Shown one piece after another: positions 1-64,000 of a stretch of DNA of 64,000 bases; position 1 is the first letter of the stretch, and every line of letters starts with the position of its first letter. Where the stretch lies: contig NZ_CP060397.1 in NCBI RefSeq assembly GCF_015840715.1, positions 62,001-126,000 of the forward strand, read 5' to 3'. The stretch is from Synechococcus sp. CBW1004 (GTDB lineage Bacteria > Cyanobacteriota > Cyanobacteriia > PCC-6307 > Cyanobiaceae). Both the position numbers and the translations under genes were made by a program. The notes under the pieces are model-generated. The model saw nothing but the letters and a program-made list of their open reading frames with translations. It was not told where the DNA came from and searched no databases.

Positions 1-336
1 CGTCTGGCTCGTTTCCTCGCAGATCTCCCGATCCCCCTGGCGCTTCAGCTTGAGCCGGAGCAGCCTGTGGATGGTGGAGGGATACCAGGTGGGCCTGAGG
101 CCGGCCTGCTGCAGGTGCTGATGCAGCACCCCCACCGCCTTGTGGGTGGGAGCCACCACGGTCCAGCAGAGCGCGCGGGCCTCGACGCGCTGGAGCAGCC
201 GCGTCGACAGGAACGTCTTGCCGGTGCCGGCGTAACCGCTGAGCACGAACGGCACCCCGGCCTCGGGGGCCTCCAGCCAGGCGGCGAAGGTGTCTTCGGC
301 TCTGCGCTGATCCGGGGTGAGAGCGGCTTCGGTCAC
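1..336 (-). CDS. RecD-like/UvrD-family DNA helicase, N-terminal part (runs off the left edge)
   Basis: Only the first 112 codons are inside the window, read from a GTG at 336. The reading frame shows a P-loop GYAGTGKT at about residues 34-41, then APTHKAVGVL at about 62-71, the usual motif Ia of superfamily 1 helicases of the RecD/AAA_30 type. It would act on DNA in repair or recombination as an ATP-driven helicase. The gene follows the DUF212 gene by 30 bases on the same strand. The rest of the protein, and so the exact subfamily, cannot be seen. Confidence 0.75.
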   Translation of the reverse strand, partial: MTEAALTPDQRRAEDTFAAWLEAPEAGVPFVLSGYAGTGKTFLSTRLLQRVEARALCWTVVAPTHKAVGVLHQHLQQAGLRPTWYPSTIHRLLRLKLKRQGDREICEETSQT

Positions 337-366
337 GGCACGACCGCCTCGGTCCGCAGGGATCGC

Positions 367-912
367 TCAGCCCAGGGGCGGCAGACCCCAGAGCTGGGCC
401 AGCTGCAGGGGGGAGCCCACCAGAGCCAGCCCGGGCAGGGCGACCAGAGGGCCCATCAGAGAACCGATGAGCACCTCCAGACGGGTGTGGCCGAGGTTCT
501 GCTTGAGGGGCTTCGCCGGGGTTTCACCGGCCACCAGCCCGCCGGCATCGCTCACCAGGCCATTGACGCGCTCGGCGGTCAGGCCGGCGGCCCGCCGCAC
601 CCCCGAGGCGTCGTAGAGCACCACGAAGCAGAGGGTCGCCGCCAGTGCGAACACACCGTCGGCAAAGCCCAGCTGCCAGCCCAGGCCGGCGGCGGTGCCC
701 GTCATCAGCGCCGAGTGGCTCGACGGCATGCCGCCGGTCTCGACCAGCACCTTCGGATTCCAGCGGCGATGAACCACCAGCTCGATCAGCAGCTTGGAGA
801 GCTGGGCCGCGCCGCAGGCCGCCAGTCCCCACCACAGCACGGCGTTGTCAAGCATGGCCAGCAAGGGCCGTGCGTCATGGAAGCCGCTCAGCAGGGCGGG
901 GGACAGGGTCAT
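367..912 (-). CDS. DUF212 / divergent PAP2-family membrane protein
   Basis: A 181-residue protein with several hydrophobic segments and the family motif [13 protein letters not shown] near residues 59-71, typical of the acid phosphatase/vanadium haloperoxidase-related DUF212 family found in cyanobacteria and plants. The biochemical role is not established; a membrane lipid or isoprenoid phosphatase is a guess from the distant PAP2 relation. Its ATG overlaps the crtE stop by four bases (ATGA), so the two are probably co-translated. An isoprenoid-diphosphate synthase as neighbour fits the idea of a phosphatase for a prenyl lipid, but that is inference. Confidence 0.85.
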
Positions 913-1847
913 CGATCGCGGCTGGTGATGAACTCGGCCAGAGCCAGCAGGGGTGCCGCTTTGCCGCCCGCACCGTAGGGCTCCAGCGCCGCCTTCGCTT
1001 CGGCCACCAGGGCTTCGGCCCGCCGCTTCGATTCCTCCAGCCCCAGCAGTTTGGGGTAGGTGGTCTTGTCGGCGGCGAGGTCCTTGCCCGCGGTCTTGCC
1101 GAGCACCTCGCTGCTGGCGGTGACATCGAGGATGTCATCGATGATCTGGAAGGCGAGGCCGATGCCGCGCGCGTAGGTGCGCAGGGCGTCCAGCAGTTCG
1201 GCCGAGGCGCCGCCGATCAGGGCGCCGCAGAGCACACAGGCCCGCAGCAGGGCGCCGGTCTTGTGCAGGTGGATGTACTCGAGAGTCTCGAGATCCACCT
1301 GCTTGCCCTCGCACTCCAGGTCGACGACCTGGCCGCCCACCAGGCCCGGGGCGCCCGAGGCCATGCTCAGTTCGCCCACCACCGCCAGCAGTCGTTCCGC
1401 CGGCACACCCGGGCTTCGCAGCGCCACCATCTCGAAGGCGCGGGTGAGCAGGGCATCACCGGCCAGGATGGCGTTGGCCTCGCCATACACCTTGTGGTTG
1501 GTGGGGCGGCCGCGGCGCAGGTCGTCGTTGTCCATCGCCGGCAGGTCGTCGTGGATCAACGACATGGTGTGGATCATCTCCAGCGCCACTGCCGTCGGTA
1601 TCGCCAGCTCGCTGTCGCCACCTGCGAGTTCACAGGCCGCCAGGCAGAGGATCGGCCGAAGGCGCTTGCCACCGGCCAGCAGGGAGTAGCGCATCGCCTC
1701 CCGCAGGCTCTCAGGCCGCTCGGGACCGAGGGAGGCATCGAGCGCCGCCTCCACCCGGGCGCCGGCGTCGGTCAGATAGGTCTTGAAGTCGAAGCCTGCC
1801 GCCCCCCCCTGGGAGGTGCTGTCCATGCTCGTCACCGCCGCGGTCAT
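909..1847 (-). CDS. crtE: Geranylgeranyl diphosphate synthase
   Basis: A 312-residue all-alpha prenyltransferase that condenses IPP with allylic diphosphates to C20 GGPP, the precursor of carotenoids, the chlorophyll phytyl chain and quinones. The first Asp-rich motif [10 protein letters not shown] lies at 100-109 and the second, DDILD, at 237-241; the GGKRLRP substrate motif is at 59-65. An in-frame ATG 17 codons upstream would add a poorly conserved Arg-rich stretch, so I chose the ATG at 1847. It lies downstream of folD on the same strand with a 78-base gap and overlaps the DUF212 gene. Confidence 0.95.
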
Positions 1848-1925
1848 GGGGGATGGGCCGTCGCGTTCGTCGCGCCGGATTCTCTCAGGCCATCCCATGG
1901 GGAGCCGCGCTGGCAGCGCGATCGT

Positions 1926-2807
1926 TCATGGCACCAGATCCCCCAGCCCGTGTTCGATGCCGTGGCGGCGGCACCAGGCCACCACCGTGTTCACCAGCAG
2001 CATCGCCACCGTCATCGGGCCGACGCCGCCGGGTACCGGCGAGATGGCCGCGGCGAGCGGCTCCACCTGCTCGAAGATCACATCGCCGCACAGGCCTCCC
2101 TCCGGCCGCCGGTGGATGCCCACATCCACCACCACGGCGCCTGGCCTGACGTGGTCGGCGCCGATCATCCGCGGCCGGCCGGCCGCCACCACGAGCACAT
2201 CAGCCTGTCGGGTCAGATCGGCCAGATCCCTTGTGCGCGAATGGGCCACGCTCACGGTGGCATCGGCGGCCTGCAGCATCAGCGCCATCGGCTGGCCGAC
2301 GAGGATGCTGCGGCCGACCACCACCGCCCGCCTGCCGGAGAGCTCGACCTGAGCGGCCTTGAGCAGGGCCATCACACCGGCGGGCGTGCAGCTGCGGGGA
2401 CCTGCCTCCCCCTTGAGCAGCCGTCCGAGATTGAGCGTGTGCAGGCCGTCGGCGTCCTTCTCCGGATCGATCGCCCTCAGCAGGGGGCCCTCGTCTAGGC
2501 CGGCGGGCAGGGGCAGTTGCAGCAGGATGCCGTCGACGGCCGGATCGGCGTTGAGCCGCTCGATCGTGGCCTGCACCTCCGCCGCGGGGGTGTCGGCCGG
2601 CAGATGGGCGCCGAGGCTGCGGATGCCGACGCGCCCGCAGGCCTTCTCCTTGTTGGCCACGTAGACGCCGCTGGCGGGGTCATCGCCCACCCGCAGCACC
2701 GCCAGTCCCGGGGGCCGGCCGGCCTGGTCCAGGCCGGCGCGGATGGCGTCCGTCAGCCGTTGCTCGATGGCAGCGGCCAGGCTGCGACCGTCCAGAAGCG
2801 ATGCCAT
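1926..2807 (-). CDS. folD: Bifunctional methylenetetrahydrofolate dehydrogenase/cyclohydrolase
   Basis: A 293-residue cytosolic enzyme that interconverts 5,10-methylene-THF, methenyl-THF and 10-formyl-THF with NADP, supplying one-carbon units for purines and formyl-Met. The family pattern [14 protein letters not shown] (with the catalytic Lys), [13 protein letters not shown] and the Rossmann segment [11 protein letters not shown] are all present. The open frame extends far upstream, but homology starts at [10 protein letters not shown], so the ATG at 2807 is used. Its start region faces the divergent HD-phosphohydrolase gene 61 bases away, so that short gap should hold both promoters. Confidence 0.95.
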
Positions 2808-2868
2808 CGGTGCGGCGAACTCGACCCACCAGCATGCCTGCGGGGCTGCAGGGCTAGCGTTTCGGTCC

Positions 2869-4992
2869 ATGACGGGCTCAGCAGCCGAGGCGATGGCGCA
2901 CGCGATGCGGCGACTGCGGTCTCTGTGGCGGGGCCTGCTGCGGCTCGAGCGCCCGCGCCAGGCGATCGTCTGCTGGCGCCCGGCCGGCATGGCGGCGATG
3001 CTGCTGGCCTGCCTGCTGGTCGCACTGCTGACCAGCTGGCCCTGGCTGGTGGAACCGAGTCTGCGGCCGGGGCTGCCGGCTCCGTTCACGGTGCGGGCTC
3101 CCCGCGACGCCACCGTGATGGACAGCGCGGCCCTCGAGCAGCGCCGCAGCCAGATGGTGCCGCGCACCACCGTGCAGGTGATCGATGAGCGTCTGACCAG
3201 GCAGCTGCAGGACCAGCTCGAGCGCCTGCTGGAGCAGGTGCGTCAGCAGCGCGTCGCCGATCAGACCAGGATCGATCCGCTCAACCTCACCGCTGCTGAG
3301 CGGCGCTGGTTGCGGGGGCTGGATCCGAACTCTCTGGCCTCCTGGGAGGACGGCGTGCGACGGGCCCAGAACCGCATGTTGCGCCAGGGGGTGGCCGGCA
3401 CCCTGGCGGATGCGCAGCTGCTGGAGGCGGCCGGCCTCCAGCTCGAGGATCAGGCCCGGGAGGGGCGCCAGCTGGGGAGCCGTCTCGTTGTTCGCAGCCT
3501 CCAGGGCCGCAGCAACCTGCGCAGTGATCCGTTTCTGAGCCAGCAGCGGATTGAGGAGCTGCTCAGCCGCAACGGTCTGCCGACGATCACGGTGCGTCGC
3601 GGAGATCTGGTCGTCCGACAGGGCGAGAAGATCACGCCGCAGGCCTTCGATGTGCTGGACGCGTTCGGCCTGATCAACCGCCGGCCGCGGCCCCTGGCCT
3701 GGCTGGCCCATGTCAGTGAGGCCCTGGCCGTCTCCGGTGTGATGCTGCTAGTGATGCGGCGCTGGCGGGCGAGCCTCGAACCGCGTCAGGCTCTGCTGGC
3801 TCTGGCCACGCTGCTGGTGGTGCAGGCCTGCAAGCTCTGGCTGGGGCTGCTCGTCAGCCCCCTCGCCCTGCTGGTGCCCCCCACCCTGCTGCTGGCCCAG
3901 GGGCTGGGGACCGTCGCCGGGCTGGCCTGGCTTGCGGCCGCCAGCCTGCTGTGGCCCTTCCCCCTCAACGGCGTGCTGGAGTGTCGCCTGATCGTCGCCA
4001 CCCTGGTGGCGGTGCTGGCGGCTGTGCTGGCCGGGCGTCAGCGCAACCGCGCCCAGCTGCTGCAGCTGGCGGTGCTGCTACCGCTCGGGGCGCTGGCGGC
4101 GCAGGCCGCCGTGCTGCAGCTGGCGGCCCTTCTGGGGCTGGCGGGCGGCTCCGAAGGGGAGCTCCCCAGCAATGCCGAGCTGATGAATGAGGCCTGGCTG
4201 GTGGCGAGCCTGCTGCTGGCGGGTCTGATCCTGGCGCCCCTGGTGGAGAGCTTCTTCGGGCTGCTGACCCGTGCGCGGCTGATGGAGCTGGCGGACCTGG
4301 AGCGGCCGCTGCTGCGGCGGCTGTCCACCGAGGCGCCTGGCACCTTCGAGCACACCCTGATGATCTGCGGCCTGGCGGAGGAGGGGGCCCGCGCCATCCA
4401 TGCCGATGTGGATCTGATCCGCACCGGGGCGCTCTACCACGATGTGGGCAAGATGCATGGCCCGCAGTGGTTCATCGAGAACCAGGACGAACGCAGCGGC
4501 AATCCCCACGACCGGCTGGATGATCCCTTCGCCAGTGCTTCCATCCTTCAGGCCCATGTCGATGAGGGGCTGAAGCTGGCACGCCGCTATCGCCTGCCCC
4601 GCCCCCTGGCGGATTTCATCCCAGAACACCAGGGCACGCTGAAGATGGGCTACTTCCTGCACCGGGCCCGCGAGCTCGATCCCTCCGTTTCCGAAGAGCG
4701 GTTCCGCTACCGGGGACCGACGCCCCGCAGCCGCGAGACGGCGATCCTGATGCTGGCCGATGGCTGCGAGGCCGCCCTCCGTTCGCTGCCGCCGGATACC
4801 ACCGAGGATCAGGCGCGCCAGATGGTGCGGCGCATCGTCGAGGCCCGTCAGGCCGACGGCCAGCTGGCGGGCAGCGGCATCAGCCGCGCCGAACTGGAGC
4901 TGGTGATCCGCGCCTTCGTGAGGGTGTGGAGACGCATGCGTCACCGCCGCATTCCCTATCCCATCCCGGCCCGCAAGGCCTTCAGTGCCTGA
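2869..4992 (+). CDS. PgpH-like membrane HD-domain phosphohydrolase (7TMR-HDED / 7TM / HD)
   Basis: A 707-residue protein with one N-terminal membrane segment (about 40-58), a roughly 230-residue extracytoplasmic region, a block of about seven membrane helices (about 280-475) and a cytosolic HD domain with the YHDVGK signature (His524-Asp525). This is the architecture of Listeria PgpH and B. subtilis YqfF, which hydrolyse cyclic di-AMP. I infer the same activity here. The ATG at 2869 is chosen because sequence upstream overlaps folD. It is followed with an 8-base overlap by the Rieske gene. The c-di-AMP link is notable because KtrB and a KimA-like protein lie in the same window. Confidence 0.85.
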
Positions 4993-6373
4993 TCCGATGA
5001 CCCTCACCAGTTCCAGCTCAGGCATCAGCCCCAGCTCCGGCAGTAGCCCCGGGGCGACCGATCCCTGGCGGCAGGCCTGGTACCCGGTGGCTTACCTGAG
5101 CGACCTCGACCCGGATCGGCCCACCCCCTTCACCCTGCTCGGCGAGGACCTGGTGCTCTGGTTCGACCGCCAGGAGGCGCATTGGCGGGCGTTCACCGAT
5201 GTGTGTCCGCACCGGCTGGTGCCCCTCTCCGATGGCCGCCTCAACGAGAAGGGCGAGCTGGAGTGCCCTTATCACGGCTGGAGTTTTTCAGGCGACGGTC
5301 GCTGCACGGCGATCCCCCAGGCCAGCGAGGGGCAGAGCTTCGGTGCCCGCAGCCGCTGCCGCGCCCATGCCACCGCCACGGCTCAGGGGCTGCTGTTCGT
5401 GTTCAGCGGTGATCCCGATCAGGCGGGGGCCACACCCCTGCCGTTGGTGCCCGTTCTCGATGAGGACGAGCGCGGCCGCTGGCGCGACGGCTGGTTCGTG
5501 CAGGACACCTTCCGCGATCTGCCGATGGATGCGCTGACCCTGCTCGAGAACGTGCTGGATGTGAGCCATGTGCCCTTCACCCATCACGCCACCGTGGGGC
5601 GCCGCGAGAACGCCGGGCCGGTGGAGCTTGAGCTCACCGGTTTCGGGCCGCAGGGTTTCACCGGCCTGTGGGCCGAGGGACCGCGGCAGGGAAAGCTCGG
5701 CAGCCAGAACACCACCTTCGCGGCTCCGTGCCTGATGTGGCATGACCTGACGGCGCCGTCCTTCGCCCGCATCCTGACCGTGGTCTACGCCACCCCGATC
5801 CGGCGGGGTGAGTGCCGTCTGTTCGCCCGCTTCCCGTTCCAGTTCCGCTCTCCCTGGCCGGCGCGCCTGCTGGCGCTGCGGCCCCAGTGGCTGCAGCACA
5901 TCGGCAACCACACGGTGCTCGAGGACGACCAGCTGTTCCTGCACTGGCAGGAGCGGGTGCTGGAGCGCCGCGGCGGCAGCGCCGAGCTCAGCCGCAGCTG
6001 CCATCTGCCCACCGGCGCCGATCTCTATGTGCGCAGCCTGCACGACTGGGTGAACCGCCATGGCGGCGAACCGTTCCCCGGCCAGGCGCTGCCGCCGCGA
6101 CTGGACCGGGAGGCGCTGATGGAGCGGGAGCAGGCCCACACCCGCCATTGCCGCAGCTGTTCCGGGGCGCTGCGACGCCTCCGGCTAGTGAGGCGGATCT
6201 GCGAGGCGGTGGTGGTGGCCGGTCTGGCCCTAGCGGCGGTGTTGCCGGCCGTGGGCGCCAGGCTGATCGCCCTGATGCTGGTGCTGGCGGCCGTGCTGCT
6301 CAGGGCCCGCTGCCTGGGTTGGATTGAAGGTCTGCGGCGGGGCAGTGGCCTGCCGCCCCGCAATCGCCGCTGA
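4985..6373 (+). CDS. Rieske 2Fe-2S oxygenase, pheophorbide a oxygenase/Tic55-like
   Basis: A 462-residue protein with a Rieske cluster motif Cys74-Pro-His76 ... Cys94-x2-His97, a central mononuclear-iron oxygenase region and two hydrophobic segments near the C-terminus (about 400-440) that probably anchor it to the thylakoid. This is the layout of the plant-like PaO/Tic55/chlorophyllide a oxygenase group; the cyanobacterial substrates are mostly unknown, and a role in chlorophyll breakdown or modification is inference. The GTG at 4985 has AAGG six bases upstream and overlaps the previous stop; an ATG at 4997 is the alternative. Confidence 0.88.
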   Translation: MPDPMTLTSSSSGISPSSGSSPGATDPWRQAWYPVAYLSDLDPDRPTPFTLLGEDLVLWFDRQEAHWRAFTDVCPHRLVPLSDGRLNEKGELECPYHGWSFSGDGRCTAIPQASEGQSFGARSRCRAHATATAQGLLFVFSGDPDQAGATPLPLVPVLDEDERGRWRDGWFVQDTFRDLPMDALTLLENVLDVSHVPFTHHATVGRRENAGPVELELTGFGPQGFTGLWAEGPRQGKLGSQNTTFAAPCLMWHDLTAPSFARILTVVYATPIRRGECRLFARFPFQFRSPWPARLLALRPQWLQHIGNHTVLEDDQLFLHWQERVLERRGGSAELSRSCHLPTGADLYVRSLHDWVNRHGGEPFPGQALPPRLDREALMEREQAHTRHCRSCSGALRRLRLVRRICEAVVVAGLALAAVLPAVGARLIALMLVLAAVLLRARCLGWIEGLRRGSGLPPRNRR

Positions 6374-6380
6374 GCAGCGC

Positions 6381-6680
6381 TCACCAGCCCTGCCAGAGGC
6401 GGGTGCCTGGGCTGGCCAGGCTGGCGACGATCTTCCGCTGGAGCACCACCAGGGCCGGCACCAGGGTGATGGCGTTCGCCACGATCAGCGGGCCGTCTCC
6501 GGTGATCAGGCCGTAGAGACCCCACAGAGCGAGGCCGAGCGTGAGCAGCACGTACATCGGCAGCGAGATCCCGCGGGTGTCGCCGCTGCGCAGGGTCTTG
6601 ATCGCCTGGGGAAAGAAGCTCAGGGTGGTGAGCGTCGCGGCGGTGTAACCGACCAGGGCGACCGGCAGGGGCTGGGCCAT
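6381..6680 (-). CDS. SemiSWEET-type PQ-loop sugar transporter
   Basis: A 99-residue protein with three predicted membrane helices and the PQ motif in SFFPQAIKTLRSGDTRGIS near residues 21-39, typical of bacterial SemiSWEETs (MtN3/saliva family), which work as dimers in passive sugar exchange. A longer frame exists upstream, but the helix bundle and homology begin at MAQPLPVALVGY, so the ATG at 6680 was taken. It converges on the Rieske gene with only seven bases between stops. Sugar specificity cannot be read from the sequence. Confidence 0.88.
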   Translation of the reverse strand: MAQPLPVALVGYTAATLTTLSFFPQAIKTLRSGDTRGISLPMYVLLTLGLALWGLYGLITGDGPLIVANAITLVPALVVLQRKIVASLASPGTRLWQGW

Positions 6681-6786
6681 GGCGGCGGCGAGTGGGGCAG
6701 GCCACACTCTGACGCCGCAACCGTGCTGCGGTGCCCGATCGGCGGTGCCGGTCCCGGCGAGGATGGAATCCTGCCTCCCCGCCCCG

Positions 6787-8289
6787 ATGACACTCAGCTT
6801 CGCCCAGCTCCAGGCCCAGCTGAAACCCGAGTGGGGCCGCGAGCACGACGGCAATGGAGTCGACTTCGACCTGCTGATGCTGCCGTCGCTCAGCGTCGAT
6901 CCCGCTCAGATCGCCCTGATCACCGGTGCCCACAACTACGAGGAGCGTCAGCTGTTCTCGCTGATCCGGCTGCGCGATCCGGGCGTGCGCATCGTGTACG
7001 TCACCAGCAAGCTGCTGCCCGATCTGGTGGTGGACGCGGTGCTCGAGCTGCTGCCGGGGGTGCCCACCACCCATGCCCGCCGCCGCCTGCATCTGTTCGA
7101 CGCCGACGACGCTTCGCCACGGCCGCTCACCGAGAAGCTGCTGGAGCGCCCGGCCCTGTTGACCCGCATCAAGGAGCTGCTGCGGCCCGGGCGCAGCTTC
7201 ATCGCCTGCTATGTGGTCACCGAGCTGGAGAAGCGCCTCTCGGAGGTGCTGCAGGTGCCGCTGCTGGGCACTGATCCGGCCCTGTCCTGGTGGGGCAGCA
7301 AAGCCGGCAGCCGCGCCCTGTTCGCCCGCTGCGGTGTGCCCCATCCGCCCGGCAGCGCGCTGGTGCACAACCTCGACGACCTGGCGGAGGCGACGGCGGA
7401 GCTGTGGGAGGCACACCCGGATCTGGCGCGCTGTGTGGTGAAGCTGAACGAGGGGATCAGCGGCGAGGGCAACGCCCCGCTGGAGCTGGCGCCGCTGCAG
7501 CTGGCTGCGTTGAGTGCGGCGGAGCGGCGGCGGACGCTCCGGCAGGCGCTGGAGGCGATCCCCATGCCGCCGCCCCAGTGGCGTGACCTGGTGGTGCAGC
7601 AGGGGGCGCTGGTGGAGGCCTGGCTGGCCGGCGGCGAGGCCCTGTCCTCCCCGAGCGTGCAGGGCACGATCCACCCCGGTGGTGCGGTGGAGGTGCTCTC
7701 CACCCATGAGCAGATCCTGGGGGGTGCCAGCGGTCAGACCTATCTGGGTTGCCGGTTCCCCGCCGATGAGCCCTACCGGCGTGAGTTGATGCGCCACGGT
7801 CGCTCCGTGGGCGAGGCGCTGGCCAGCGAGGGCGCGCTCGAGCGCTATGCGGTCGACTTCATCGCCCGTCGCTTCGGTGACCGCTGGGACATCCAGGCGA
7901 TCGAGGTAAACCTGCGCCAGGGCGGCACCACCCACCCCACCATGGCGCTGCGGGCGATCACCACCGGCCATCTCGATGCCGACAGCGGCCTGTTCCTTTC
8001 GCCCACCGGCCAGCCGCTGCATTACGTCGCCAGCGACAACATCGTCGATCCGCACCTGCGCGGCCTGCTGCCGGTCGATCTGGTCGACATCGTCGCCGAG
8101 GCCGGCCTGCACTACGACCCGGCCCGGCTGCGCGGCAGCGTGTTCCATCTGCTGGGCTGCCTGTCGGAGTTCGGCAAGCTCGGCATGACCTCCCTGGGCA
8201 GCAGCGCCGCCATGGCCCAGACGGTGTTCGACGAGACCCGAGAGGCACTGCTGGAGGCCGGGGCGGCCCGCTCGCTGGTGCAGGGCTGA
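6787..8289 (+). CDS. ATP-grasp carboxylate-amine ligase, PGM1 peptide-ligase-like
   Basis: A 500-residue protein. An N-terminal pre-ATP-grasp region (about 1-140, with LITGAHNYEERQLF) is followed by ATP-grasp-like features: KLNEGISGEGNAPL (about 217-230, nucleotide-binding Lys/Gly-rich), and QAIEVNLRQGGTTHPT (about 370-385) with the Glu-x-Asn metal-binding pattern. The C-terminal domain resembles that of the pheganomycin ligase PGM1 group. Such enzymes join a carboxylate to an amine with ATP, but no substrate is evident, and no precursor peptide or NRPS gene is adjacent. The ATG at 6787 is used; another in-frame ATG lies eight codons upstream. Confidence 0.75.
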   Translation: MTLSFAQLQAQLKPEWGREHDGNGVDFDLLMLPSLSVDPAQIALITGAHNYEERQLFSLIRLRDPGVRIVYVTSKLLPDLVVDAVLELLPGVPTTHARRRLHLFDADDASPRPLTEKLLERPALLTRIKELLRPGRSFIACYVVTELEKRLSEVLQVPLLGTDPALSWWGSKAGSRALFARCGVPHPPGSALVHNLDDLAEATAELWEAHPDLARCVVKLNEGISGEGNAPLELAPLQLAALSAAERRRTLRQALEAIPMPPPQWRDLVVQQGALVEAWLAGGEALSSPSVQGTIHPGGAVEVLSTHEQILGGASGQTYLGCRFPADEPYRRELMRHGRSVGEALASEGALERYAVDFIARRFGDRWDIQAIEVNLRQGGTTHPTMALRAITTGHLDADSGLFLSPTGQPLHYVASDNIVDPHLRGLLPVDLVDIVAEAGLHYDPARLRGSVFHLLGCLSEFGKLGMTSLGSSAAMAQTVFDETREALLEAGAARSLVQG

Positions 8290-8595
8290 GGGCCCCTGGA
8301 ACGGCGGCGACCTCCACACCCCGGGATGGCTCCGATGAGGAGCGAGACGGGTGGCGCGTCGCGCTCCCCTGGCGTGCGGCAGTCTTCCAGTGCCGGTTCA
8401 GCGGGCTCATCGACGTGCTCTCCTTGCTGGTCAGCTCGGCAGCGGACCGGCAGGATCGGCTCAGCAATGCCGAAACGTGCCATGGGCGCACCGCCGCCGG
8501 AAGGTTCCTCCCCGTGGCAACAGGATGCTCAGGTCGCTGGCCCTCCCGCAGGCCTGCAGCGGGATCTGGGGACGGGGATCGCTCAGGAGTCCCGC
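8290..8595. other. Intergenic stretch of 306 bases with no supported gene
   Basis: Open frames exist on both strands here because of the high GC content, but none carries a recognisable domain, a good start or continuity with a neighbour. The last part includes AGGAG at 8585-8589, six bases before the ATG at 8596, so the right end is the leader of that gene. I see no tRNA or clear hairpin in it. Confidence 0.5.
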
Positions 8596-9033
8596 ATGCC
8601 GGCGCACCGGAGAACACCCCCTGGCCCGGAGCGGAGGACACCCTGGCTCTGGCTGCCTGTGGCCCTCTCCACCACGTTGCTGGTGCTGTTCGCCGTGGTG
8701 GTGAACCGCCAGCAGGCCCAGGCGCAGCGGATCGGAGAGCTGTCCAACCGGGTGAGGGCGCTCGAACAGAGCCGTGCCCTGGAGCGCACCGCCGTGCTGG
8801 AGCAGCAGCTGCGCGCGATGCTGTCGCGCCTGCAGACAATGGAGAAGGGCGGGCTGGAGCTGATGAGCAAAGAGCGTGATCAGCAGCAGGTGATCGAACG
8901 GCTGCAGAGCGAACTGGAGCAGGTGCGCAACGCCCTGCTCACCCAAGGCGGCAGCGCGGCCGATGGCCTGCTGCTGCCGTCTCCCGCCAGCGGCGGCCGG
9001 CGGCCAGCGCACTCCCTTCCGGCCAGCCCTTGA
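8596..9033 (+). CDS. Small membrane-anchored coiled-coil protein, function unknown
   Basis: A 145-residue protein. After a basic, Pro-rich N-terminus there is one membrane helix (about 17-38), then about 75 residues of heptad-rich Gln/Glu/Leu/Arg coiled coil, and a low-complexity tail. The ATG at 8596 is well supported by AGGAG six bases upstream. The stop overlaps the TTG start of the next gene (TTGA), which suggests an operon with the CDP-diacylglycerol hydrolase-like gene. I do not recognise a family; a bitopic scaffold facing the periplasm or lumen is the most that can be said. Confidence 0.65.
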   Translation: MPAHRRTPPGPERRTPWLWLPVALSTTLLVLFAVVVNRQQAQAQRIGELSNRVRALEQSRALERTAVLEQQLRAMLSRLQTMEKGGLELMSKERDQQQVIERLQSELEQVRNALLTQGGSAADGLLLPSPASGGRRPAHSLPASP

Positions 9034-10012
9034 GCCCTCGTCGTCCGCACACCACTGTCCCGCCGCAGCGGCCCCTCGCCGCTCTTGCCCTCGCAGCTCT
9101 GGCATTGGCCCTCCCGACGGCGCTGGCTGCGGCCTGGGGTGGAGGCCGTGCGCTGGCCCAGGGATCGGCGGCGATCCAGCGCTGCCCTGATCCGGGGCTG
9201 CCGGATCCCGATCCCGACCACTTCAGCCTGGTCGCGCCCCCCTACCTGCAGCCCGGCAACCAGGCCTGCGCCCCCTGCGACGCGCCCGCCAACGCGGCAT
9301 CGCCCGCCTGCACCGTGTTCCGGGAGCTGCGACGCTGCCGCGACGGGCAACTCTGCCGCCAGTCCGCGGGACCCTTCTGGATGCTGCCTCAGCGGCGGCT
9401 GGGCGTGGTGGCGGTGCTGGACCGCCGGGGCGGCCCTGACAGCTGCCATCTGGTGCTGTTCGCATCCGAGACGACCATCGGCGTGGAGGACCGCTCCCGC
9501 CGCGATCAGCGCCCCTACTGGAATCTGGCGATCGACATGGTGCGGCGACTGCGCCAGCCGAGCCTGGGGGAGCGCGAGTGGCTGCTGGGGATCAATCCGA
9601 TGGACCATCGCAGCCAGCACCAGCTGCACCTGCATGGCGGTCGGATCAGCCCGACGCTGCGGGCGGCACTGATCCAGGCCGGCCAGGACTCACGCTTCCG
9701 CTCACTGATGATCCTTTCGCCGATGGCCCCGGGGAACAGCCCCAGCACCACCGGTTCCGCGTCCGCTGGATTGCCGATGCCCAGCCCGGGTCTGGGAATG
9801 CCGGCCAGGACCTGAGCCAGCGCAGTCCCTTCGCCCTGGTGAGCCTCGATGCAGGGGAGGAGGCGATGCCCCGGGCGGCGATCCTCCTCAGCCGTGCCGC
9901 CGGGGGGGCCGGCTACCACCTGCTCTACAGCCTCGATGGGATCAGCGCCGAGGGCCTGATCGACTTCCGCGGGGCCTGCCAGCTGCGCGATCCCGGCTCT
10001 GCCGGCAGCTGA
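9030..10012 (+). pseudogene. cdh: CDP-diacylglycerol hydrolase-like protein (Cdh family), reading frame broken by one frameshift
   Basis: Starts at a TTG overlapping the preceding stop. The first frame (to a stop at 9815) has a signal-like hydrophobic N-terminus, then family landmarks: LVLFASETTIGVED and LLGINPMDHRSQHQLHLH, the HIT-like histidine pair at residues 200 and 202. The expected C-terminal part, with the landmark LSQRSPFALVSL seen in E. coli Cdh, continues in the frame read to a stop at 10012. The switch needs one lost base somewhere near 9673-9732; the CCCCGGGG run at 9727-9734 is the obvious place. It may be a true mutation or a base-calling error. Family enzymes hydrolyse CDP-diacylglycerol to phosphatidate and CMP. 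Confidence 0.7.
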
Positions 10013-10037
10013 CTGACAGACGCCTGGAAAGGCTGAT

Positions 10038-10886
10038 TCACCCCTTCACCGCATCACCGCTGGCACTGGGCAGGATATAACGCTGCAGCAGCACGAACAG
10101 CAGCAGTACCGGCACGATCGAGACCACCGAACCTGCTGCCACCAGGCGCCAGTCGAGTGAGAAGCTGCTGGACAGCTGCTGCAATCCCAGCGGCAGGGTG
10201 AACAGATTGGGGTCGTCAAGAATGATCAGGGGCCAGAGGAAATCGCTCCAGGTGCCGATGAACACGAACATCGCCAGCGTGATCAGATCGGCACGGGCGG
10301 CTGGGATCAGCACGTTCCACCATTCGCCCAGTGGCGTGCAGCCATCGATGCGGGCCGCCTCCTCCAGCTCCACCGGTACCCCCAGGAAGCTCTGCCGCAG
10401 CAGGAAGATCCCGAAGGCGGTGGCCGCCTGGGGCAGGATCAGAGCCCAGAGGGTGTTGCGCAGGCCGATCTGCACCATCAGCAGATAGAGCGGGATCATC
10501 ACCACCTGAAACGGAATCAGGATCGTGGCCACCACCAGCGCCAGCACCAGCCCGCGACCGGCGAAGCGCAGCCTGGCCAGCGGATAGGCGGCCAGCGAGC
10601 AGAAGAGCAGGTTGGCCACCACCGCCAGGGCGCTGACGATGGTGCTGTTGAGCAGGTAGGTGGCCATCGGCTGCTCGGCGAACAGCTTGCGGTAGGCCTC
10701 CAGGCTGGGGGCGGCGGGCAGCAGGGCCGGCGGGCTGGTGAAGATGTTCTCGGTGGGGCCCTTCAGCGAGGTGCTCAGCAGCCACAGCAGCGGCAGCAGC
10801 AGCAGCAGAGCCAGCAGCAGCAGCACCGCCAGCTGCACGGCCACGGCGAGCGGGGATCGGGGCGCGGCACTGCCTGTCGAGGCCAT
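10038..10886 (-). CDS. Carbohydrate ABC transporter permease (MalG/GgtD type)
   Basis: A 282-residue inner-membrane protein with six predicted helices and the permease EAA loop EEAARIDGCTPLGEWW (about 185-200) that docks on the ATPase. It belongs to the CUT1 sugar family, which in cyanobacteria includes the glucosylglycerol/trehalose/sucrose uptake permeases. No partner permease, binding protein or ATPase gene lies next to it, so it must work with subunits encoded elsewhere. It converges on the cdh-like gene and is divergent from the zinc-ribbon gene at 10919. Confidence 0.9.
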   Translation of the reverse strand: MASTGSAAPRSPLAVAVQLAVLLLLALLLLLPLLWLLSTSLKGPTENIFTSPPALLPAAPSLEAYRKLFAEQPMATYLLNSTIVSALAVVANLLFCSLAAYPLARLRFAGRGLVLALVVATILIPFQVVMIPLYLLMVQIGLRNTLWALILPQAATAFGIFLLRQSFLGVPVELEEAARIDGCTPLGEWWNVLIPAARADLITLAMFVFIGTWSDFLWPLIILDDPNLFTLPLGLQQLSSSFSLDWRLVAAGSVVSIVPVLLLFVLLQRYILPSASGDAVKG

Positions 10887-10918
10887 GGGAGTGGGTTCGA
10901 TCGACGGACGCCGCCAGC

Positions 10919-12037
10919 ATGGGGCATCGCTGCAGATCCATGCTCAGTCCCTCCCGCGGCCCTGAACGGCTGGTGCGCGCCGGTCAGTGGGCGATCGCCG
11001 TGCTGTTCGCCTGGTTCCTGATCCAGGTGGGGGCCAGCCTGATCGCGGATCTGCCGCTGCTCAGCCGCGCCCCTCAGGCCGCGCAGTTTCGCCCCGTGGT
11101 GGCGCTGCAGGCGGTGCAGAACCGTCTCGAACCGCTGCAGGAACAGGTGCGGCGCCTGCAGGAGCAGCTGGAGGCCCTGAATCGCCGCCGGGAGGTGGTT
11201 CAGGAGACGTTGCGGCGAGAGCGCCAGAGCTTCGAGACCTGGCGGGCCACCCGGGCCGCCACCGCCCAGAGCGATCAGAACCCCGAGGTGCTGCAGCGGG
11301 CCCGTCAGCTCGATGCCCGGCTGGAGCAGGATCGTCTGCTGGCCGAGGACCAGCGACAGCTCGAACAGCGCCAGCAGCAGCTCCAGGGTCGCCTGGCGCC
11401 CTTGCGGCGCCAGCAGGCGGAGTTGGAACGTCGCGGTGAGCAGGCCTATGCGCGGGCCCTCCGCCGCCATGAATGGATCGCCTTCCTGATCCGGCTGGGA
11501 TTCGTGCTGCCTGTGCTGGCTCTGGCGTTGCATCTGTTCCGCCGTCGGCGTGGCGGCGAGCAGTGGCCATTCGTCTGGGGGTTCCTGCTGTTCAGCCTCT
11601 ACGCCTTCTTCGTGGAGCTGGTGCCCTACCTGCCCAGCTTCGGGGCCTACATCCGCTACGGCATCGGGGCGCTGCTCACCTACCTGGGCGGGCGGGCGTT
11701 GATGCGCTGGCTGCGGGCCTACCTGCGCCGCAAGCAGTCCGAACAGCAGGCTCCCCAGCAGGACCGGCTGCAGCAGATCCGTTACGAGAGGGCCTTGCAG
11801 ACCCTGGCTCGCCGCCAGTGCCCCAGCTGCGAGCGTTTCCTGTGCAGCGGCGAGGCTCCCATGCCGGACTTCTGCATGCACTGCGGCCTGCGCATCCAGA
11901 CCCACTGCCGCGTCTGCGACCACCATCAACCGGTCTTCTACCCGTACTGCTCCGCCTGTGGCGCCGCGTCGGAGCTGCACACCAGTCAGCCCGACGCTGC
12001 CGCCGGGGAAGACGCTCCCTCCGCCGCCCTCGGCTGA
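10919..12037 (+). CDS. Membrane coiled-coil protein with C-terminal double zinc ribbon, function unknown
   Basis: A 372-residue protein: membrane helix (about 24-45), long Gln/Arg/Glu coiled coil (about 60-180), a cluster of three hydrophobic segments (about 185-265), then a cytosolic tail with four CxxC-type knuckles (CPSC, CMHC, CRVC, CSAC) between about 302 and 350 that should bind two zinc ions. The start may instead be the ATG at 10940. No enzyme motif is visible. Double zinc ribbons of this type are often protein-interaction modules, so a membrane scaffold is a reasonable but unproved idea. Confidence 0.8.
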   Translation: MGHRCRSMLSPSRGPERLVRAGQWAIAVLFAWFLIQVGASLIADLPLLSRAPQAAQFRPVVALQAVQNRLEPLQEQVRRLQEQLEALNRRREVVQETLRRERQSFETWRATRAATAQSDQNPEVLQRARQLDARLEQDRLLAEDQRQLEQRQQQLQGRLAPLRRQQAELERRGEQAYARALRRHEWIAFLIRLGFVLPVLALALHLFRRRRGGEQWPFVWGFLLFSLYAFFVELVPYLPSFGAYIRYGIGALLTYLGGRALMRWLRAYLRRKQSEQQAPQQDRLQQIRYERALQTLARRQCPSCERFLCSGEAPMPDFCMHCGLRIQTHCRVCDHHQPVFYPYCSACGAASELHTSQPDAAAGEDAPSAALG

Positions 12038-12124
12038 CCCCGGTCGCCATCGTCTGCAGGTCTGAGGGGGGCTGTGTGACCGCTGCAGCACCTGGACTTC
12101 ACCGCGACGCCCGGCAGCTGCGGC

Positions 12125-12712
12125 TCAGACCGGCGCGTTCCAGCGCAGCAGCACGGCCTGCTCACGTTCGCGTCCCAGAACGCTCAGCGTGCCGGTGGAC
12201 AGGCTGAGCAGGGCTCCGCCACCCGGCCCCAGCCCCAGCCAGGTGCCGGCGAGGGCGCGCAGGATGTGGCCGTGGGCGAACAGGGCCAGCCGACCGTGCC
12301 CACCGATCAGGCCCTGGCAATGGTTGAGCAGCCGCTGGCAGCGCTGCCCCACCTGTTCCAGGGATTCACCGCCGGGGCAGGGGTGGCTGAACACCGTCCA
12401 GCCCGGGACGCTGCGGCGGATCTCGGCGGTGGTGATGCCCTCATAGTCGCCGTAATCCCACTCGCGCAGGTCATCCACGATCCGGGCGTCCTTCCCCAGG
12501 CCGGCCAGCTCACAGGTGCGCCGGGCTCTCTGCAGCGGACTGGTGAGCACCGCGTCGAAGGCCATGCCGGCCAGTGCCGGCGCCAGACGGCGGGCCTCCT
12601 CCTCACCCTCCGGCAGCAGGGGCCGATCGGTGCGGCCGGTGTGGCGGCCGTTGCGGGCCCAGTCGGTGGCGCTGTGGCGCAGCAGCCACAGCTCGGGGGA
12701 AGGGGAGGGCAT
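12125..12712 (-). CDS. Histidine phosphatase family protein (phosphoglycerate mutase-like)
   Basis: A 195-residue cytosolic protein with the catalytic histidine in LLRHSATDWARNGRHTGRTD (residues 9-28; RHG is RHS here), LTSPLQRARRTCEL (about 56-69) and the second histidine in FAHGHILRALAGTWL (about 143-157). The sequence is like alpha-ribazole phosphatase/GpmB-type enzymes. The substrate cannot be told from sequence; a small sugar phosphate or nucleotide loop intermediate is typical. It lies five bases downstream of the Nif11 gene on the same strand. Confidence 0.88.
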   Translation of the reverse strand: MPSPSPELWLLRHSATDWARNGRHTGRTDRPLLPEGEEEARRLAPALAGMAFDAVLTSPLQRARRTCELAGLGKDARIVDDLREWDYGDYEGITTAEIRRSVPGWTVFSHPCPGGESLEQVGQRCQRLLNHCQGLIGGHGRLALFAHGHILRALAGTWLGLGPGGGALLSLSTGTLSVLGREREQAVLLRWNAPV

Positions 12713-12717
12713 CGGCC

Positions 12718-12933
12718 TCAGTTGTACTCGCCGGGGATGTCGTTCTTGCGCACGGTGACGCGGTCGAACTTCTGACCGGACACACGCAGGAGTTCATCGC
12801 CGGAGAACTCGAAGCCCAGCTTCAGCGCGATCTGAGCGACGTCGTCGGCGGTGGCGGCGGCCAGCACCTGCTGCTTCAGGCCCGCATCGGCCTGCATGCG
12901 CGCCAGGAAGGCTTTCAGTTGGTCGAGCGACAT
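12718..12933 (-). CDS. Nif11-domain small peptide
   Basis: A 71-residue protein made of a Nif11 domain: MSLDQLKAFLARMQAD at the start, the ADDVAQIALKLGFEFS helix in the middle and GDELLRVSG at about 45-53. Nif11 domains serve as leaders of RiPP precursors in many cyanobacteria, but here there is no GG cleavage site and no Cys/Ser/Thr-rich core; the tail is short and charged (about 18 residues). It therefore looks like a stand-alone Nif11 protein. Homology begins at MSLDQ, so the ATG at 12933 is preferred over one eight codons upstream. No modifying enzyme gene is adjacent. Confidence 0.85.
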   Translation of the reverse strand: MSLDQLKAFLARMQADAGLKQQVLAAATADDVAQIALKLGFEFSGDELLRVSGQKFDRVTVRKNDIPGEYN

Positions 12934-13024
12934 CGGCAGGCCGGCAGGAGTATCCACTCTCCCCGAGCCGCGGCGCCCCTGTCAGCCCCGGGCGTGGGGA
13001 GTGGCGGGGCGTTTCAACGCGCCG

Positions 13025-13471
13025 TCAGATCCGGGGGATCAGGCGGCGCAGCAGGGCGAGGAACAGCTCCAGCGAGGCCAGGGCCATCACGACGCACAGG
13101 AGATTGACGACCCAGCCCAGCAGATAGAGGAGTGGCGCCGCAGGGCCCGGGCCACCGCCCTGCAGGGCGGCGAACAGATGATCGAGGGCGCCGTCGAGGA
13201 CCGAGAACAGGGAGGCAACGAACATCGCCAGCGAGCTCTGCATGGCGATCGCGGCCTCGGCTGCCTCAGGGCCCGTGACAAGGAATCGGGCCAGGCTCAG
13301 CTGGAAGCTGGCCACCAGGAACAGCACCGCGAAGACCGTGATCTGGGTCAGCTGCCTCTGCGCCGCCACCTCGCGAGCCTCCAGCAGCAGATAGCCCAGT
13401 GCCACAGCCCAGATGAGCAGTCGCAGGATCGGCTCGCTCCAGTGGAGCAGCCGCCGCAGCGTATGGCTCAT
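13025..13471 (-). CDS. Conserved membrane protein, function unknown
   Basis: A 148-residue protein with three or four hydrophobic segments (about 15-30, 43-62, 80-100, 112-140). No catalytic or binding motif is visible. It is encoded three bases downstream of leuA on the same strand and so is probably co-transcribed with it, but nothing in the sequence links it to leucine synthesis. Confidence 0.7.
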   Translation of the reverse strand: MSHTLRRLLHWSEPILRLLIWAVALGYLLLEAREVAAQRQLTQITVFAVLFLVASFQLSLARFLVTGPEAAEAAIAMQSSLAMFVASLFSVLDGALDHLFAALQGGGPGPAAPLLYLLGWVVNLLCVVMALASLELFLALLRRLIPRI

Positions 13472-13474
13472 CGC

Positions 13475-15100
13475 TCACACCCTTGGCATCTCGGCCAGCG
13501 GCAGCGGCGTCTTCTGCGGATGCAGCGGTGATCGCTGGCTGCCGGCCACCAGGCGGTTGAGGGCATTGACGAACGCCTGGGCCGCAGCCACGACGATGTC
13601 GGTGTCGGCGGCGTGGCCGGAGTAGAGCACACCGCCGGCGCGCAGACGGATCGTCACCTCGCCCATGGCATCGATGCCCTCGGTGACCGACTTGATGCTG
13701 AACTCGATCAGTTCATTGGGCACTCCCGCCAGGCGGTTGAGGGCCTGGCAGACGGCATCCACGGGCCCCGTGCCGATCGCTGCCTCGGTGAGTTCGACGC
13801 CGTCGGTGGTTTCGAGGCTGACCGTGGCGGTGGGCTGCAGGCCGGTGCCGCAGCTCACCTGAACCCGCTTGAGCACGAAGCGGGCTTCGGATTGCTGCTG
13901 CACCTGCTCACTGACGATCGCCTCGAGGTCGCGGTCGCTGATCTCGCGTTTGCGGTCGGCCAGCTCCTTGAAGCGGGCGAAGGCGTCGTTGAGATCGTCA
14001 CCCTCGAGGTTGTAGCCGAGCTCCTCGAGGCGGGCGCGGAAGGCGCTGCGGCCGGAGAGCTTGCCCAGGGAGATGCGGTTGTCGGCCAGGCCGACGGTGC
14101 GGGCATCGATGATCTCGTAGGTGAGCCGGTTCTTGAGCACGCCGTCCTGGTGGATGCCGCTCTCGTGGGCGAAGGCGTTGGCGCCGACGATCGCCTTGTT
14201 GGGCTGCACCGCCATGCCGGTGAGGTTGCTCACCAGCCGTGAGGTCTTGGTGATCTCCTCGGTGCGCACGCCGGTGAGCGGTTCGCTGCTCTCGACCGGC
14301 CGGCCCAGGAAGGGATTGAAGTAGCTGCGGCGCACATGCAGCGCCATCACCAGCTCCTCGAGCGAGGCGTTGCCGGCCCGCTCGCCGATGCCGTTGATCG
14401 TGCACTCCAGCTGACGGGCGCCGTTCTTGACGGCCTCGAGGAAGTTGGCGACGGCCAGACCGAGGTCGTTGTGACCGTGCACCGAGATCACCGCTTGATC
14501 GATGTTGGGGACGGCCTTGTCGATGCCGGCGATCAGGGCGCCGAACTCCGCCGGGGTGGCGTAGCCCACCGTGTCGGGGATGTTGATCGTGGTGGCGCCG
14601 GCCTCGATGGCGGCCTCGATCACCTGATGCATGAACTCGGGATCGCTGCGGCCGGCGTCCTCGCAGGAGAACTCGACGTCGTCGACGAGCGAGCGCGCGT
14701 AGGCGACCATCTCGCGGGTGATCGTGAGCACCTCGGCGCGGCTCTTGCGCAGCTTGTGCTCGAGGTGGATGTCGCTGGTGGCGATGAAGGTGTGGATGCG
14801 CCTGCGGGCGGCCGGGGCGACGGCCTCGGCGCAGGCCTTGATGTCACCGGCGGCGGCCCTGGCCAGGCCGCAGATCACCGGCCCGTCGGGTGTGCCCACG
14901 GCGTGGGCGATGCGCTGCACGGCATTGAAGTCGCCGGTGCTGGCGAAGGGGAAGCCGGCCTCGATGATGTCGACCCCGAGGCGCGCCAGCTGCTGGGCGA
15001 TCGCCAGCTTCTCCTCCAGGTTGAGGCTGGCGCCCGGGGACTGCTCCCCGTCGCGGAGGGTGGTGTCGAAGATGAGAACCCGTCCGGGATCGCGCGCCAT
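13475..15100 (-). CDS. leuA: 2-isopropylmalate synthase
   Basis: A 541-residue enzyme that condenses acetyl-CoA with 2-oxoisovalerate in the first committed step of leucine synthesis. The TIM barrel starts with [16 protein letters not shown] (about 10-25), and the metal-binding HGHNDLG lies near residues 209-215. The C-terminal third carries the LeuA allosteric domain that senses leucine (including [15 protein letters not shown]). Length and architecture are those of standard bacterial LeuA. The 291 bases to the divergent branching-enzyme gene contain no supported gene and should hold its promoter. Confidence 0.96.
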
Positions 15101-15391
15101 GGCTGAAATGGCCGCCTGGGGCTGCCCTGGCCGGCCGGAGGGCCGCTGACTGCACGGGGCAGGGCGGATCCGGAGGAGGGCGCTAAGCGGATTGAGTATG
15201 AGTTAGACGGCATTCTAAGGCCAGGCTGGCGGGCTGCCCCCTGCCCCCCGAGCCCGGGGACCTGCCGCCCGAGGCCGTGGGGGAGGTGCAGCGGCTGAAC
15301 GCGTTGGTGCTGAACGGCTTGCGCGGATCGCCTGGGGCCCTTCCAGGGGCTCTGTGACCGGCTCCTAGAGTGCCGCGACTGTGGGTTCGCC

Positions 15392-16996
15392 ATGGCCGAC
15401 GGCGATCTGGCCCTTGTGCTCCACGCCCACCTGCCCTATGTGCGGTCGGGCGAGGCGGGATCCCTGGAGGAGGACTGGTACTTCCAGGCGCTTCAGGAGT
15501 GCTATCTGCCCCTGCTGGAGATGCTGGAGGCGGCCGCCGCTGACCCCACCCAGGAGCCGCGGCTGACGATGGGGGTCTCCCCCACCCTGCTGTCGCTGCT
15601 GTGTGACGCGGAGCTCAACGCCCGCTTCGTGCCGTGGCTGCAGCTGCGCCTGCAGCTGCTTCAGGGGGCCCCCACGCCCCTGGAGGCCGCCGCCCGCGAT
15701 CTCTCCGGTCGGCTGGAGGCTGCCCGCGATCAGTTCCTCGCCTGTGACGGGGATGTGCTGCCCCGCCTGCGGGCCCTGCAGCGCCTGGGGGTGCTCGACC
15801 TGATCACCTGCGGCGCCACCCACGGCTACCTGCCCCTGCTGCGTGATGCGCCCGAGGCGGTGCGGGCCCAGCTGCTCACCGCCGTCCGCGAGCATCAGCG
15901 TCTGCTGGGCGAGCGGCCGCTGGGGATCTGGCTGCCGGAGTGCGCCTACTACGAAGGGCTCGATCAGCACCTGGCCGCCTGCGGCCTTCGCTACACGCTC
16001 CTCGACGGCCATGGGTTGCTGCATGCCCTGCCCCGTCCCCGCTACGGGGTCTACGCCCCGATCTGCTCTCCTGCCGGGGTGGCCTTCTTCGCCCGTGACA
16101 GCGAATCCACCCTGCCGGTCTGGAGCGCCAGCCAGGGCTACCCCGGTGACGGCGCCTACCGGGAATTCCACCGCGACCTGGGCTGGGATCTCAGCGACGC
16201 GCAGCTGGCCGCGCTCGGCATCGGCAGTCGCCGGCCCCTGGGCCTGAAGCTGCATCGGGTCACCTCTCAGGGCTGCCCCCTCGATACCAAACAGCCCTAC
16301 GACCCCGCCGCGGCGGCGCAGCGCCTGGAGGAGCACGCCACCGCCTACCTGCGCGGCCGCTCCCGCCAGCTGCAGGCCCTCGCCCGCGCCATCGATCGCC
16401 CGCCGCTGCTGGTGGCCCCCTTCGACGCCGAGCTGTTCGGCCACTGGTGGTTCGAGGGCCCCCGCTTCCTGGGTGCCCTGTTCCGTCAGGCGGCCGACTC
16501 CGGGGTGCGCTTCACCCACCTGCGCCAGGTGCTCAGCGCCGGCCAGGCCCTGCAGGTGTGCCAGCCGTCTCCCTCCAGCTGGGGCCAGGGCGGCTACCAC
16601 AACTACTGGCTCAACGAGAGCAATTCCTGGGTGGTGGCCGAGTGGCAGCGGGCCTCGCGCGCCATGGTCCGCCGCGTCAACCGGGGGGTGGGCAGCGCCA
16701 GCCAGCGGGAGCTGCTCACCCAGGCGGGCCGCGAACTGCTGCTCGCCCAGAGCTCCGATTGGAGCTTCATCCTGCGGGCCGGCACCACCACCGAGCTGGC
16801 GCGCGAGCGCATCCATCGCCATCTCGAGCGCTTCTGGCGCCTGATGGATGCAATCGACCGCGGCACGGAGCTGCCCGAGGGCTGGCTGGAGGCGCTGCAG
16901 CACGAGGATGGCCTCTTTCCGCTGCTCAACGCCGCCGACTGGGCGACGCCGCCACTGCGGGCCACGCCAGGCCATCCGCCCAAGCCGCGGGGTTGA
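15392..16996 (+). CDS. GH57 1,4-alpha-glucan branching enzyme
   Basis: A 534-residue glycoside hydrolase family 57 protein that makes alpha-1,6 branches in glycogen. Family regions are in order: LHAHLPYVR (about 9-17), the region-2 TCGATHGYLPLL, the nucleophile in WLPECAYYE (about 179-187), the acid/base Asp in APFDAELFGHWWFEG (about 342-356) and a C-terminal helical branching domain with WGQGGYHNYWLNE. Length matches the Thermus/Thermococcus branching enzymes. It is divergent from leuA and converges, after 241 bases, on the acetolactate-decarboxylase-like gene. Confidence 0.92.
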   Translation: MADGDLALVLHAHLPYVRSGEAGSLEEDWYFQALQECYLPLLEMLEAAAADPTQEPRLTMGVSPTLLSLLCDAELNARFVPWLQLRLQLLQGAPTPLEAAARDLSGRLEAARDQFLACDGDVLPRLRALQRLGVLDLITCGATHGYLPLLRDAPEAVRAQLLTAVREHQRLLGERPLGIWLPECAYYEGLDQHLAACGLRYTLLDGHGLLHALPRPRYGVYAPICSPAGVAFFARDSESTLPVWSASQGYPGDGAYREFHRDLGWDLSDAQLAALGIGSRRPLGLKLHRVTSQGCPLDTKQPYDPAAAAQRLEEHATAYLRGRSRQLQALARAIDRPPLLVAPFDAELFGHWWFEGPRFLGALFRQAADSGVRFTHLRQVLSAGQALQVCQPSPSSWGQGGYHNYWLNESNSWVVAEWQRASRAMVRRVNRGVGSASQRELLTQAGRELLLAQSSDWSFILRAGTTTELARERIHRHLERFWRLMDAIDRGTELPEGWLEALQHEDGLFPLLNAADWATPPLRATPGHPPKPRG

Positions 16997-17237
16997 GCCT
17001 CATCGCCGGCTGAGACTCCAGCAGCGGCTCCGGCGGGGTTCTGCGGCGGGTCTGTCCTCCACCTGCCCGGTTCGGTCCGCCCACCGCCAGCGTGGCCCAT
17101 GGCTCGGCGTCATCCACGCCCAGCGTCTGGCCTGGAGGCCTTGCCACAGCAGCCCCCGCCAGCGGCGTCCCTGTCGGGCCTGTGGGTTGGCTCCGGGGCT
17201 TCAGCACCGCCACTGCCGCAACGTCTCCGTCGTCAGA

Positions 17238-18377
17238 TCAGCCGGGGATCTGCACCACGAGGCTCTGGCGGTTGTTCGCCTGGCGGCAGGCCTCCTCCAG
17301 GATGCGCCGCTCAGGATCGACGATCACCTCCAGCCGGTGGCGGCCGGGTGCCAGGTTCAGGGGCATGCGCACCTGCTCCCCTTCGCCCGCCCCCAGCCAG
17401 GGGAGGTGCAGGTAGCGGTGATCGCTCCAGCGATCTTCGATCACCACCGCCACGCCCACGTCGCTGGCATCGAGGTTGCCTTCGTTCAGCACCGAGAACC
17501 GCAGCTCCCCCGCTTCGAAGCTCAGCTCCCGGATGGCCAGATCGGAGGCCATGGCATGGATCGTCTGCAGCGGGTAGAGCACCAGCCGCTCCAGCTCCTG
17601 CAGCCGGCTGCCCGGGTGTTCATGGTGCAGGTGGCCGCCGTGGCGCAGATCGGTGCTGCAGCCGTGCAGGTGCAGGTGGGCGCCGGTCGCCGGCACCGTC
17701 ACCCGCCCCAGCTCCGGCTGGGTGTCGTAGAAGCCGCAGCCGTCCCAGTGCAGGCTGCGGCCCAGCCAGCGCACCGGATCGCCGGGGGTGGCGGGATCCT
17801 CCGCACTGAGGCGGAAGTGGGGCAGCCGCTCGTAGATCGTCGCGCCCACGCCCGCCTCGCCGCCCGCCAGCGCCTGCAGCCGCGCCAGGCCATCGTTGCG
17901 CCGCAGCTGGCCCATGCAGAGCTTGGAGGCCACCGTGATCACCAGCGACTCCCAGAGGCTGAGGAGCCGCAGCCCGTACAGCGGTGCCCGCTCCAGGCTG
18001 CCGGCGGCGGTCATCGCGGCGATCGCCCCGCCGATCGTCTCCTGCAGGGGCCTGCCCCCGGCGCCGCTCAGCAGCTCCGCCGGCACCGGCCGCCGCAGGG
18101 ACGTGGCGTCATCGCTGAAGCAGACGTAGGGGAAGTGGCTGAGCCCGGAGCCGCCGGTCAGCCGGCGGATGCTGCCATCGGAGGGTTCGCTCTTGTAGAT
18201 GCTGCTGCCGCCGTCGGGCCCGGTCTGCAGAAAGGTGAGTTCGCCGTTGTCCCAGCCGCTGGTGGTGCCGAGGCCGAGCACATCGCCCCGCAGCGGGATC
18301 CGCTCCAGGGGCAGGTGCTCCTGCACGTCCCCGTGCACCAGATCGGTGACCGTGTTGGCGATGTGAAGACGGACCAT
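17238..18377 (-). CDS. Acetolactate decarboxylase-like protein with C-terminal CARDB-like domain
   Basis: A 379-residue protein. Residues about 16-62 (HGDVQ, then GLGTTSGWDNGELTFLQTG) align by eye with the acetolactate decarboxylase (AlsD/BudA) N-terminal half. Residues 236-249 hold the zinc-site pattern His236-x-His238 and His249 with the same spacing and GGH ending as AlsD. The segment of about 140 residues between is unlike AlsD and helical. Residues about 285-379 resemble a CARDB beta-sandwich (EGNLDASDVGVAVVIEDR). Canonical enzymes make acetoin and are about 240-260 residues long, so activity here is uncertain. No acetolactate synthase gene is nearby. Confidence 0.65.
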   Translation of the reverse strand: MVRLHIANTVTDLVHGDVQEHLPLERIPLRGDVLGLGTTSGWDNGELTFLQTGPDGGSSIYKSEPSDGSIRRLTGGSGLSHFPYVCFSDDATSLRRPVPAELLSGAGGRPLQETIGGAIAAMTAAGSLERAPLYGLRLLSLWESLVITVASKLCMGQLRRNDGLARLQALAGGEAGVGATIYERLPHFRLSAEDPATPGDPVRWLGRSLHWDGCGFYDTQPELGRVTVPATGAHLHLHGCSTDLRHGGHLHHEHPGSRLQELERLVLYPLQTIHAMASDLAIRELSFEAGELRFSVLNEGNLDASDVGVAVVIEDRWSDHRYLHLPWLGAGEGEQVRMPLNLAPGRHRLEVIVDPERRILEEACRQANNRQSLVVQIPG

Positions 18378-18534
18378 CGGGAGCGGGCGACGGGGTGTGG
18401 TTCGAAGCCTCTCGCTAGCAGCGGCCGGCGCCGATGCAACGATCGACGCCTGTCCTGTCGCGAAGGTCGGCCCAATCCCGCTCCGGGGTTGACCCCACGT
18501 GCCACCGCGCCATGGCTCCCGCGCAGGGCTCCGC

Positions 18535-19293
18535 TCAGAGGATCTGCTCCAGGAACCTGCGGGTGCGCCCGTGGCTGGGGTTGGTGAAGAACGTCTCCGG
18601 CGGGGCTTCCTCCACCACCAGGCCCTCGTCCATCAGCACGACCCGATGGGCCACCTGCCGGGCGAACCGCACCTCGTGGGTGACGACCACCATCGTGATG
18701 TCGTCGTCGGCCAGATCCTGCATCACCTCCAGCACCTCGCGCACCATCTCCGGATCCAGGGCGCTGGTGGGCTCATCGAACAGCAGGATGCGCGGCTCCA
18801 TGCACAGGGCGCGGGCGATCGCCACCCGCTGTTGCTGGCCGCCGGAGAGCTGACCGGGATACTTGTGCGCCTGCTCGGCGATGCCCACCCGCTCGAGCAG
18901 GGCCTGGGCCTGGCTCTCGACCTCAGCCCTGGGGCGACGTCGCACCAGCACCGGCGCGAGGGTGAGGTTCTCCAGCACGCTCAGGTGCGGGAACAGGTTG
19001 AACTGCTGGAACACCATCCCCACCTCCCGGCGGATGGCGTCGATGCGGCGCAGATCGTTCGACAGGACGATGCCATCCACCGTGATGCTGCCCTTCTGGA
19101 ACTCCTCGAGGGCATTGAAGGTGCGCAGGAAGGTGCTCTTGCCCGATCCGGAGGGGCCCATGATCACCACAACCTCGCCGCGGCTGACCCTCAGGTCGCA
19201 GCCGCGCAGGGCGTGGTAGCCGTTGGGGTACCACTTCTGGACGCCGCTGGCCTCGATCATCAGGCTGGCGGGCTGATCGGCTGGGCTTTGCAT
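18535..19293 (-). CDS. aapP: General amino-acid ABC transporter, ATP-binding protein
   Basis: A 252-residue cytosolic ATPase of the polar amino-acid uptake family. It has Walker A GPSGSGKST, Q-loop VFQQFNLFPH, signature LSGGQQQR, Walker B ILLFDEPTSALD and the switch His in VVTHE. It is the last gene of a five-gene minus-strand operon; its ATG overlaps the stop of the permease gene by one base. It energises the AapQ/AapM pair. Only the ATG at 19293 fits; the frame upstream belongs to the permease in another frame. Confidence 0.95.
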   Translation of the reverse strand: MQSPADQPASLMIEASGVQKWYPNGYHALRGCDLRVSRGEVVVIMGPSGSGKSTFLRTFNALEEFQKGSITVDGIVLSNDLRRIDAIRREVGMVFQQFNLFPHLSVLENLTLAPVLVRRRPRAEVESQAQALLERVGIAEQAHKYPGQLSGGQQQRVAIARALCMEPRILLFDEPTSALDPEMVREVLEVMQDLADDDITMVVVTHEVRFARQVAHRVVLMDEGLVVEEAPPETFFTNPSHGRTRRFLEQIL

Positions 19294-20504
19294 CAGGCTG
19301 TTGTGTTGGGGTTGAGGCGACGTTCCAGCGCGCGGCTGCCGAGACCGAGGGCGGCGCAGCAGCACCAGAACAGAACGGCAAGCGTCAGGTAGACCTCGGC
19401 GTTGCGGCCGAGGAAGGCCGGGTTGGCCATCACGGTGCGGGCGGTGCCCAGCAGCTCGAGCAGTCCGATCAGGGACAGCAGTGTGGTGTCCTGCAGCAGG
19501 GCGATGAACTGGCCCACCATCGCCGGCATCGCCGTGCGGATGGCCTGGGGCAGCACGATGCTCGTCATGGCCTGGGGCGTGGACAGCCCGAGCGAGCGAG
19601 CGGCCTCCAGCTGGCCCCGGGGAACCGCCGCCAGGCCGGCACGGACGGCTTCGGCCAGGTAGGCCGCCGCGAACAGGGTGAGCACCAGGGCGGCACGCCA
19701 AACCCGTTCAGGCGCAACTCCACCGGGCAGCAGGAATCCCAGGATGTTCTGCCCCAGGAACAGCAGGGTGATCAGCGGGGCGCCGCGGATGAACTCGATG
19801 TAGACCACCGAGCTCCAGCGCAGCAGCGGCAGATCGCTGCCGCGGCCAAGCGCCAGTAGCACCCCGAGCGGAAAGCAGAGCAGGATCGCCAGGCTGGCCT
19901 GCACCAGGGTGAGCAGCAGGCCGCCCCACTCGCCTGGGGGCACCTGGATCAGTCCGAGCCCCCCGCCGATTAGGCCAAGGCCGAACAGGTAGAGCACCGG
20001 CCAGACTAGGGGCAGCAACCGGAGGGCGAGGCGGCCGCGGCGACCCGCTCCCCAGTGCCCCGCCGCCCAGCGCAGAGCCAGCAGCAGGGCGGTGATCAGC
20101 CACCAGCGTGCCTGGATGGCCGGCGACAACCGCAGCAGAGCTGGCAGCACCAGGGCAATGGCGGCGAACAGGATGATGGCGATGCGGTCGTTGAGGGGCC
20201 AGAGCCTGGCTTCCAGGCGGCGATCGCGACGGGGCAGGGCCCGCAGCAGTCCCCAGCTGATGCCGCTGGCCGCCGCCAGCAGGGCTGTCACCAGCCACAG
20301 CCGCCACTGCTGCTCCACCGGGTAGCGGCCGACGGCGAACAGGGTGCTGTTGACCTGGATCACGGCCCACTCGGCCTGGAACAGGGCCCAGCGCAGCAGC
20401 CCGATCAGGCCTGAACCGACCAGCAGGATCAGCACCACGCTGATCGCGCTGTCCACGGGGGTGGCGAAGTAGTCCCGCCGCAGGCGATGGAGCACGGCTG
20501 TCAT
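19293..20504 (-). CDS. aapM: General amino-acid ABC transporter, permease M
   Basis: A 403-residue inner-membrane permease. An N-terminal set of hydrophobic helices (about 18-190) is characteristic of the long AapM/BztC subunits and is followed by a His/Glu/Gln-type permease domain containing the loop EAVRAGLAAVPRGQLEAARSLGL (about 283-305) that contacts the ATPase. It is encoded between aapQ and aapP with one-base overlaps on both sides, which implies translational coupling and fixed stoichiometry. Confidence 0.93.
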   Translation of the reverse strand: MTAVLHRLRRDYFATPVDSAISVVLILLVGSGLIGLLRWALFQAEWAVIQVNSTLFAVGRYPVEQQWRLWLVTALLAAASGISWGLLRALPRRDRRLEARLWPLNDRIAIILFAAIALVLPALLRLSPAIQARWWLITALLLALRWAAGHWGAGRRGRLALRLLPLVWPVLYLFGLGLIGGGLGLIQVPPGEWGGLLLTLVQASLAILLCFPLGVLLALGRGSDLPLLRWSSVVYIEFIRGAPLITLLFLGQNILGFLLPGGVAPERVWRAALVLTLFAAAYLAEAVRAGLAAVPRGQLEAARSLGLSTPQAMTSIVLPQAIRTAMPAMVGQFIALLQDTTLLSLIGLLELLGTARTVMANPAFLGRNAEVYLTLAVLFWCCCAALGLGSRALERRLNPNTTA

Positions 20505-21514
20505 CAGCGTTCCTTCACCTGCACGCTGTGGTTGAGGCCGTTCATCAGGGCGGAGATTCCCAGATCGATGGCCAGGTAGGCGGTCAACAGGATCAGGTAC
20601 ACCTCAATCGCCCGGCCCGTCTGGTTGAGGGTGGTTTCGGCCACCGAGTAGAGGTCGGTGTAGCCCACGGCGATGGCCAGGGAGGTTCCCTTGGCGAGAT
20701 TGATGTACTGGCTGTTGAGTCCCGGCACGATCACCCGCAGGGCCTGGGGCAGCACGATGCGGCGCATCGTCGTCCACCAGTGCAGCCCCAGCGACGAGGC
20801 GGCCTCCCACTGTCCGCGCGGCACGGAGCTGATGCCGCCACGCACCACCTCAGCGATGAAGACGCTGACGTGCACGATCAGGCCGGTGAGCAGGGCCGCG
20901 AACTCGACGCTGAGCTGCAGTGGCGCGTGCCAGACCCCGTTGGTCAGGCTCGGAAGCTCCCAGCCCGCGGATCCGAAGCCCGCCAGGTAGAGACCGGATT
21001 TGGCCAGCACCACGCCGGGCAGCTGCGGGGCGGCACTGCCATTGGGCAGGGACAGGAAGACCACGAAATACCAGAAGACCAGCTGCAGCAGCAGCGGGAT
21101 GTTGCGGTTGATCTCCACATAGATCCGTACCAGCCGGCGCAGCAGGGCATTGCTGCTGAAGGAGGCCATGCCCACAAGCGTGCCCAGCAGCGTCGAGCCG
21201 ATCAGGCCGGCGATCACGGCCCGCAGGGTGTTGACCAGGCCCACCAGCAGGGCGCGCCAGTAGGGAAGGTCGGGGCTGAACGGCAGCAGCGATTCGCTGA
21301 CGTCGAAACCGGCGGGCTGGCCCAGCCAGCGCCAGGTGAGCAGCAGGCCGGCGGCGGTGAGGTTGCGCACCAGATTGCCCAGCAGAAAGGCGATCAGCAG
21401 CAACAGCACCAGACCAACCACTCCCTGGACCAACCAGGGCAGGGCGCGGCGGTTGTGCCACCAGGGCATGGGTTCGGCCGGCTTGCCGCCGGGGTCCGTG
21501 GAGGCGACCGCCAT
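20504..21514 (-). CDS. aapQ: General amino-acid ABC transporter, permease Q
   Basis: A 336-residue permease with about eight hydrophobic segments. The coupling loop is EVVRGGISSVPRGQWEAASSLGL in the second half, paired with LPQALRVIVPGLNSQY. It forms a heterodimer with AapM in the cytoplasmic membrane. I chose the ATG at 21514, which overlaps the stop of the binding-protein gene by one base; an in-frame ATG 14 codons upstream would lie inside that gene. The second permease and ATPase follow directly. Confidence 0.93.
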   Translation of the reverse strand: MAVASTDPGGKPAEPMPWWHNRRALPWLVQGVVGLVLLLLIAFLLGNLVRNLTAAGLLLTWRWLGQPAGFDVSESLLPFSPDLPYWRALLVGLVNTLRAVIAGLIGSTLLGTLVGMASFSSNALLRRLVRIYVEINRNIPLLLQLVFWYFVVFLSLPNGSAAPQLPGVVLAKSGLYLAGFGSAGWELPSLTNGVWHAPLQLSVEFAALLTGLIVHVSVFIAEVVRGGISSVPRGQWEAASSLGLHWWTTMRRIVLPQALRVIVPGLNSQYINLAKGTSLAIAVGYTDLYSVAETTLNQTGRAIEVYLILLTAYLAIDLGISALMNGLNHSVQVKER

Positions 21515-22587
21515 CAACGGAACGGGGGCGAATAGATCAGGCCGCCCTTGTTCCACTGGCGGTTCAGGCCCCGCTCAAGCTTGAGGGGGGACCCCATGCC
21601 GACGTTGCGCTCAAAGATCTCGCCGTAGTTGCCGGTGGTGGACACCGCCTTGACGACGAAGTCGGCGGGAAGCCCCAGCTGCTTGCCGAACTCCCCCTCG
21701 ACACCGAGGAAGCGGCGCAGGTCGGCCTGGTTGGGATTGGCCTTGGCGAGCTGGACGCGCTCGGCCACGTTGGCCTTGGTGATGCCCAGCTCCTCAGCCT
21801 GCATGAGGGCGTAGGTGACCCAGCGCACGGCGTCAGCCCAGGCGGGGTCGGCGTTGACGACGGCCGGGGCCAGCGGTTCCTTGCTGAGCACGTCCGGCAG
21901 CAGCGCGTGCTCGGAGGGATTGGGGAAGTTGGTGCGTTTACCGGCCAGCTGGGAGCGATCGCTGGTGACGGCGACGCAACGGCCGCCCAGGTAGGCGGCG
22001 TAGGTCTGATCCCCCGTCTGGAACTTCAGGGGGGTGTAGGGCACATCGAGCTCGCGCATCCGGTCGGCGAGATTGAGCTCGGTGGTGGTGCCGGTTTCGA
22101 CGCAGATCGGTTTGCCGGCCAGATCCTTGAGGCTGCGGATGCCGCTGCTGATCGGTGCCATCACGCCCTGGCCGTCATAGAAGACGGTGGGTCCGAAGCT
22201 CAGGCCGTTGCCGCCGGCCGCATCACGGCTTAGGGTGTTGGTGGTGTTGCGGGAGAGCACATCCACTTCGCCACTGGAGAGGGCGACGAAGCGCTCGCTG
22301 GAGTTGAGATCGCGGTATTCGAGCTTGCCGGGGTCGCCGAACAGAGCCGCCGCCAGGGCACGGCAGACGTCGACATCGAGGCCGCGGTAGGTGCCATCGG
22401 GGCCGACGAAGCTGAAGCCTGGCAGCTTGCCGTCGACACCACAGACGAGCTTGCCTCGGGTGGTGATCGTGGCCAGCTTCTGACTCTGCACCCCGCCGCC
22501 GCCTTCACTGGCACAGCCGGCGAGCAGCAGGGCGGAGGTCGCGCAGGCGATCGGGAGCGTTGTTTGCCAACGCTGGAACATCCTCAT
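21514..22587 (-). CDS. aapJ: Amino-acid ABC transporter substrate-binding lipoprotein (AapJ type)
   Basis: A 357-residue periplasmic binding protein. The N-terminus has a lipoprotein signal ending LLLAGC, followed by the family core with GKLVCGVDGKLPGFSF, GLDVDVCRALAAALFG and VDVLSRNTTNTLSRD (ligand site), and the C-terminal GLPADFVVKAVSTTGNYGEIFERN. The family binds a broad range of L-amino acids, often glutamate, aspartate and glutamine. It could start at the GTG at 22593 or the ATGs at 22587 or 22581. A paralogue lies just upstream. Confidence 0.93.
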   Translation of the reverse strand: MRMFQRWQTTLPIACATSALLLAGCASEGGGGVQSQKLATITTRGKLVCGVDGKLPGFSFVGPDGTYRGLDVDVCRALAAALFGDPGKLEYRDLNSSERFVALSSGEVDVLSRNTTNTLSRDAAGGNGLSFGPTVFYDGQGVMAPISSGIRSLKDLAGKPICVETGTTTELNLADRMRELDVPYTPLKFQTGDQTYAAYLGGRCVAVTSDRSQLAGKRTNFPNPSEHALLPDVLSKEPLAPAVVNADPAWADAVRWVTYALMQAEELGITKANVAERVQLAKANPNQADLRRFLGVEGEFGKQLGLPADFVVKAVSTTGNYGEIFERNVGMGSPLKLERGLNRQWNKGGLIYSPPFR

Positions 22588-22655
22588 GGCCACGCCTGTC
22601 AGTGCGGGAATTGTGTCAGCTGGTGGAGGGTTGCGGATGTCCCTGACGGGAGCTG

Positions 22656-23711
22656 TCAGCGAAAGGGAGGCGATTGCTGCAGCCCGCCGTCTCCGGCAAG
22701 CCGGTCGAGGCCTCGCTCCAGCCCCAGCGCAGACCCCTGGCCAAGGTGCCGGCGGAACAGCTCGCCGTAGTTCCCCACCGCCCGGATCACGCGCACGCTG
22801 AAATCGGCGGGCAGGCCCAGCGAGGCCCCCAGGTTCCCCTCCACCCCGAGAAAGCGGCGCAGATCGCTGCGGCGCGGGTCACGGCGGGCGGCGGCCAGGG
22901 TGGTCTCGAGCCGGCCTTGGCTGATGCCCCGCTCCTCGGCCTCCACCAAGGAGTGCATCACCCAGCGCACCGCGTCCGCCCAGGCCGGATCCGCCTGGGC
23001 GGTGGCGGGGGCCAGCGGTTCGCGGCTCAGCACCTCCGGCAGCAGGCCGTGCTCCTGGGGCTTGGGAAAGCGGCTGCGGCGGGCGGCCAGGCCGGAGCGG
23101 TCACTGCTGATGGCGCTGCAGCGTCCTGCTAGATAGGCGCTGAACGTGTCGTCGGCGCTGCGGAAGCGCAGGGGCGTGTAGGGCACCCCCTCGCGGCGCA
23201 TGCGGTCGGCCAGCACCAGCTCATTGGTCGAGCCGCTGATCACGCAGACGGTCCGCCCGGCCAGGTCGGGCAGGCGGCGGATGCCACTGGCCACGGGCGC
23301 CAGCACGCCGCCGCCGTCGTGCACCATCACCGGTGCGAAGCTGAGCCCGTTGCCGCCGGTGGCATCGCGGCTGAGCGTCATCGTGAGGTTGCGGGAGAGC
23401 AGATCCACCTCGCCGCTGACCACGGCCGTCAGGCTCTCGGCCAGGGTCAGCGGCCGCAGCTCCAGCCGGATCCCCTCCCCGAGGGCCGCCGCCACGGCAC
23501 GGCACAGGTCCACGTCGAATCCCTCGTAGCGGCCATCGGGCGCCAGGCTGCTGAAGCCAGGCAGCTGGCCGTTGATGCCGCAGGCCAGCCGTTTGCTCTC
23601 CCGGATGCGCTGGAGGGTGGGACTGGCACCGGCCTGTGGGGCCTCCCTGTCGCCGCAGCCGACCACAAGTCCCATCAGCAGCGGCAGCACCGCCAGGATT
23701 GCCGCGCGCAT
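22656..23711 (-). CDS. Second amino-acid ABC transporter substrate-binding protein (AapJ paralogue)
   Basis: A 351-residue paralogue of the AapJ-type protein encoded 68 bases downstream. It shares the same landmarks (LACGINGQLPGFSS, FDVDLCRAVAAALG, DLLSRNLTMTLSRD, GLPADFSVRVIRAVGNYGEL) and a short lipoprotein signal ending LVVGC. Its sequence is clearly diverged and more Arg-rich, so the copies may have different ligands while sharing one permease. It is the first gene of the operon, so its upstream 201 bases, shared with the divergent cyclase gene, should hold the promoter. Confidence 0.92.
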   Translation of the reverse strand: MRAAILAVLPLLMGLVVGCGDREAPQAGASPTLQRIRESKRLACGINGQLPGFSSLAPDGRYEGFDVDLCRAVAAALGEGIRLELRPLTLAESLTAVVSGEVDLLSRNLTMTLSRDATGGNGLSFAPVMVHDGGGVLAPVASGIRRLPDLAGRTVCVISGSTNELVLADRMRREGVPYTPLRFRSADDTFSAYLAGRCSAISSDRSGLAARRSRFPKPQEHGLLPEVLSREPLAPATAQADPAWADAVRWVMHSLVEAEERGISQGRLETTLAAARRDPRRSDLRRFLGVEGNLGASLGLPADFSVRVIRAVGNYGELFRRHLGQGSALGLERGLDRLAGDGGLQQSPPFR

Positions 23712-23912
23712 GGGGATCCTGCTGTTCGGCGGATCTTCTCACGACTCACCTCGCGGGCCTGAGCGAGGCCTGTTGCGGGTTTGGGCGTTCCCAGGCCCTG
23801 GCCTGAGCGATGGGGCACGCCCGGGACGATCGGCGCTGCGTACCGCGGTGGGTTCTCTTCCGCTCAGCGCTGTCACCATAGGGGGGGGCCTCTCCGCCCT
23901 GCAGGCATCTTG

Positions 23913-26039
23913 ATGCTGCCTCCGCCGTCGCCGCCGTCGCAGCAGGGGGCCCCACAGGCGTCCGTTGAGGCGCGCTCCGCAGGGGATCCATCGGCCCAGG
24001 CACCTGCCGCCGTCCCTGCCACCGCGCGGCGGCTGCTCTCTGCGTTTCGCCGGTTGTTGATCGGCAGCCAGCGGCGCCTGCCTCTGGTTGTTCTGGTGCT
24101 GGGTCTCGGCCTCACCGCGGCCGTCGCTGAACAGACCCGTCGTCTCGGTCAGCAGAGCCATGAACAGATCGAGCGGGCCCTGCTCGATGACGTCGCCGAT
24201 GCGATCGAGATGAAGCTCAAGGAGGTGATCGACACGATCAACGGCGTGGCGGGCCTGTTCAACGCCTCCGCAGAGGTGGATCGGCGCGAATTCAGCACCT
24301 ACTACGAGACGCTGCGCCGCGAGGAGAACAGTCTCGCCGGCATCCAGGGCATCGGCTTCAGCCGCTTCCTCACCGCGGCCCAATGGCCATCCCAGACGGC
24401 GGCGCTGCGTGCGGAGGGTTTTGACGATTTCACGATCCGTCCACCGGGGCCGCGGCCCTACGGCAGCGCGATTGTCTACCTGGAGCCCTTCGACCTTCGC
24501 AACCAGCGGGCCTTCGGGTTCGACATGTACAGCGAGCCCGTCCGTCGCCGGGCCATGGATCGTGCCGCGCAGACGGGGCGGGCCTCGCTGTCGGGTCAGG
24601 TGCAACTCGTGCAGGAAGGCACCATCGACGTGCAGCCCGGGGTGCTGATCTATCTGCCGGTCTGCCGCCAGGGAACGCGCACGCCGCCGCGTTCCGCCTC
24701 GCAGTACTCCACAACGCTGCAGGGGTGGGCCTACGCGCCGATCCGGGTGGGGGATCTGGTGCAGGCGGCGCTGCGCACGATCAACAACCCTGTGCTGGCC
24801 GGTTCAACCGTGCGGGTGTACGACGGCGACACGGTCGCGAGCAGCGATCTGATTTTCGACAACACCCGCCAGCAGAATCGCCCGTCGCTCGGCCACGCCC
24901 AGTACCAGCCGATCACCGTGGCGGGTCGACGCTGGAGGATCGGTATTCAGCTCAGCGATCAGCTGATCGGTCCGGGCGGCTGGTCCGGCCAGGTGCTGCT
25001 GGTGCTGGTGCTCGGTTCGATGGGGACAGTGATTGCTTCGCTGGCGACGGCGATGCTGATCACGAATCACCTGCGTACCCGTGAAGCCCTGGCGATCGCC
25101 GAGAAAGCCAATCAGGAGCGGGCCCTGGCCGCCACCGTGTTCGAGGCCAGCCCCGAGGCGATCGTCGTCACCGATTCCCAGGGCAGGGTGCTGTCGGCCA
25201 ATCAGAGCTTCGCCCGCATCACGGGCTATGCCGGAGCCGAGATCCTGGGGCGCAGTCTCAACCTGCTCAAGTCCGGGCGGCATGAGGGTGATTTCTACGC
25301 CCGGCTCTGGGAGGACGCCCGCGAGCGAGGGTTCTGGCAGGGCGAGATCTGGAACCGGCTGCGCAGCGGCGAGATCCGTCGCCATGAGCTGAGCGTCACC
25401 GCCGTGCACGACTCCGCTCTGCAGATCAGTCACTTCGTGGGCATGCTTCAGGACATCACCGATCGCCACCACGCCCAGGAACTGGTGCGCTACAGGGCTC
25501 TTCACGATGAGCTCACCGGGCTGCCGGGGCGGGCGATGCTGCAGGAGAAGCTCAATGTCGCCCTGGCCGTGGCGGAGCGGCAGGGCGGCCATGTGGGCCT
25601 GCTGTTTCTCGATCTCAACGGCTTCAAGCCGGTCAATGATCAGTACGGTCATGCCATCGGCGACCGGGTGCTGCGGCTGGTGGCCCAGCGCCTGCGCGCC
25701 GCCACCCACAGCGAGGATCTGGTGGCGCGCCTGGGCGGCGATGAATTCGTGATCCTGGTGCCGCGGGCCATCGGTCTGGAGGAGCTGCAGGCCTTCGCTC
25801 AGAAGATCCAGGCGGTGATTCGCCTCTGCAGCAGCGAGTTCGATCTGCCGATCGCCATCAGCGCCAGCATCGGCATCGCTCTTTCGCCGCAGCATGGCAT
25901 CAGCTCCGGGCAGCTCCTCGATGCCGCCGATCAGGCGATGTATCGCTCCAAACAGGACGACAGCCATGGCATCACCATCGCCCGGCAGGTGCCGACGACG
26001 CTCGCCGCTCCGGGGGATGACAGCCAGCCTGGGAGCTGA
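23913..26039 (+). CDS. CHASE-PAS-GGDEF membrane diguanylate cyclase
   Basis: A 708-residue sensor. A first membrane helix (about 50-70) is followed by an extracytoplasmic CHASE domain (about 75-320, with IQGIGFSRFL), a second helix (about 360-390), a PAS domain (about 405-520, ITGYAGAEILGRSLNLLKSG) and a C-terminal GGDEF domain with intact GGDEF in RLGGDEFVIL. It should make c-di-GMP from two GTP. The usual inhibitory RxxD site five residues before the GGDEF is HSED here, so feedback inhibition is probably absent. The ATG at 23913 is the first that excludes the Pro/Arg-rich upstream frame. It converges on cupS with no gap between stops. Confidence 0.92.
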   Translation: MLPPPSPPSQQGAPQASVEARSAGDPSAQAPAAVPATARRLLSAFRRLLIGSQRRLPLVVLVLGLGLTAAVAEQTRRLGQQSHEQIERALLDDVADAIEMKLKEVIDTINGVAGLFNASAEVDRREFSTYYETLRREENSLAGIQGIGFSRFLTAAQWPSQTAALRAEGFDDFTIRPPGPRPYGSAIVYLEPFDLRNQRAFGFDMYSEPVRRRAMDRAAQTGRASLSGQVQLVQEGTIDVQPGVLIYLPVCRQGTRTPPRSASQYSTTLQGWAYAPIRVGDLVQAALRTINNPVLAGSTVRVYDGDTVASSDLIFDNTRQQNRPSLGHAQYQPITVAGRRWRIGIQLSDQLIGPGGWSGQVLLVLVLGSMGTVIASLATAMLITNHLRTREALAIAEKANQERALAATVFEASPEAIVVTDSQGRVLSANQSFARITGYAGAEILGRSLNLLKSGRHEGDFYARLWEDARERGFWQGEIWNRLRSGEIRRHELSVTAVHDSALQISHFVGMLQDITDRHHAQELVRYRALHDELTGLPGRAMLQEKLNVALAVAERQGGHVGLLFLDLNGFKPVNDQYGHAIGDRVLRLVAQRLRAATHSEDLVARLGGDEFVILVPRAIGLEELQAFAQKIQAVIRLCSSEFDLPIAISASIGIALSPQHGISSGQLLDAADQAMYRSKQDDSHGITIARQVPTTLAAPGDDSQPGS

Positions 26040-26441
26040 TCAGCCGGGCAGGATCACCCGGTTGAGCACATGCACGATGCCGTTGTCACAGGTGATGTCG
26101 GCCTGCAGCACCGTGGCGTTCTTCACCTCGAAGGGGTCGGCCCGACGAATCGGCACCGGGGCTCCTTCCAGGCTCTCCCATTCGGCATGCACGATCAGCT
26201 CCTCGCGTCTGTGGGCACCGGCGAGAACGTGATATTTGAGGATGCGGGCCAGCTGGGGGGTGTTGTCCACCAGGGTATGCACGGTGCCGGGCGGCAGGGC
26301 CGCGAAGGCGTCGTCGACCGGCGCGAACACCGTGAACGGACCGGGACTCTCCAGGGCGGCGGTCAGGCCGGCCAGCTCGACGGCGGTGAGCAGGGTGTGG
26401 AAGCAGCCGGCGGCCTGTGCCGCTTCGAGGATCGTGGCCAT
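26040..26441 (-). CDS. cupS: Fasciclin-domain protein CupS of the CO2-uptake NDH-1MS complex
   Basis: A 133-residue single FAS1 domain: MATILEAAQAAG, then GPFTVFAPVDDAFAALP (H1 box, about 33-49), ILKYHVLAG (about 66-74) and DNGIVHVLNRVILPG (H2 box) at the end. There is no signal peptide. Size, domain and position right after cupA match CupS, the small fasciclin-fold subunit of the inducible high-affinity NDH-1MS complex of cyanobacteria. It lies 95 bases downstream of cupA. This gene is my main reason for calling the cluster ndhF3-ndhD3-cupA rather than ndhF4-ndhD4-cupB. Confidence 0.85.
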   Translation of the reverse strand: MATILEAAQAAGCFHTLLTAVELAGLTAALESPGPFTVFAPVDDAFAALPPGTVHTLVDNTPQLARILKYHVLAGAHRREELIVHAEWESLEGAPVPIRRADPFEVKNATVLQADITCDNGIVHVLNRVILPG

Positions 26442-26536
26442 GGGGAGCGGGGGGTGGAAGGGCGTCGGGTCGTGGTCGTCACAGGACGGCGGCAGGCACC
26501 TCGGGAGGTGGGGATCGTCCGGAGCGTGGTGATCGT

Positions 26537-27847
26537 TCAGCGGTAGTCCTGGGTCTGGATGGCACCGAGGCGGGCCTCAGGGCGCAGGAAGCGATCCATC
26601 TGGGCCTCGAAGAAGCGGCGGTTGGCCATCAGATGCTCGGGATCGCTGTCATCGAGCGGGTAGAGCAGGGCGCAGCGCAAGGCCTGGATCACCGCGGAGG
26701 TGACGTTGTACATCGAGCGCTGGAAGGTGATGCCCAGCTGCACCAGCTGATCCTCCTCGCCGCGGCGGTGCTGTCTGTAGAGCTCCTGCAGATAGGGCGG
26801 CAGGAAGTGCAGCATGTCCTGCATCAGCAGGGTGGGCGGAATGCCGGCGGACCCCACGGGGAAGACATCGGCGTACAGGATGCCGTAGTGGAAATCGGCC
26901 TGATCGGATGGCACCTGGCCGGCCTGGGCGTTGTAGCTCTTGGTGCCGCGGAAGGGGGCCGTGCGATAGAAGACAGCCTCCACATATGGAAGGGCCGCTT
27001 CGTACAGCCAGGTGAACCCCTCCGATTTGGGGATCACCTCGATGCATTCGTCGCCCACATGGACGTGGTGGTAGATCGGCCGGCCGGCAACGGCAAAGAT
27101 GCCGTTCACCAGGAAATTCATCGCATCGGGCACTCCCTGGAAGCCGCCTTCGTCGTAGATGTCGCTCATCTCGAAGAAGACTGGTGCCATCACCTCCCAG
27201 AACAGGCCGAGATTGGCGTAATAGCTCATCTGTTTGACCTGTTCCATGAACATTTCAGGGAACAGCGCATACAGACCCAGCATCAGCGGGTTGCCCCGGA
27301 AGTAGGCCCTGATCGCCCGATCGGCATTGGCCCGGTAGGCGTCGCTGGCCAGATAGTCGTTGAAGCGCCCGCCCATGCCCTGATGCCAGAGCATCGCCTG
27401 CATGCAGGCCTCGGCGAACTCCATGTTGATGCGGTCGTGCCACAGGTGATGCAGCAGCTTCGGCATCCTGCCGGTCTCGCCCCTGGCCATGAACGCGAGC
27501 AGTTCGGGATGGGCCTGTTCGCCGCCGCGCCAGATGCGCAGCTTCGATTGATCACCGGCGTAGGAGTTGGGGCGATCGAGATACTCCTGGCTGGGGAAAT
27601 ACTTGAACGCCGGCAAGGGGTTGAGGAACACCCGTTCGGCGATGTAGAGCAGATCGCGCCAGTAGAAATCCATCGGCACGGCGTAGGCTTTGTAGATGCC
27701 GATGATCTGCATCAGGTTCTCCGGCGAGTCGGGCAGCATCGAACCCCCCGCTTCCAGCCGGTGAATCACATCGGCCCAGCGGTGCTGGGATGGGGGGATG
27801 AGCGGAGCCTTGCTGGGCGCGTCGAGGGTGGCGTTGGCGGGCGTCAT
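26537..27847 (-). CDS. cupA: CO2 hydration protein (CupA/ChpY)
   Basis: A 436-residue soluble protein of the ChpX/ChpY family, which sits on the NDH-1 membrane arm and hydrates CO2 to bicarbonate, coupled to electron flow. The family-specific stretches include MQIIGIYKAYAVPMDFYWRD near residue 46 and the His-rich YHHVHVGDECIEVIPK near residue 259. Its ATG overlaps the ndhD3 stop by four bases (ATGA), so the two are translationally coupled. ChpY against ChpX is decided here by the cupS neighbour rather than by residue-level evidence. Confidence 0.9.
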   Translation of the reverse strand: MTPANATLDAPSKAPLIPPSQHRWADVIHRLEAGGSMLPDSPENLMQIIGIYKAYAVPMDFYWRDLLYIAERVFLNPLPAFKYFPSQEYLDRPNSYAGDQSKLRIWRGGEQAHPELLAFMARGETGRMPKLLHHLWHDRINMEFAEACMQAMLWHQGMGGRFNDYLASDAYRANADRAIRAYFRGNPLMLGLYALFPEMFMEQVKQMSYYANLGLFWEVMAPVFFEMSDIYDEGGFQGVPDAMNFLVNGIFAVAGRPIYHHVHVGDECIEVIPKSEGFTWLYEAALPYVEAVFYRTAPFRGTKSYNAQAGQVPSDQADFHYGILYADVFPVGSAGIPPTLLMQDMLHFLPPYLQELYRQHRRGEEDQLVQLGITFQRSMYNVTSAVIQALRCALLYPLDDSDPEHLMANRRFFEAQMDRFLRPEARLGAIQTQDYR

Positions 27848-29463
27848 GCGGGGAGCACCTCCGGTGCGGCGGGGGAAGCAGAGGCGAGAGCGGTGTCGGC
27901 CACGGAGGCCGACGCCAAGGCCGAAGCCGGTGCGTTGGCCGGCCCGGCGGAGAGGATGGCCCCGTCGCCGGCGGCCATTGGCGAGAGCGAGGGCCCCTGG
28001 GACAGCAGGAAGGGCTGGGAGCGCAGGGCGAGGGCGTTCGCTTCCGATTCGCTCCAGCCGGTGAGGGCTGTGGGCCAGATGCCGAACGCCACCACCAGGG
28101 CGGCCAGCACGAGGGCCGGTGCCCGCTCTCCCCACCGGGTCGAGACCCAGTTGGCGCGGCTGTTGTCCAGCCGGCCGAAGCCCACCCTGTTGAACAGGCG
28201 GATGGCGTAGACGGCCGTGAAGCCCGAGGCGATCAGCGAGACCAGCGTGGCTCGCGGGAAGGCGGTCCAGCTGCCCTCGAACACCATCAGCTCGGCCGGA
28301 AAGCCCGCCAGACCGGGGATGCCGGCGGCGGCCATCAGGGCCAGCAGCAGCATGCCCATGGTGAAGGGCAGGCCCCGCAGCGGGTTGAGGAGACCGGAGA
28401 GCTCAGGGATGCTGGTGGTGCCGGTGCGGCGTTCGATCAGGCCGACGCAGGCGAACAGCAGGGCCACGATCAGGCCGTGGGCCAGGATCTGAGCCACGGC
28501 ACCCTGCAGGCAGAGGGGGGTGGCGGCAGCGACCGCCAGCACCAGAAGTCCCATGTGGCCCAGGGAGCTGTAGGCCATCAGGCGACGGATGTCGTCCTGG
28601 GCGATGGCATTGAGGGCGCCGTAGACCGCGCTGATGGCACCGGCGGCGGCGATCCAGGGGGACCAGGCACTCCAGGCGTCGGGCAGGAAGCCGACCCCGA
28701 AGCGCAGCAGGCCGTAGGCGCCCAGCTTGGTGACCACCCCACCGAGCATCATCACCACCGGAGTGGGCGCCTGGCCGTAGGTGAGGGGCTGCCAGCCATG
28801 CAGCGGAACGATGGGCAGCTTCAGGCCGAAACCCACCAGCAGCAGAACCAGGATCCAGCGCTGCAGCTCCACCGGGAGGGAGGCCTGCGCCAGGCTGGCG
28901 TAGCTGAAATCCACACCCTCGGCGCCGAGCCAGCCGAGGCTGAGCACGGCCGCCAGCAGGGTGAGCCCGGAGACCGCCCCGTAGAGCAGGAAGCGCACGG
29001 CGGCGGCGGCGCGGCGCTCACCCCCCCAGATGGCCACCAGCAGGGTGGTGGGAATCAGCACGAGCTCGAAGCACAGCAGAAACAGCAGCGCGTTGCGGGC
29101 CAGGAAGGCGCCGCTCACCCCGACGTTGGTGGCCAGCAACAGGGCATGAAACAACCTGGGGCGGCTCTGATCGGGGCGGGTCGCCAGGACCGAGAGCGTC
29201 GTCAGCAGGGCAGTGAGCAGCAGCAACGGCAGCGACAGGCCGTCGAGGGAGAGATCCAGGCTCAGTCCCAGCTTCGGCAGCCAGTCGAGACGCAGATCCG
29301 GTGGCGGCAGCCGCCAGCAGAGGAGTCCGAGCAGGAACTGCAGGCCCGCGGCCAGAGCCGCCAGAGGTCGCACCGCGGCGGCGCGCTCCTCCGTCAGGAG
29401 TTGGATCAGCAGGGCTCTGAGCAGGGGCGGAACCAGCAGCAACAGAAGAGCGATCGGTGGCAT
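27844..29463 (-). CDS. ndhD3: NAD(P)H-quinone oxidoreductase subunit 4, CO2-uptake form (NdhD3)
   Basis: A 539-residue polytopic antiporter-like subunit of the NDH-1 membrane arm, with about 14 hydrophobic helices. The proton-channel landmarks are present: the lysine in KLPIVPLHGWQPLTYGQAPTPVV and the region IRRLMAYSSLGHMGLLVLA. A 45-residue Ala/Ser/Pro-rich tail follows the last helix and is not typical. It overlaps cupA by four bases. Unlike in most cyanobacteria it does not follow ndhF3 directly; three signalling genes and a 292-base gap lie between them. Confidence 0.92.
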   Translation of the reverse strand: MPPIALLLLLVPPLLRALLIQLLTEERAAAVRPLAALAAGLQFLLGLLCWRLPPPDLRLDWLPKLGLSLDLSLDGLSLPLLLLTALLTTLSVLATRPDQSRPRLFHALLLATNVGVSGAFLARNALLFLLCFELVLIPTTLLVAIWGGERRAAAAVRFLLYGAVSGLTLLAAVLSLGWLGAEGVDFSYASLAQASLPVELQRWILVLLLVGFGLKLPIVPLHGWQPLTYGQAPTPVVMMLGGVVTKLGAYGLLRFGVGFLPDAWSAWSPWIAAAGAISAVYGALNAIAQDDIRRLMAYSSLGHMGLLVLAVAAATPLCLQGAVAQILAHGLIVALLFACVGLIERRTGTTSIPELSGLLNPLRGLPFTMGMLLLALMAAAGIPGLAGFPAELMVFEGSWTAFPRATLVSLIASGFTAVYAIRLFNRVGFGRLDNSRANWVSTRWGERAPALVLAALVVAFGIWPTALTGWSESEANALALRSQPFLLSQGPSLSPMAAGDGAILSAGPANAPASALASASVADTALASASPAAPEVLPA

Positions 29464-29755
29464 CAGCGCATCGACATGGCGGTCACGCCGTGGGTCCGGA
29501 ATCCGGCCGGCCTTCGGGTGGGCGGGAAGCTACTGAACGTCCGCTGCCGTTGTCGCGGCTTGAAGAAAGGAAGTCGCGATCGTTGAGACAAGCAACTCTG
29601 ATCGTTGGCCGTGGCCTCTCGCCTGGTGCTGCGGACTGCGCACGGCAGGCTTCTGTTCCCACGACACCCGAGTGATGGTGTTGGACCGGTCGGAGCGGGC
29701 CGCGATGAAGCTCAATTCAGGGAGCGAGCTGCATCAGGTTGCAGCGCCGGAGGGC

Positions 29756-31708
29756 TCAGTCGCTGTTGCGCCGCCCACCGAGAAACGGCAGGCGCAGATA
29801 GGAGCGCAGCTGCCGGCGGCGCGTGTCCTGAATGCGCCGGCCTTTGATCGGAATCGCCCGTGGCCGGTAATCGAGTTTCTGCAGCAGGGTGATCGACTCG
29901 CTGATCGAGATCGGCACGGAGAACAGGAAGCCCTGGGCGGTGACGGTGCCATGCCGCAGCAACCATTGGCGCTGCTGCTCGTCTTCCACTCCCTCTGCGG
30001 TGACCTCCAGGTTCAGATCCGTCAGCATCGTCAGCATCGTGCGCAGCAGAGTCCGAGGGGAATCGGTGTCATCGGTGAGCTGGCAGATGAAGGCGCGATC
30101 GATCTTCACGGCCTGGATCGGCAGGGAGATCAGCCTCGCCAGTGAGGAGTAGCCGGTGCCGAAGTCATCGATGGCGATCCGCACATGGCGCTCCACGAGG
30201 GCAGCGAGGAACTGGCTGAATTCCCCGCTGGTGTCCTGGAAGATGTCTTCCAAAAGTTCCACCTGCAGGCGCCAGCCGGGAGGGCAGGGGTTGTCATCGA
30301 TCAACCCGAGCAGGCGTTTCCTCAGCTCTTGATCTTCCAGCAGGATTCCCGAGACGTTGAAGCTCAGCCGCATCTCGCGCAGCGGCACCGGCTGGGCGAG
30401 CAGCGGCATCGCGGCCAGGGCCTTCTCGATGATCAGCAGATCAAGTTCTCCGGTGAGACCGCATTCGGCCGCCAGCGGGATGAAGGTATTGGGCAGCAGC
30501 AGGCCGTCGGAGCGGGGCCAGCGGGCGAGAGCCTCGAATCCGATCGGTTCCGTGGTGCTGAGATTGACGATGGGCTGCAGGAAGGGTTCCAGCGCCTTGG
30601 CGGCAATCGCTTCGCGGAATTCGGATTCGAGTCGATAGCTCTCGCGGGCTGCCACGCGTGATTCGCCATCAATGAAGCGATAGGCATTGCCACTGAGGCG
30701 GCTGGCCATCCGCACCGCCATGCTGGTGTCAGCCAGGATGGCCTCGGAGCCGTCATAGTTCTGGCGACGCACAGCGATGCCGATGGACAGGGCCATCGAC
30801 AGCGACTGCTGGCCACTGCGATAGATGTGGTTGGCAAAGGCAAGGATCCGCTCGGCCACCTTGCGCAACTCGCCCTGTTCCACGAAGAAGGGCAGCAGCA
30901 CAATCAGCTCTGCGTCGGAAAAGCGGGCCACCGAGGCGGAACGGGGAATCGATGCAAGCACGCGACGGGCGGCTTCGTTCATGTATTCCTCCGCCACGAT
31001 GCCGCCGAGAGTGGAATTCACCCGCTCGTAATCCCGGAAACGGCAGCGCATCAGACTGAACTCTGACTCCAGCTCCATGCTGAACATCAGATCCAGCATC
31101 TGCACCATCTGATCGCGGCTGATCAGTCGCTCCAGGGAGCTGAGGCGCTCGCTGGTGAGGCCGCGCAACTGCTCCACGGTCATGGCAGAGGCATCGGCGG
31201 CCAGCAGCGTGGATTCAAGCAGATATTCCAGCTGCTGCACGGTCAGCTTGGCCAGTCGTCGGATGCCGTTGATCTGGTCGTCGTTCAGCTGGTGGGGCTG
31301 GCGGCTGATCGCGCAGAGGCTGCCGATCACGAAGCCATCGGCGGTGATCAGCGGAAAGCCGGCATAGAAGCGCAGATAGGGCTCTCCGACCACGAGGGGA
31401 TTGTCGGCGAAGCGGGGGTCGGCGAGCGCATCGGGGATGATCAGCGGTTCGCGCTGCAGGATTGTGTGGCCGCAGAAGGAGATGTCGCGCGGCGTCTCCT
31501 GCTGTCCCAGGGGTGCGCCCACACAGCTCTTGAACCACTGGCGGTTGCTGTCCACCAGGCTGACGATGCCGATCTCGGTGCCAGCGAGATAGCGGGTGAG
31601 TTCACTGATGTCATCAAACTTGGGATCCGCCTCCGTATCCAGAACGCCGAAGCTGTACAGCTTCTGTAAACGTTCCGCTTCGTCGTCTGGGATCAGAGGG
31701 GGTTCCAT
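29756..31708 (-). CDS. GAF - degenerate GGDEF - EAL protein, probable c-di-GMP phosphodiesterase
   Basis: A 650-residue soluble protein. GAF domain at about 1-165, GGDEF-like domain at about 200-350 with the active-site motif replaced by SDAEL (264-268), and an EAL domain from about 362. The EAL catalytic set looks complete: EAL 392-394, Asn451, Glu484, DDFGTG 514-519, Lys535 and Asp537, Glu572 and Gln592. I therefore expect c-di-GMP hydrolysis with the dead GGDEF and the GAF as regulatory parts. It lies six bases downstream of the cyclase gene and ends the three-gene cassette. Confidence 0.9.
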   Translation of the reverse strand: MEPPLIPDDEAERLQKLYSFGVLDTEADPKFDDISELTRYLAGTEIGIVSLVDSNRQWFKSCVGAPLGQQETPRDISFCGHTILQREPLIIPDALADPRFADNPLVVGEPYLRFYAGFPLITADGFVIGSLCAISRQPHQLNDDQINGIRRLAKLTVQQLEYLLESTLLAADASAMTVEQLRGLTSERLSSLERLISRDQMVQMLDLMFSMELESEFSLMRCRFRDYERVNSTLGGIVAEEYMNEAARRVLASIPRSASVARFSDAELIVLLPFFVEQGELRKVAERILAFANHIYRSGQQSLSMALSIGIAVRRQNYDGSEAILADTSMAVRMASRLSGNAYRFIDGESRVAARESYRLESEFREAIAAKALEPFLQPIVNLSTTEPIGFEALARWPRSDGLLLPNTFIPLAAECGLTGELDLLIIEKALAAMPLLAQPVPLREMRLSFNVSGILLEDQELRKRLLGLIDDNPCPPGWRLQVELLEDIFQDTSGEFSQFLAALVERHVRIAIDDFGTGYSSLARLISLPIQAVKIDRAFICQLTDDTDSPRTLLRTMLTMLTDLNLEVTAEGVEDEQQRQWLLRHGTVTAQGFLFSVPISISESITLLQKLDYRPRAIPIKGRRIQDTRRRQLRSYLRLPFLGGRRNSD

Positions 31709-31713
31709 GGCCG

Positions 31714-32937
31714 TCAGCGGCTCATCTCGGAGGGGAGTGACAGGCGACTGACCAGCTCGCCATCATTCCATTCCAGCCGATTGCGGCCGCGACGCTTGGC
31801 TGTGTAGAGGGCCTTGTCAGCTGAATTGTAGAGAAAGTCAACGTTGTAGCCGCATTGGGCGGTGGCCGCCGCGCCGATGCTCACCGTGAGCGGAATGTTG
31901 TGACCGTTGTAGAGAAGTCTGTTCATCTCCAGCTGCAGGCGAAGACGCTCCAGCGCTTTGGCTCCGGCCTCGCGGGGAGCCGAGATCAGCATGGCGAACT
32001 CCTCCCCCCCGAAGCGACAGACCAGGTCTTCGGGTCTGGTGACGGTGAGCAGCAGGGAACCCACCGAGGCCAGGGCAGCGTCACCACAGCCATGGCCGTA
32101 GGTGTCGTTGATGCGCTTGAAGTGGTCGATGTCAAGGATGGCAAACACCAGATCTCCCTGGCGTTCCTCCGCTTCGGCGAGCACCTCCATGGCCAGATCC
32201 ATGAAGGGGGTGCGATGCATCAGTTGCGTCAGGGCATCCGTCTGGGACGCCTCCACCAGCTGGGGCAGCATCCTGGCCGAGATCACGCACCAGAGACCTG
32301 CTGCCAGCACAGCTGCGATCATCGCGGAGATCAGCACCAGCCAGGGCACATCCTGCAGGACATCGCTGATGAGCATGCCCGCATCAAAATTGACCACCAC
32401 CAGAAAGGGCTGTCGCGGCAGGCCGAGATCCGTCGGCGGCATCCAGACAGGGCGCACGATGCTGATGCCGCTCAGATGAAGATTCCAGTCTTCACTGCGC
32501 AGCTCCATGCAGGAGGTGTCCTGGCGTTGGAAGCACTGCACCACAGCACTGAAGTCAGGGTCGTCCTGGCCCATCTGCCGAAAGAGCCGATCACTGATCG
32601 GAAGTGCCGGCCAGGCTGGGCGCGAGCTGTAGGCGACCTTGCCGCTGCGATCGAGGACCAAGGTCACATTCACCCGGTCAAAGCGCTGGGTTCGGTTGGT
32701 CTGGGTGTAGGACTCCAACAGCTGCTGCCGTTGTTTGCTCGTCATCGGTATGCGGAGGCTGGAGGCCACCAGATGGGTGATCTGCTGCCCTTCCCGCACC
32801 GTTTGTTTCTGGTGTTCCCAGAGGTCGTAGAGGGTCAGCGCCGTGCTGATCACCAGGGTGGATCCCAGCCAGTAGGTGATCAGCAGCTGCCTCAGAAACT
32901 GACCGGTCTGCCTGAGGGAGGAGGGGAGCGGGATCAT
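31714..32937 (-). CDS. Membrane GGDEF diguanylate cyclase with periplasmic sensor
   Basis: A 407-residue protein: membrane helix (about 15-36), an unclassified extracytoplasmic sensor (about 40-195) with two Cys (135 and 143), second helix (about 197-219) and a GGDEF domain with intact GGEEF at 310-314. An RxxD inhibitory site (RPED, 301-304) lies exactly five residues before it, so product feedback is expected. The DHFKRINDTYGH substrate motif is at 271-282. It overlaps the stop of the upstream LOV sensor gene by four bases (ATGA), so the two are coupled in translation. Confidence 0.92.
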   Translation of the reverse strand: MIPLPSSLRQTGQFLRQLLITYWLGSTLVISTALTLYDLWEHQKQTVREGQQITHLVASSLRIPMTSKQRQQLLESYTQTNRTQRFDRVNVTLVLDRSGKVAYSSRPAWPALPISDRLFRQMGQDDPDFSAVVQCFQRQDTSCMELRSEDWNLHLSGISIVRPVWMPPTDLGLPRQPFLVVVNFDAGMLISDVLQDVPWLVLISAMIAAVLAAGLWCVISARMLPQLVEASQTDALTQLMHRTPFMDLAMEVLAEAEERQGDLVFAILDIDHFKRINDTYGHGCGDAALASVGSLLLTVTRPEDLVCRFGGEEFAMLISAPREAGAKALERLRLQLEMNRLLYNGHNIPLTVSIGAAATAQCGYNVDFLYNSADKALYTAKRRGRNRLEWNDGELVSRLSLPSEMSR

Positions 32938-34406
32938 GTGCTCTTGCTGTAGCGCTCAATCACGCCTGAGATCTCGGCAAGAGAAGCCTCGACATTCTGA
33001 TGGGCCTGTTCCTCCGAGCGCAGGAAGGCCTCCTGCTCCACGGCGCAACCGCCGCTCTGCTCGAGCTGCCGTTGCAGGGCCTCGGCAAAGCGTCTGGCAT
33101 CGTGGAGTGCCGCGCGGGCGGCTGCCACATCGTTCTCGAGGCTGCTGAGTTCCTGCAGAGGTACGCCCCTCTCCAGCTTGAGATGGGTGATGTCCACCTG
33201 ATTGGCCACGAAGAAATCAGGCTTGCCGCTGCTGCCTCCCACGGGTGAGAGAGTGAGGCGATTCCAGAAGCGACTGCCATCGTTGCGATAGTTGATCAGC
33301 TCACCGCTGTAGGGCTGCCCCTGATTCAGGGCGTCCCGGATCCGGCGCACCTCCGCCGGATCGGTATCGGGCCCTTGCAGGAAGCGACAGTTGTAGCCAA
33401 TCGCCAGGTCTCTGCTGTAGCCGGTGATCCTGGTGAAGGCCTCATTCACATAGATGAGGGGCCGGTCTGGTTTGCGCATGTCGGCAATGGCGATGCCCAC
33501 GACCGAATTGTCAACCGCCGTGCCGAACAGGGACAGCTCCTGCAGCTGATCGCTCATCCGGGCCGCGAGCTCTGACTCACGCGCATGGACGGTGCTCAGC
33601 TTTTCGTTGATCTTCCCCAGGTTGCGGCTCTGTCGCTGGAAGACCCAGGCCGCCGCCACCGACAGCAGGCCGAGGAGGGAGATATAGCCAAGCAACGTAC
33701 CGATCTTGCCGAAGCTGTTCACCTGCAGCCCGCGCACGGTGACCTCCTGAATGCCGCGGATATCGCCCACCTTCCAGTCCCGCTTGGGTGAATCGGGATG
33801 GGTGTTGTGGCAGGTGACGCAGGCCTGGCGCATGATCACCGGCGTGGCCAGCCGGTAGGAGGAGCGGCCGAGGCCGTTGCCCTGAAGCTGGGTGTAGGTG
33901 GTTCGCTCCGGATCGGCACGGAAGGCGTTGATCGCCCTGGACTCGAACGGGTCCAGCTGGCGGGCCACGCGTTTGGCAAAGGGATAGTCAGAGATGAATT
34001 CGTAGGAAATGCGTCCGTCGCGATGGGCGTTGTCAAACAGTGCGCCCAGCTCGATCGAAAGGGTGGCGGGAATCGGGATGCCACCATGAATGTCGCGGTA
34101 GTTTTCGCTGTACACCGCTTTGCCATCGGCAGCCTGCAGACGGGCAATCACGTTGTCGGCGTAATAGGCGCGGATGTCGGTGGCCAGGCTGGCGATTTCC
34201 TCGGCCTGCATCTTCATCTGGGCCACCGTGGCATCGGAGATGGAGTTCACCATCACAACCGGCAGCAGCAGCAAGGCTGCCAGCAGCAGCCACAACACCG
34301 TTTCCGGCCGCACCAGCATCGCCAGCCGCCTTTGCAGCCAGAGGATCGTGCTCTGAAAGCGCCTGGGGTCCCTCCAGGACAAAGTTCTTCGGGCAATTTC
34401 AGCCAA
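32934..34406 (-). CDS. Heme-c (Tll0287-like/DUF3365) plus LOV blue-light sensor protein
   Basis: A 490-residue membrane protein. Helix (about 37-53), extracytoplasmic DUF3365 domain (about 55-235) with a c-type heme motif CVTCH at 196-200, second helix (about 236-256), then a PAS domain (about 290-410) that carries the full LOV signature GYNCRFLQGPDTDP with the photoactive Cys340, plus VNEAFTRITGYS and FWNRLTLSPV. A coiled coil (about 415-485) ends the protein; there is no kinase or cyclase domain. I infer that it senses redox or ligand outside and blue light through FMN inside, and signals to the cyclase encoded next to it. Heme loading and flavin binding are predictions from the motifs. Confidence 0.85.
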   Translation of the reverse strand: MAEIARRTLSWRDPRRFQSTILWLQRRLAMLVRPETVLWLLLAALLLLPVVMVNSISDATVAQMKMQAEEIASLATDIRAYYADNVIARLQAADGKAVYSENYRDIHGGIPIPATLSIELGALFDNAHRDGRISYEFISDYPFAKRVARQLDPFESRAINAFRADPERTTYTQLQGNGLGRSSYRLATPVIMRQACVTCHNTHPDSPKRDWKVGDIRGIQEVTVRGLQVNSFGKIGTLLGYISLLGLLSVAAAWVFQRQSRNLGKINEKLSTVHARESELAARMSDQLQELSLFGTAVDNSVVGIAIADMRKPDRPLIYVNEAFTRITGYSRDLAIGYNCRFLQGPDTDPAEVRRIRDALNQGQPYSGELINYRNDGSRFWNRLTLSPVGGSSGKPDFFVANQVDITHLKLERGVPLQELSSLENDVAAARAALHDARRFAEALQRQLEQSGGCAVEQEAFLRSEEQAHQNVEASLAEISGVIERYSKST

Positions 34407-34458
34407 GGAAACCAGCCACCGCCCAAGCGCGCCGCTCCAGGTTAGCGCTCAGGTGCAG

Positions 34459-34481
34459 CGGATTCGGTTCACCTGAATCCG
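34459..34481. other. Small inverted repeat between ndhF3 and the LOV sensor gene
   Basis: CGGATTC and GAATCCG form a perfect 7-base-pair stem with a 9-base loop. It lies 83 bases past the ndhF3 stop and 53 bases before the sensor ATG. No T-run follows on the minus strand, so an operator or RNA processing signal is as likely as a terminator. Confidence 0.3.
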
Positions 34482-34563
34482 GGCTGAAAATGGGGCTGGC
34501 CACGGGTGGAGATCGGCTTGAAACCCCGATCCGCCGCGTCTGCCGGGGTGTCGCGCTGCCGCT

Positions 34564-36443
34564 TCAGAGTCCTGCCAGCAGCCAGGCGGCCATCAGCAGC
34601 ACTCCCAGCACCAGTGTCAGGGCATAGGCCTGGGAGCGGCCGGAGGTGGTGAGGCTGAGGCGGCGGGCACCGATCAGCGCGGCACCGCCGGTGGCACCGC
34701 TGAACTCATCCACCACCCGCAGCTCGGACCAGCGGCTGAGGCGGGCCAGCAACAGCACCAGGGCGACGACAGTGCGGTGATAGAAACGCTCGGTCTGCAT
34801 GTCGTGCGCCAGCCAGTCCTGCAGGCCGCCCAGGGCGGCGGGAAGCTGGGCCAGGGGGTGAGGCCGCAGGTAGAAGACGGCCGAAAGGCCACCCCCGATC
34901 AACGTCGACAGAAGCAGAGGCAGTGCGAGCGGGCCCCAGCCCGGCAAGGGATCGAGGGCCAAGACGCCATTGCGCACCAGCAGCTGGGGCAGGTGCAGCA
35001 CCAGGCCCATCAGCAGCAGCGTGGGCAGGGCCATCAGCCAGAGCACTTCGGGAGAGCGCATCGTGAACGGCGTCGGCTGCCCGGCCCAGATCAGGCCGAA
35101 CACCCGCATCAATCCGGCGCTGATCAGGGCATTGGTGAGCAGCACCAGGCCGCCGAGCAGGAGGGGATGGCTGCTGCCCGCCGTCAGGCTGAGAAGCTCC
35201 CGCAGGGCCGCGAAACCACCGAAGGGGGGCAGGGCGACCAGGCTCACGGCCCCGCTGAGGAAGGCCAGACCCATCAGCGGGCGCTTGCTCCACAGGCCCC
35301 CCAGCTGGGTGAGGTCCTGGGTGACGTTGGTGAGCACGATCGCACCCACCGCCATCAGCATCAGGGCCATCGGCAGCGGGTAGACGAGCATCAGGTGGTC
35401 GGCCACCGGGATGCCGTCGAGGCCCACCGCCACGAACAGCAGCCCCATCCAGCTGGTGACCAGGAAGGAGAGCGCCCGCTTGACATCGATCTGGGCCAGG
35501 GCGATCAGGGCTCCCACCAGGGCGCTGGTGCCGCCCACCACCACCAGCACCGACTGCACCAGCGGCACCATCTCGATCAGCGGCTGCAACCGCAGCAGCA
35601 CCCAGGCGCCGCCGACCACCACCACCGAGTTGCGCAGCACGGTGGAGGGGAGCGGACCCTCCATGGCTTCATCCAGCCAGAGGTGCAGGGGGATCTGGGC
35701 GCATTTGCCCATCGGACCGGCGACCAGGGCGAGCACGATCAGGCTGAAGCCGGCAGGCAGCGGCAGCTGGTTGTTGGCCTGATCGGCGGCCCAGGCCTGG
35801 AGGCCTGGAAATTCCAGGTGCCGGTGAGCGGCAGCAGGGCGATCACGCCGGCCAGGAGGATCAGGTCACCGATGCGCTTGGTCAGAAAGGCGTCGCGCGC
35901 TCCCTTCACCACCAGGGGCTGGTTGTACCAGGTGCCCACGATCAGATAGGTGCCCAGGGTCAGCAGCTCGAGAATCACGTAGCTGAAGAACAGGGAGTCG
36001 GTGAGCACCAGGGCGCACAGGCCGGCCTCGAAGAAGCTGAGCGAGCCGAAGAAGCGCGGCCAGCCCCAGTCCATCTCCAGGTAGGCGATCGCATAGATCT
36101 GCACCAGCACGTGCAGGGCCGTGATCACGGTCATCGCGATCAGGGCCGGTTCGGTGATCAGGCCGTCGAACCCGATGCGCAGACCGGCGGTCTGCAGCCA
36201 GGTCCAGCCGAAGGTGAGCGGCCGGTAGATCGCCGACGAGCCGGCGCCGGAGTTGGAGTGCAGGGCCACCAGGGCGGCGGCGCTGTGCACGAAGGCCAGG
36301 CTGCCGAGCAGCAGGTTGAGGTAGCCGCAGGGCCGCGGGCCCGTGCGGGAGATCAGTCCCGGCGACCAGAGCAGCGACAGCAGCGAGGCCAGCAGGGGAT
36401 AGAGCGGGATCAACCAGGCCGTCTGGGCCGGGAGCAGGGTCAT
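34564..36443 (-). pseudogene. ndhF3: NAD(P)H-quinone oxidoreductase subunit 5, CO2-uptake form (NdhF3), with one frameshift
   Basis: The N-terminal third (36443 down to a stop at 35739) and the C-terminal part (from about 35800 down to 34564) lie in different frames but together give an NdhF of about 626 residues with the expected helices and landmarks (MDWGWPRFFGSLSFFEAGL, SYVILELLTLGTYLIVG, VAGPMGKCAQIPLHLWL). Adding one C to the TTTCCAGG at about 35806-35811 (minus strand) restores a frame that reads on smoothly into AAD-QANNQLPLPAGF. The rest of the operon is intact, so a base-calling error is more likely than true loss, but a real mutation cannot be excluded. NdhF3 is an antiporter-like subunit of NDH-1MS. 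Confidence 0.85.
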
Positions 36444-36645
36444 GGCGGCGGGAGCGAGAGCTGGAGCCGATGGGCCCCAAACCCTAAGCAGAGCCTTGCT
36501 TTTCTGGGCTGTGCGGGCCAGTGGCAGTTCCTATGGCCAAGGCAAGCGCCGCTGATCATTGCCTCCTGGCCGGGGTTTCGGTCGCCGTTGCTGCAGAACG
36601 TGGGGCGACCAGCCCTGCAAAAGTGGGCATTCCCGTGCGGCAACC

Positions 36646-36951
36646 ATGGCCTGTCATCGTTGCGGCAGTCGGATGCTGAGCCGGGCCGGCAGCAGCCGCC
36701 TGGGCCTGGTCTGCAGCGACTGCGGCACCCCCGCCCCACTGCGCGTCGAGGCTGGCAGACCCCACCCCCTGCTCACCGGCCTGACCCTGGTGTCGATGGC
36801 GGCCTTCGCGATGCTGCTCTTCTTTCTGACGAACTGGAGGCCGCTGCCGGCGCAGCAGGCCTCCAGCCAGAGGGCGATGATCAAGCAGATCACCACCGGC
36901 GCCTTCGAACGGGAGCCGGAGCTGATCGACAAGGGTGTCCAGGACGAGTGA
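36646..36951 (+). CDS. Small zinc-ribbon membrane protein, function unknown
   Basis: A 101-residue protein with a CHRC ... CSDC zinc ribbon at about 3-27, one membrane helix (about 44-63) and a polar tail. The ATG at 36646 starts immediately before the zinc ribbon; sequence upstream in frame is Arg/Gly-rich and unlikely to be translated. It is divergent from ndhF3, with 202 bases between them. No enzyme motif is visible. Confidence 0.6.
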   Translation: MACHRCGSRMLSRAGSSRLGLVCSDCGTPAPLRVEAGRPHPLLTGLTLVSMAAFAMLLFFLTNWRPLPAQQASSQRAMIKQITTGAFEREPELIDKGVQDE

Positions 36952-37043
36952 GTCCAGCCAAGGGCGCAGCTGGTGCCCACGCCGCCTCGGGGCGGTTCAG
37001 GCCCCGGTGATCCGATCAGAGCGCGTCGCTCCTGCGACGGGAT

Positions 37044-39827
37044 TCAGACGGCGTCGCTCCGGTGACGGTGTCCCCAGAGGATGCGCAGTTTGTCGAGTTC
37101 GAGATAGACGAAGAAGACCAGGCTCACTCCCAGGCACACCAGCAGATCGGCACCGCTCAGCGGCACCGTGCCGAAGAACCTTGACAAGGCCGGCACATAG
37201 AGCAGGGTGAGCTGCAAGGCGGACGTGAGCAGCACCGCTCCCAGCAGCCAGGGGTTGGAGAGTGGATTGAGGCGCAGCAGCGGCAGGTCGCTGCGGGCCG
37301 AGAGGGCATGGCCCATCTGGGCCAGACACAGCGTGGTGAAGACCATCGTGCGCCAGGGCCCCGCCTCGGCATGGGTGCGGTAGGCCCAGACCATCATCGC
37401 GATCGTGATCAGGGCGAACACCACACCGATGCGCAGGATGTAGGAGCCGATGCCGCGGGCGAAGATCGATTCGCCCGGCCGTGCGGGGGAGCGCTGCATC
37501 AGTCCCTCCTCAGCCGGTTCGAGCGCCAGGGCCAATGCCGGCACGCCGTCGGTGACCAGATTCATCCACAGGATCTGCAGCGGCGTCATCGGCACGCCGG
37601 TGAGTCCCAGCAGGGGGGCGGCGGCGATGGTGATCAGTTCGCCGACATTGCTGCCGAGGATGTATTTGACGAAGCGGCGGATGTTGGCATAAACGAGGCG
37701 ACCTTCCTCCACGGCATTGACGATCGTGGCGAAGTTGTCATCGAGCAGCACCATGTCGGCGGCCTCCTTGCTCACCTCGGTGCCGGTGATGCCCATCGCC
37801 ACACCGATGTGGGCCTGCTTCAGCGCCGGCGCGTCGTTGACGCCGTCGCCGGTCATCGCCACCACCTGGCCGTTGGCCTGCAGGGCCTTGACGATGCGCA
37901 GCTTCTGCTCGGGCGGTACGCGCGCGTAGACGTTGCAGCGGGCCACCGTTTCGCGCAGCGCGCTCTCATCGAAGCGCTCGAGATCGCGGCCCAGCACCAC
38001 TTCGCCATCGGCCTCGCTCAGGCCGATGGCGGTGCCGATCGCCCGGGCCGTGAGCGGATGATCACCGGTGATCATCACGGGTCGGATGCCGGCCCCCCGA
38101 CAGGTGGCCACCGCATGGTTCACCTCCGGCCGGGCCGGGTCGAGCTGGGCCATCAGCCCCAGCAGCACCTGATTCTCGAGGGGATGGTCGGGGCTGGGGT
38201 GATGGGGCGCGCAGGCGAACGCCAGCACCCGCAGGCCGGAGGCCGCCAGCTGGCGGGCCTGCGCGAGCCACCAGTCCCGCTGGGTCTGGGTCAGGCCGGT
38301 CACGCCGGAGCCGTCGATCCAGCGGTTGCAGCCGCTGATGATCACCTCGGGGGCTCCCTTGCTGATCAGCAGCCGCCGGGAGTCGGCCGCGGCCTCCGCC
38401 AGCGGTGTCTGCAGTGCGCCCAGGGGATCGTCGATCCACACCGCCATCAGCTGGCGTTCCGAGCTGAAGGGGATCTCAGCGTCGCGCTGGAAGTGACTGC
38501 GCAGCTCGAAGTCGTCGATGCCGGCCTTCTCGGCCACCACGGACAGGGCACCTTCGGTGGGGTCCCCCAGGATCTCCCAGCGCCCCTCGGCGTCCTGCCT
38601 GAGCTCGGCGTCGCTGCAGAGCACGCCGGCCCGCAGGAGCAGCTGCAGGGCGCCATCCGGGGCCCCCGGGGTGGCCGCGTCGGGGGCGGCCAGCTCCCTC
38701 GGCCTGAAGTCGCCGCGGGGTTCGTAGCCGTGGCCGCTCACCGCCACCGCCAGGGTGCCGACCCGCAGCTCCTGCACCACCTGGCGGTTCTGGGTGAGGG
38801 TGCCGGTCTTGTCGGAGCAGATCACGGTGACCGAGCCGAGGGCCTCCACCGCCGGCAGTCGGCGGATCAGGGCGGCGCGGCGCACCATCCGCTGGGTGCC
38901 GATCGCCAGGGTGACGGTGATCACCGCCGGCAGCCCCTCCGGCACGATCGCCACCGCCATCGAGAGCGACACCTCCAGCAGGTTGAGCAGCGGCTGGCCC
39001 ATCAGCCAGCCCACGAGCACCACCAGCGCCACCAGGGCCAGGGCACTGATCACCAGCACCCTGGCCAGACCATCGAGCCGCTGCTGCAGCGGTGTCTCCT
39101 CACCACCGGCGGTATTGATCATCTGCGCGATCTGGCCCAGTTCGGTGGCCATGCCGGTGGCGGTCACCAGCGCCACGCCGCGGCCGCGCACCACCTCGGT
39201 GCCCTGAAACAGGCAGTTCTGGCGCTCCAGCAGCGGGGTGCCCTCCTCCAGCAGCAGATCGGCGCGCTTGAACACCGCTTCGGCCTCCCCGGTGAGAGCG
39301 GCCTCGCGCACCCCCAGATCGGCCTCCTCCAGCAGGCGCCCATCCGCGGGCACGCGGTCGCCCGCCTCCAGGCGGATCAGATCGCCGGGCACCAGTTCCT
39401 CACTGGCGATCCGCTGCCAGCGGCCGTCGCGGCGCACCTGCACCAGTGGCTGGGCCATGTCGCGCAGGGCCAGCAGCGCCTTCTGGGCGCGGCTCTCCTG
39501 CAGGTAACCCAGCAGCCCGTTGAGAACGACGATCACCAGGATGGCGATGGCGTCCTTGGGGAACTCCTGCTGATGCAGGGAGACGGCGCCGGAGACCGCC
39601 GCCACCGCCAGCAGCATGAGCAGCATCACGTTGCTGAACTGATCGCGGAGGATCTGGAGGGCGCTGCGGCCCTCGCTGATCTCCAGGCGATTGGGGCCGT
39701 TGTCGGCGAGGCGGCGGGCGGCGCCGGCTGTGCTCAGGCCCTGGGCATCGGCCTGCAGTCGCTCCAGGCACGCCTGCGGCGGAAGGGCGTGCCAGGAGGC
39801 GGAGCCTGCAGGAGCGGAGCCGTTCAA
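37044..39827 (-). CDS. Type II P-type cation ATPase (Ca2+-ATPase-like)
   Basis: A 927-residue membrane pump. It has an N-terminal cation-ATPase domain, TGEAEAV in the actuator domain (a variant of TGES), the PEGLPA helix-4 motif just before DKTGTLTQN with the phosphorylated Asp339, the hinge [21 protein letters not shown] and helix-6 [16 protein letters not shown]. The layout and the helix-4 and helix-6 motifs are those of type IIA calcium pumps such as PacL; Na+ or another cation cannot be excluded. It exports cations using ATP. It starts 103 bases from the divergent ktrB-like gene. Confidence 0.92.
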
Positions 39828-39930
39828 GGAGGGTGATCAGCGTCGGCCGAACCCTAAGGGGGGCGATCAAGGCTGATCGGCTGGACGGTGCGGGCAGACC
39901 CCAGACTGTGCCGGCCGCAGCGCACTTGCG

Positions 39931-41355
39931 ATGTCCGACCGCCCGCTCGCCACCGGGCATACCAGCACGGTGCTGGCCCGACTCGAGCTCTGGCGCCGTC
40001 AGCTCACCGTTCCCCAGTTCACGATCCTCACCGGCCTGCTGGTGATCGCCTGCGGCACCCTCCTGCTGGCCTCGCCTCTCTGCTCACTCGACAGCGTCGG
40101 CCTGTGGCAGGCGCTGTTCACCGTCACCTCGGCGATCACCGTCACCGGGCTGACGATCATCGATGTGGGCCGCGATCTCACCTTCGTCGGACAGCTGGTG
40201 CTGGCCGGGCTGATTCTCACCGGCGGCCTCGGGCTGATGGCGATCACCACCTTCCTGCAGGGCTTCGTGCAGGGGCGTTCCGGCCTGCGGCAGCGGCTCG
40301 ACAAGGGGCGCGCCCTCGATGAGTTCGGCGTCGGCGGTATCGGCCCCACCTTTCATTCGATCCTGATCAGCGGCGCCTGGGTGATGGGTCTGGGCAGCGC
40401 CGTGCTGTTCCTGATCGGCTTCCGTGACATCCCCGAGCCCGGCCCGCGTCTGTGGGCCGCGCTGTTTCACTGCATCAGCGCTTACAACAACGCCGGCTTC
40501 GGCCTCTGGAACACCAGTCTCGAGACCTATCGCGACAACCTCGTCGTCAACGGTGTGATCGCGGTGATGATCGTCAGCGGCGGCATCGGCTGGCGCGTCA
40601 GCCAGGATCTGTGGCGAAACCGCAGGAAGCTCAACAGCTTCCGCCGCCTCAGCCTGCACACCCGGCTGGTGCTGCGCAGCACCGTTGCCCTGATCGTGGT
40701 GGGCACCTTCGGCCTGCTGTTCACCGAGAACTTCGGGGTCGGTGACACCGCCATCGAGCAGCTGGCTCCTGCCCGCCAGCTGCTGATCGCCCTGTTTCAG
40801 TCGATCACCACCCGCACGGCCGGGTTCAACACGATTCCGCTGTCGCTGCAGACGCTTTCCGAGGCCGGTCTGCTGCTGATGATCACGCTGATGTTCATCG
40901 GCGCCAGCCCGGGCGGCACCGGCGGCGGCATCAAGACCACCACCTTCGCGGTGCTGATGGCGGCCACCCGCTCCACCCTGGAGGGCCGCGACCACGTGCA
41001 TGTGCGCCGCCGGCACGTGGCCGACACCACCGTGCTGCGGGCCGTGGGTGTGGCGCTGGCCTCGGCGCTGTTCGTGCTGGCGATGACCCTGCTGCTGGGG
41101 CTGGGCATCACCGCCGAGCCCCGGGCCGGCCAGCCGGGGTTCACCTTTCTGGAGAAACTGTTCACCTGCGTGTCGGCCTTCGCTACCGTCGGCCTCGATG
41201 TGGGCGTGACGGCCCAGCTCAACCGCTGGGGCCAGCTGGTGCTGATGGTGGGCATGTTCACCGGGCGGCTTGGCGTGATCCTGCTGTTGTCCGCCATCTA
41301 TGGACGCCGTTCGGTCCCGCGGGTGCGCTTCCCCAGCGAGGAGGTCTATCTGTAG
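39931..41355 (+). CDS. ktrB: KtrB/TrkH-family potassium uptake channel subunit
   Basis: A 474-residue protein with four M1-P-M2 repeats. The pore filters are visible: TSAITVTGLT, ISAYNNAGFG, SITTRTAGFN and VSAFATVGLD, each with the conserved glycine. Between repeats three and four the gating loop reads GASPGGTGGGIKTTT. It takes up K+ with Na+ coupling in the KtrB branch. No ktrA/ktrE gene for the cytosolic RCK ring lies next to it, so that partner must be elsewhere. Confidence 0.93.
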   Translation: MSDRPLATGHTSTVLARLELWRRQLTVPQFTILTGLLVIACGTLLLASPLCSLDSVGLWQALFTVTSAITVTGLTIIDVGRDLTFVGQLVLAGLILTGGLGLMAITTFLQGFVQGRSGLRQRLDKGRALDEFGVGGIGPTFHSILISGAWVMGLGSAVLFLIGFRDIPEPGPRLWAALFHCISAYNNAGFGLWNTSLETYRDNLVVNGVIAVMIVSGGIGWRVSQDLWRNRRKLNSFRRLSLHTRLVLRSTVALIVVGTFGLLFTENFGVGDTAIEQLAPARQLLIALFQSITTRTAGFNTIPLSLQTLSEAGLLLMITLMFIGASPGGTGGGIKTTTFAVLMAATRSTLEGRDHVHVRRRHVADTTVLRAVGVALASALFVLAMTLLLGLGITAEPRAGQPGFTFLEKLFTCVSAFATVGLDVGVTAQLNRWGQLVLMVGMFTGRLGVILLLSAIYGRRSVPRVRFPSEEVYL

Positions 41356-41461
41356 GGCCAGCCGGGTGATGTTTCGGGGGGGCTCCCGCTGCTCCGCCGG
41401 GCCCTCATGCCAGCGGCCAGAACCAACGGCCAGAGCCAGTGACAGGCTGCCGGGGCTGCTC

Positions 41462-42655
41462 TCAGGAGACAGCGCTCCGGTCCACCGTGTGCGATCCCGG
41501 CAGGCTGGTCAGCCGCTGCAGGCGCCGCTCCAGCAGCAGCAGCCCCACCACGGTCGTGAAGCTGACCATCAGCACCAGCGCGGAGAACTGGGAGGCGTTC
41601 ACCACGCCGGCCTTGAGCGCCGTGGTGGCGAACACCAGCCCCGGCAGGCCGCGGGGGATCAGGCCGTAGATCACCAGGCGCCGGTCCACCCCGGTGGCGG
41701 TGTCGTGGGCCGTGATGCCCAGGCCGCAGGCCAGCTTGCTGACCAGAGCCATCACCACCAGCACCGCCGCCATCCCCCAGGCCCCGGGCGCCAGCAGGCT
41801 GGCGGCCTCGATGCGCATGCCGACGCTGATGAAATACAGGGGCAGGAACACCTCACAGAGCAGCACCAGCACCGCGCGCACGTCCTGCTCCAACGGCGAG
41901 AGGCGCGCCAGCAGCAGCCCACCCCAGAAGGCGCCGAAGAGGCTGGTGAGTCCCACCAGTTCGCCCAGCCAGGCGGAGGCGATCAGCAGCAGCAGGATCG
42001 ACAGCGGGCTTGAGGGCCGCTCCGGCCGGTGCCGCCGCCAGGTGTCCACCGCGAGCAGGCTGGCCAGGCCCAGCAGCAGCCCCAGCGGCGGGCCCAACCA
42101 GCCGGCGCCGCCCCCATGCCCCGCGGCCTCGCCGGCGCCGAGGGCCGTCGACAGGGCCAGCAGCAGAATCGCCGGCAGGTCATCCAGCACCGAGACACCC
42201 ACCAGCAGGCGGCCCGACGGGCTTGTCAGGGCCTGGCGCTGGGCGAGCACCCGCAGGGTCACTCCGGTGCCGGTGGCGCAGAGCACCGCCAGGCAAAGCA
42301 GGGTGGTGGGCACCGACAGTCCGAACAGGGTCCGCAGCGGCCAGAAGAAGAGCAGCGGCGCCAGGGCGCTGATCGCCACCAGCCGCAGCAGCGTCCGTCG
42401 CTGCGCGATCAGCAGATCGCCGCGCACCTCCAGGCCCACCTGGAAGAAGAGACTGAGCACCCCCAGCTCGGTGATGCCGCCGAGGGGCGCCACCCGCTCG
42501 AAGGGCAGCACGCTGTTGCCCAGCAGGAAGCCCACCAGCAGCTCCACCAGGATCGCCGGCACCGCCCAGCGCGCCAGGCGACCTGCCGAAAGCCGCGCCA
42601 GCGCCACGCCGGTGAGCAGCAGCAGCAGCGTGCCGAGCAGGGGCGAGGCGTGCAT
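41462..42655 (-). CDS. CPA2-family monovalent cation:proton antiporter
   Basis: A 397-residue protein with about 12 helices of the Na+/H+ exchanger (CPA2/KefB-like) fold. The ion site GVSVLDDLPAILLLALSTALG (about 177-197) contains the paired aspartates, and the start region carries LVELLVGFLLGNS. No RCK domain is attached at the C-terminus. Homology starts at MHASPLLGTLLL, so the ATG at 42655 was taken although a longer frame exists. It converges on ktrB with 106 bases between stops and diverges from the KimA-like gene. Confidence 0.9.
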   Translation of the reverse strand: MHASPLLGTLLLLLTGVALARLSAGRLARWAVPAILVELLVGFLLGNSVLPFERVAPLGGITELGVLSLFFQVGLEVRGDLLIAQRRTLLRLVAISALAPLLFFWPLRTLFGLSVPTTLLCLAVLCATGTGVTLRVLAQRQALTSPSGRLLVGVSVLDDLPAILLLALSTALGAGEAAGHGGGAGWLGPPLGLLLGLASLLAVDTWRRHRPERPSSPLSILLLLIASAWLGELVGLTSLFGAFWGGLLLARLSPLEQDVRAVLVLLCEVFLPLYFISVGMRIEAASLLAPGAWGMAAVLVVMALVSKLACGLGITAHDTATGVDRRLVIYGLIPRGLPGLVFATTALKAGVVNASQFSALVLMVSFTTVVGLLLLERRLQRLTSLPGSHTVDRSAVS

Positions 42656-42749
42656 CGGGGGATGGGGCGGAACGGCGCTCAGGGCAGGCTGACTGCCGCT
42701 GGTCCCGGTCCTAGTTTGAGCAGCTGCCCGACCCGTGGTCCCGCCAGGC

Positions 42750-44636
42750 ATGTCGCCACTCGCCGCGTTCAACCGGGTCCGGCGCACCCTGATCGGCAGT
42801 CCGCTTCCCACCAGCGCCCAGCACGAGGAGCGCTACAGCAACGCCGAGGCCCTCGCGATCCTCAGCTCCGATGCCCTCTCGTCGGTGGCCTACGCCACGC
42901 AGGAGATCGTGCTGGTGCTGGGGCTGGCCGGTGCCGCCGCCCTGCCCTTCACCCTGCCGATCACCGGCCTGATCGTGGGGCTGATGCTGATCGTGGCCAC
43001 CAGCTACCGCCAGACGATCAAGGCCTATCCCCATGGGGGCGGCTCCTATCGGGTCTCCCAGGAGAACCTCAGCCCTCTGAGCGGCCTGGTGGCCGGCGCC
43101 GCCCTCTCGATCGACTACGTGCTCACCGTGGCCGTGAGCGTGGCGGCCGGCATCGCGGCCCTCACCTCATATTTCCCCGGCCTGGATGATCAGCGGGTGC
43201 TGCTCTGCCTGGTGGCGGTGGCCCTGGTCATGGTGGCCAACCTGCGCGGGGTGAGTTCCAGCGCCAGGCTCCTCAGCCTGCCCACCTACCTGTTCATGGG
43301 GGTGGTGATGACCCTGCTGGTGGCGGGCGCGGTGAAGGCCGGCCTGGGCCAGCTGCCGACCCCGGCGATGGCTGATCAGCAGCGCCTGCTGGAGGACGCC
43401 AATGGCCGTCAGGGGCTGATGGTGATCGGCCCGCTGCTGCTGATGCGGGCCTTCAGCTCCGGCTGCGCCGCCCTCACCGGCATCGAGGCGATCAGCGACA
43501 GCGTCGCCGCCTTCCGGCCGGTGGAGTGGCGCAACGCCCGCCGCGTGCTCACGGTGATGGTGCTGATGCTGGCGTTGATGTTCAGCGGTATCAGCGCCCT
43601 GGCGCACCAGAGCGGCGTGGTGGCCACCGACAACGGCCCGACCCTGCTCTACCAGCTGGGCGAGCGGATCTTCGGGGACGGCCTGCTGCTGGCGGTGCTG
43701 CAGCTGGCGACGCTGCTGATCCTGCTGCTGGCGGCCAACACCGCCTACGCCGATTTCCCCCGCCTGGCGGCCTTCCTGGCCCAGGACGGCTACCTGCCCC
43801 GCCAGCTCGCCTCACTCGGCGATCGGCTGGTGTTCAGCAACGGCATCTTCGCCCTCAGTGGTTTCGCCGGTCTGCTGCTGGTCCTGTTCGAGGGCAGCGT
43901 CAGCCGCCTGATCCCGCTCTATGCGGTGGGGGTGTTCCTCAGCTTCACCCTCTCGCAGGCGGGGATGGTGATGCACTGGTGGCGCCAGCGGGGCCGAGGC
44001 TGGTCCGGCAAGGCCCTGATCAACGGTGTCGGCACGGTGATCACCGGCGTGGTGGGGATGGTGCTGCTGGTCAGCAAGTTCACCCAGGGGGCCTGGGTGG
44101 TGGTGGTCACCATCCCGATCCTGGTGACGCTCTTTCTGCGCATCCGCGCCCACTACGACACGGTGGCCCGCCGGCTGCGCCTTGCTCCCGACAAGCGTCT
44201 CCGGCTGCCGCCGTCGCCAACGGAGGGGACGGGCAGCCCGACGGTGGTGCTGGTGGGGCAGTTGCATCGGGGCACCTTCGAGGCGATCCGCTTCGCCCGC
44301 ACCATCGCCAGCGATCTGGTGGCGGTGCATGTCGATCTGGGTGGCGGCGGCAGCCAGGCCTTCGTCGCCCAGTGGCAGCGCCAGGTGCCGGAGGTGAGGC
44401 TGGAGGTGCTGCCATCCCCCTATCGCTCGCTGGTCGATCCGGTGGTGCAGTTCGTCCAGGGCTTCGAGATCGAGCACCGCAAGGACCGCGACCGCTTCTG
44501 CGTGATCGTGCTGCCGGTGTTCGTCACCCGGCGGCGCTGGGAGAACCTGCTGCACAACCAGTCGACGATCCTGCTGCGCAATGCCCTGCGCGCCCAGGGC
44601 ACGCGCGTGGTGACGACGGTGGGGTTCTACCTGTGA
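42750..44636 (+). CDS. KimA-like high-affinity potassium importer (APC superfamily)
   Basis: A 628-residue protein with 12 helices and a cytosolic C-terminal domain of about 160 residues. The start matches B. subtilis KimA: RTLIGSPLPTS, then ALAILSSDALSSVAYATQE, and SYRQTIKAYPHGGGSYRVSQENL in helix 3. KimA imports K+ with protons as a dimer and is inhibited by cyclic di-AMP at its cytosolic domain. Amino-acid transport was the older annotation of this family. The ATG at 42750 is preferred to a GTG five codons upstream. The position between K+ and ion transport genes supports the K+ role. Confidence 0.8.
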   Translation: MSPLAAFNRVRRTLIGSPLPTSAQHEERYSNAEALAILSSDALSSVAYATQEIVLVLGLAGAAALPFTLPITGLIVGLMLIVATSYRQTIKAYPHGGGSYRVSQENLSPLSGLVAGAALSIDYVLTVAVSVAAGIAALTSYFPGLDDQRVLLCLVAVALVMVANLRGVSSSARLLSLPTYLFMGVVMTLLVAGAVKAGLGQLPTPAMADQQRLLEDANGRQGLMVIGPLLLMRAFSSGCAALTGIEAISDSVAAFRPVEWRNARRVLTVMVLMLALMFSGISALAHQSGVVATDNGPTLLYQLGERIFGDGLLLAVLQLATLLILLLAANTAYADFPRLAAFLAQDGYLPRQLASLGDRLVFSNGIFALSGFAGLLLVLFEGSVSRLIPLYAVGVFLSFTLSQAGMVMHWWRQRGRGWSGKALINGVGTVITGVVGMVLLVSKFTQGAWVVVVTIPILVTLFLRIRAHYDTVARRLRLAPDKRLRLPPSPTEGTGSPTVVLVGQLHRGTFEAIRFARTIASDLVAVHVDLGGGGSQAFVAQWQRQVPEVRLEVLPSPYRSLVDPVVQFVQGFEIEHRKDRDRFCVIVLPVFVTRRRWENLLHNQSTILLRNALRAQGTRVVTTVGFYL

Positions 44637-44887
44637 GCAATGGGTGCCACCGTCCGGCCCCGGCCAGGCCCTCACACCGCTTGCATCGCCCTGCGGCTCG
44701 GGCGTTCAGCCCCTGCCCGGTTGCCTCCGGGCGGCTGCTCATACCGGCTGCTCAGATCGGCTGCCACGGCCGCAGGTCGCTCCCGCTCCGGGAGGTCAGT
44801 AATCCACGGCAGGCAGGTGGGGAATGGTCGCGTCGCCTGGCCGGGCTCAGGGTCTTGCCGGCTGGAGTCTGAGGGGAGCGGGTGTGG

Positions 44888-46753
44888 ATGGTTGCACATA
44901 ACCCGATCCACGAACCGGTGTATGTTGGCGGAATTGTCGGACCGGCCTTGGAGTCCCTGCTCGCCGCCGCCCTGCAGCCCCAGGCGGCCATCACCCTGGC
45001 GATCCTCGCCGGCTCCGTCGTGCTGTTCGTCGGGGGCTGGCTGGCTCCCGAGGTCACCGGCCTCCTGGCGGTGGCTCTGCTGGTGGCCCTGCGGGTGCTC
45101 AGTCCCGGCGAGGCGATGGAGGGCTTCGGCAGCCCGGCCCTGATCACCCTGATGGGTCTCTTTGCCCTCTCCGCCGGTCTGTTCCGCAGTGGTGGCCTTG
45201 ATCGGCTGCGTGCCTTGATCGGCTCGGATGCGGTGCGCAGTCCCAAGCGGATGATCGCCCTGATGGTGGCGGCGGTGGGGCCGGTGTCGGCCTTCGTGCC
45301 CAACACGCCGGTCGTCGCCAGTCTGTTGCCGGTGATCGAGGGCTGGTGCCAGCGGCGCCGCGTCTCCCCCTCCAAGGTGTTGCTGCCGCTGTCCTTCGCC
45401 ACCGTGCTCGGCGGCACGCTGAGCCTGCTCGGCAGTTCGGTGAACCTGCTCGCCAGCGAGGTGAGCAGCAAGCTCGGCTATGGCGCCTTCGGCCTGTTCG
45501 CCTTCACGCCGATCGGCATCGGCGTCTGGCTGGTGGGGGGCCTGATGATGGTGCTGCTGGCTGATCGCTTCCTGCCGGATCGCGGCAGTAACGAGGAGGA
45601 TCTCCTCGCCGATCTGGCCAGCGGTGGTTATCTCACCGAGGTGAAGATTCCGGCCGGTTCGGAGCTGATCGGCCAGTCGCTGCATGGCAGTCGCCTGCAG
45701 CGTCGCTTCGATGTCGACGTGCTTGAGCTCCATCGTGAGCAGGAGCGCTTCCTGCCGCCCCTGGCCGATCGCACCCTCAAGCTGGGCGATCGTCTGCTGC
45801 TGCGCTGCACCCGTGACGATCTGCTGCGCCTCCAGCAGGACCACACCGTGGTGCTCGCCCCGACTCCTGAGGAGCCGGTCCGCTCCGATCAGCAGAACGA
45901 TCAGCGCATGGTCGAGGTGCTGCTGCCCTCCGGCTCCACCCTGGCCGGCGACTGCCTGCGCGATCTGCGCTTCCGCCAGTGCTACAACGTCACCGTGCTG
46001 GCGCTGCGCCGCGGCAACCAGGTGCTGCGGGAACGGCTCGGCCGGGTGCAGCTGCGCGACGGTGATGTGCTGCTGCTCCAGGGCCCCAAGGACGCCATCC
46101 GCGGTCTTCAGGCCAGCAACGATCTGGTGGTGCTGGAGCAGCTGGAGAAGGATCTGCCCACCGTCAGCCGCAAGCGGCTGGCTCTGGTGATCACCGCCCT
46201 GGTGATCCTGCTGCCCAGCTTCGAGATCATCCCTCTGGTGGCCTCGGTGCTGCTCGGCACCGTGGCGATGGTGGCCACGGGCTGCCTGCGGCCGGGTGAA
46301 CTGCAGCGGGCGATCCGGCTCGACGTGATCCTGCTGCTGGGTTCGCTGGCGAGCTTCAGTGTGGCCCTGGAAAAGACCGGCCTGGCGGCGGCCCTGGCCC
46401 GGGCGCTGCTCGCCGGTCTGGATCACTGGCCGGTGTTGGCGGCCCTGATGGTGGTGTTCCTGTTCACCACCCTGCTCACCGAGGTGATGAGCAACGCCGC
46501 CACGGTGGCGATGCTGATTCCGATCGCCGGCCAGCTGGCCCAGGGGCTGGGCCAGCCTCCCCTGGCCTTCATCTATGCGGTGCTGTTCGGCGCCAGCCAG
46601 AGCTTTCTGAGCCCTGTCGGCTATCAGACCAACCTGATGGTGTTCGGTCCCGGCCGCTATCGCTTCCTGGACGTGGCCCGCTACGGCTTCCCGCTCACGC
46701 TGGTGATGACGGTGGTGGTTCCCTTGCTGATCTGCCGCTGGTTCGGAATCTGA
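44888..46753 (+). CDS. SLC13/DASS-family permease with two TrkA-C domains
   Basis: A 621-residue permease. N-terminal hydrophobic helices (about 20-215) with SAFVPNTPVVASLLP and LGSSVNLLASE, then two soluble TrkA-C (RCK_C) domains (about 235-310 and 325-400) with the pattern LGDRLLLRCTRDDLLRL and DGDVLLLQGPKDAI, then a second helix block with MSNAATVAMLIPIA and SFLSPVGYQTNLMVFGPG. This is the architecture of cyanobacterial and algal Na+/sulfate transporters (SltA/SAC1-like). The substrate is probably sulfate or another anion. AGGGGAG precedes the ATG at 44888 by about ten bases; a GTG at 44882 is also in frame. Confidence 0.85.
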   Translation: MVAHNPIHEPVYVGGIVGPALESLLAAALQPQAAITLAILAGSVVLFVGGWLAPEVTGLLAVALLVALRVLSPGEAMEGFGSPALITLMGLFALSAGLFRSGGLDRLRALIGSDAVRSPKRMIALMVAAVGPVSAFVPNTPVVASLLPVIEGWCQRRRVSPSKVLLPLSFATVLGGTLSLLGSSVNLLASEVSSKLGYGAFGLFAFTPIGIGVWLVGGLMMVLLADRFLPDRGSNEEDLLADLASGGYLTEVKIPAGSELIGQSLHGSRLQRRFDVDVLELHREQERFLPPLADRTLKLGDRLLLRCTRDDLLRLQQDHTVVLAPTPEEPVRSDQQNDQRMVEVLLPSGSTLAGDCLRDLRFRQCYNVTVLALRRGNQVLRERLGRVQLRDGDVLLLQGPKDAIRGLQASNDLVVLEQLEKDLPTVSRKRLALVITALVILLPSFEIIPLVASVLLGTVAMVATGCLRPGELQRAIRLDVILLLGSLASFSVALEKTGLAAALARALLAGLDHWPVLAALMVVFLFTTLLTEVMSNAATVAMLIPIAGQLAQGLGQPPLAFIYAVLFGASQSFLSPVGYQTNLMVFGPGRYRFLDVARYGFPLTLVMTVVVPLLICRWFGI

Positions 46754-46842
46754 AGGCTCCCGCCGGCAGCCTGTGCGCAACAGCCGGGGCTTCCTTTGCT
46801 CGGGAACCCGTCACGGGAATGGTTCAGAGGTGCTGGAACGCT

Positions 46843-47496
46843 TCAGAGGCTGGGATCGCCGCTGGCGACACCCTCCGGATCGCGCAGCTGGCGTGATTCC
46901 AGCCGCGAGAGCAGCCGCGGCAGAAGCACCACCAGGGCCACCAGGACCAGGGCTCCGAGGCCGAACTCCACGACGCTGCGCACCATGACGTTCAGCGGCA
47001 CCCAGCGGCCGCCGAGCCAGGCCAGGCTGACCATCGCCCCGGCCCACAGCAGCGCTCCGGCGGCGTTGCAGATCAGAAAGCGCCGGTAGGGCATGTGCAC
47101 GGCACCCGCCATCGGGCCGGCCACCACCCGCAGCACCGCCACGAAGCGACCCAGCAGCACCGATTTGCCGGCATGGCGCTGGAAGCTGTCGCGCAGGCGC
47201 TCCAGTTGCTCCGGCGACTGACCGAGCAGGCGGCCCACCCGCAGGATCAGGGACCAGCCGGCGCGGCGACCCACCCAGTAGCCGAGGTTGTCGCCAAGCA
47301 TCGCTCCGGCGGCGGCGGCACCGAGCACACCGAAAAACTGCAGCTGGCCGCTGCCGGCGGCATAGCCCCCCAGAAGGGTCACCGTTTCGCCGGGGAGGGG
47401 CAGGCCGGCGTTCTCCAGCAGCATCGCCACGAAGATCACTCCATAGCCCCAGGTCTGCAGCAAGTGCTGCAGCGACTCCAGGCTGAGGAGCTCCAT
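46843..47496 (-). CDS. DedA-family membrane protein
   Basis: A 217-residue DedA/SNARE-associated protein: LLENAGLPLPGETVTLLGGYAAG (about 26-48), GDNLGYWVGRRAG (about 68-80), and the conserved GRFVAVLRVVAGPMAGAVHMPY (about 116-137). DedA proteins are implicated in undecaprenyl-phosphate or phospholipid flipping and in membrane homeostasis. It converges on the SLC13 gene with 89 bases between. Confidence 0.92.
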   Translation of the reverse strand: MELLSLESLQHLLQTWGYGVIFVAMLLENAGLPLPGETVTLLGGYAAGSGQLQFFGVLGAAAAGAMLGDNLGYWVGRRAGWSLILRVGRLLGQSPEQLERLRDSFQRHAGKSVLLGRFVAVLRVVAGPMAGAVHMPYRRFLICNAAGALLWAGAMVSLAWLGGRWVPLNVMVRSVVEFGLGALVLVALVVLLPRLLSRLESRQLRDPEGVASGDPSL

Positions 47497-47610
47497 GGCG
47501 GCGGGTCAGGGGGCTTCAGGCTATGGGAACGGGTCGTGTCGCCGCGCCCTCGCCTTGGCCCGCCTGCCAGAGCGAACCTGCCGATCTGAGGCTGGGCTGG
47601 CTGCAGCGGC

Positions 47611-47952
47611 TCAGGTGTCGCCGAGCGCCAGCAGCCGCCGTTTCAGCTCCGCCGCCGGGACCCCCTCCACCGCCACCCACTTGCAGCGGCTCCGCTCACC
47701 GCGCAGCAGCTGCACCGCCGTGGTGGGGCACCCGAGCCGGCGCGCCAGGAAGCGCAGCAGGGCGGCATTGGCGGCCCCATCCACCGGTGGGGCCTGCAGA
47801 CGGATGGCCACCATGCCCTCCCGCTCACCCACCACGGCGTCGCGGCTGGCGCGTGGCTGGATCCAGACGGCCAGGGCCTTGGCGCCCTCTTCCTGGTGCT
47901 CCGCAGCTGTGGCGTTGTGGCGGCTGGGCGAACGATGCCGGTGGCCGGTCAT
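47611..47952 (-). CDS. DUF167 (YggU-family) protein
   Basis: A 113-residue protein with the DUF167 core: VWIQPRASRDAVVGER (about 29-44), LQAPPVDGAANAALLRFLAR (about 52-71) and GERSRCKWVAVEG (about 84-96). The fold is a small alpha/beta domain with no firmly known function. The first 25 residues are polar and variable. It is divergent from the UPF0114 gene with 58 bases between. Confidence 0.9.
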   Translation of the reverse strand: MTGHRHRSPSRHNATAAEHQEEGAKALAVWIQPRASRDAVVGEREGMVAIRLQAPPVDGAANAALLRFLARRLGCPTTAVQLLRGERSRCKWVAVEGVPAAELKRRLLALGDT

Positions 47953-48010
47953 GGGGAGAGGCGAGTCGCCAGGCTGCCCTTACGGTGCCATTCCCCCTTG
48001 AAGCGCATCC

Positions 48011-48553
48011 GTGGCCTCCCTGAGCAAACGCCTGGAATACCGGTTCGAGACCTGGCTGTGGCGCTTCCGCCTGGTGGCCATCCTGCCGGTGCTGTTCAGC
48101 CTGGCGAGCACGGGCGTCACCTTCGTGCTCGGCACCAAGGAGATCGGCATGGCGATCCTGGGGCTGGGGGCCAGCCACAGCGCCGAGAAGAAATACATGG
48201 CGACGCTGCTGGGGGGCGTGGTGACCGGCATCGATCTCTACCTGATCGGCATCGCCCTGTTGATCTTCGGCTATGGCGTCTATGAGCTGCTGATCTCGCC
48301 GATCGAGGCGGCCCGCGCACCCGGCAAGGCGGGGGATGGGCTGCTCGACATCCGCGATCTCGATCAGCTCAAGGAGAAGCTGGTGAAGGTGCTGGTGGTG
48401 GCCCTGATCGTCTCAGCCTTCAAGGCGATGCTGAGTCTGCCGATCAACGACGGCCCGTCGCTCGCCTTCTTCTGTCTGAGCGTGTTGCTGCTGGCGGTCA
48501 GCGGTTTCCTGGTGACCGGTGATCTGGGCAAGCGCGGCAAGGAAAAAGGCTGA
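48011..48553 (+). CDS. UPF0114 (YqhA-family) membrane protein
   Basis: A 180-residue protein of the YqhA/UPF0114 family, with four membrane segments and the conserved YKYRFE-like start (KRLEYRFETWLWRFRLVAIL), GVVTGIDLYLIGIALLIFGYGVYELLIS (about 78-105) and LKEKLVKVLVVALIVSAFKAML (about 120-141). It begins with GTG; no nearby ATG fits. The function is unknown. Confidence 0.88.
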   Translation: MASLSKRLEYRFETWLWRFRLVAILPVLFSLASTGVTFVLGTKEIGMAILGLGASHSAEKKYMATLLGGVVTGIDLYLIGIALLIFGYGVYELLISPIEAARAPGKAGDGLLDIRDLDQLKEKLVKVLVVALIVSAFKAMLSLPINDGPSLAFFCLSVLLLAVSGFLVTGDLGKRGKEKG

Positions 48554-48743
48554 AGGCCTGATCGTCGGAATCCCAGCGCAACCGGAGCTGGCGAGCGGGC
48601 CGATGTGGGTCCACTCCGCGGTGAGCCGGATCGGTTGAACCCGGGAGCGTGCCGTGGGCATCCGACACTGAACGGATGGCCATGGCCTGTCTGCAGCCGG
48701 CCCGGCCCCTGCGCCACACCTCCTTCGCACCACACCTCAGCCG

Positions 48744-49823
48744 ATGGCTTCCGTCCCCGCCGCCGCCCCCGATCGCCTCAGCCTGCGGCGGCCGGACGAC
48801 TGGCATGTGCATCTGCGCGACGGGGCGCTGCTGCAGGCCGTGGCCCCGGCCACGGCCCGGGTGTTCGCCCGGGCGATCGTGATGCCCAACCTCAGTCCGC
48901 CGGTCACCACGGTGGAGCAGGGCCGCGCCTACCGCGAGCGGATCCTGCAGGCGGTGCCCGCGTCCTTGGGCTTCACGCCGCTGATGACGGCCTACCTCAC
49001 CGACACGATCGACCCGGCCGAGATCGCGCGTGGCCACGCCGAGGGGGTGTTCACGGCCTGCAAGCTCTACCCCGCCCACGCCACCACCAATTCCGCCGCG
49101 GGGGTGAGCGACATCATGCGCCTCGAGCCGGTGCTGGACACCCTGGAGCGGATCGGCATGCCGCTGCTGATCCATGGCGAGGTGACCGACGCCGAGATCG
49201 ACATCTTCGATCGCGAGGCGGTGTTCCTGGAGCGGGTGCTGGATCCGCTGCTGCAACGCCACCCGGCGCTGAAGGTGGTGCTCGAGCACATCACCACCAG
49301 CGATTCGGTGCAGTTCGTGATCGAAGCGGGGCCGAATCTGGCCGCCACGATCACGCCCCACCACCTGCACATCAACCGCAACGCCATGTTCAAGGGCGGC
49401 CTGCGGCCTGATTTCTATTGCCTGCCCGTGGCCAAACGGGAGCTGCACCGCCTGGCCTTGCGTTCAGCCGCCACCTCCGGTAATCCGAAGTTCTTCCTGG
49501 GCACCGATTCGGCCCCCCATCCGCGCCACGCCAAGGAGAGCGCCTGCGGCTGCGCCGGTATCTACAACGCCCCCTTCGCCTTGGAGAGCTACGCCGAGGT
49601 GTTCGAGCAGGAGGGTGCGCTCGATCGCCTCGAAGGCTTCGCCAGCCTGCACGGCCCCGCCTTCTACGGCCTGCCCGTCAACAGGCAGCGGATCACGCTG
49701 GTGCGCGAGAGCCAGGTGGTGCCGCCCCGCCTGCACGGCAATGACGCCGCCGGCAGCGCCGTGGAGCTGGTGCCGTTCCATGCGGGGGAGCGGCTGGGGT
49801 GGCGGGTGGAGCTCCTGGACTGA
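48744..49823 (+). CDS. pyrC: Dihydroorotase
   Basis: A 359-residue type II dihydroorotase that closes carbamoyl-aspartate to dihydroorotate in pyrimidine synthesis. The metal ligands and the carbamylated lysine are all in place: DWHVHLRD (about 19-26), KLYPAHATTNS (the Lys near 111), LIHGEV (about 147-152), LEHITT (about 181-186) and GTDSAPHPRHAKE (about 253-265). It is monocistronic as far as can be seen, with 190 bases before it and a possible terminator after it. Confidence 0.95.
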   Translation: MASVPAAAPDRLSLRRPDDWHVHLRDGALLQAVAPATARVFARAIVMPNLSPPVTTVEQGRAYRERILQAVPASLGFTPLMTAYLTDTIDPAEIARGHAEGVFTACKLYPAHATTNSAAGVSDIMRLEPVLDTLERIGMPLLIHGEVTDAEIDIFDREAVFLERVLDPLLQRHPALKVVLEHITTSDSVQFVIEAGPNLAATITPHHLHINRNAMFKGGLRPDFYCLPVAKRELHRLALRSAATSGNPKFFLGTDSAPHPRHAKESACGCAGIYNAPFALESYAEVFEQEGALDRLEGFASLHGPAFYGLPVNRQRITLVRESQVVPPRLHGNDAAGSAVELVPFHAGERLGWRVELLD

Positions 49824-49964
49824 CCTGCATGGCTGCGGTCTGGGCCGAGGACCGATCCGCTGCGACCCGGAGCGGGGAAATTCACCGCGCTCCCTGAGGT
49901 CCCCAAGATGCGGGTTTCGAGAGGCCGGGCGCACCTGTCGCGGCCATGGCTGATGGCGTTGCCG

Positions 49965-49988
49965 CTGCCTGCGCGAGGCCTCAGGCAG
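49965..49988 (+). terminator. Possible intrinsic terminator downstream of pyrC
   Basis: CTGCCTG and CAGGCAG form a perfect 7-base-pair stem with a 10-base loop, followed by GTTTT. It lies 142 bases after the pyrC stop and just before the convergent glycosyltransferase stop at 49996. The short T-run makes it a weak terminator at best. Confidence 0.4.
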
Positions 49989-49995
49989 GTTTTGG

Positions 49996-52215
49996 TCAGG
50001 ATGTTCGGAGAGGGTTGTCCCGTGCGCATGAACGGGTCAGCTCCTGCACAAGGAAGGTCCCGACCAGGATCCAGATCAGGCTCTGTACCAGTGAGCTTCC
50101 AGGCAATGCATCGAGAAGACGCTGTGGCGTCCAGACAGATGCCGCCATGGATGCGGCCAGTACCCCTTCAAGAATCCTTGGGCGACCGAGGGCAAGCCTG
50201 AACACCACAAGAAGCGCGGGATAGAGCATGAGGTTGTCGTAATAGCGGTGATAGAAGCCGAGCTGTCCGAGCACCCCGCAGAAACCAGCCAGACCCAGAG
50301 GATCGCCAACTAGAAGGGATTCCATCGTTCTGAACACGGTGGACAGATTCCTGCGGCCGAAGACCGTTCCCAGCACAGCGGCAACGCAGACGACTCCGGC
50401 GAACAGCATCAGGGAGGCCTGGCTTGAGGCTCGAAATAGATTGGTCAGAAGAGCTACGGCATTGAGGTTGGAACTGCTCATGAACTGAGGCAAAACGCTG
50501 ATCCAGCTGCGCAGATAAATATCCAACTCGACGTTGGTGTGGTGCAGAGCTAGAAATGAAAGTCCCGTCAACACACCCAGGCCCAGCAGGAGTCCAGGAA
50601 GGCGCCTGGGTGTCAGGAATGGCAGTGCGTAGGTGAGGCCGATCTGAGGTTTCACCATCGCAAGGGACCAGAGCAGACCAGCGGGCAGGTTTCGCTGTCG
50701 TTGGAGAAGCAGCCATTGAAGACTGATCAGTCCCATGCAGATGATCGAGAATTGTCCTTTGTTCAAGGCGCTGAAGTTACCGGCAATGGCCAGCGGCGCC
50801 AGGGTTCCCAGCCATCCGGCTGAAGCGCCGAAGGATCTGAGGCTGAACCAGCCGATCCTGGCGATCAGCACCAATGAGAGCAGGCTCAGAAGATGAAGGA
50901 TCCAGGTGCCTTGGATCCATCCACCCAGGACGAAGAAGGGGCCGAACAAGGGCAGCGCCCAGGGCAGGTAGACCGTGGTCCGAAAGTCGGGCAGGGAGCG
51001 CTGCAGGGGTGTCGCCAACATGGCAGATGGATAGATGCCGTCCGCAAAGAGCTGCCACTCAGCCCAGCGTTCGCGAAGGTCAAACGGAGTGAGGATCCAG
51101 GTGCTGATCAACCCGGCCAGGAGGGTGGAGATGGCGAGCAGGCCCAGCAGCATCAGACTCCAACCAACCAGCCGACCCTGGAGGGCGGGGCGATGTTGCA
51201 GCCAACTGGGCCAGTGCAGCGGCCGTTGCAGAAGATCCAGCAAGGTCAGCACGGCAAAGGTGACGCCCGAATAGCTGAGAACCAGGCCGTGCAGCACGAT
51301 GCCAACACAGGCTTCAGGCGGACCGCCTCGGCGAAAAAGCAGCCCATAGAAGTTGCGATTAAGTAGCAGCAACAGCGCCAGGCAGCCGCCAGCTAGCGCC
51401 AGCGACATGGGTCGCAACGCAGGCATCCAGGCCGCCACCAGCAGGGCCAGAGGTAGCAGCAGGCTGGCAGCGGCACTGAGGCGTGCAGTCGGATCGAGGT
51501 TGAGGGTGGTCGGCAGTTCCCGGCGTCTCAGCAGAAGCTGGCTCCAGGGAATCGCCCGTTGGCGGATGTCGGTGGACACCATCGAGCGCAGGGTCCAGCG
51601 CTTGTGGTGGGTTCCCTGAATGGCGGGGTCAAGGATGATCATTCCACCGGCGTCGCTGAGCCGCAGGCCGAACTCGATGTCCTCGATGCAGGGTCGGTCG
51701 TAGGACACGGCATCGAACCCCCCCAGATCCAGGAACGCCTGCCGGCGCACGGCGCCGAGCCCAGCCCAGAAGGTGCAGGCCGGCCCGGGATGGCTGCTGT
51801 GGGTGTGGTGGTGCAGCAGATTGCGGAAGCGGCTCACCAGCCCGGGATCGGCGGGCGTGTCGTCGTAGCTGCCGAACACCGCCGCGAGGGCAGGACTGTC
51901 GGCGAAGTGCTCCCGGATACGGCCTGCCGCATCGGGATGGACCTGGACGTCAGCATCGACGAACCACAGGATCTCGCCACGCGCTTCACGCGCGGCCAGG
52001 TTGCGGGCAGAGGCGGGACCCGAACGTCGCCCGGTGCTCAGAAGCCTGACCGGGCTGTGCAGGAGCCAGTCCGGTGGCGGCGGCGGCTCGCCGTCGAACA
52101 CCACGAGGGCCTCATCCTGGGGGGCAAGGGCTGCCAGTGAGGCGCACAGGCAGGTGGCGCAGGGCTCCTCCCAGCTGATGGTGGGCATCACCAGGGTGAG
52201 GGAGGGGTGGGGCAT
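49996..52215 (-). CDS. GT2 glycosyltransferase fused to a multi-spanning GT87-like domain
   Basis: A 739-residue protein. The N-terminal 290 residues are a GT2 domain: LTLVMPTISW, RNLAAREARGEILWFVDADVQVHPDA (the DxD at about 94-96), and CIEDIEFGLRLSDAGG. After two helices (about 260-350) comes a domain of about 400 residues with some ten helices and MVKPQIGLTYALPFL and YHRYYDNLMLYP, like polyprenol-dependent GT87/DUF2029 mannosyl- or arabinosyltransferases. The fused enzyme may both make and use a lipid-linked sugar. The start could also be 24 codons upstream, at 52287. Confidence 0.75.
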   Translation of the reverse strand: MPHPSLTLVMPTISWEEPCATCLCASLAALAPQDEALVVFDGEPPPPPDWLLHSPVRLLSTGRRSGPASARNLAAREARGEILWFVDADVQVHPDAAGRIREHFADSPALAAVFGSYDDTPADPGLVSRFRNLLHHHTHSSHPGPACTFWAGLGAVRRQAFLDLGGFDAVSYDRPCIEDIEFGLRLSDAGGMIILDPAIQGTHHKRWTLRSMVSTDIRQRAIPWSQLLLRRRELPTTLNLDPTARLSAAASLLLPLALLVAAWMPALRPMSLALAGGCLALLLLLNRNFYGLLFRRGGPPEACVGIVLHGLVLSYSGVTFAVLTLLDLLQRPLHWPSWLQHRPALQGRLVGWSLMLLGLLAISTLLAGLISTWILTPFDLRERWAEWQLFADGIYPSAMLATPLQRSLPDFRTTVYLPWALPLFGPFFVLGGWIQGTWILHLLSLLSLVLIARIGWFSLRSFGASAGWLGTLAPLAIAGNFSALNKGQFSIICMGLISLQWLLLQRQRNLPAGLLWSLAMVKPQIGLTYALPFLTPRRLPGLLLGLGVLTGLSFLALHHTNVELDIYLRSWISVLPQFMSSSNLNAVALLTNLFRASSQASLMLFAGVVCVAAVLGTVFGRRNLSTVFRTMESLLVGDPLGLAGFCGVLGQLGFYHRYYDNLMLYPALLVVFRLALGRPRILEGVLAASMAASVWTPQRLLDALPGSSLVQSLIWILVGTFLVQELTRSCARDNPLRTS

Positions 52216-52295
52216 GGGCGGTGCTGTTTCTTCTGTTGTCAACGCGAACGAATCATGCTGCTGCTTTTCATCGGAATATAATGTCATACGAACGG

Positions 52296-53282
52296 TCAGA
52301 AACGAGCCTGATTTGCACTTGCATCTGGCGCAAGCAGGGCCGCATACATACCTGCCATCTCGGCCGAGCGTGCGAGCAGTGAAGCCACGACTGCCAATGG
52401 GAAAAGGCAAAGAGCGCGAGTTCGCTGCAGGCCTAAATGATGGCTGTAACGGAACCAATGCCTTGCATCCCGACAGACGAGCGCAAAACGAAGAATGATT
52501 GGTTCAATCAGGGGAATTTGTTCGAGAGCCTTGATCCTTGGCCAGTCTGGATCGCTTTGCCGCCCGATGTAAGTTTCCCAGCCTCTTCGGAAGTGCATCC
52601 TGGTCAGCCACCAGCGAAATGTCATGCCGTGGGCAACGCGTTGATCCGGCTGGAATGAAAATCTGGCACCTGAGCGAAGCAGATCAAAATACAGCAAAGA
52701 GGATGGGAATGAATGCTTGAGCGTGCTGAACTTGTGGCGGAGCATCAAGTCTCGTCGAATCGCGAAGTTATGAGCCACCAATGCGCCGGCCTGGGGAGTG
52801 GATCTACGGGCCAGTACGAATCCCCACGATGGCAGGGCAGCAGCCAGCATCAAGGCCGAGTTGGCATCCAGGCGTTCGGTTCGGTACTGAGAAAATCCCA
52901 CCGAGACGTCGGCACCGTTGCGTAGAGCTTCAGCCAAGGCAGGCAGCCAACGAGGTCCCGGTAGGCAGTCGCAGTCAATGAAGGCTAGATAGTCTGCTTG
53001 GGCAACCTTTGCGGCTTCGTTCTTTAGCTGCCAATAGTGGGCATTGGATGCACTGATCGGCAATAGGTGCACATTCCAGAATGCATCTTCGGGTAAACAG
53101 AAATGCCCCCAATATTCAAATTGCCTGGGACTGCCGATGAGAATCAGTTCCACAAGCTCCAGAGGAAAGTCTTGCGTGCACAGAGCAGCAATCGTGTCTA
53201 CGGGTGGCGAGAGGTTGTTGGCTTCTTCGTTGTAGGCCTCGATCGCAATGGAAATCAAGGGCTTTGAGGGAGGCGCCATCAA
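52296..53282 (-). CDS. GT2-family glycosyltransferase
   Basis: A 328-residue GT-A fold transferase: ISIAIEAYNEEANNLSPP (about 11-28), the catalytic-site DCDCLPGPRWLPAL (about 103-116) and a C-terminal part with two hydrophobic segments. It is soluble or loosely attached to the membrane by its C-terminus (about 270-320). It lies 13 bases downstream of the GT4 gene and 80 bases upstream of the GT2/GT87 gene on the same strand, so a surface-polysaccharide operon is likely. The sequence is less GC-rich than the window average. Confidence 0.88.
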   Translation of the reverse strand: MMAPPSKPLISIAIEAYNEEANNLSPPVDTIAALCTQDFPLELVELILIGSPRQFEYWGHFCLPEDAFWNVHLLPISASNAHYWQLKNEAAKVAQADYLAFIDCDCLPGPRWLPALAEALRNGADVSVGFSQYRTERLDANSALMLAAALPSWGFVLARRSTPQAGALVAHNFAIRRDLMLRHKFSTLKHSFPSSLLYFDLLRSGARFSFQPDQRVAHGMTFRWWLTRMHFRRGWETYIGRQSDPDWPRIKALEQIPLIEPIILRFALVCRDARHWFRYSHHLGLQRTRALCLFPLAVVASLLARSAEMAGMYAALLAPDASANQARF

Positions 53283-53294
53283 GCCTGCCAGTTG

Positions 53295-54470
53295 TTATTG
53301 CTTGAGTTTAGCATATAACTGCTCGAATCGATCAACGAAGCCTGCTTCCGTCAGTCGCCGGAGCGCAAAGTTTCTTCCGTTCGTTCCAAGTGTCTCAGTC
53401 TCCCTTGGATTGAGGAGCATGGTCGTCAATGCCTCGGCTAACGATTGCGGGTCATTGGCCGGTACCAACAGCCCAGTTTCGTGATCCTGAATGATCTCAT
53501 TCAGGCCGCCACTGTTGGTGGCCAAGACCGCAGTCCCTCGCATCATCGCTTCTGCCGCGACGATGCCGAATGGCTCTTCCCAGCGAGAAGGCACCACCTG
53601 AACCCAGGCTCCCTTGAGTCGCTCCTCCAGCTGAAGACGGGATAGGTGACCCAGAAAGACTACATGGTGACCGATGCCGATTCTGCGAGCCCTGGCTTCC
53701 AAGTGCTTTCGTTCAGGACCATCTCCGGCCACCAATAAGCTTGCTGCTGGGATGCGTCTGACCAGAATATGCATTGCATCAAGAAGATCATCCACACCCT
53801 TCTCCGTTACAAGCCGGCCCGCGAATGCAACTGTTGGAGTCTGATTGAGTTGTCTGTCATAGGGATGAACGGGAACTCCATTCCAGATCACCTCGTCCGC
53901 TTGAATGCCATACTGCAGAAGTTTTTTCTGCGTGGCATAGCTGTTGGCGACGATCAGACTGAAGTTTCTGCTCCAGAGTCTCCATAGGCTGAGCTGGGCC
54001 ATGGCGCTCGGCCAGGCAGCCGCCGGAAAGCAACGGTTTTTGATGCAGGCTATCCCTGCATTTTCTTGGCAGGGCGATTGATCAGGGAGCAACTTTGTGC
54101 CGATTGGGCAGATGCAGCGGTACCAGGCGACGTGATAAATCGCAGGCGTGTCTTTTAGTAGAGGCAATATGAATGGAGACAGTTGGCTGAGGAACAGGCG
54201 AACATGGATAACATCTGGCCGGAACTCCTTGAGGATTTGCCTCAGTCTGTTGTAGGCCGATGGATTTAAAACCTGAGTGATCCCCCGAATTGAGGAAAGC
54301 GTCCCAAAGCAGGAATAATCTGCTTCGGGCTGGAGCTTTATTGGCCTAGCGTTACTGGCAAATAGGCGCACATCATGCCCTCGGAAGCGAAGCTGCTTGC
54401 GAAGGGACAGTGTCATCAATTCAGCGCCGCCGGACGGTGTGCTGTAATCGCTGATAAGAAGAATGCGCAT
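53295..54470 (-). CDS. GT4-family glycosyltransferase
   Basis: A 391-residue GT-B fold enzyme. N-terminal acceptor side MRILLISDYSTPSGGAELMT, an unusual Cys-rich insert near 118-148, then the donor-side landmarks FAGRLVTEKGVDDLLDA (about 215-231), GDGPERKHLEARAR, and the E-x7-E motif EEPFGIVAAEAMMRG (about 301-315). It probably adds a sugar to a lipid-linked or surface glycan. It has a lower GC content than the rest of the window and is followed directly by the GT2 gene. Confidence 0.92.
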   Translation of the reverse strand: MRILLISDYSTPSGGAELMTLSLRKQLRFRGHDVRLFASNARPIKLQPEADYSCFGTLSSIRGITQVLNPSAYNRLRQILKEFRPDVIHVRLFLSQLSPFILPLLKDTPAIYHVAWYRCICPIGTKLLPDQSPCQENAGIACIKNRCFPAAAWPSAMAQLSLWRLWSRNFSLIVANSYATQKKLLQYGIQADEVIWNGVPVHPYDRQLNQTPTVAFAGRLVTEKGVDDLLDAMHILVRRIPAASLLVAGDGPERKHLEARARRIGIGHHVVFLGHLSRLQLEERLKGAWVQVVPSRWEEPFGIVAAEAMMRGTAVLATNSGGLNEIIQDHETGLLVPANDPQSLAEALTTMLLNPRETETLGTNGRNFALRRLTEAGFVDRFEQLYAKLKQ

Positions 54471-55241
54471 TCGCTAATAAAAATGATCGAATCGGATGAT
54501 GCCGCGACTCATTTCTTGGGGGTGGTCGGCTTTGGCTTGAGAGTTCTATTCATTAATGGCACTATTCGCAAGTGTTTGGAATAGGACTTGTGGTCTTAAT
54601 GTGGTGGGCCTCTTTTGGGTTCGGCCTCCTAGGTTGCTTTTTGGTATTTTATGGTAGTCGCTCATGAGGATGCTCGCCAGGCTGGCTTGACGTGCAGGTG
54701 CCAGTGTCTTGGAACCTGCCTCATGGGTTTAGTGATCGGAATTGTCAGTTGGCTGTGCAGCTTGGCGTCATCCCAGAATCTGCCGCTTTGCTTTAGGGGA
54801 CCTAGTTCATGAAAACGCCAGGGCCCACGTCTGTTGTTAGAATATTGCCGTAAAACAATAGTCTGTGTGTCGCGATCCGCCTGTCGCATCTCTGCAAGAG
54901 AGCATAATTGCAGTTCGCCGCCGGACCAGCCAGCGGTCAACAAAACTACGATTCTCAGCGCCAAGGTCTCCAAAACTTTTTTCGCGGCCGCTGAGTATTG
55001 CGTAGCATTTTCGATTCAATGCGAAGTTCAGGCCGGGCAGGAAATGATCAGATTTGCCAGGTGGATCGAAAAAAACAATGCACCGTATCTGTGATCGTCT
55101 GGCCTGCCACTGCGATGCAACTTTGTGGCTCGTGCGGCGGTGGTGCGGATGTTCTGCTCGTTGCCCGAGGCCCATCAGAAGTGTTTCGGAGCCGATCAGA
55201 GCTGTAATAGCATGGATTTCTGAGGGAGACCTGAGTTATTC
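54471..55241. other. AT-richer 771-base stretch without a supported gene, possibly an eroded gene
   Basis: This part is visibly less GC-rich than most of the window. Minus-strand frames of 112 codons (54837-55175) and 103 codons (54662-54973) overlap and look partly protein-like (for example CIVFFDPPGKSDHF and LTAGWSGGELQLCSL), as if one gene had been broken by frameshifts, but I recognise no family and no good start. I see no repeats or RNA gene in it. Confidence 0.4.
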
Positions 55242-55889
55242 TTAGACGCGTTCGAATCGATATCCGAAGGCTTCGATGTCGCGACTGAAGCGCTCTGCGA
55301 CGACATCGCGAACTCGGTCGCTATACCATTCGCTATAGTGCCGGTGGGTGCTCCGATTGCGATGAGGTAAGCGATCGTCGATCTGCAGTCGTGAGAAGAT
55401 TTCAGCGGAGTCGGCGGCAATATTCTCGAACCGACCGATCTTATCGACCAGAATTCTTCCGTCGGCATCGGATAGATAATCGATCTGGTTGAATGCGAAG
55501 CTCTTCAAGCATCCGTTGTCCCAGGTGACGTCGGTGCACTTCTCTACGAACTGCTCGAAGTTTTTGGCTTTGCGATAAACCTCGTTCCAGTTCTTGTATT
55601 GAAATGGCGCAGTTCTCCACCGTTTCCAGAGCGGCAGTTTGAGGCGGGCAGCATCAATCATCGCGTACCAGGAGACGAGCCGCTCCCAGGGATTGCGGAC
55701 AAATCCGAAGGAATAAAAATCGCTCCATCGCTCGACACCTAGCTCTACCGCTCCTTCGCGCGCGAAACCATGTCGACCGTGCCATCGCATAAGGTCTGGA
55801 AAGTTTCTGGTGAGTACAGACTCGAAGCTGATGCCCGCGGTTTTCTGTACGTGAACGAAGATAAACTTCGACTGATGACTAATCAGCAT
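55242..55889 (-). CDS. Sulfotransferase family 2 protein
   Basis: A 215-residue sulfotransferase of the type that adds PAPS-derived sulfate to surface glycans. The 5'-phosphosulfate loop is HVQKTAGISFE (about 13-23) and the 3'-phosphate motif is FGFVRNPWERLVSWY (about 61-75). The protein is compact and has no membrane helix, which is usual for the bacterial group. Together with the glycosyltransferases next to it, it suggests a sulfated extracellular polysaccharide. The gene is clearly AT-richer than the flanking housekeeping DNA, consistent with transfer. Confidence 0.88.
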   Translation of the reverse strand: MLISHQSKFIFVHVQKTAGISFESVLTRNFPDLMRWHGRHGFAREGAVELGVERWSDFYSFGFVRNPWERLVSWYAMIDAARLKLPLWKRWRTAPFQYKNWNEVYRKAKNFEQFVEKCTDVTWDNGCLKSFAFNQIDYLSDADGRILVDKIGRFENIAADSAEIFSRLQIDDRLPHRNRSTHRHYSEWYSDRVRDVVAERFSRDIEAFGYRFERV

Positions 55890-55902
55890 GGCAAGCCAGG
55901 CA

Positions 55903-56437
55903 TCAAAAAACTAGATTGCCTGTAAGCCTATGCGAACCCGAGACCACGCTCGGTGCAAGGAATACGGCAGCTCGCCGCATTGTCGATCCGTTCAGTCGTC
56001 GCCGCCAGTCAGAAGCATCTGTTGAAGTGGGAGCAGAAGCTACCGAGGTGTCTCCTGGCGTATTGGTCAGAGTTGTAGGCGTGGAAGTTGCCGCTGGTGC
56101 TTGTCTTGAGGTTGACCAGCAATGTCTTGATCCAGTCGAACTGCGGCAGATCATTGGGGTGTTTACCGCTGGTGATGATGGCTTCATGGCTACATCCTGC
56201 CGTGGTGACCAAGCGGAAGCAGGCCAGACCATCAGAGAGCACGTCACTGCCCGGAACCAGGTTCTTCCCGGCCCTGCTGCCAAAGACATTTGAACTGAAG
56301 CCGGTGTCTTGAATTCCCACCAGTCCCAGACGCGAATGGGTGCCAGCCTGGAGGCGCATCGCTTTGGTGATGGCTGGGATGCTTCCCTCACGGTTTCGGT
56401 CAAGGGCATGAGGGGACGGGCCTGCTGCGTGGTTCAT
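55903..56437 (-). mobile_element. IS1595/ISXO2-like transposase remnant, truncated and frameshifted
   Basis: The frame from 56437 to 56009 matches the middle and C-terminal part of an ISXO2-like transposase by eye: NLVPGSDVLSDGLACFRLV, PQFDWIKTLLVNLKTS and SGNFHAYNSDQYARRHLG, ending HFNRCF. The match continues in another frame with DWRRRLNGSTMRRAAVF down to about 55930. The N-terminal DNA-binding and zinc-ribbon part is missing, and I see no clear terminal inverted repeats, so the element is dead. Confidence 0.75.
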
Positions 56438-56487
56438 GTGGTTCTGCCCTGGCTACGCAGTCGGGGAATGTCTGCGGAGCATGGCGA

Positions 56488-58416
56488 TCATTTTCGTGTG
56501 ATCTCTGGCATTTGCCTTGTGTTCGCTCGATTTGTGTTCGCCTGCTGTCTCCACAACGCCGCATAGATCCCCTGCAGGCCAAGCAGTTCGTCGTGGCGCC
56601 CCCGTTCCACGATGTGTCCGCCTCCGAGCACCAGGATCTGATCTGCATGCACCACTGAACTGAGCCGATGGGCCACGGTGAGCACGGTCCGGTTGTGGGC
56701 GAATCGCTCCACTGCCTCAAGGATGCGGGCCTCGGTGGGGCTGTCGAGGGCACTGGTGGCTTCATCGAGGATCAAAATCTCCGGATCCTGAAGAAGCGCC
56801 CGCGCCAGGCAGAGCCGCTGGCGCTGCCCGCCGCTGAGCCGGAAACCCCGCTCTCCGATCAGCGTGTCGTAGCCCTCCGGAAGCGCCTCGATGAAGGCGG
56901 CCGCATCGGCGGCTTCGGCGGCCGCTCGGATGGCCTCCTCGCCGGCGTGGGGCACCGAGAAGGCGATGTTGTCGCGGATGCTGCCGTTGAGCAGGAGCAG
57001 CTCCTGGCTCACCACTCCCAGCTTCTGTTGCCAGCTGTCCAGATCGATCGTCTCCAGATCCACTCCATCCAACAGGATCCGTCCCCCGCTGGGGCTGATC
57101 AGGCCCACCAGCAGGTCCACCAGGCTGGATTTGCCGCCGCCTGATTCGCCAACCAGAGCCACGGTGCTGCCTGCTGGGATCTCCAGATCGATGCCGTCCA
57201 GGGCCGGTTGATGGCGCCCTGCGTAGGTGAGCGAGACACCTTCCAGGCGGATTCTCTGCCGCAGGCCGGCGAAGGGAACGCCACCGCGGCGGCGGAATTG
57301 CTTGCCTGCCGGATCGAGCAGCTCCTCCACCAGTTGCAACGAGCCATGCATCTCGGCCATTCGGTTCAGGCAGCCGGCGGTTCTCGTCAGCCGCAGATTG
57401 AGCCGCTGCAGCACCAGCACGAACACCACCAGATTCGGCACCATCAGGCTCTGCTGGCCTTCAAAGAGATGCCAGCTCAGCAGGCCGATCAGGGCCGCCG
57501 CCAGCACCGGCAGCAGATCGCTCACCGGTTCCAGCACCGGCACCAGCAGGCCCATTCGGCGCATCTGCCGTTCCTGCTGCACGGCACTTTGTTCCTGGCG
57601 CTTGATGGCCCTGGTGATGCCGGCCGTGCTGTGCAGCAGGCGCAGGATCTGGATGTCTTCGGTGATCGCCGATGCCATGCGTCGGCCCGCCTCCGCCAGC
57701 TGCTTGGAGGCTGTGCGGATGCGCGGCCGCAGCTGACTCTGCAGCAGGGCGATCGCCGCCGCCATGGCGACCGCCACGAGCGACAGCAGCGGCGTGAGCA
57801 GGATCAGCACCGCCAGATAGACCCCCACCAGCAGCAGGTTGCTGAGCACCTGAGCCCACTCCTGCAGTTGCCGTTGCACCGCCACGGGAGCCAGGGTGCA
57901 GCGGTTCACCAGGTCGCCCACCGGGTAGCGGCTGACGCAGCCATAGCTGAGGCTGAGGAGGTGGCGATGGATGGCCGGTGCCACTTCGCGCTCGCAACGG
58001 GCCGCAAACCAACCGGCCGAGACACCATTGATGTAGTTGAACAGGCTCGTCAGGCCCTGCAGCAGCACGGCCAGGGCCAGCAACAGGGCAAAGCGTTGCC
58101 CCAGAGGCAGCGTGCTGAGGCTGCCCAGCGGCAGCCCCATACGCCCTGGCATGGCCATCGCCCCTGTGGCCGCGCCGCCGCTCAGCAGGCGGGCGGCCTG
58201 GAAGATCACGCCGAAGGTGAGTCCCTCACACAGGGCCAGCAGCACGCTGGAGAGCAGCAAGGCAGCCAGCAGTCGCCAGGACTGGCCAGCGGTCTGGAGG
58301 ATCAGGCTGCCCAGCGCGTTGCCAGGAAAGGCCCCGGCCAGGCGGCGGCGTAGAGGCCTCGGCAGCCGCCGGAGCCAGGCTGTTTGATCAGCCACCCTTG
58401 CCGCCACCAGCCACAT
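56488..58416 (-). CDS. ABC exporter with fused membrane and ATPase domains
   Basis: A 642-residue MsbA/HlyB-type half-exporter. Six helices fall between about 45 and 330, then an ATPase with Walker [10 protein letters not shown] (about 433-441), Q-loop [10 protein letters not shown], signature LSGGQRQR, Walker [13 protein letters not shown] and the switch His in VAHRLSS. No C39 peptidase domain is present at the N-terminus, so it is not a classic peptide processing exporter. It works as a homodimer, perhaps exporting a lipid-linked glycan. It overlaps the flavoprotein gene by 29 bases; a GTG at 58395 would reduce the overlap to eight. Confidence 0.92.
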
Positions 58417-59887
58417 CCGCCTCGATGTATTCAGCGTCCTGGTTCACCTGCCAGACGTCGTAGAGCTGCTCACCGGCGAGGATGTTGCGGGCCGTGAGCA
58501 TGGCCGTCATCATCGAATGGTCCTGATTGTTGTATTGGTGCATGCCGTTGCGGCCCACCACATGCAGGCCGGGGCAGTGCGTCTTCAGGGTGTCGCGGAT
58601 GATGGCGCGGCGTTCGGTGTAGAGGTCGTCGTAGACGGGATAGGCCTTGGGCTGGCGCACCACGGCACCATCGATCACATCTCCCTCCGCCGCCAGCCCC
58701 AGGCTGATCAGCTCGCTGGTAGCCATGGCGATCAGGTCGGCATCCTTGCTGTTCCAGATCGGGTCGGTGTCGTTGCAGAAATATTCCATGCCGTAACAGG
58801 CCATGCGCGGGTCGGGAACCATTTCGGCCGACCAGTTGATGAAATTCTGGATGCGTCCCACCTGCAACTGCGGATCGTGGATGTAGAGCCAGGTGTCGGG
58901 GAAGCTGCTCGGTGTCTTCAGGATCAGGGCCACCGTAAGGAAGTCGCGGTAGCGCAGGGCGGCTGCCGCTTCGAGGGCTTCGGGCGGCAGGCTGGGTTGC
59001 ACCTGGGCCACGAGCCAGCTCAGCGGCGCGGAGCTGATCAGCTGATCCACCACCTGTTGGCGCTGGCTGCCAGAGGCGTTCGTCAGGGTCACACGCCAGC
59101 TGCCTTCGCTGGTGCGCTCCAGGCCGCTCACCCGGGTTCCCAGATGAAGCCGGCCTCCCCGTTCGCGGATTCTGGCGGCGGCGGCCTCCCAGAGCATGCC
59201 GGGGCCGTGGCGTGGGTAGCGGAAGGCGGTGATCAGGGTCTTGATCACGGTGGAGCGAGCGCCGTCGCCCGCCTCGGGTTGTCGCTGGGCTGGCCGCAGG
59301 GCCGCCAAGGCGGCCTGGATCAGGGAGAGGCCCTTGATGCGCTGCGCGGCCCAATCCGCGGAGATGTCACGGCAAGGAATGCCCCACACCTTCTCGGTGT
59401 AGCTCTTGAAAAACATCCGATAAAGGCGCCCGCCGAATTTTCGGGTCATCCAGTCTTCGAAGTTGGCTGGGCTGGCCGGTCTGTCGATCTTGGCTTTCAG
59501 GTAGGAGGCCAGGGTGAGCAGCGACTGGCGCTTGCCCAGGTTATTCACCACCTCCCCCAGATCCAACGGGTAGGAGTAGAACTTCCCCTGGTAATAGATC
59601 CGTGAAAGGCGGTCCTGCACCACCATGTCATCGGGAAGAATCTCGCTCCAGAGATCTTCCACCTCCTGCGATTTCGAGAAGAAGCGATGGCCGCCGATGT
59701 CAAAACGAAAGCCCTTGTAGCGCACCGTGCGTGAGATGCCACCCACCGCAATCGGATCCGCCTCCCAGATGTCGAGCTCCAGGCCGGCTTTGCTCAGCAG
59801 GTAGGCGGCTGTCAGGCCGGCGGGGCCTGCGCCAATCACCCCGACTCTTAGGGGGTGATCGATTTCATGCAGAACCAAGGATTCCAA
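58388..59887 (-). CDS. FAD-dependent oxidoreductase, UDP-galactopyranose mutase-like
   Basis: A 499-residue flavoprotein. The FAD Rossmann motif [16 protein letters not shown] lies at about 15-30, followed by [18 protein letters not shown] (about 63-80); the C-terminal FAD contact is [20 protein letters not shown]. The layout is that of the amine-oxidase/protoporphyrinogen-oxidase and UDP-galactopyranose mutase superfamily, and this group is common in glycan gene clusters. The exact reaction cannot be assigned. It heads the minus-strand cluster and faces the RiPP-like genes across 584 bases. Confidence 0.85.
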
Positions 59888-60471
59888 TCACATTTACTCA
59901 GATTTTACAGCGTGATTGAGCTGCTCCGCTTCCTGCCGACACGAGCTGCAGGTCAGCAGCTCTCCTTGGAGAGGAGCAGGAGTAGGGACCTCGCGCTCCT
60001 CGGGGTGTCTCCGGGACAGCGTCTGAGGAAGCTGTTCCATGGTGATTTCGGTGTCGGAGATAAGCTGCCAGGAAGCATGGACTTCAGTCAGCCTGTGCAG
60101 GCACCCGCCATTCCTTGGGCTCAGCGACGGCCGCTGACGGGGGAGTCAGCTGCGCCATGGTGAGGCAAGATGAGTCGGGACTGGCGACTCATGCTCGGGG
60201 TGGAGCGTCAATGCCATGACCGTGCGGAAGAACCCCCACCCCTCCCAAGCCGGTGCCGCCTGGTGGGCGACTGGGTTCAGAATGGCGATCAGGCCACTCC
60301 ACCCGAGAAACGAGCACTTGCAACCAGCGACCGGCGAGGGGCAAGCGCGCGCGGGAAGTTTTGCGCCGGAGCCACAAGCATGCCCCCGCTGACTTCGTCA
60401 GCAAATCAGGACGCATGGCGGCCCTATCTGGACTGGCCTGGTGTAATATAGTTTAAAATGCTATCTCGAGC
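59888..60471. other. 584-base intergenic region between the glycan and RiPP-like clusters
   Basis: I see no convincing gene on either strand. It should hold the divergent promoters of the flavoprotein gene and of the peptide cluster. The right end is AT-rich (60441-60460), with TAATAT at 60444-60449 as a possible -10 element 23 bases before the precursor ATG; no good -35 is visible. Confidence 0.45.
60170..60192. other. Perfect 8-base-pair inverted repeat upstream of the RiPP-like cluster
   Basis: ATGAGTCG and CGACTCAT are separated by seven bases. It is the best-formed dyad in this intergenic region. No T-run follows on either side, so an operator or RNA hairpin is more likely than a terminator. 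It lies 280 bases before the candidate precursor gene. Confidence 0.4.
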
Positions 60472-60621
60472 ATGGACCTACCCAAAGATACTCAGCAGGC
60501 AACTCCTTCTGCTCCCGAGCCCTACGAATCTCCTCGAATCGAGCAGATCCTTCAATTGGAGGATCTGGAACGCGAAGTCGCCTATGCAGGCACTGGGGCG
60601 TCAGTGGTCTGGCCCATTTAG
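60472..60621 (+). CDS. Candidate RiPP precursor peptide (49 residues)
   Basis: A short ORF, ATG to TAG, immediately upstream of a PqqD/RRE gene. The acidic, Pro/Gln-rich N-terminal part (residues 1-37) looks like a leader: it contains Tyr18-x-x-Pro21-x-Ile23, close to the YxxPxL box that RREs bind in lasso-peptide leaders, followed by an amphipathic Leu/Glu helix. The last 12 residues are neutral and rich in Gly, Ala and Val and end VVWPI, a possible core with one Ser, two Thr-type positions (one Thr) and one Trp. There is no Cys and no acidic residue in that tail, so a lasso ring or lanthionines are unlikely. It is a prediction from context. Confidence 0.55.
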   Translation: MDLPKDTQQATPSAPEPYESPRIEQILQLEDLEREVAYAGTGASVVWPI

Positions 60622-60686
60622 ATTTCGTTGGCGTCCTCCTGCTCTATACCTCTTGGCTGCTTTCCGGTTGTTTCGCTTGAGAGCTC

Positions 60687-60959
60687 TTGTCCATCATTTA
60701 TGAACAGTGCTCTCGGATTCAGTCTTCCGAGGTCGGGGATCGAGTTGTGTTATTTCACCGTGATAGGCACACAACCGTCATTCTCAATCCAGCGGGTTCC
60801 AGTCTCTGGAGGCTCCTAAAAACTCCATGTACATGCTCGGCATTGGCTGACACCCTTGCGGCCTCGCATCCGGATCTGTCCTACGATAAGGCCTTAGGCG
60901 ATGTCTCGGCATTCATAGAGAGTTTGATGGTTCACGGAATGGTCGAACTTTGGGGCTGA
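60687..60959 (+). CDS. PqqD-family protein (RiPP recognition element)
   Basis: A 90-residue winged-helix protein of the PqqD family. The pattern is complete: a beta hairpin VVLFHRDRHTTVILNPAGSSLWRLL (about 21-45) followed by two helices and the closing ESLMVHGMVEL (about 78-88). Such proteins bind leader peptides and present them to modifying enzymes, especially radical SAM proteins. The start is TTG, since an in-frame TGA lies nine bases upstream and no ATG fits. It follows the candidate precursor by 65 bases and is four bases from the kinase-like gene. Confidence 0.85.
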   Translation: MSIIYEQCSRIQSSEVGDRVVLFHRDRHTTVILNPAGSSLWRLLKTPCTCSALADTLAASHPDLSYDKALGDVSAFIESLMVHGMVELWG

Positions 60960-60963
60960 AGCT

Positions 60964-61857
60964 GTGGCTGTTTCCATGGCCACAGTATCCTGGCAAGTTG
61001 CAAATCGCCGCCACGAACTGGTCAGCGAGAGCCCTATGGTCCTTGCGCTCGGAATAGTCATTCTTGGCTATCGCCAGGTGTACTTACCTGCAGCCTGTGA
61101 TCAACCCGTTTTGCGCTGGCGCATCGATGACTTTGGCTATTCAGGTGATCGGTGGCAAGTGCACGGGCCTACTGGTGAACTTTTTACCACTTGCACGTCT
61201 GTGGCCGATGCCATCCGCACAGTGGAGTATTCAGCGCTCCAAGAACTCTTCCTCCCAGATTCCTCGGTCACCACGCTGCACGCGGCCCTGCTCGGCCGCG
61301 GTCGTTTCGGGCTCCTGATCGTTGGCCCCGCTGAGTCAGGAAAGAGCACTTTGGCCATAGCCCTCTGGCTAGCCGGCTTCTCGCTCCTCGGTGACGATAT
61401 CGCACTCCTGGATCCTGAAGGTGGGGGATTGTCTGCTGCTCCCCGTCGGGTGTCGCTACGGCATCCGAGCCGGCGGCTTCTCGGTGATGACTTCTGGCAG
61501 CGATTGGCCGCAACTCCTTCGTTCATGCCTACTTCAGAGGGCTGCCTATTTCATCCTCACGAGCTGGGTGGCCTGCCAGCCTCAGCCTGTGCACTTGCAC
61601 CAACCCTGATTGTTTTCCTTGCCCGGCGCGGGGTGAAGCTGGGTGCCGCTGAAAGTCGTCGGCTCTCGCCGGCGGAGCTACTGGTTGCGCTCGCGCCATA
61701 CTCGAATGTTGTGAGGACTGCCGGGATGGGAGCCGCCCTCAACCGGCTGCAAAAGTTGGCCGAGCTTGCACCCGCCTACGACCTCGGTCGCGGCCCCATT
61801 CCTTCGATGCTGGAGGCCATCGCCGCTCTCTTGCCACAAGACCATTTTAGGCCATGA
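60964..61857 (+). CDS. HPr kinase-related protein
   Basis: A 297-residue protein with an HprK-like P-loop GPAESGKST (121-129), the following LLGDDIALLD (142-151) with the paired Asp of HPr kinase, and a C-terminal helical part. True HPr kinases phosphorylate Ser46 of HPr; this shorter form lacks the usual N-terminal domain and is of the kind that co-occurs with PqqD proteins and, in lasso-peptide clusters, phosphorylates the peptide. The start is GTG at 60964 or ATG at 60976. Its stop overlaps the radical SAM start by four bases (ATGA). Confidence 0.82.
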   Translation: MAVSMATVSWQVANRRHELVSESPMVLALGIVILGYRQVYLPAACDQPVLRWRIDDFGYSGDRWQVHGPTGELFTTCTSVADAIRTVEYSALQELFLPDSSVTTLHAALLGRGRFGLLIVGPAESGKSTLAIALWLAGFSLLGDDIALLDPEGGGLSAAPRRVSLRHPSRRLLGDDFWQRLAATPSFMPTSEGCLFHPHELGGLPASACALAPTLIVFLARRGVKLGAAESRRLSPAELLVALAPYSNVVRTAGMGAALNRLQKLAELAPAYDLGRGPIPSMLEAIAALLPQDHFRP

Positions 61858-64000
61858 CCGACTCAGCCCCCTCCGCCGGCTCGCTTTCATCCAATCCCAA
61901 CGTTGGACTCTATCTGCCCCTGATGGTCACGCGGCGCTGCAACCTCGGCTGCGCCCATTGCAGCGTGGAGTCGAGTCCGGAGTTACGAGACCGCCAGCCC
62001 ACAGAGCAGGAACTCCTTGAGGTGGTTCGCCAGGCAGCAGCGGCAGGGGTGAGGGCCATTCAGTTCACAGGTGGAGAACCGATGCTGCGCCAGCAGCTTG
62101 TGCTGAAGCTGATCCGCGAGTCACGCCGGCTCGGCATCGGTTCAACCCTCACCACCAATGGATTCTGGGGCTGCACACCGAAGCTTGCCCGCACCCGGCT
62201 GCAGGCGCTGCTGGCCGCCGGTCTGGCCCGCCTCACCGTGAGCTTCGATCGCTACCATGCGGCCTTCCAAGGTCCGGAGCCTGCAGTCAACATCGTTGAA
62301 GCCGGCGCCGTACTCGGCTTACCCGTGAACATCAACATCACCCGGGTGCAGGATGAAGACGATATCGATGCGTTCGTGGCGCCCTTCGCCGAGCTCCCGA
62401 CGGCCCAGCTGCGTTTTTACGACGTTCAGCCAGTAGGCGCTGCGGCTCGCAATACCCCCGATCACCAGTGGCGGGGGCAAACATCCGGATTCTGCAGAGC
62501 CTGTGATGCCGCCACCGTCACCGATGACGGTCGGCTGATCGCTTGCAACGGCCCAGCCTATTTCACGCCTCCCGGTCATCCGCTCCACATCGGTTCGCTC
62601 AGCGACAAGCCTCTATCCGCCCTGTTGGCTGCCCATCGCGACGATCCACTGCTCGACGCGATCCGAACACTCGGTCCCGAGCGGCTGCGCGCGGAACTCG
62701 TGAAGATTCCGGGGTTTGAGGCCTTCCCATTCCACGATCGCTACCGCGGCCTGTGTGATCTCTGCCTTCACATCACCGGTGATCCCTCCGCAGCTGCGGC
62801 CCTGAGGGAGCACATGGCTCATGGGCTCCTCGCCGCTGAGCGCCACGCCATGGCGCTGTTGATCGCCGACCAGCGCCGTGCCGGCGCGCTGAACCGCCGG
62901 ATCGTGAATGCGGAGGCAGCCGCGAGACTGTTCCATCAGGGCATCACCACGGGCACGAGTTCCTGGAGATCTGAAGCGTCACGGTTGCTCGGCCGCGCTG
63001 ATCTCGACTGGCAGCAGCAGGCGGCGATGCTGCTGGCCTCCGGACTGGCTCGACCGCTTCTTCCGGTTCTCGATGCCCCCGAGCTGCAGCGCTGGGCCCC
63101 GGCGTTCTTCAACACAAGGGTGCGTGAGGCTGCGCTTCGCGATGGTCTGCGTGAGGTGGTGCAGATGGACGCGCTCGAGCGTATCGACCGGGCGCTTACC
63201 CTGCTCGGAGGGCGTGGAGTGTTGCTCAAGGGGGCGGCCTTTCTCGCCAGGGGCGGCGAACAGACGGTGCTACGGGCCGCTGGTGATGTTGATCTGTTGG
63301 TGGACGAACGGTTGGCTCAACCGCTCCGGCATCAGCTGATTGCGGATGGTTTTCAGGGCGATCCCAATGCCATGCGCAGCGCTCAGCATCACCTGGCCCC
63401 GATCAGCTGGCGCGGGGTGCCGATCGAAATTCATACCGGAATCATGCCCGCCTTCTGGGGGCTGCCGGAACGACAGATGCTGCAGCGGAGTTGGGCGGTG
63501 CCTGGGTTTTCTGCGCTCGACACGCTCGATCCCGAAGGGATGATCCTGCATGCCGTCACTCATGCCACCACCCACCTCTTCGGCCAGGGTCACAAGCTGG
63601 CCTGGGATGTACAACACGTGCTGCAGACGGCCGGCCGGCCGCTCGATTGGCCGCGTCTCCAGGCCTGGGTGGAAGCCTGTGCTGTCCCGCGGGCTTTCTG
63701 GGTCCCTTGCGCCGTGGTGGCAAGGGAAATGACTCTTGAAATTCCCGCGGCCTTTCTCGTTTCGGCGCCGGCCGATCGCCGTCAACGGCAGCTTGAGCTG
63801 ATCGCCCAGCGGCGGCTGTTCACCGCCATTGAATCGACGTTCGCAATCAATCCACTCAGCCGCACCGCCGTTTTTCTGCTGCTGCACGATGGCCTGCCAG
63901 CACGACTGGCCTATCTGCATATGTTGTTCGGCTCCGCCGCCAGAGAAGCCCGTCGCTCTGCGGCCAGCCATTCCGCTGTCCAAAGACCCACCGCTCTTCC
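61854..64000 (+). CDS. Radical SAM/SPASM-like protein fused to a nucleotidyltransferase-like domain (open at the right edge)
   Basis: At least 715 codons, still open at the window end. Residues about 18-210 form a radical SAM barrel with the cluster motif Cys29-x3-Cys33-x2-Cys36 and the GGEP motif in FTGGEPML (about 75). Cys214/Cys217, Cys231 and Cys301/Cys304 could bind an auxiliary SPASM-type cluster. From about residue 330 the protein changes: LLKGAAFLARGG and GDVDLLVDE (477-485) match the NTP_transf_5 group of uncharacterised nucleotidyltransferases. The ATG at 61854 overlaps the kinase stop. I infer oxidative modification of a peptide by the first half; the second half may act on the kinase product or on a glycan. 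No homologue with this fusion comes to mind. Confidence 0.85.
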   Translation, partial: MTDSAPSAGSLSSNPNVGLYLPLMVTRRCNLGCAHCSVESSPELRDRQPTEQELLEVVRQAAAAGVRAIQFTGGEPMLRQQLVLKLIRESRRLGIGSTLTTNGFWGCTPKLARTRLQALLAAGLARLTVSFDRYHAAFQGPEPAVNIVEAGAVLGLPVNINITRVQDEDDIDAFVAPFAELPTAQLRFYDVQPVGAAARNTPDHQWRGQTSGFCRACDAATVTDDGRLIACNGPAYFTPPGHPLHIGSLSDKPLSALLAAHRDDPLLDAIRTLGPERLRAELVKIPGFEAFPFHDRYRGLCDLCLHITGDPSAAAALREHMAHGLLAAERHAMALLIADQRRAGALNRRIVNAEAAARLFHQGITTGTSSWRSEASRLLGRADLDWQQQAAMLLASGLARPLLPVLDAPELQRWAPAFFNTRVREAALRDGLREVVQMDALERIDRALTLLGGRGVLLKGAAFLARGGEQTVLRAAGDVDLLVDERLAQPLRHQLIADGFQGDPNAMRSAQHHLAPISWRGVPIEIHTGIMPAFWGLPERQMLQRSWAVPGFSALDTLDPEGMILHAVTHATTHLFGQGHKLAWDVQHVLQTAGRPLDWPRLQAWVEACAVPRAFWVPCAVVAREMTLEIPAAFLVSAPADRRQRQLELIAQRRLFTAIESTFAINPLSRTAVFLLLHDGLPARLAYLHMLFGSAAREARRSAASHSAVQRPTAL

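Follow-up and report, generated by a model that had tools for sequence, protein, structure and literature searches.

A gene trio for a haem-c/LOV sensor and two predicted c-di-GMP enzymes between ndhF3 and ndhD3 in Synechococcus sp. CBW1004: a candidate light/redox switch near inorganic-carbon genes

Related signalling systems and the NDH-1MS operon

Haem-c Cache sensors of the Tll0287/DUF3365 type (sCache_heme) have been described as stand-alone proteins or as fusions to kinases, MCPs, PAS domains, cyclases and GGDEF/EAL domains (PMC12889525, a preprint; here and below, statements drawn from cited papers follow the portions of their text that were available). The sensor of the three-gene unit analysed here (the trio) shares with them PF11845, the invariant CXXCH and two framing helices, and continues into a LOV domain, with no output domain after it. 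LOV-activated diguanylate cyclases and SL2 of Synechococcus elongatus (LOV-GGDEF-EAL; PMC13001216) likewise use LOV domains to pass blue light on to c-di-GMP enzymes. In Cph2-Slr1143 of Synechocystis, a photoreceptor (here for red light) also interacts with a separate diguanylate cyclase, and the available text mentions neither a haem-c domain nor a link to carbon genes (PMC10117731). Compared with the LOV diguanylate cyclases and SL2, as the available accounts describe them, the trio splits input and enzymes over three proteins and adds a haem-c input. YfiBNR of Pseudomonas is likewise a small gene set whose separate proteins control a membrane cyclase; it is not known to include a photoreceptor, a phosphodiesterase or carbon genes.

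The host of the trio is the NDH-1MS operon, ndhF3-ndhD3-cupA-cupS, and none of its regulators NdhR, RbcR, cyAbrB2 and CupAR is a c-di-GMP enzyme in the available accounts (PMC13249358, PMC11456788). Second messengers tied to the carbon-concentrating mechanism or carbon metabolism are cAMP and c-di-AMP, via SyCRP1 and SbtB, while the roles given for c-di-GMP are motility, aggregation and cell differentiation, and any connection via ComFB bound to SyCRP1/2 is at most indirect (PMC10117731, PMC13249358). A Synechococcus elongatus strain with high c-di-GMP is similar to a cmpR mutant, the authors leaving the involvement of CmpR open (PMC13001216); this resemblance is a hint that agrees with a link between c-di-GMP and carbon. 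If the reading proposed below is true, the trio would bring into the carbon-concentrating system another second messenger as well as two input signals, and the c-di-GMP/carbon question is testable by simple gene removals.

Organisation and predicted proteins of the trio

The window (the whole stretch of 64,000 nucleotides that was analysed) carries a sensor gene, a membrane diguanylate cyclase gene and a GAF-GGDEF-EAL gene as a tight minus-strand unit between ndhF3 and ndhD3 (Table 1). A sequence-only reading had placed three c-di-GMP/light genes there and had a CHASE-PAS-GGDEF gene converging on cupS; all of these genes lie where it put them, the last ending at the base adjoining cupS. Of the spacings that it gave, the four-base overlap of sensor and cyclase genes (32934-32937) holds, and the supposed six-base gap before the third gene is one of five bases (31709-31713).

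Table 1. Features of the trio and its surroundings, in window coordinates
Feature	Position	Strand	Remarks
CHASE-PAS-GGDEF diguanylate cyclase	23781..26039	+	convergent with cupS, abutting
cupS	26040..26441	-	fasciclin domain
cupA	26537..27847	-	ChpXY, CO2 hydration protein, E 3.2e-158
ndhD3	27844..29463	-	
Spacer between trio and ndhD3	29464..29755	-	TAGCTTCCC common to the three in-operon copies (by eye)
GAF - degenerate GGDEF - EAL protein	29756..31708	-	650 aa; EAL E 6.3e-54
Membrane diguanylate cyclase	31714..32937	-	407 aa; GGDEF E 1e-38
Sensor	32934..34406	-	490 aa, TTG start; Tll0287-like PF11845 E 8.8e-21 and PAS/LOV
Promoter-like element	34439..34446	-	GCTAACCT (-10-like TAACCT), 40 bases before sensor start
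ndhF3, two frames	34564..36443 (36443-35739 and 35736-34564)	-	split by one missing base

In most copies the three genes form a unit whose members overlap by a few bases or lie a few bases apart; since the unit also turns up in other genomes, the arrangement is not due to chance. The sensor was found in 15 of 400 family genomes, which marks a rare conserved module and excludes an insertion peculiar to one strain. A transposon or integrative element is likewise ruled out, as a search for terminal repeats found no pair framing the trio in the window and the ten proteins scanned around it included no mobility gene product. Rfam and tRNA scans found nothing.

The sensor consists of a transmembrane helix, a Tll0287-like haem-c Cache domain (which we infer to lie on the periplasmic or lumenal side), a second transmembrane helix, a LOV domain and a C-terminal coiled coil, with the motifs CVTCH (C196/C199/H200) and GYNCRFLQ. 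Alongside the PF11845 match, the CXXCH motif is present, its C196, C199 and H200 being invariant in 17/17 aligned copies. The LOV domain (N339 C340 R341 F342 L343, Q403) matches solved LOV domains both by model and by sequence, and NCRFL, N372, N382 and Q403 are invariant across all 17 aligned copies; they presumably provide the reactive cysteine and the flavin-contacting asparagine and glutamine residues. More distant relatives have the haem domain fused directly to a nucleotide-cyclase domain (6/6 checked).

The second protein carries an N-terminal domain between two helices, with two invariant cysteines (C135, C143), followed by a GGEEF active site (invariant in 17/17 aligned copies), an RxxD inhibition site (identified by eye) and a GGDEF fold that matches 6ttr and others; by motif and fold it is predicted to be an active diguanylate cyclase. 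The third is a predicted c-di-GMP phosphodiesterase, in which E392-A-L-x-R396, N451, D514 D515, K535, E572 and Q592, which we take to be the catalytic residues of the EAL domain, are invariant in 11/11 aligned copies. These 11 copies all have ARF(S/A/T)(D/E)(A/S/T)E instead of an intact GG(D/E)EF motif, and a dual cyclase/phosphodiesterase was rejected on this ground.

In the proposed mechanism, the haem c would respond to the redox state of the periplasm or lumen (or to NO/O2) and the LOV domain to blue light. Because the sensor has no output domain of its own, its state would be passed through the coiled coil to the membrane cyclase, the EAL phosphodiesterase or both. The c-di-GMP thus made or removed would tune carbon acquisition, or report carbon status, acting via a PilZ-type or some other receptor. 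Two genomes have a PilZ gene at 1.3 and 2.4 kb from the trio. ComFB, the known c-di-GMP receptor, was missing from 12/12 genomes tested, so that the published ComFB/SyCRP route (c-di-GMP to SyCRP1) is unavailable to them and was ruled out.

Genomic placement and transfer of the trio

Together with its placement in other genomes, this architecture is consistent with the trio being a transferable light/redox c-di-GMP switch coupled to inorganic-carbon acquisition, a reading to which we give a probability of a little over one half (about 0.52). The usual adjacency of ndhF3 and ndhD3, anticipated in the sequence-only reading, is borne out by synteny across the genus: the two genes lie within 52 bp of each other in 37 of the 40 genomes that have ndhD3 (with a one-base overlap in 32 of these 37 pairs), and the trio is therefore a derived insert. 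As it occurs inside the operon in only 3/40, it is no conserved member of NDH-1MS.

In the tree of the trio, copies group by site and not by host, which indicates that the module moves horizontally, and simple vertical inheritance of the arrangement is ruled out by the disagreement between the trio and NDH-1MS trees (23 of 42 rows went into the latter and its AU test, and the AU p values serve as no more than a guide, as the groups tested were chosen after the trees or sites had been seen). Two genera share a 5.95-kb rdgB-trio-csoS1D block at 91.8% identity, against 72% for sbtAB, and empty sites at both ndhF3/ndhD3 and rdgB/csoS1D point to relocation; inspection of rdgB/csoS1D by eye found no scar. 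The insertion inferred earlier from the window is thus upheld as derived and as moving between hosts, and not as recent, because the two other copies at the ndhF3/ndhD3 site have 72-74% DNA identity to the window trio and no tract of recent transfer or recombination was seen in the ndh flanks.

Among close copies with readable context, 10/11 adjoin NDH-1MS, sbtAB/carboxysome or bicA genes; this count omits one copy (G286) on a contig so short that its neighbours are out of view, and places G035 by its sensor, the cyclase and phosphodiesterase of that genome being on a separate short contig; by cyclase coordinate the figure is 9/11. The sites are of five kinds, namely inside, upstream and downstream of NDH-1MS, rdgB-csoS1D (which adjoins sbtAB and carboxysome genes) and near bicA, where the BicA of G199 was assigned by NCBIfam equivalog. 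In the same genomes, 3/136 non-trio GGDEF matches lie within 10 kb of carbon genes among the matches listed (150 of 261), and at least two of the unlisted genes do lie near such genes. Wherever the trio is linked to NDH-1MS it is on the same strand (8/8 cases), and beside sbtA and bicA its strand is opposite to that of the transporter gene. No carbon gene lies near one of the close copies (G063), and none of the six distant (type 2) copies has carbon genes within the 16-20 kb fetched, a carotenoid-isomerase-like gene adjoining four of them; the carbon link is therefore not intrinsic to the module. The sequence-only reading would have been refuted by the same cassette at unrelated loci in relatives, and this holds in part: the cassette does occur at other loci, but, these seven exceptions apart, they are mostly other carbon loci. 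The earlier proposal of a tie to inorganic-carbon uptake is supported by position, with further c-di-GMP genes independently adjoining these loci as well.

These further genes include the CHASE-PAS-GGDEF gene beside cupS, with relatives placed likewise in five other genomes of the genus (6 in all), a dCache-GGDEF gene after cupS in Cyanobium sp. FGCU6, and an ODP-GGDEF gene, whole or broken, beside csoS1D in 11/18 genus windows. In G024 the trio adjoins an ODP-GGDEF gene that carries an internal deletion, as though the trio had taken its place. GGDEF genes in general were found near NDH-1MS in 9/39 windows (omitting G017, a 3.6 kb contig) against 4/40 in a systematic control, which is not significant (p 0.14), and their excess at carboxysome loci (12/18) stems largely from one close clade.

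The most serious alternative, which we consider unlikely, holds that the carbon loci, conserved and prone to recombination, serve accessory genes as points of entry and routes of spread, and that the c-di-GMP of the trio would act on something else, such as adhesion, polysaccharide or pili, with no functional tie to carbon uptake. Transfer with a whole flanking block, a phylogeny that follows the site, the type 2 copies elsewhere and the promoter-like element of the trio's own (see below) would all be expected of such a passenger; nevertheless, its carbon sites are of five kinds rather than one, its strand agrees with that of NDH-1MS in every linked case, and unrelated cyclase genes adjoin the same loci, while non-trio GGDEF genes are rarely found there among the matches listed. 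The GC content of the trio, lower than that of ndhF3 and ndhD3 in 7/7 close copies with both measured, also fits a passenger, although several of them have a cupA with equally low or lower GC.

As regards the reading as a carbon-coupled switch, the placement near carbon genes suggests an unrecognised link between c-di-GMP and carbon capture. A tentative extension, possible though on balance doubtful, is that c-di-GMP would serve the CO2-concentrating mechanism of Cyanobium-type picocyanobacteria (ComFB being absent from the 12 genomes tested) as a working second messenger. In these organisms light, haem-redox, diiron (ODP) and Cache/CHASE cyclases would have been recruited repeatedly to NDH-1MS, SbtA, BicA and carboxysome loci, and one complete light/redox module would pass between loci and between genera as a cassette that regulates carbon acquisition.

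Promoter-like elements and the state of the operon

A conserved -10-like element (Table 1) precedes the sensor in 6/11 close copies, including all three within the operon, with GCTA at -38 to -41 in six of the 11; the odds for the -10-like element (p 1.7e-9) were computed after it had been noticed and ignore relatedness. A promoter and terminator scan gave no more matches than in shuffles. The trio appears to carry its own promoter, which argues against simple co-transcription with the operon, and a single RNA over the whole operon is doubtful because this conserved element precedes the sensor. Between ndhF3 and ndhD3, expression from the trio's own promoter would be probable, and read-through from ndhF3 may add to it; TAGCTTCCC in the spacer before ndhD3 is a possible second promoter. 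A small protein encoded before the sensor in G035, G278 and G257 was considered as CupAR and rejected, since it looks soluble (by eye) and CupAR is described with two transmembrane stretches; the one copy scanned had no Pfam or NCBIfam match.

The direction of control could also be reversed, the trio following the low-CO2 regulon so that carbon status would set c-di-GMP and, through it, aggregation, motility and polysaccharide, not the carbon-concentrating mechanism. This is quite improbable: it would suit the same-strand placement in or next to NDH-1MS, the low-CO2 induction of that operon in Synechocystis and Synechococcus PCC 7002 (PMC11456788) and the mainly behavioural control described for cyanobacterial c-di-GMP (PMC10117731), but it agrees poorly with a promoter-like element of the trio's own and with the opposite strands beside sbtA and bicA.

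It is very improbable that the ndhF3 frameshift, one base lost near 35805/35806 in comparison with 4/5 aligned relatives (the fifth, L062, has several gaps there and is uninformative), disables the operon in this strain and makes the neighbourhood uninformative on present function, since ndhD3, cupA, cupS and the trio are all open in the window, ndhF3 is open in the two other genomes with the trio between ndhF3 and ndhD3, and a single base in one assembly may be an error. The frameshift, which may be a mutation or a sequencing error, had been overlooked in the sequence-only reading.

The trio in the window and its insertion site

In the window (G000:C1:62001-126000, from a genome of 3.67 Mb in one contig), genes for a haem-c/LOV sensor, a membrane diguanylate cyclase and a GAF-GGDEF-EAL protein (a predicted c-di-GMP phosphodiesterase) form a trio on one strand between ndhF3 and ndhD3, as the sequence-only reading had described. 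The four-base overlap of sensor and cyclase holds as well, while the gap before the third gene is of five bases instead of six. At the other end of the operon, the CHASE-PAS-GGDEF gene adjoins cupS directly. The earlier reading did not mention that ndhF3 is frameshifted near 35805/35806, where one base is missing: a single-base gap appears against four of five aligned relatives (the fifth alignment is gappy there). The site is a His codon in the relatives and holds no homopolymer; the split of ndhF3 reflects either a sequencing error or a true mutation. Elsewhere in the window, positions 50000-61000 have a lower GC content (about 52-67%, against about 70% before) and constitute a genomic island candidate.

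Comparison of synteny across the genus bears out the expected adjacency of the two ndh genes: ndhD3 is present in 40 of 42 genomes, and 37 of the 40 have it within 52 bp of ndhF3. The ndhF3 stop codon shares one base with a possible start codon of ndhD3 in 32 of these 37 joined cases. Adjacency is accordingly regarded as the ancestral state and the trio, which separates the genes in 3/40 genomes (the window genome, Cyanobium sp. FGCU6 and CZS25K), as an insert. In the seven close copies measured for both, GC content is lower in the trio than in ndhF3 and ndhD3, although cupA is as low as the trio or lower in several close copies. No repeat pair framing the trio was found.

Copies of the trio and their movement

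Sensor relatives (E <= 1e-40) occur in 15 of 400 family genomes, at 18 loci. These comprise a close group of 12 copies (57-77% identity to the window sensor over the alignment; 69% for G035) and a distant group of six (51-55%). One close copy (G286) was set aside, its contig being too short for neighbours; among the 11 left, all with readable context, carbon genes (NDH-1MS, sbtAB, bicA or carboxysome loci) lie near the trio in 10.

Features of the window trio, settings of the close copies and associated genes (G, genomes of the family/genus set; L, loci fetched from these)
Feature	Coordinates	Strand	Setting
Sensor, window	34406-32934	-	between ndhF3 and ndhD3
Cyclase, window	32937-31714	-	between ndhF3 and ndhD3
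GAF-GGDEF-EAL gene, window	31708-29756	-	between ndhF3 and ndhD3
Trio, G029 (FGCU6) and G062 (CZS25K)			inside ndhF3/ndhD3
Trio, G257			91 bp upstream of ndhF3, same strand
Trio, G035			0.7 kb downstream of cupS, same strand
Trio, G278			1.9 kb downstream of cupS, same strand
Trio, G024 and G208			between rdgB and csoS1D, adjoining sbtAB-carboxysome genes
Trio, G199			3.5 kb from bicA
Trio, G275			5.9 kb from bicA; NDH-1MS 12 kb away, same contig and strand
Trio, G063			no carbon gene nearby
AbrB-like (PF14250) regulator gene, G063	L184:10518-10889		directly upstream of trio
MYDC/MIDC small protein	L182:7198-7557		directly upstream of sensor
MYDC/MIDC small protein	L178:10596-10928		directly upstream of sensor
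MYDC/MIDC small protein	L142 about 17627-18028		directly upstream of sensor

In G208, NDH-1MS is also found 1.6 kb from the trio. The BicA protein of G199 scores above the cut-off of the NCBIfam BicA equivalog, and that of G275 belongs to the same cluster; sbtA calls are based on PF05982, and csoS1D is a presumptive assignment from a BMC domain and a CcmP match below threshold. G199 has no PF05982 match, and the length of its single ChpXY match looks like ChpX, not CupA. Excerpts of PMC13249358 describe cyAbrB2 as a regulator of CCM genes in Synechocystis. A panel of NDH-1MS, sbtAB, bicA, Rubisco and carboxysome proteins gave no match within the fetched 16-20 kb around any of the six distant copies. 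A carotenoid-isomerase-like gene adjoins four of them (L180, L188, L186, L187), a call made from a sub-threshold NCBIfam match in two of the four.

The history of the trio conflicts with that of its hosts. In the NDH-1MS protein tree, the three genomes that carry the trio within ndhF3/ndhD3 are not grouped (AU p 0.013, 23 rows), whereas the trio protein tree groups them with 100/100 support (window and FGCU6, 98/98) and places G278 with G035, the copies downstream of cupS, at 99/99. Further, a 5.95 kb rdgB-trio-csoS1D block shares 91.8% DNA identity between G024 and G208, which belong to different genera; sbtAB beside it shares 72%. Empty sites are also seen: rdgB adjoins csoS1D without the trio in G022 and G029, and the window genome has no GGDEF gene in its rdgB/csoS1D stretch. 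On this sequence evidence, the tree conflict, the shared block and the empty sites together indicate that the trio is a moving module whose lineage goes with its site. The sequence-only reading had also considered a recent insertion into the operon; the ndh flanks of the copies inside ndhF3/ndhD3 show no raised identity, and transfer into this site is thus not recent. An old insertion, later replaced in other lineages, is possible.

The MYDC/MIDC small protein, so named for its first residues and encoded in three close copies, has no Pfam or NCBIfam match in the one copy scanned. In M_surface_10_m2_119, the trio is upstream of ndhF3 and its cyclase is in two frames (L063:11452-12668).

Further c-di-GMP genes beside carbon genes

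Eight of the 42 genus genomes, counting that of the window, carry a relative of the CHASE-PAS-GGDEF gene (>50% identity); it abuts cupS convergently in all six with visible linkage, five of which have no trio at this operon. In Cyanobium sp. FGCU6, a dCache-GGDEF cyclase follows cupS by 81 bp on the same strand (L061:18102-19568). An ODP-GGDEF gene, or its broken GGDEF part, adjoins csoS1D in 11/18 genus windows (PF19583 and PF00990 confirmed for three, the others by eye and position); its ODP domain is presumably of the oxygen-binding diiron type. The gene marks the edge of the alpha-carboxysome cluster in many genus genomes (L245, L249-L257, beside csoS1D) and is broken or lost in L246, L254, L256, L243 and L140. 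G024, with the trio on the other side of csoS1D, retains only an internally deleted ODP-GGDEF remnant, as does G022. Near bicA, G199 carries a PAS-GGDEF-EAL gene (domains by eye). In G199 and G257, the trio has a PilZ-domain gene nearby (L183:7069-7605; L178:12968-13513); PilZ proteins occur in 12/12 genomes and ComFB in 0/12.

As a control, 136 non-trio genes were considered among 150 listed of 261 GGDEF hits in 11 genomes. Three of these, all at the cupS end, are 10 kb or less from cupA/ChpX, sbtA or bicA-type genes; at least two further GGDEF genes near carbon loci exist outside the 150. Systematic 18.5-kb control windows from G022 and G000 contain a GGDEF gene in 4/40 cases, NDH-1MS windows, many clipped by contig ends, in 9/39 (p 0.14; 7/37 by script plus the window and G035, the latter with the trio sensor only), and sbtA/carboxysome windows, mostly of one close clade, in 12/18.

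Protein anatomy and proposed working

The haem motif C196-x-x-C199-H200 does not vary among the 17 aligned sensor copies, nor does the LOV core (NCRFL, N372, N382, Q403). The sensor model (mean pLDDT 77.6) has a long helix on each side of the haem domain, then the LOV domain and a long coiled coil, and has no enzyme domain. In the cyclase (mean pLDDT 85.3), two helices frame an N-terminal domain that holds two invariant cysteines (C135, C143), GGEEF is invariant in the aligned copies, and structure comparison matched the GGDEF domain. The third protein keeps its EAL catalytic residues in 11/11 copies, with a degenerate GGDEF motif. Residue roles, as well as the membrane side, are presumed here. 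Of six distant haem-domain relatives checked, five are fused directly to a guanylate-cyclase domain and one to GGDEF, which makes it plausible that the sensor signals to the adjacent cyclase.

Most likely, the membrane sensor would sense blue light as well as a haem-c signal (redox, NO or O2) and control the adjoining cyclase and phosphodiesterase, with the resulting c-di-GMP coupled to carbon acquisition, as position suggests. Excerpts of a preprint (PMC12889525) ascribe NO-sensor properties to a signalling member of the haem-c family. Titles and abstract openings of the literature matches listed contain no report linking c-di-GMP enzymes to NDH-1MS, SbtA, BicA or carboxysome neighbourhoods. 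Six of the 11 close copies have a -10-like GCTA element at -38 to -41, an indication that the trio carries its own promoter; the position of the trio may therefore serve inheritance as a set or read-through, rather than strict co-transcription. Apart from the trio, one MAG contig of Vulcanococcus carries a gene (L129:9758-11374) whose product joins a haem-c Cache domain and a guanylate cyclase domain.
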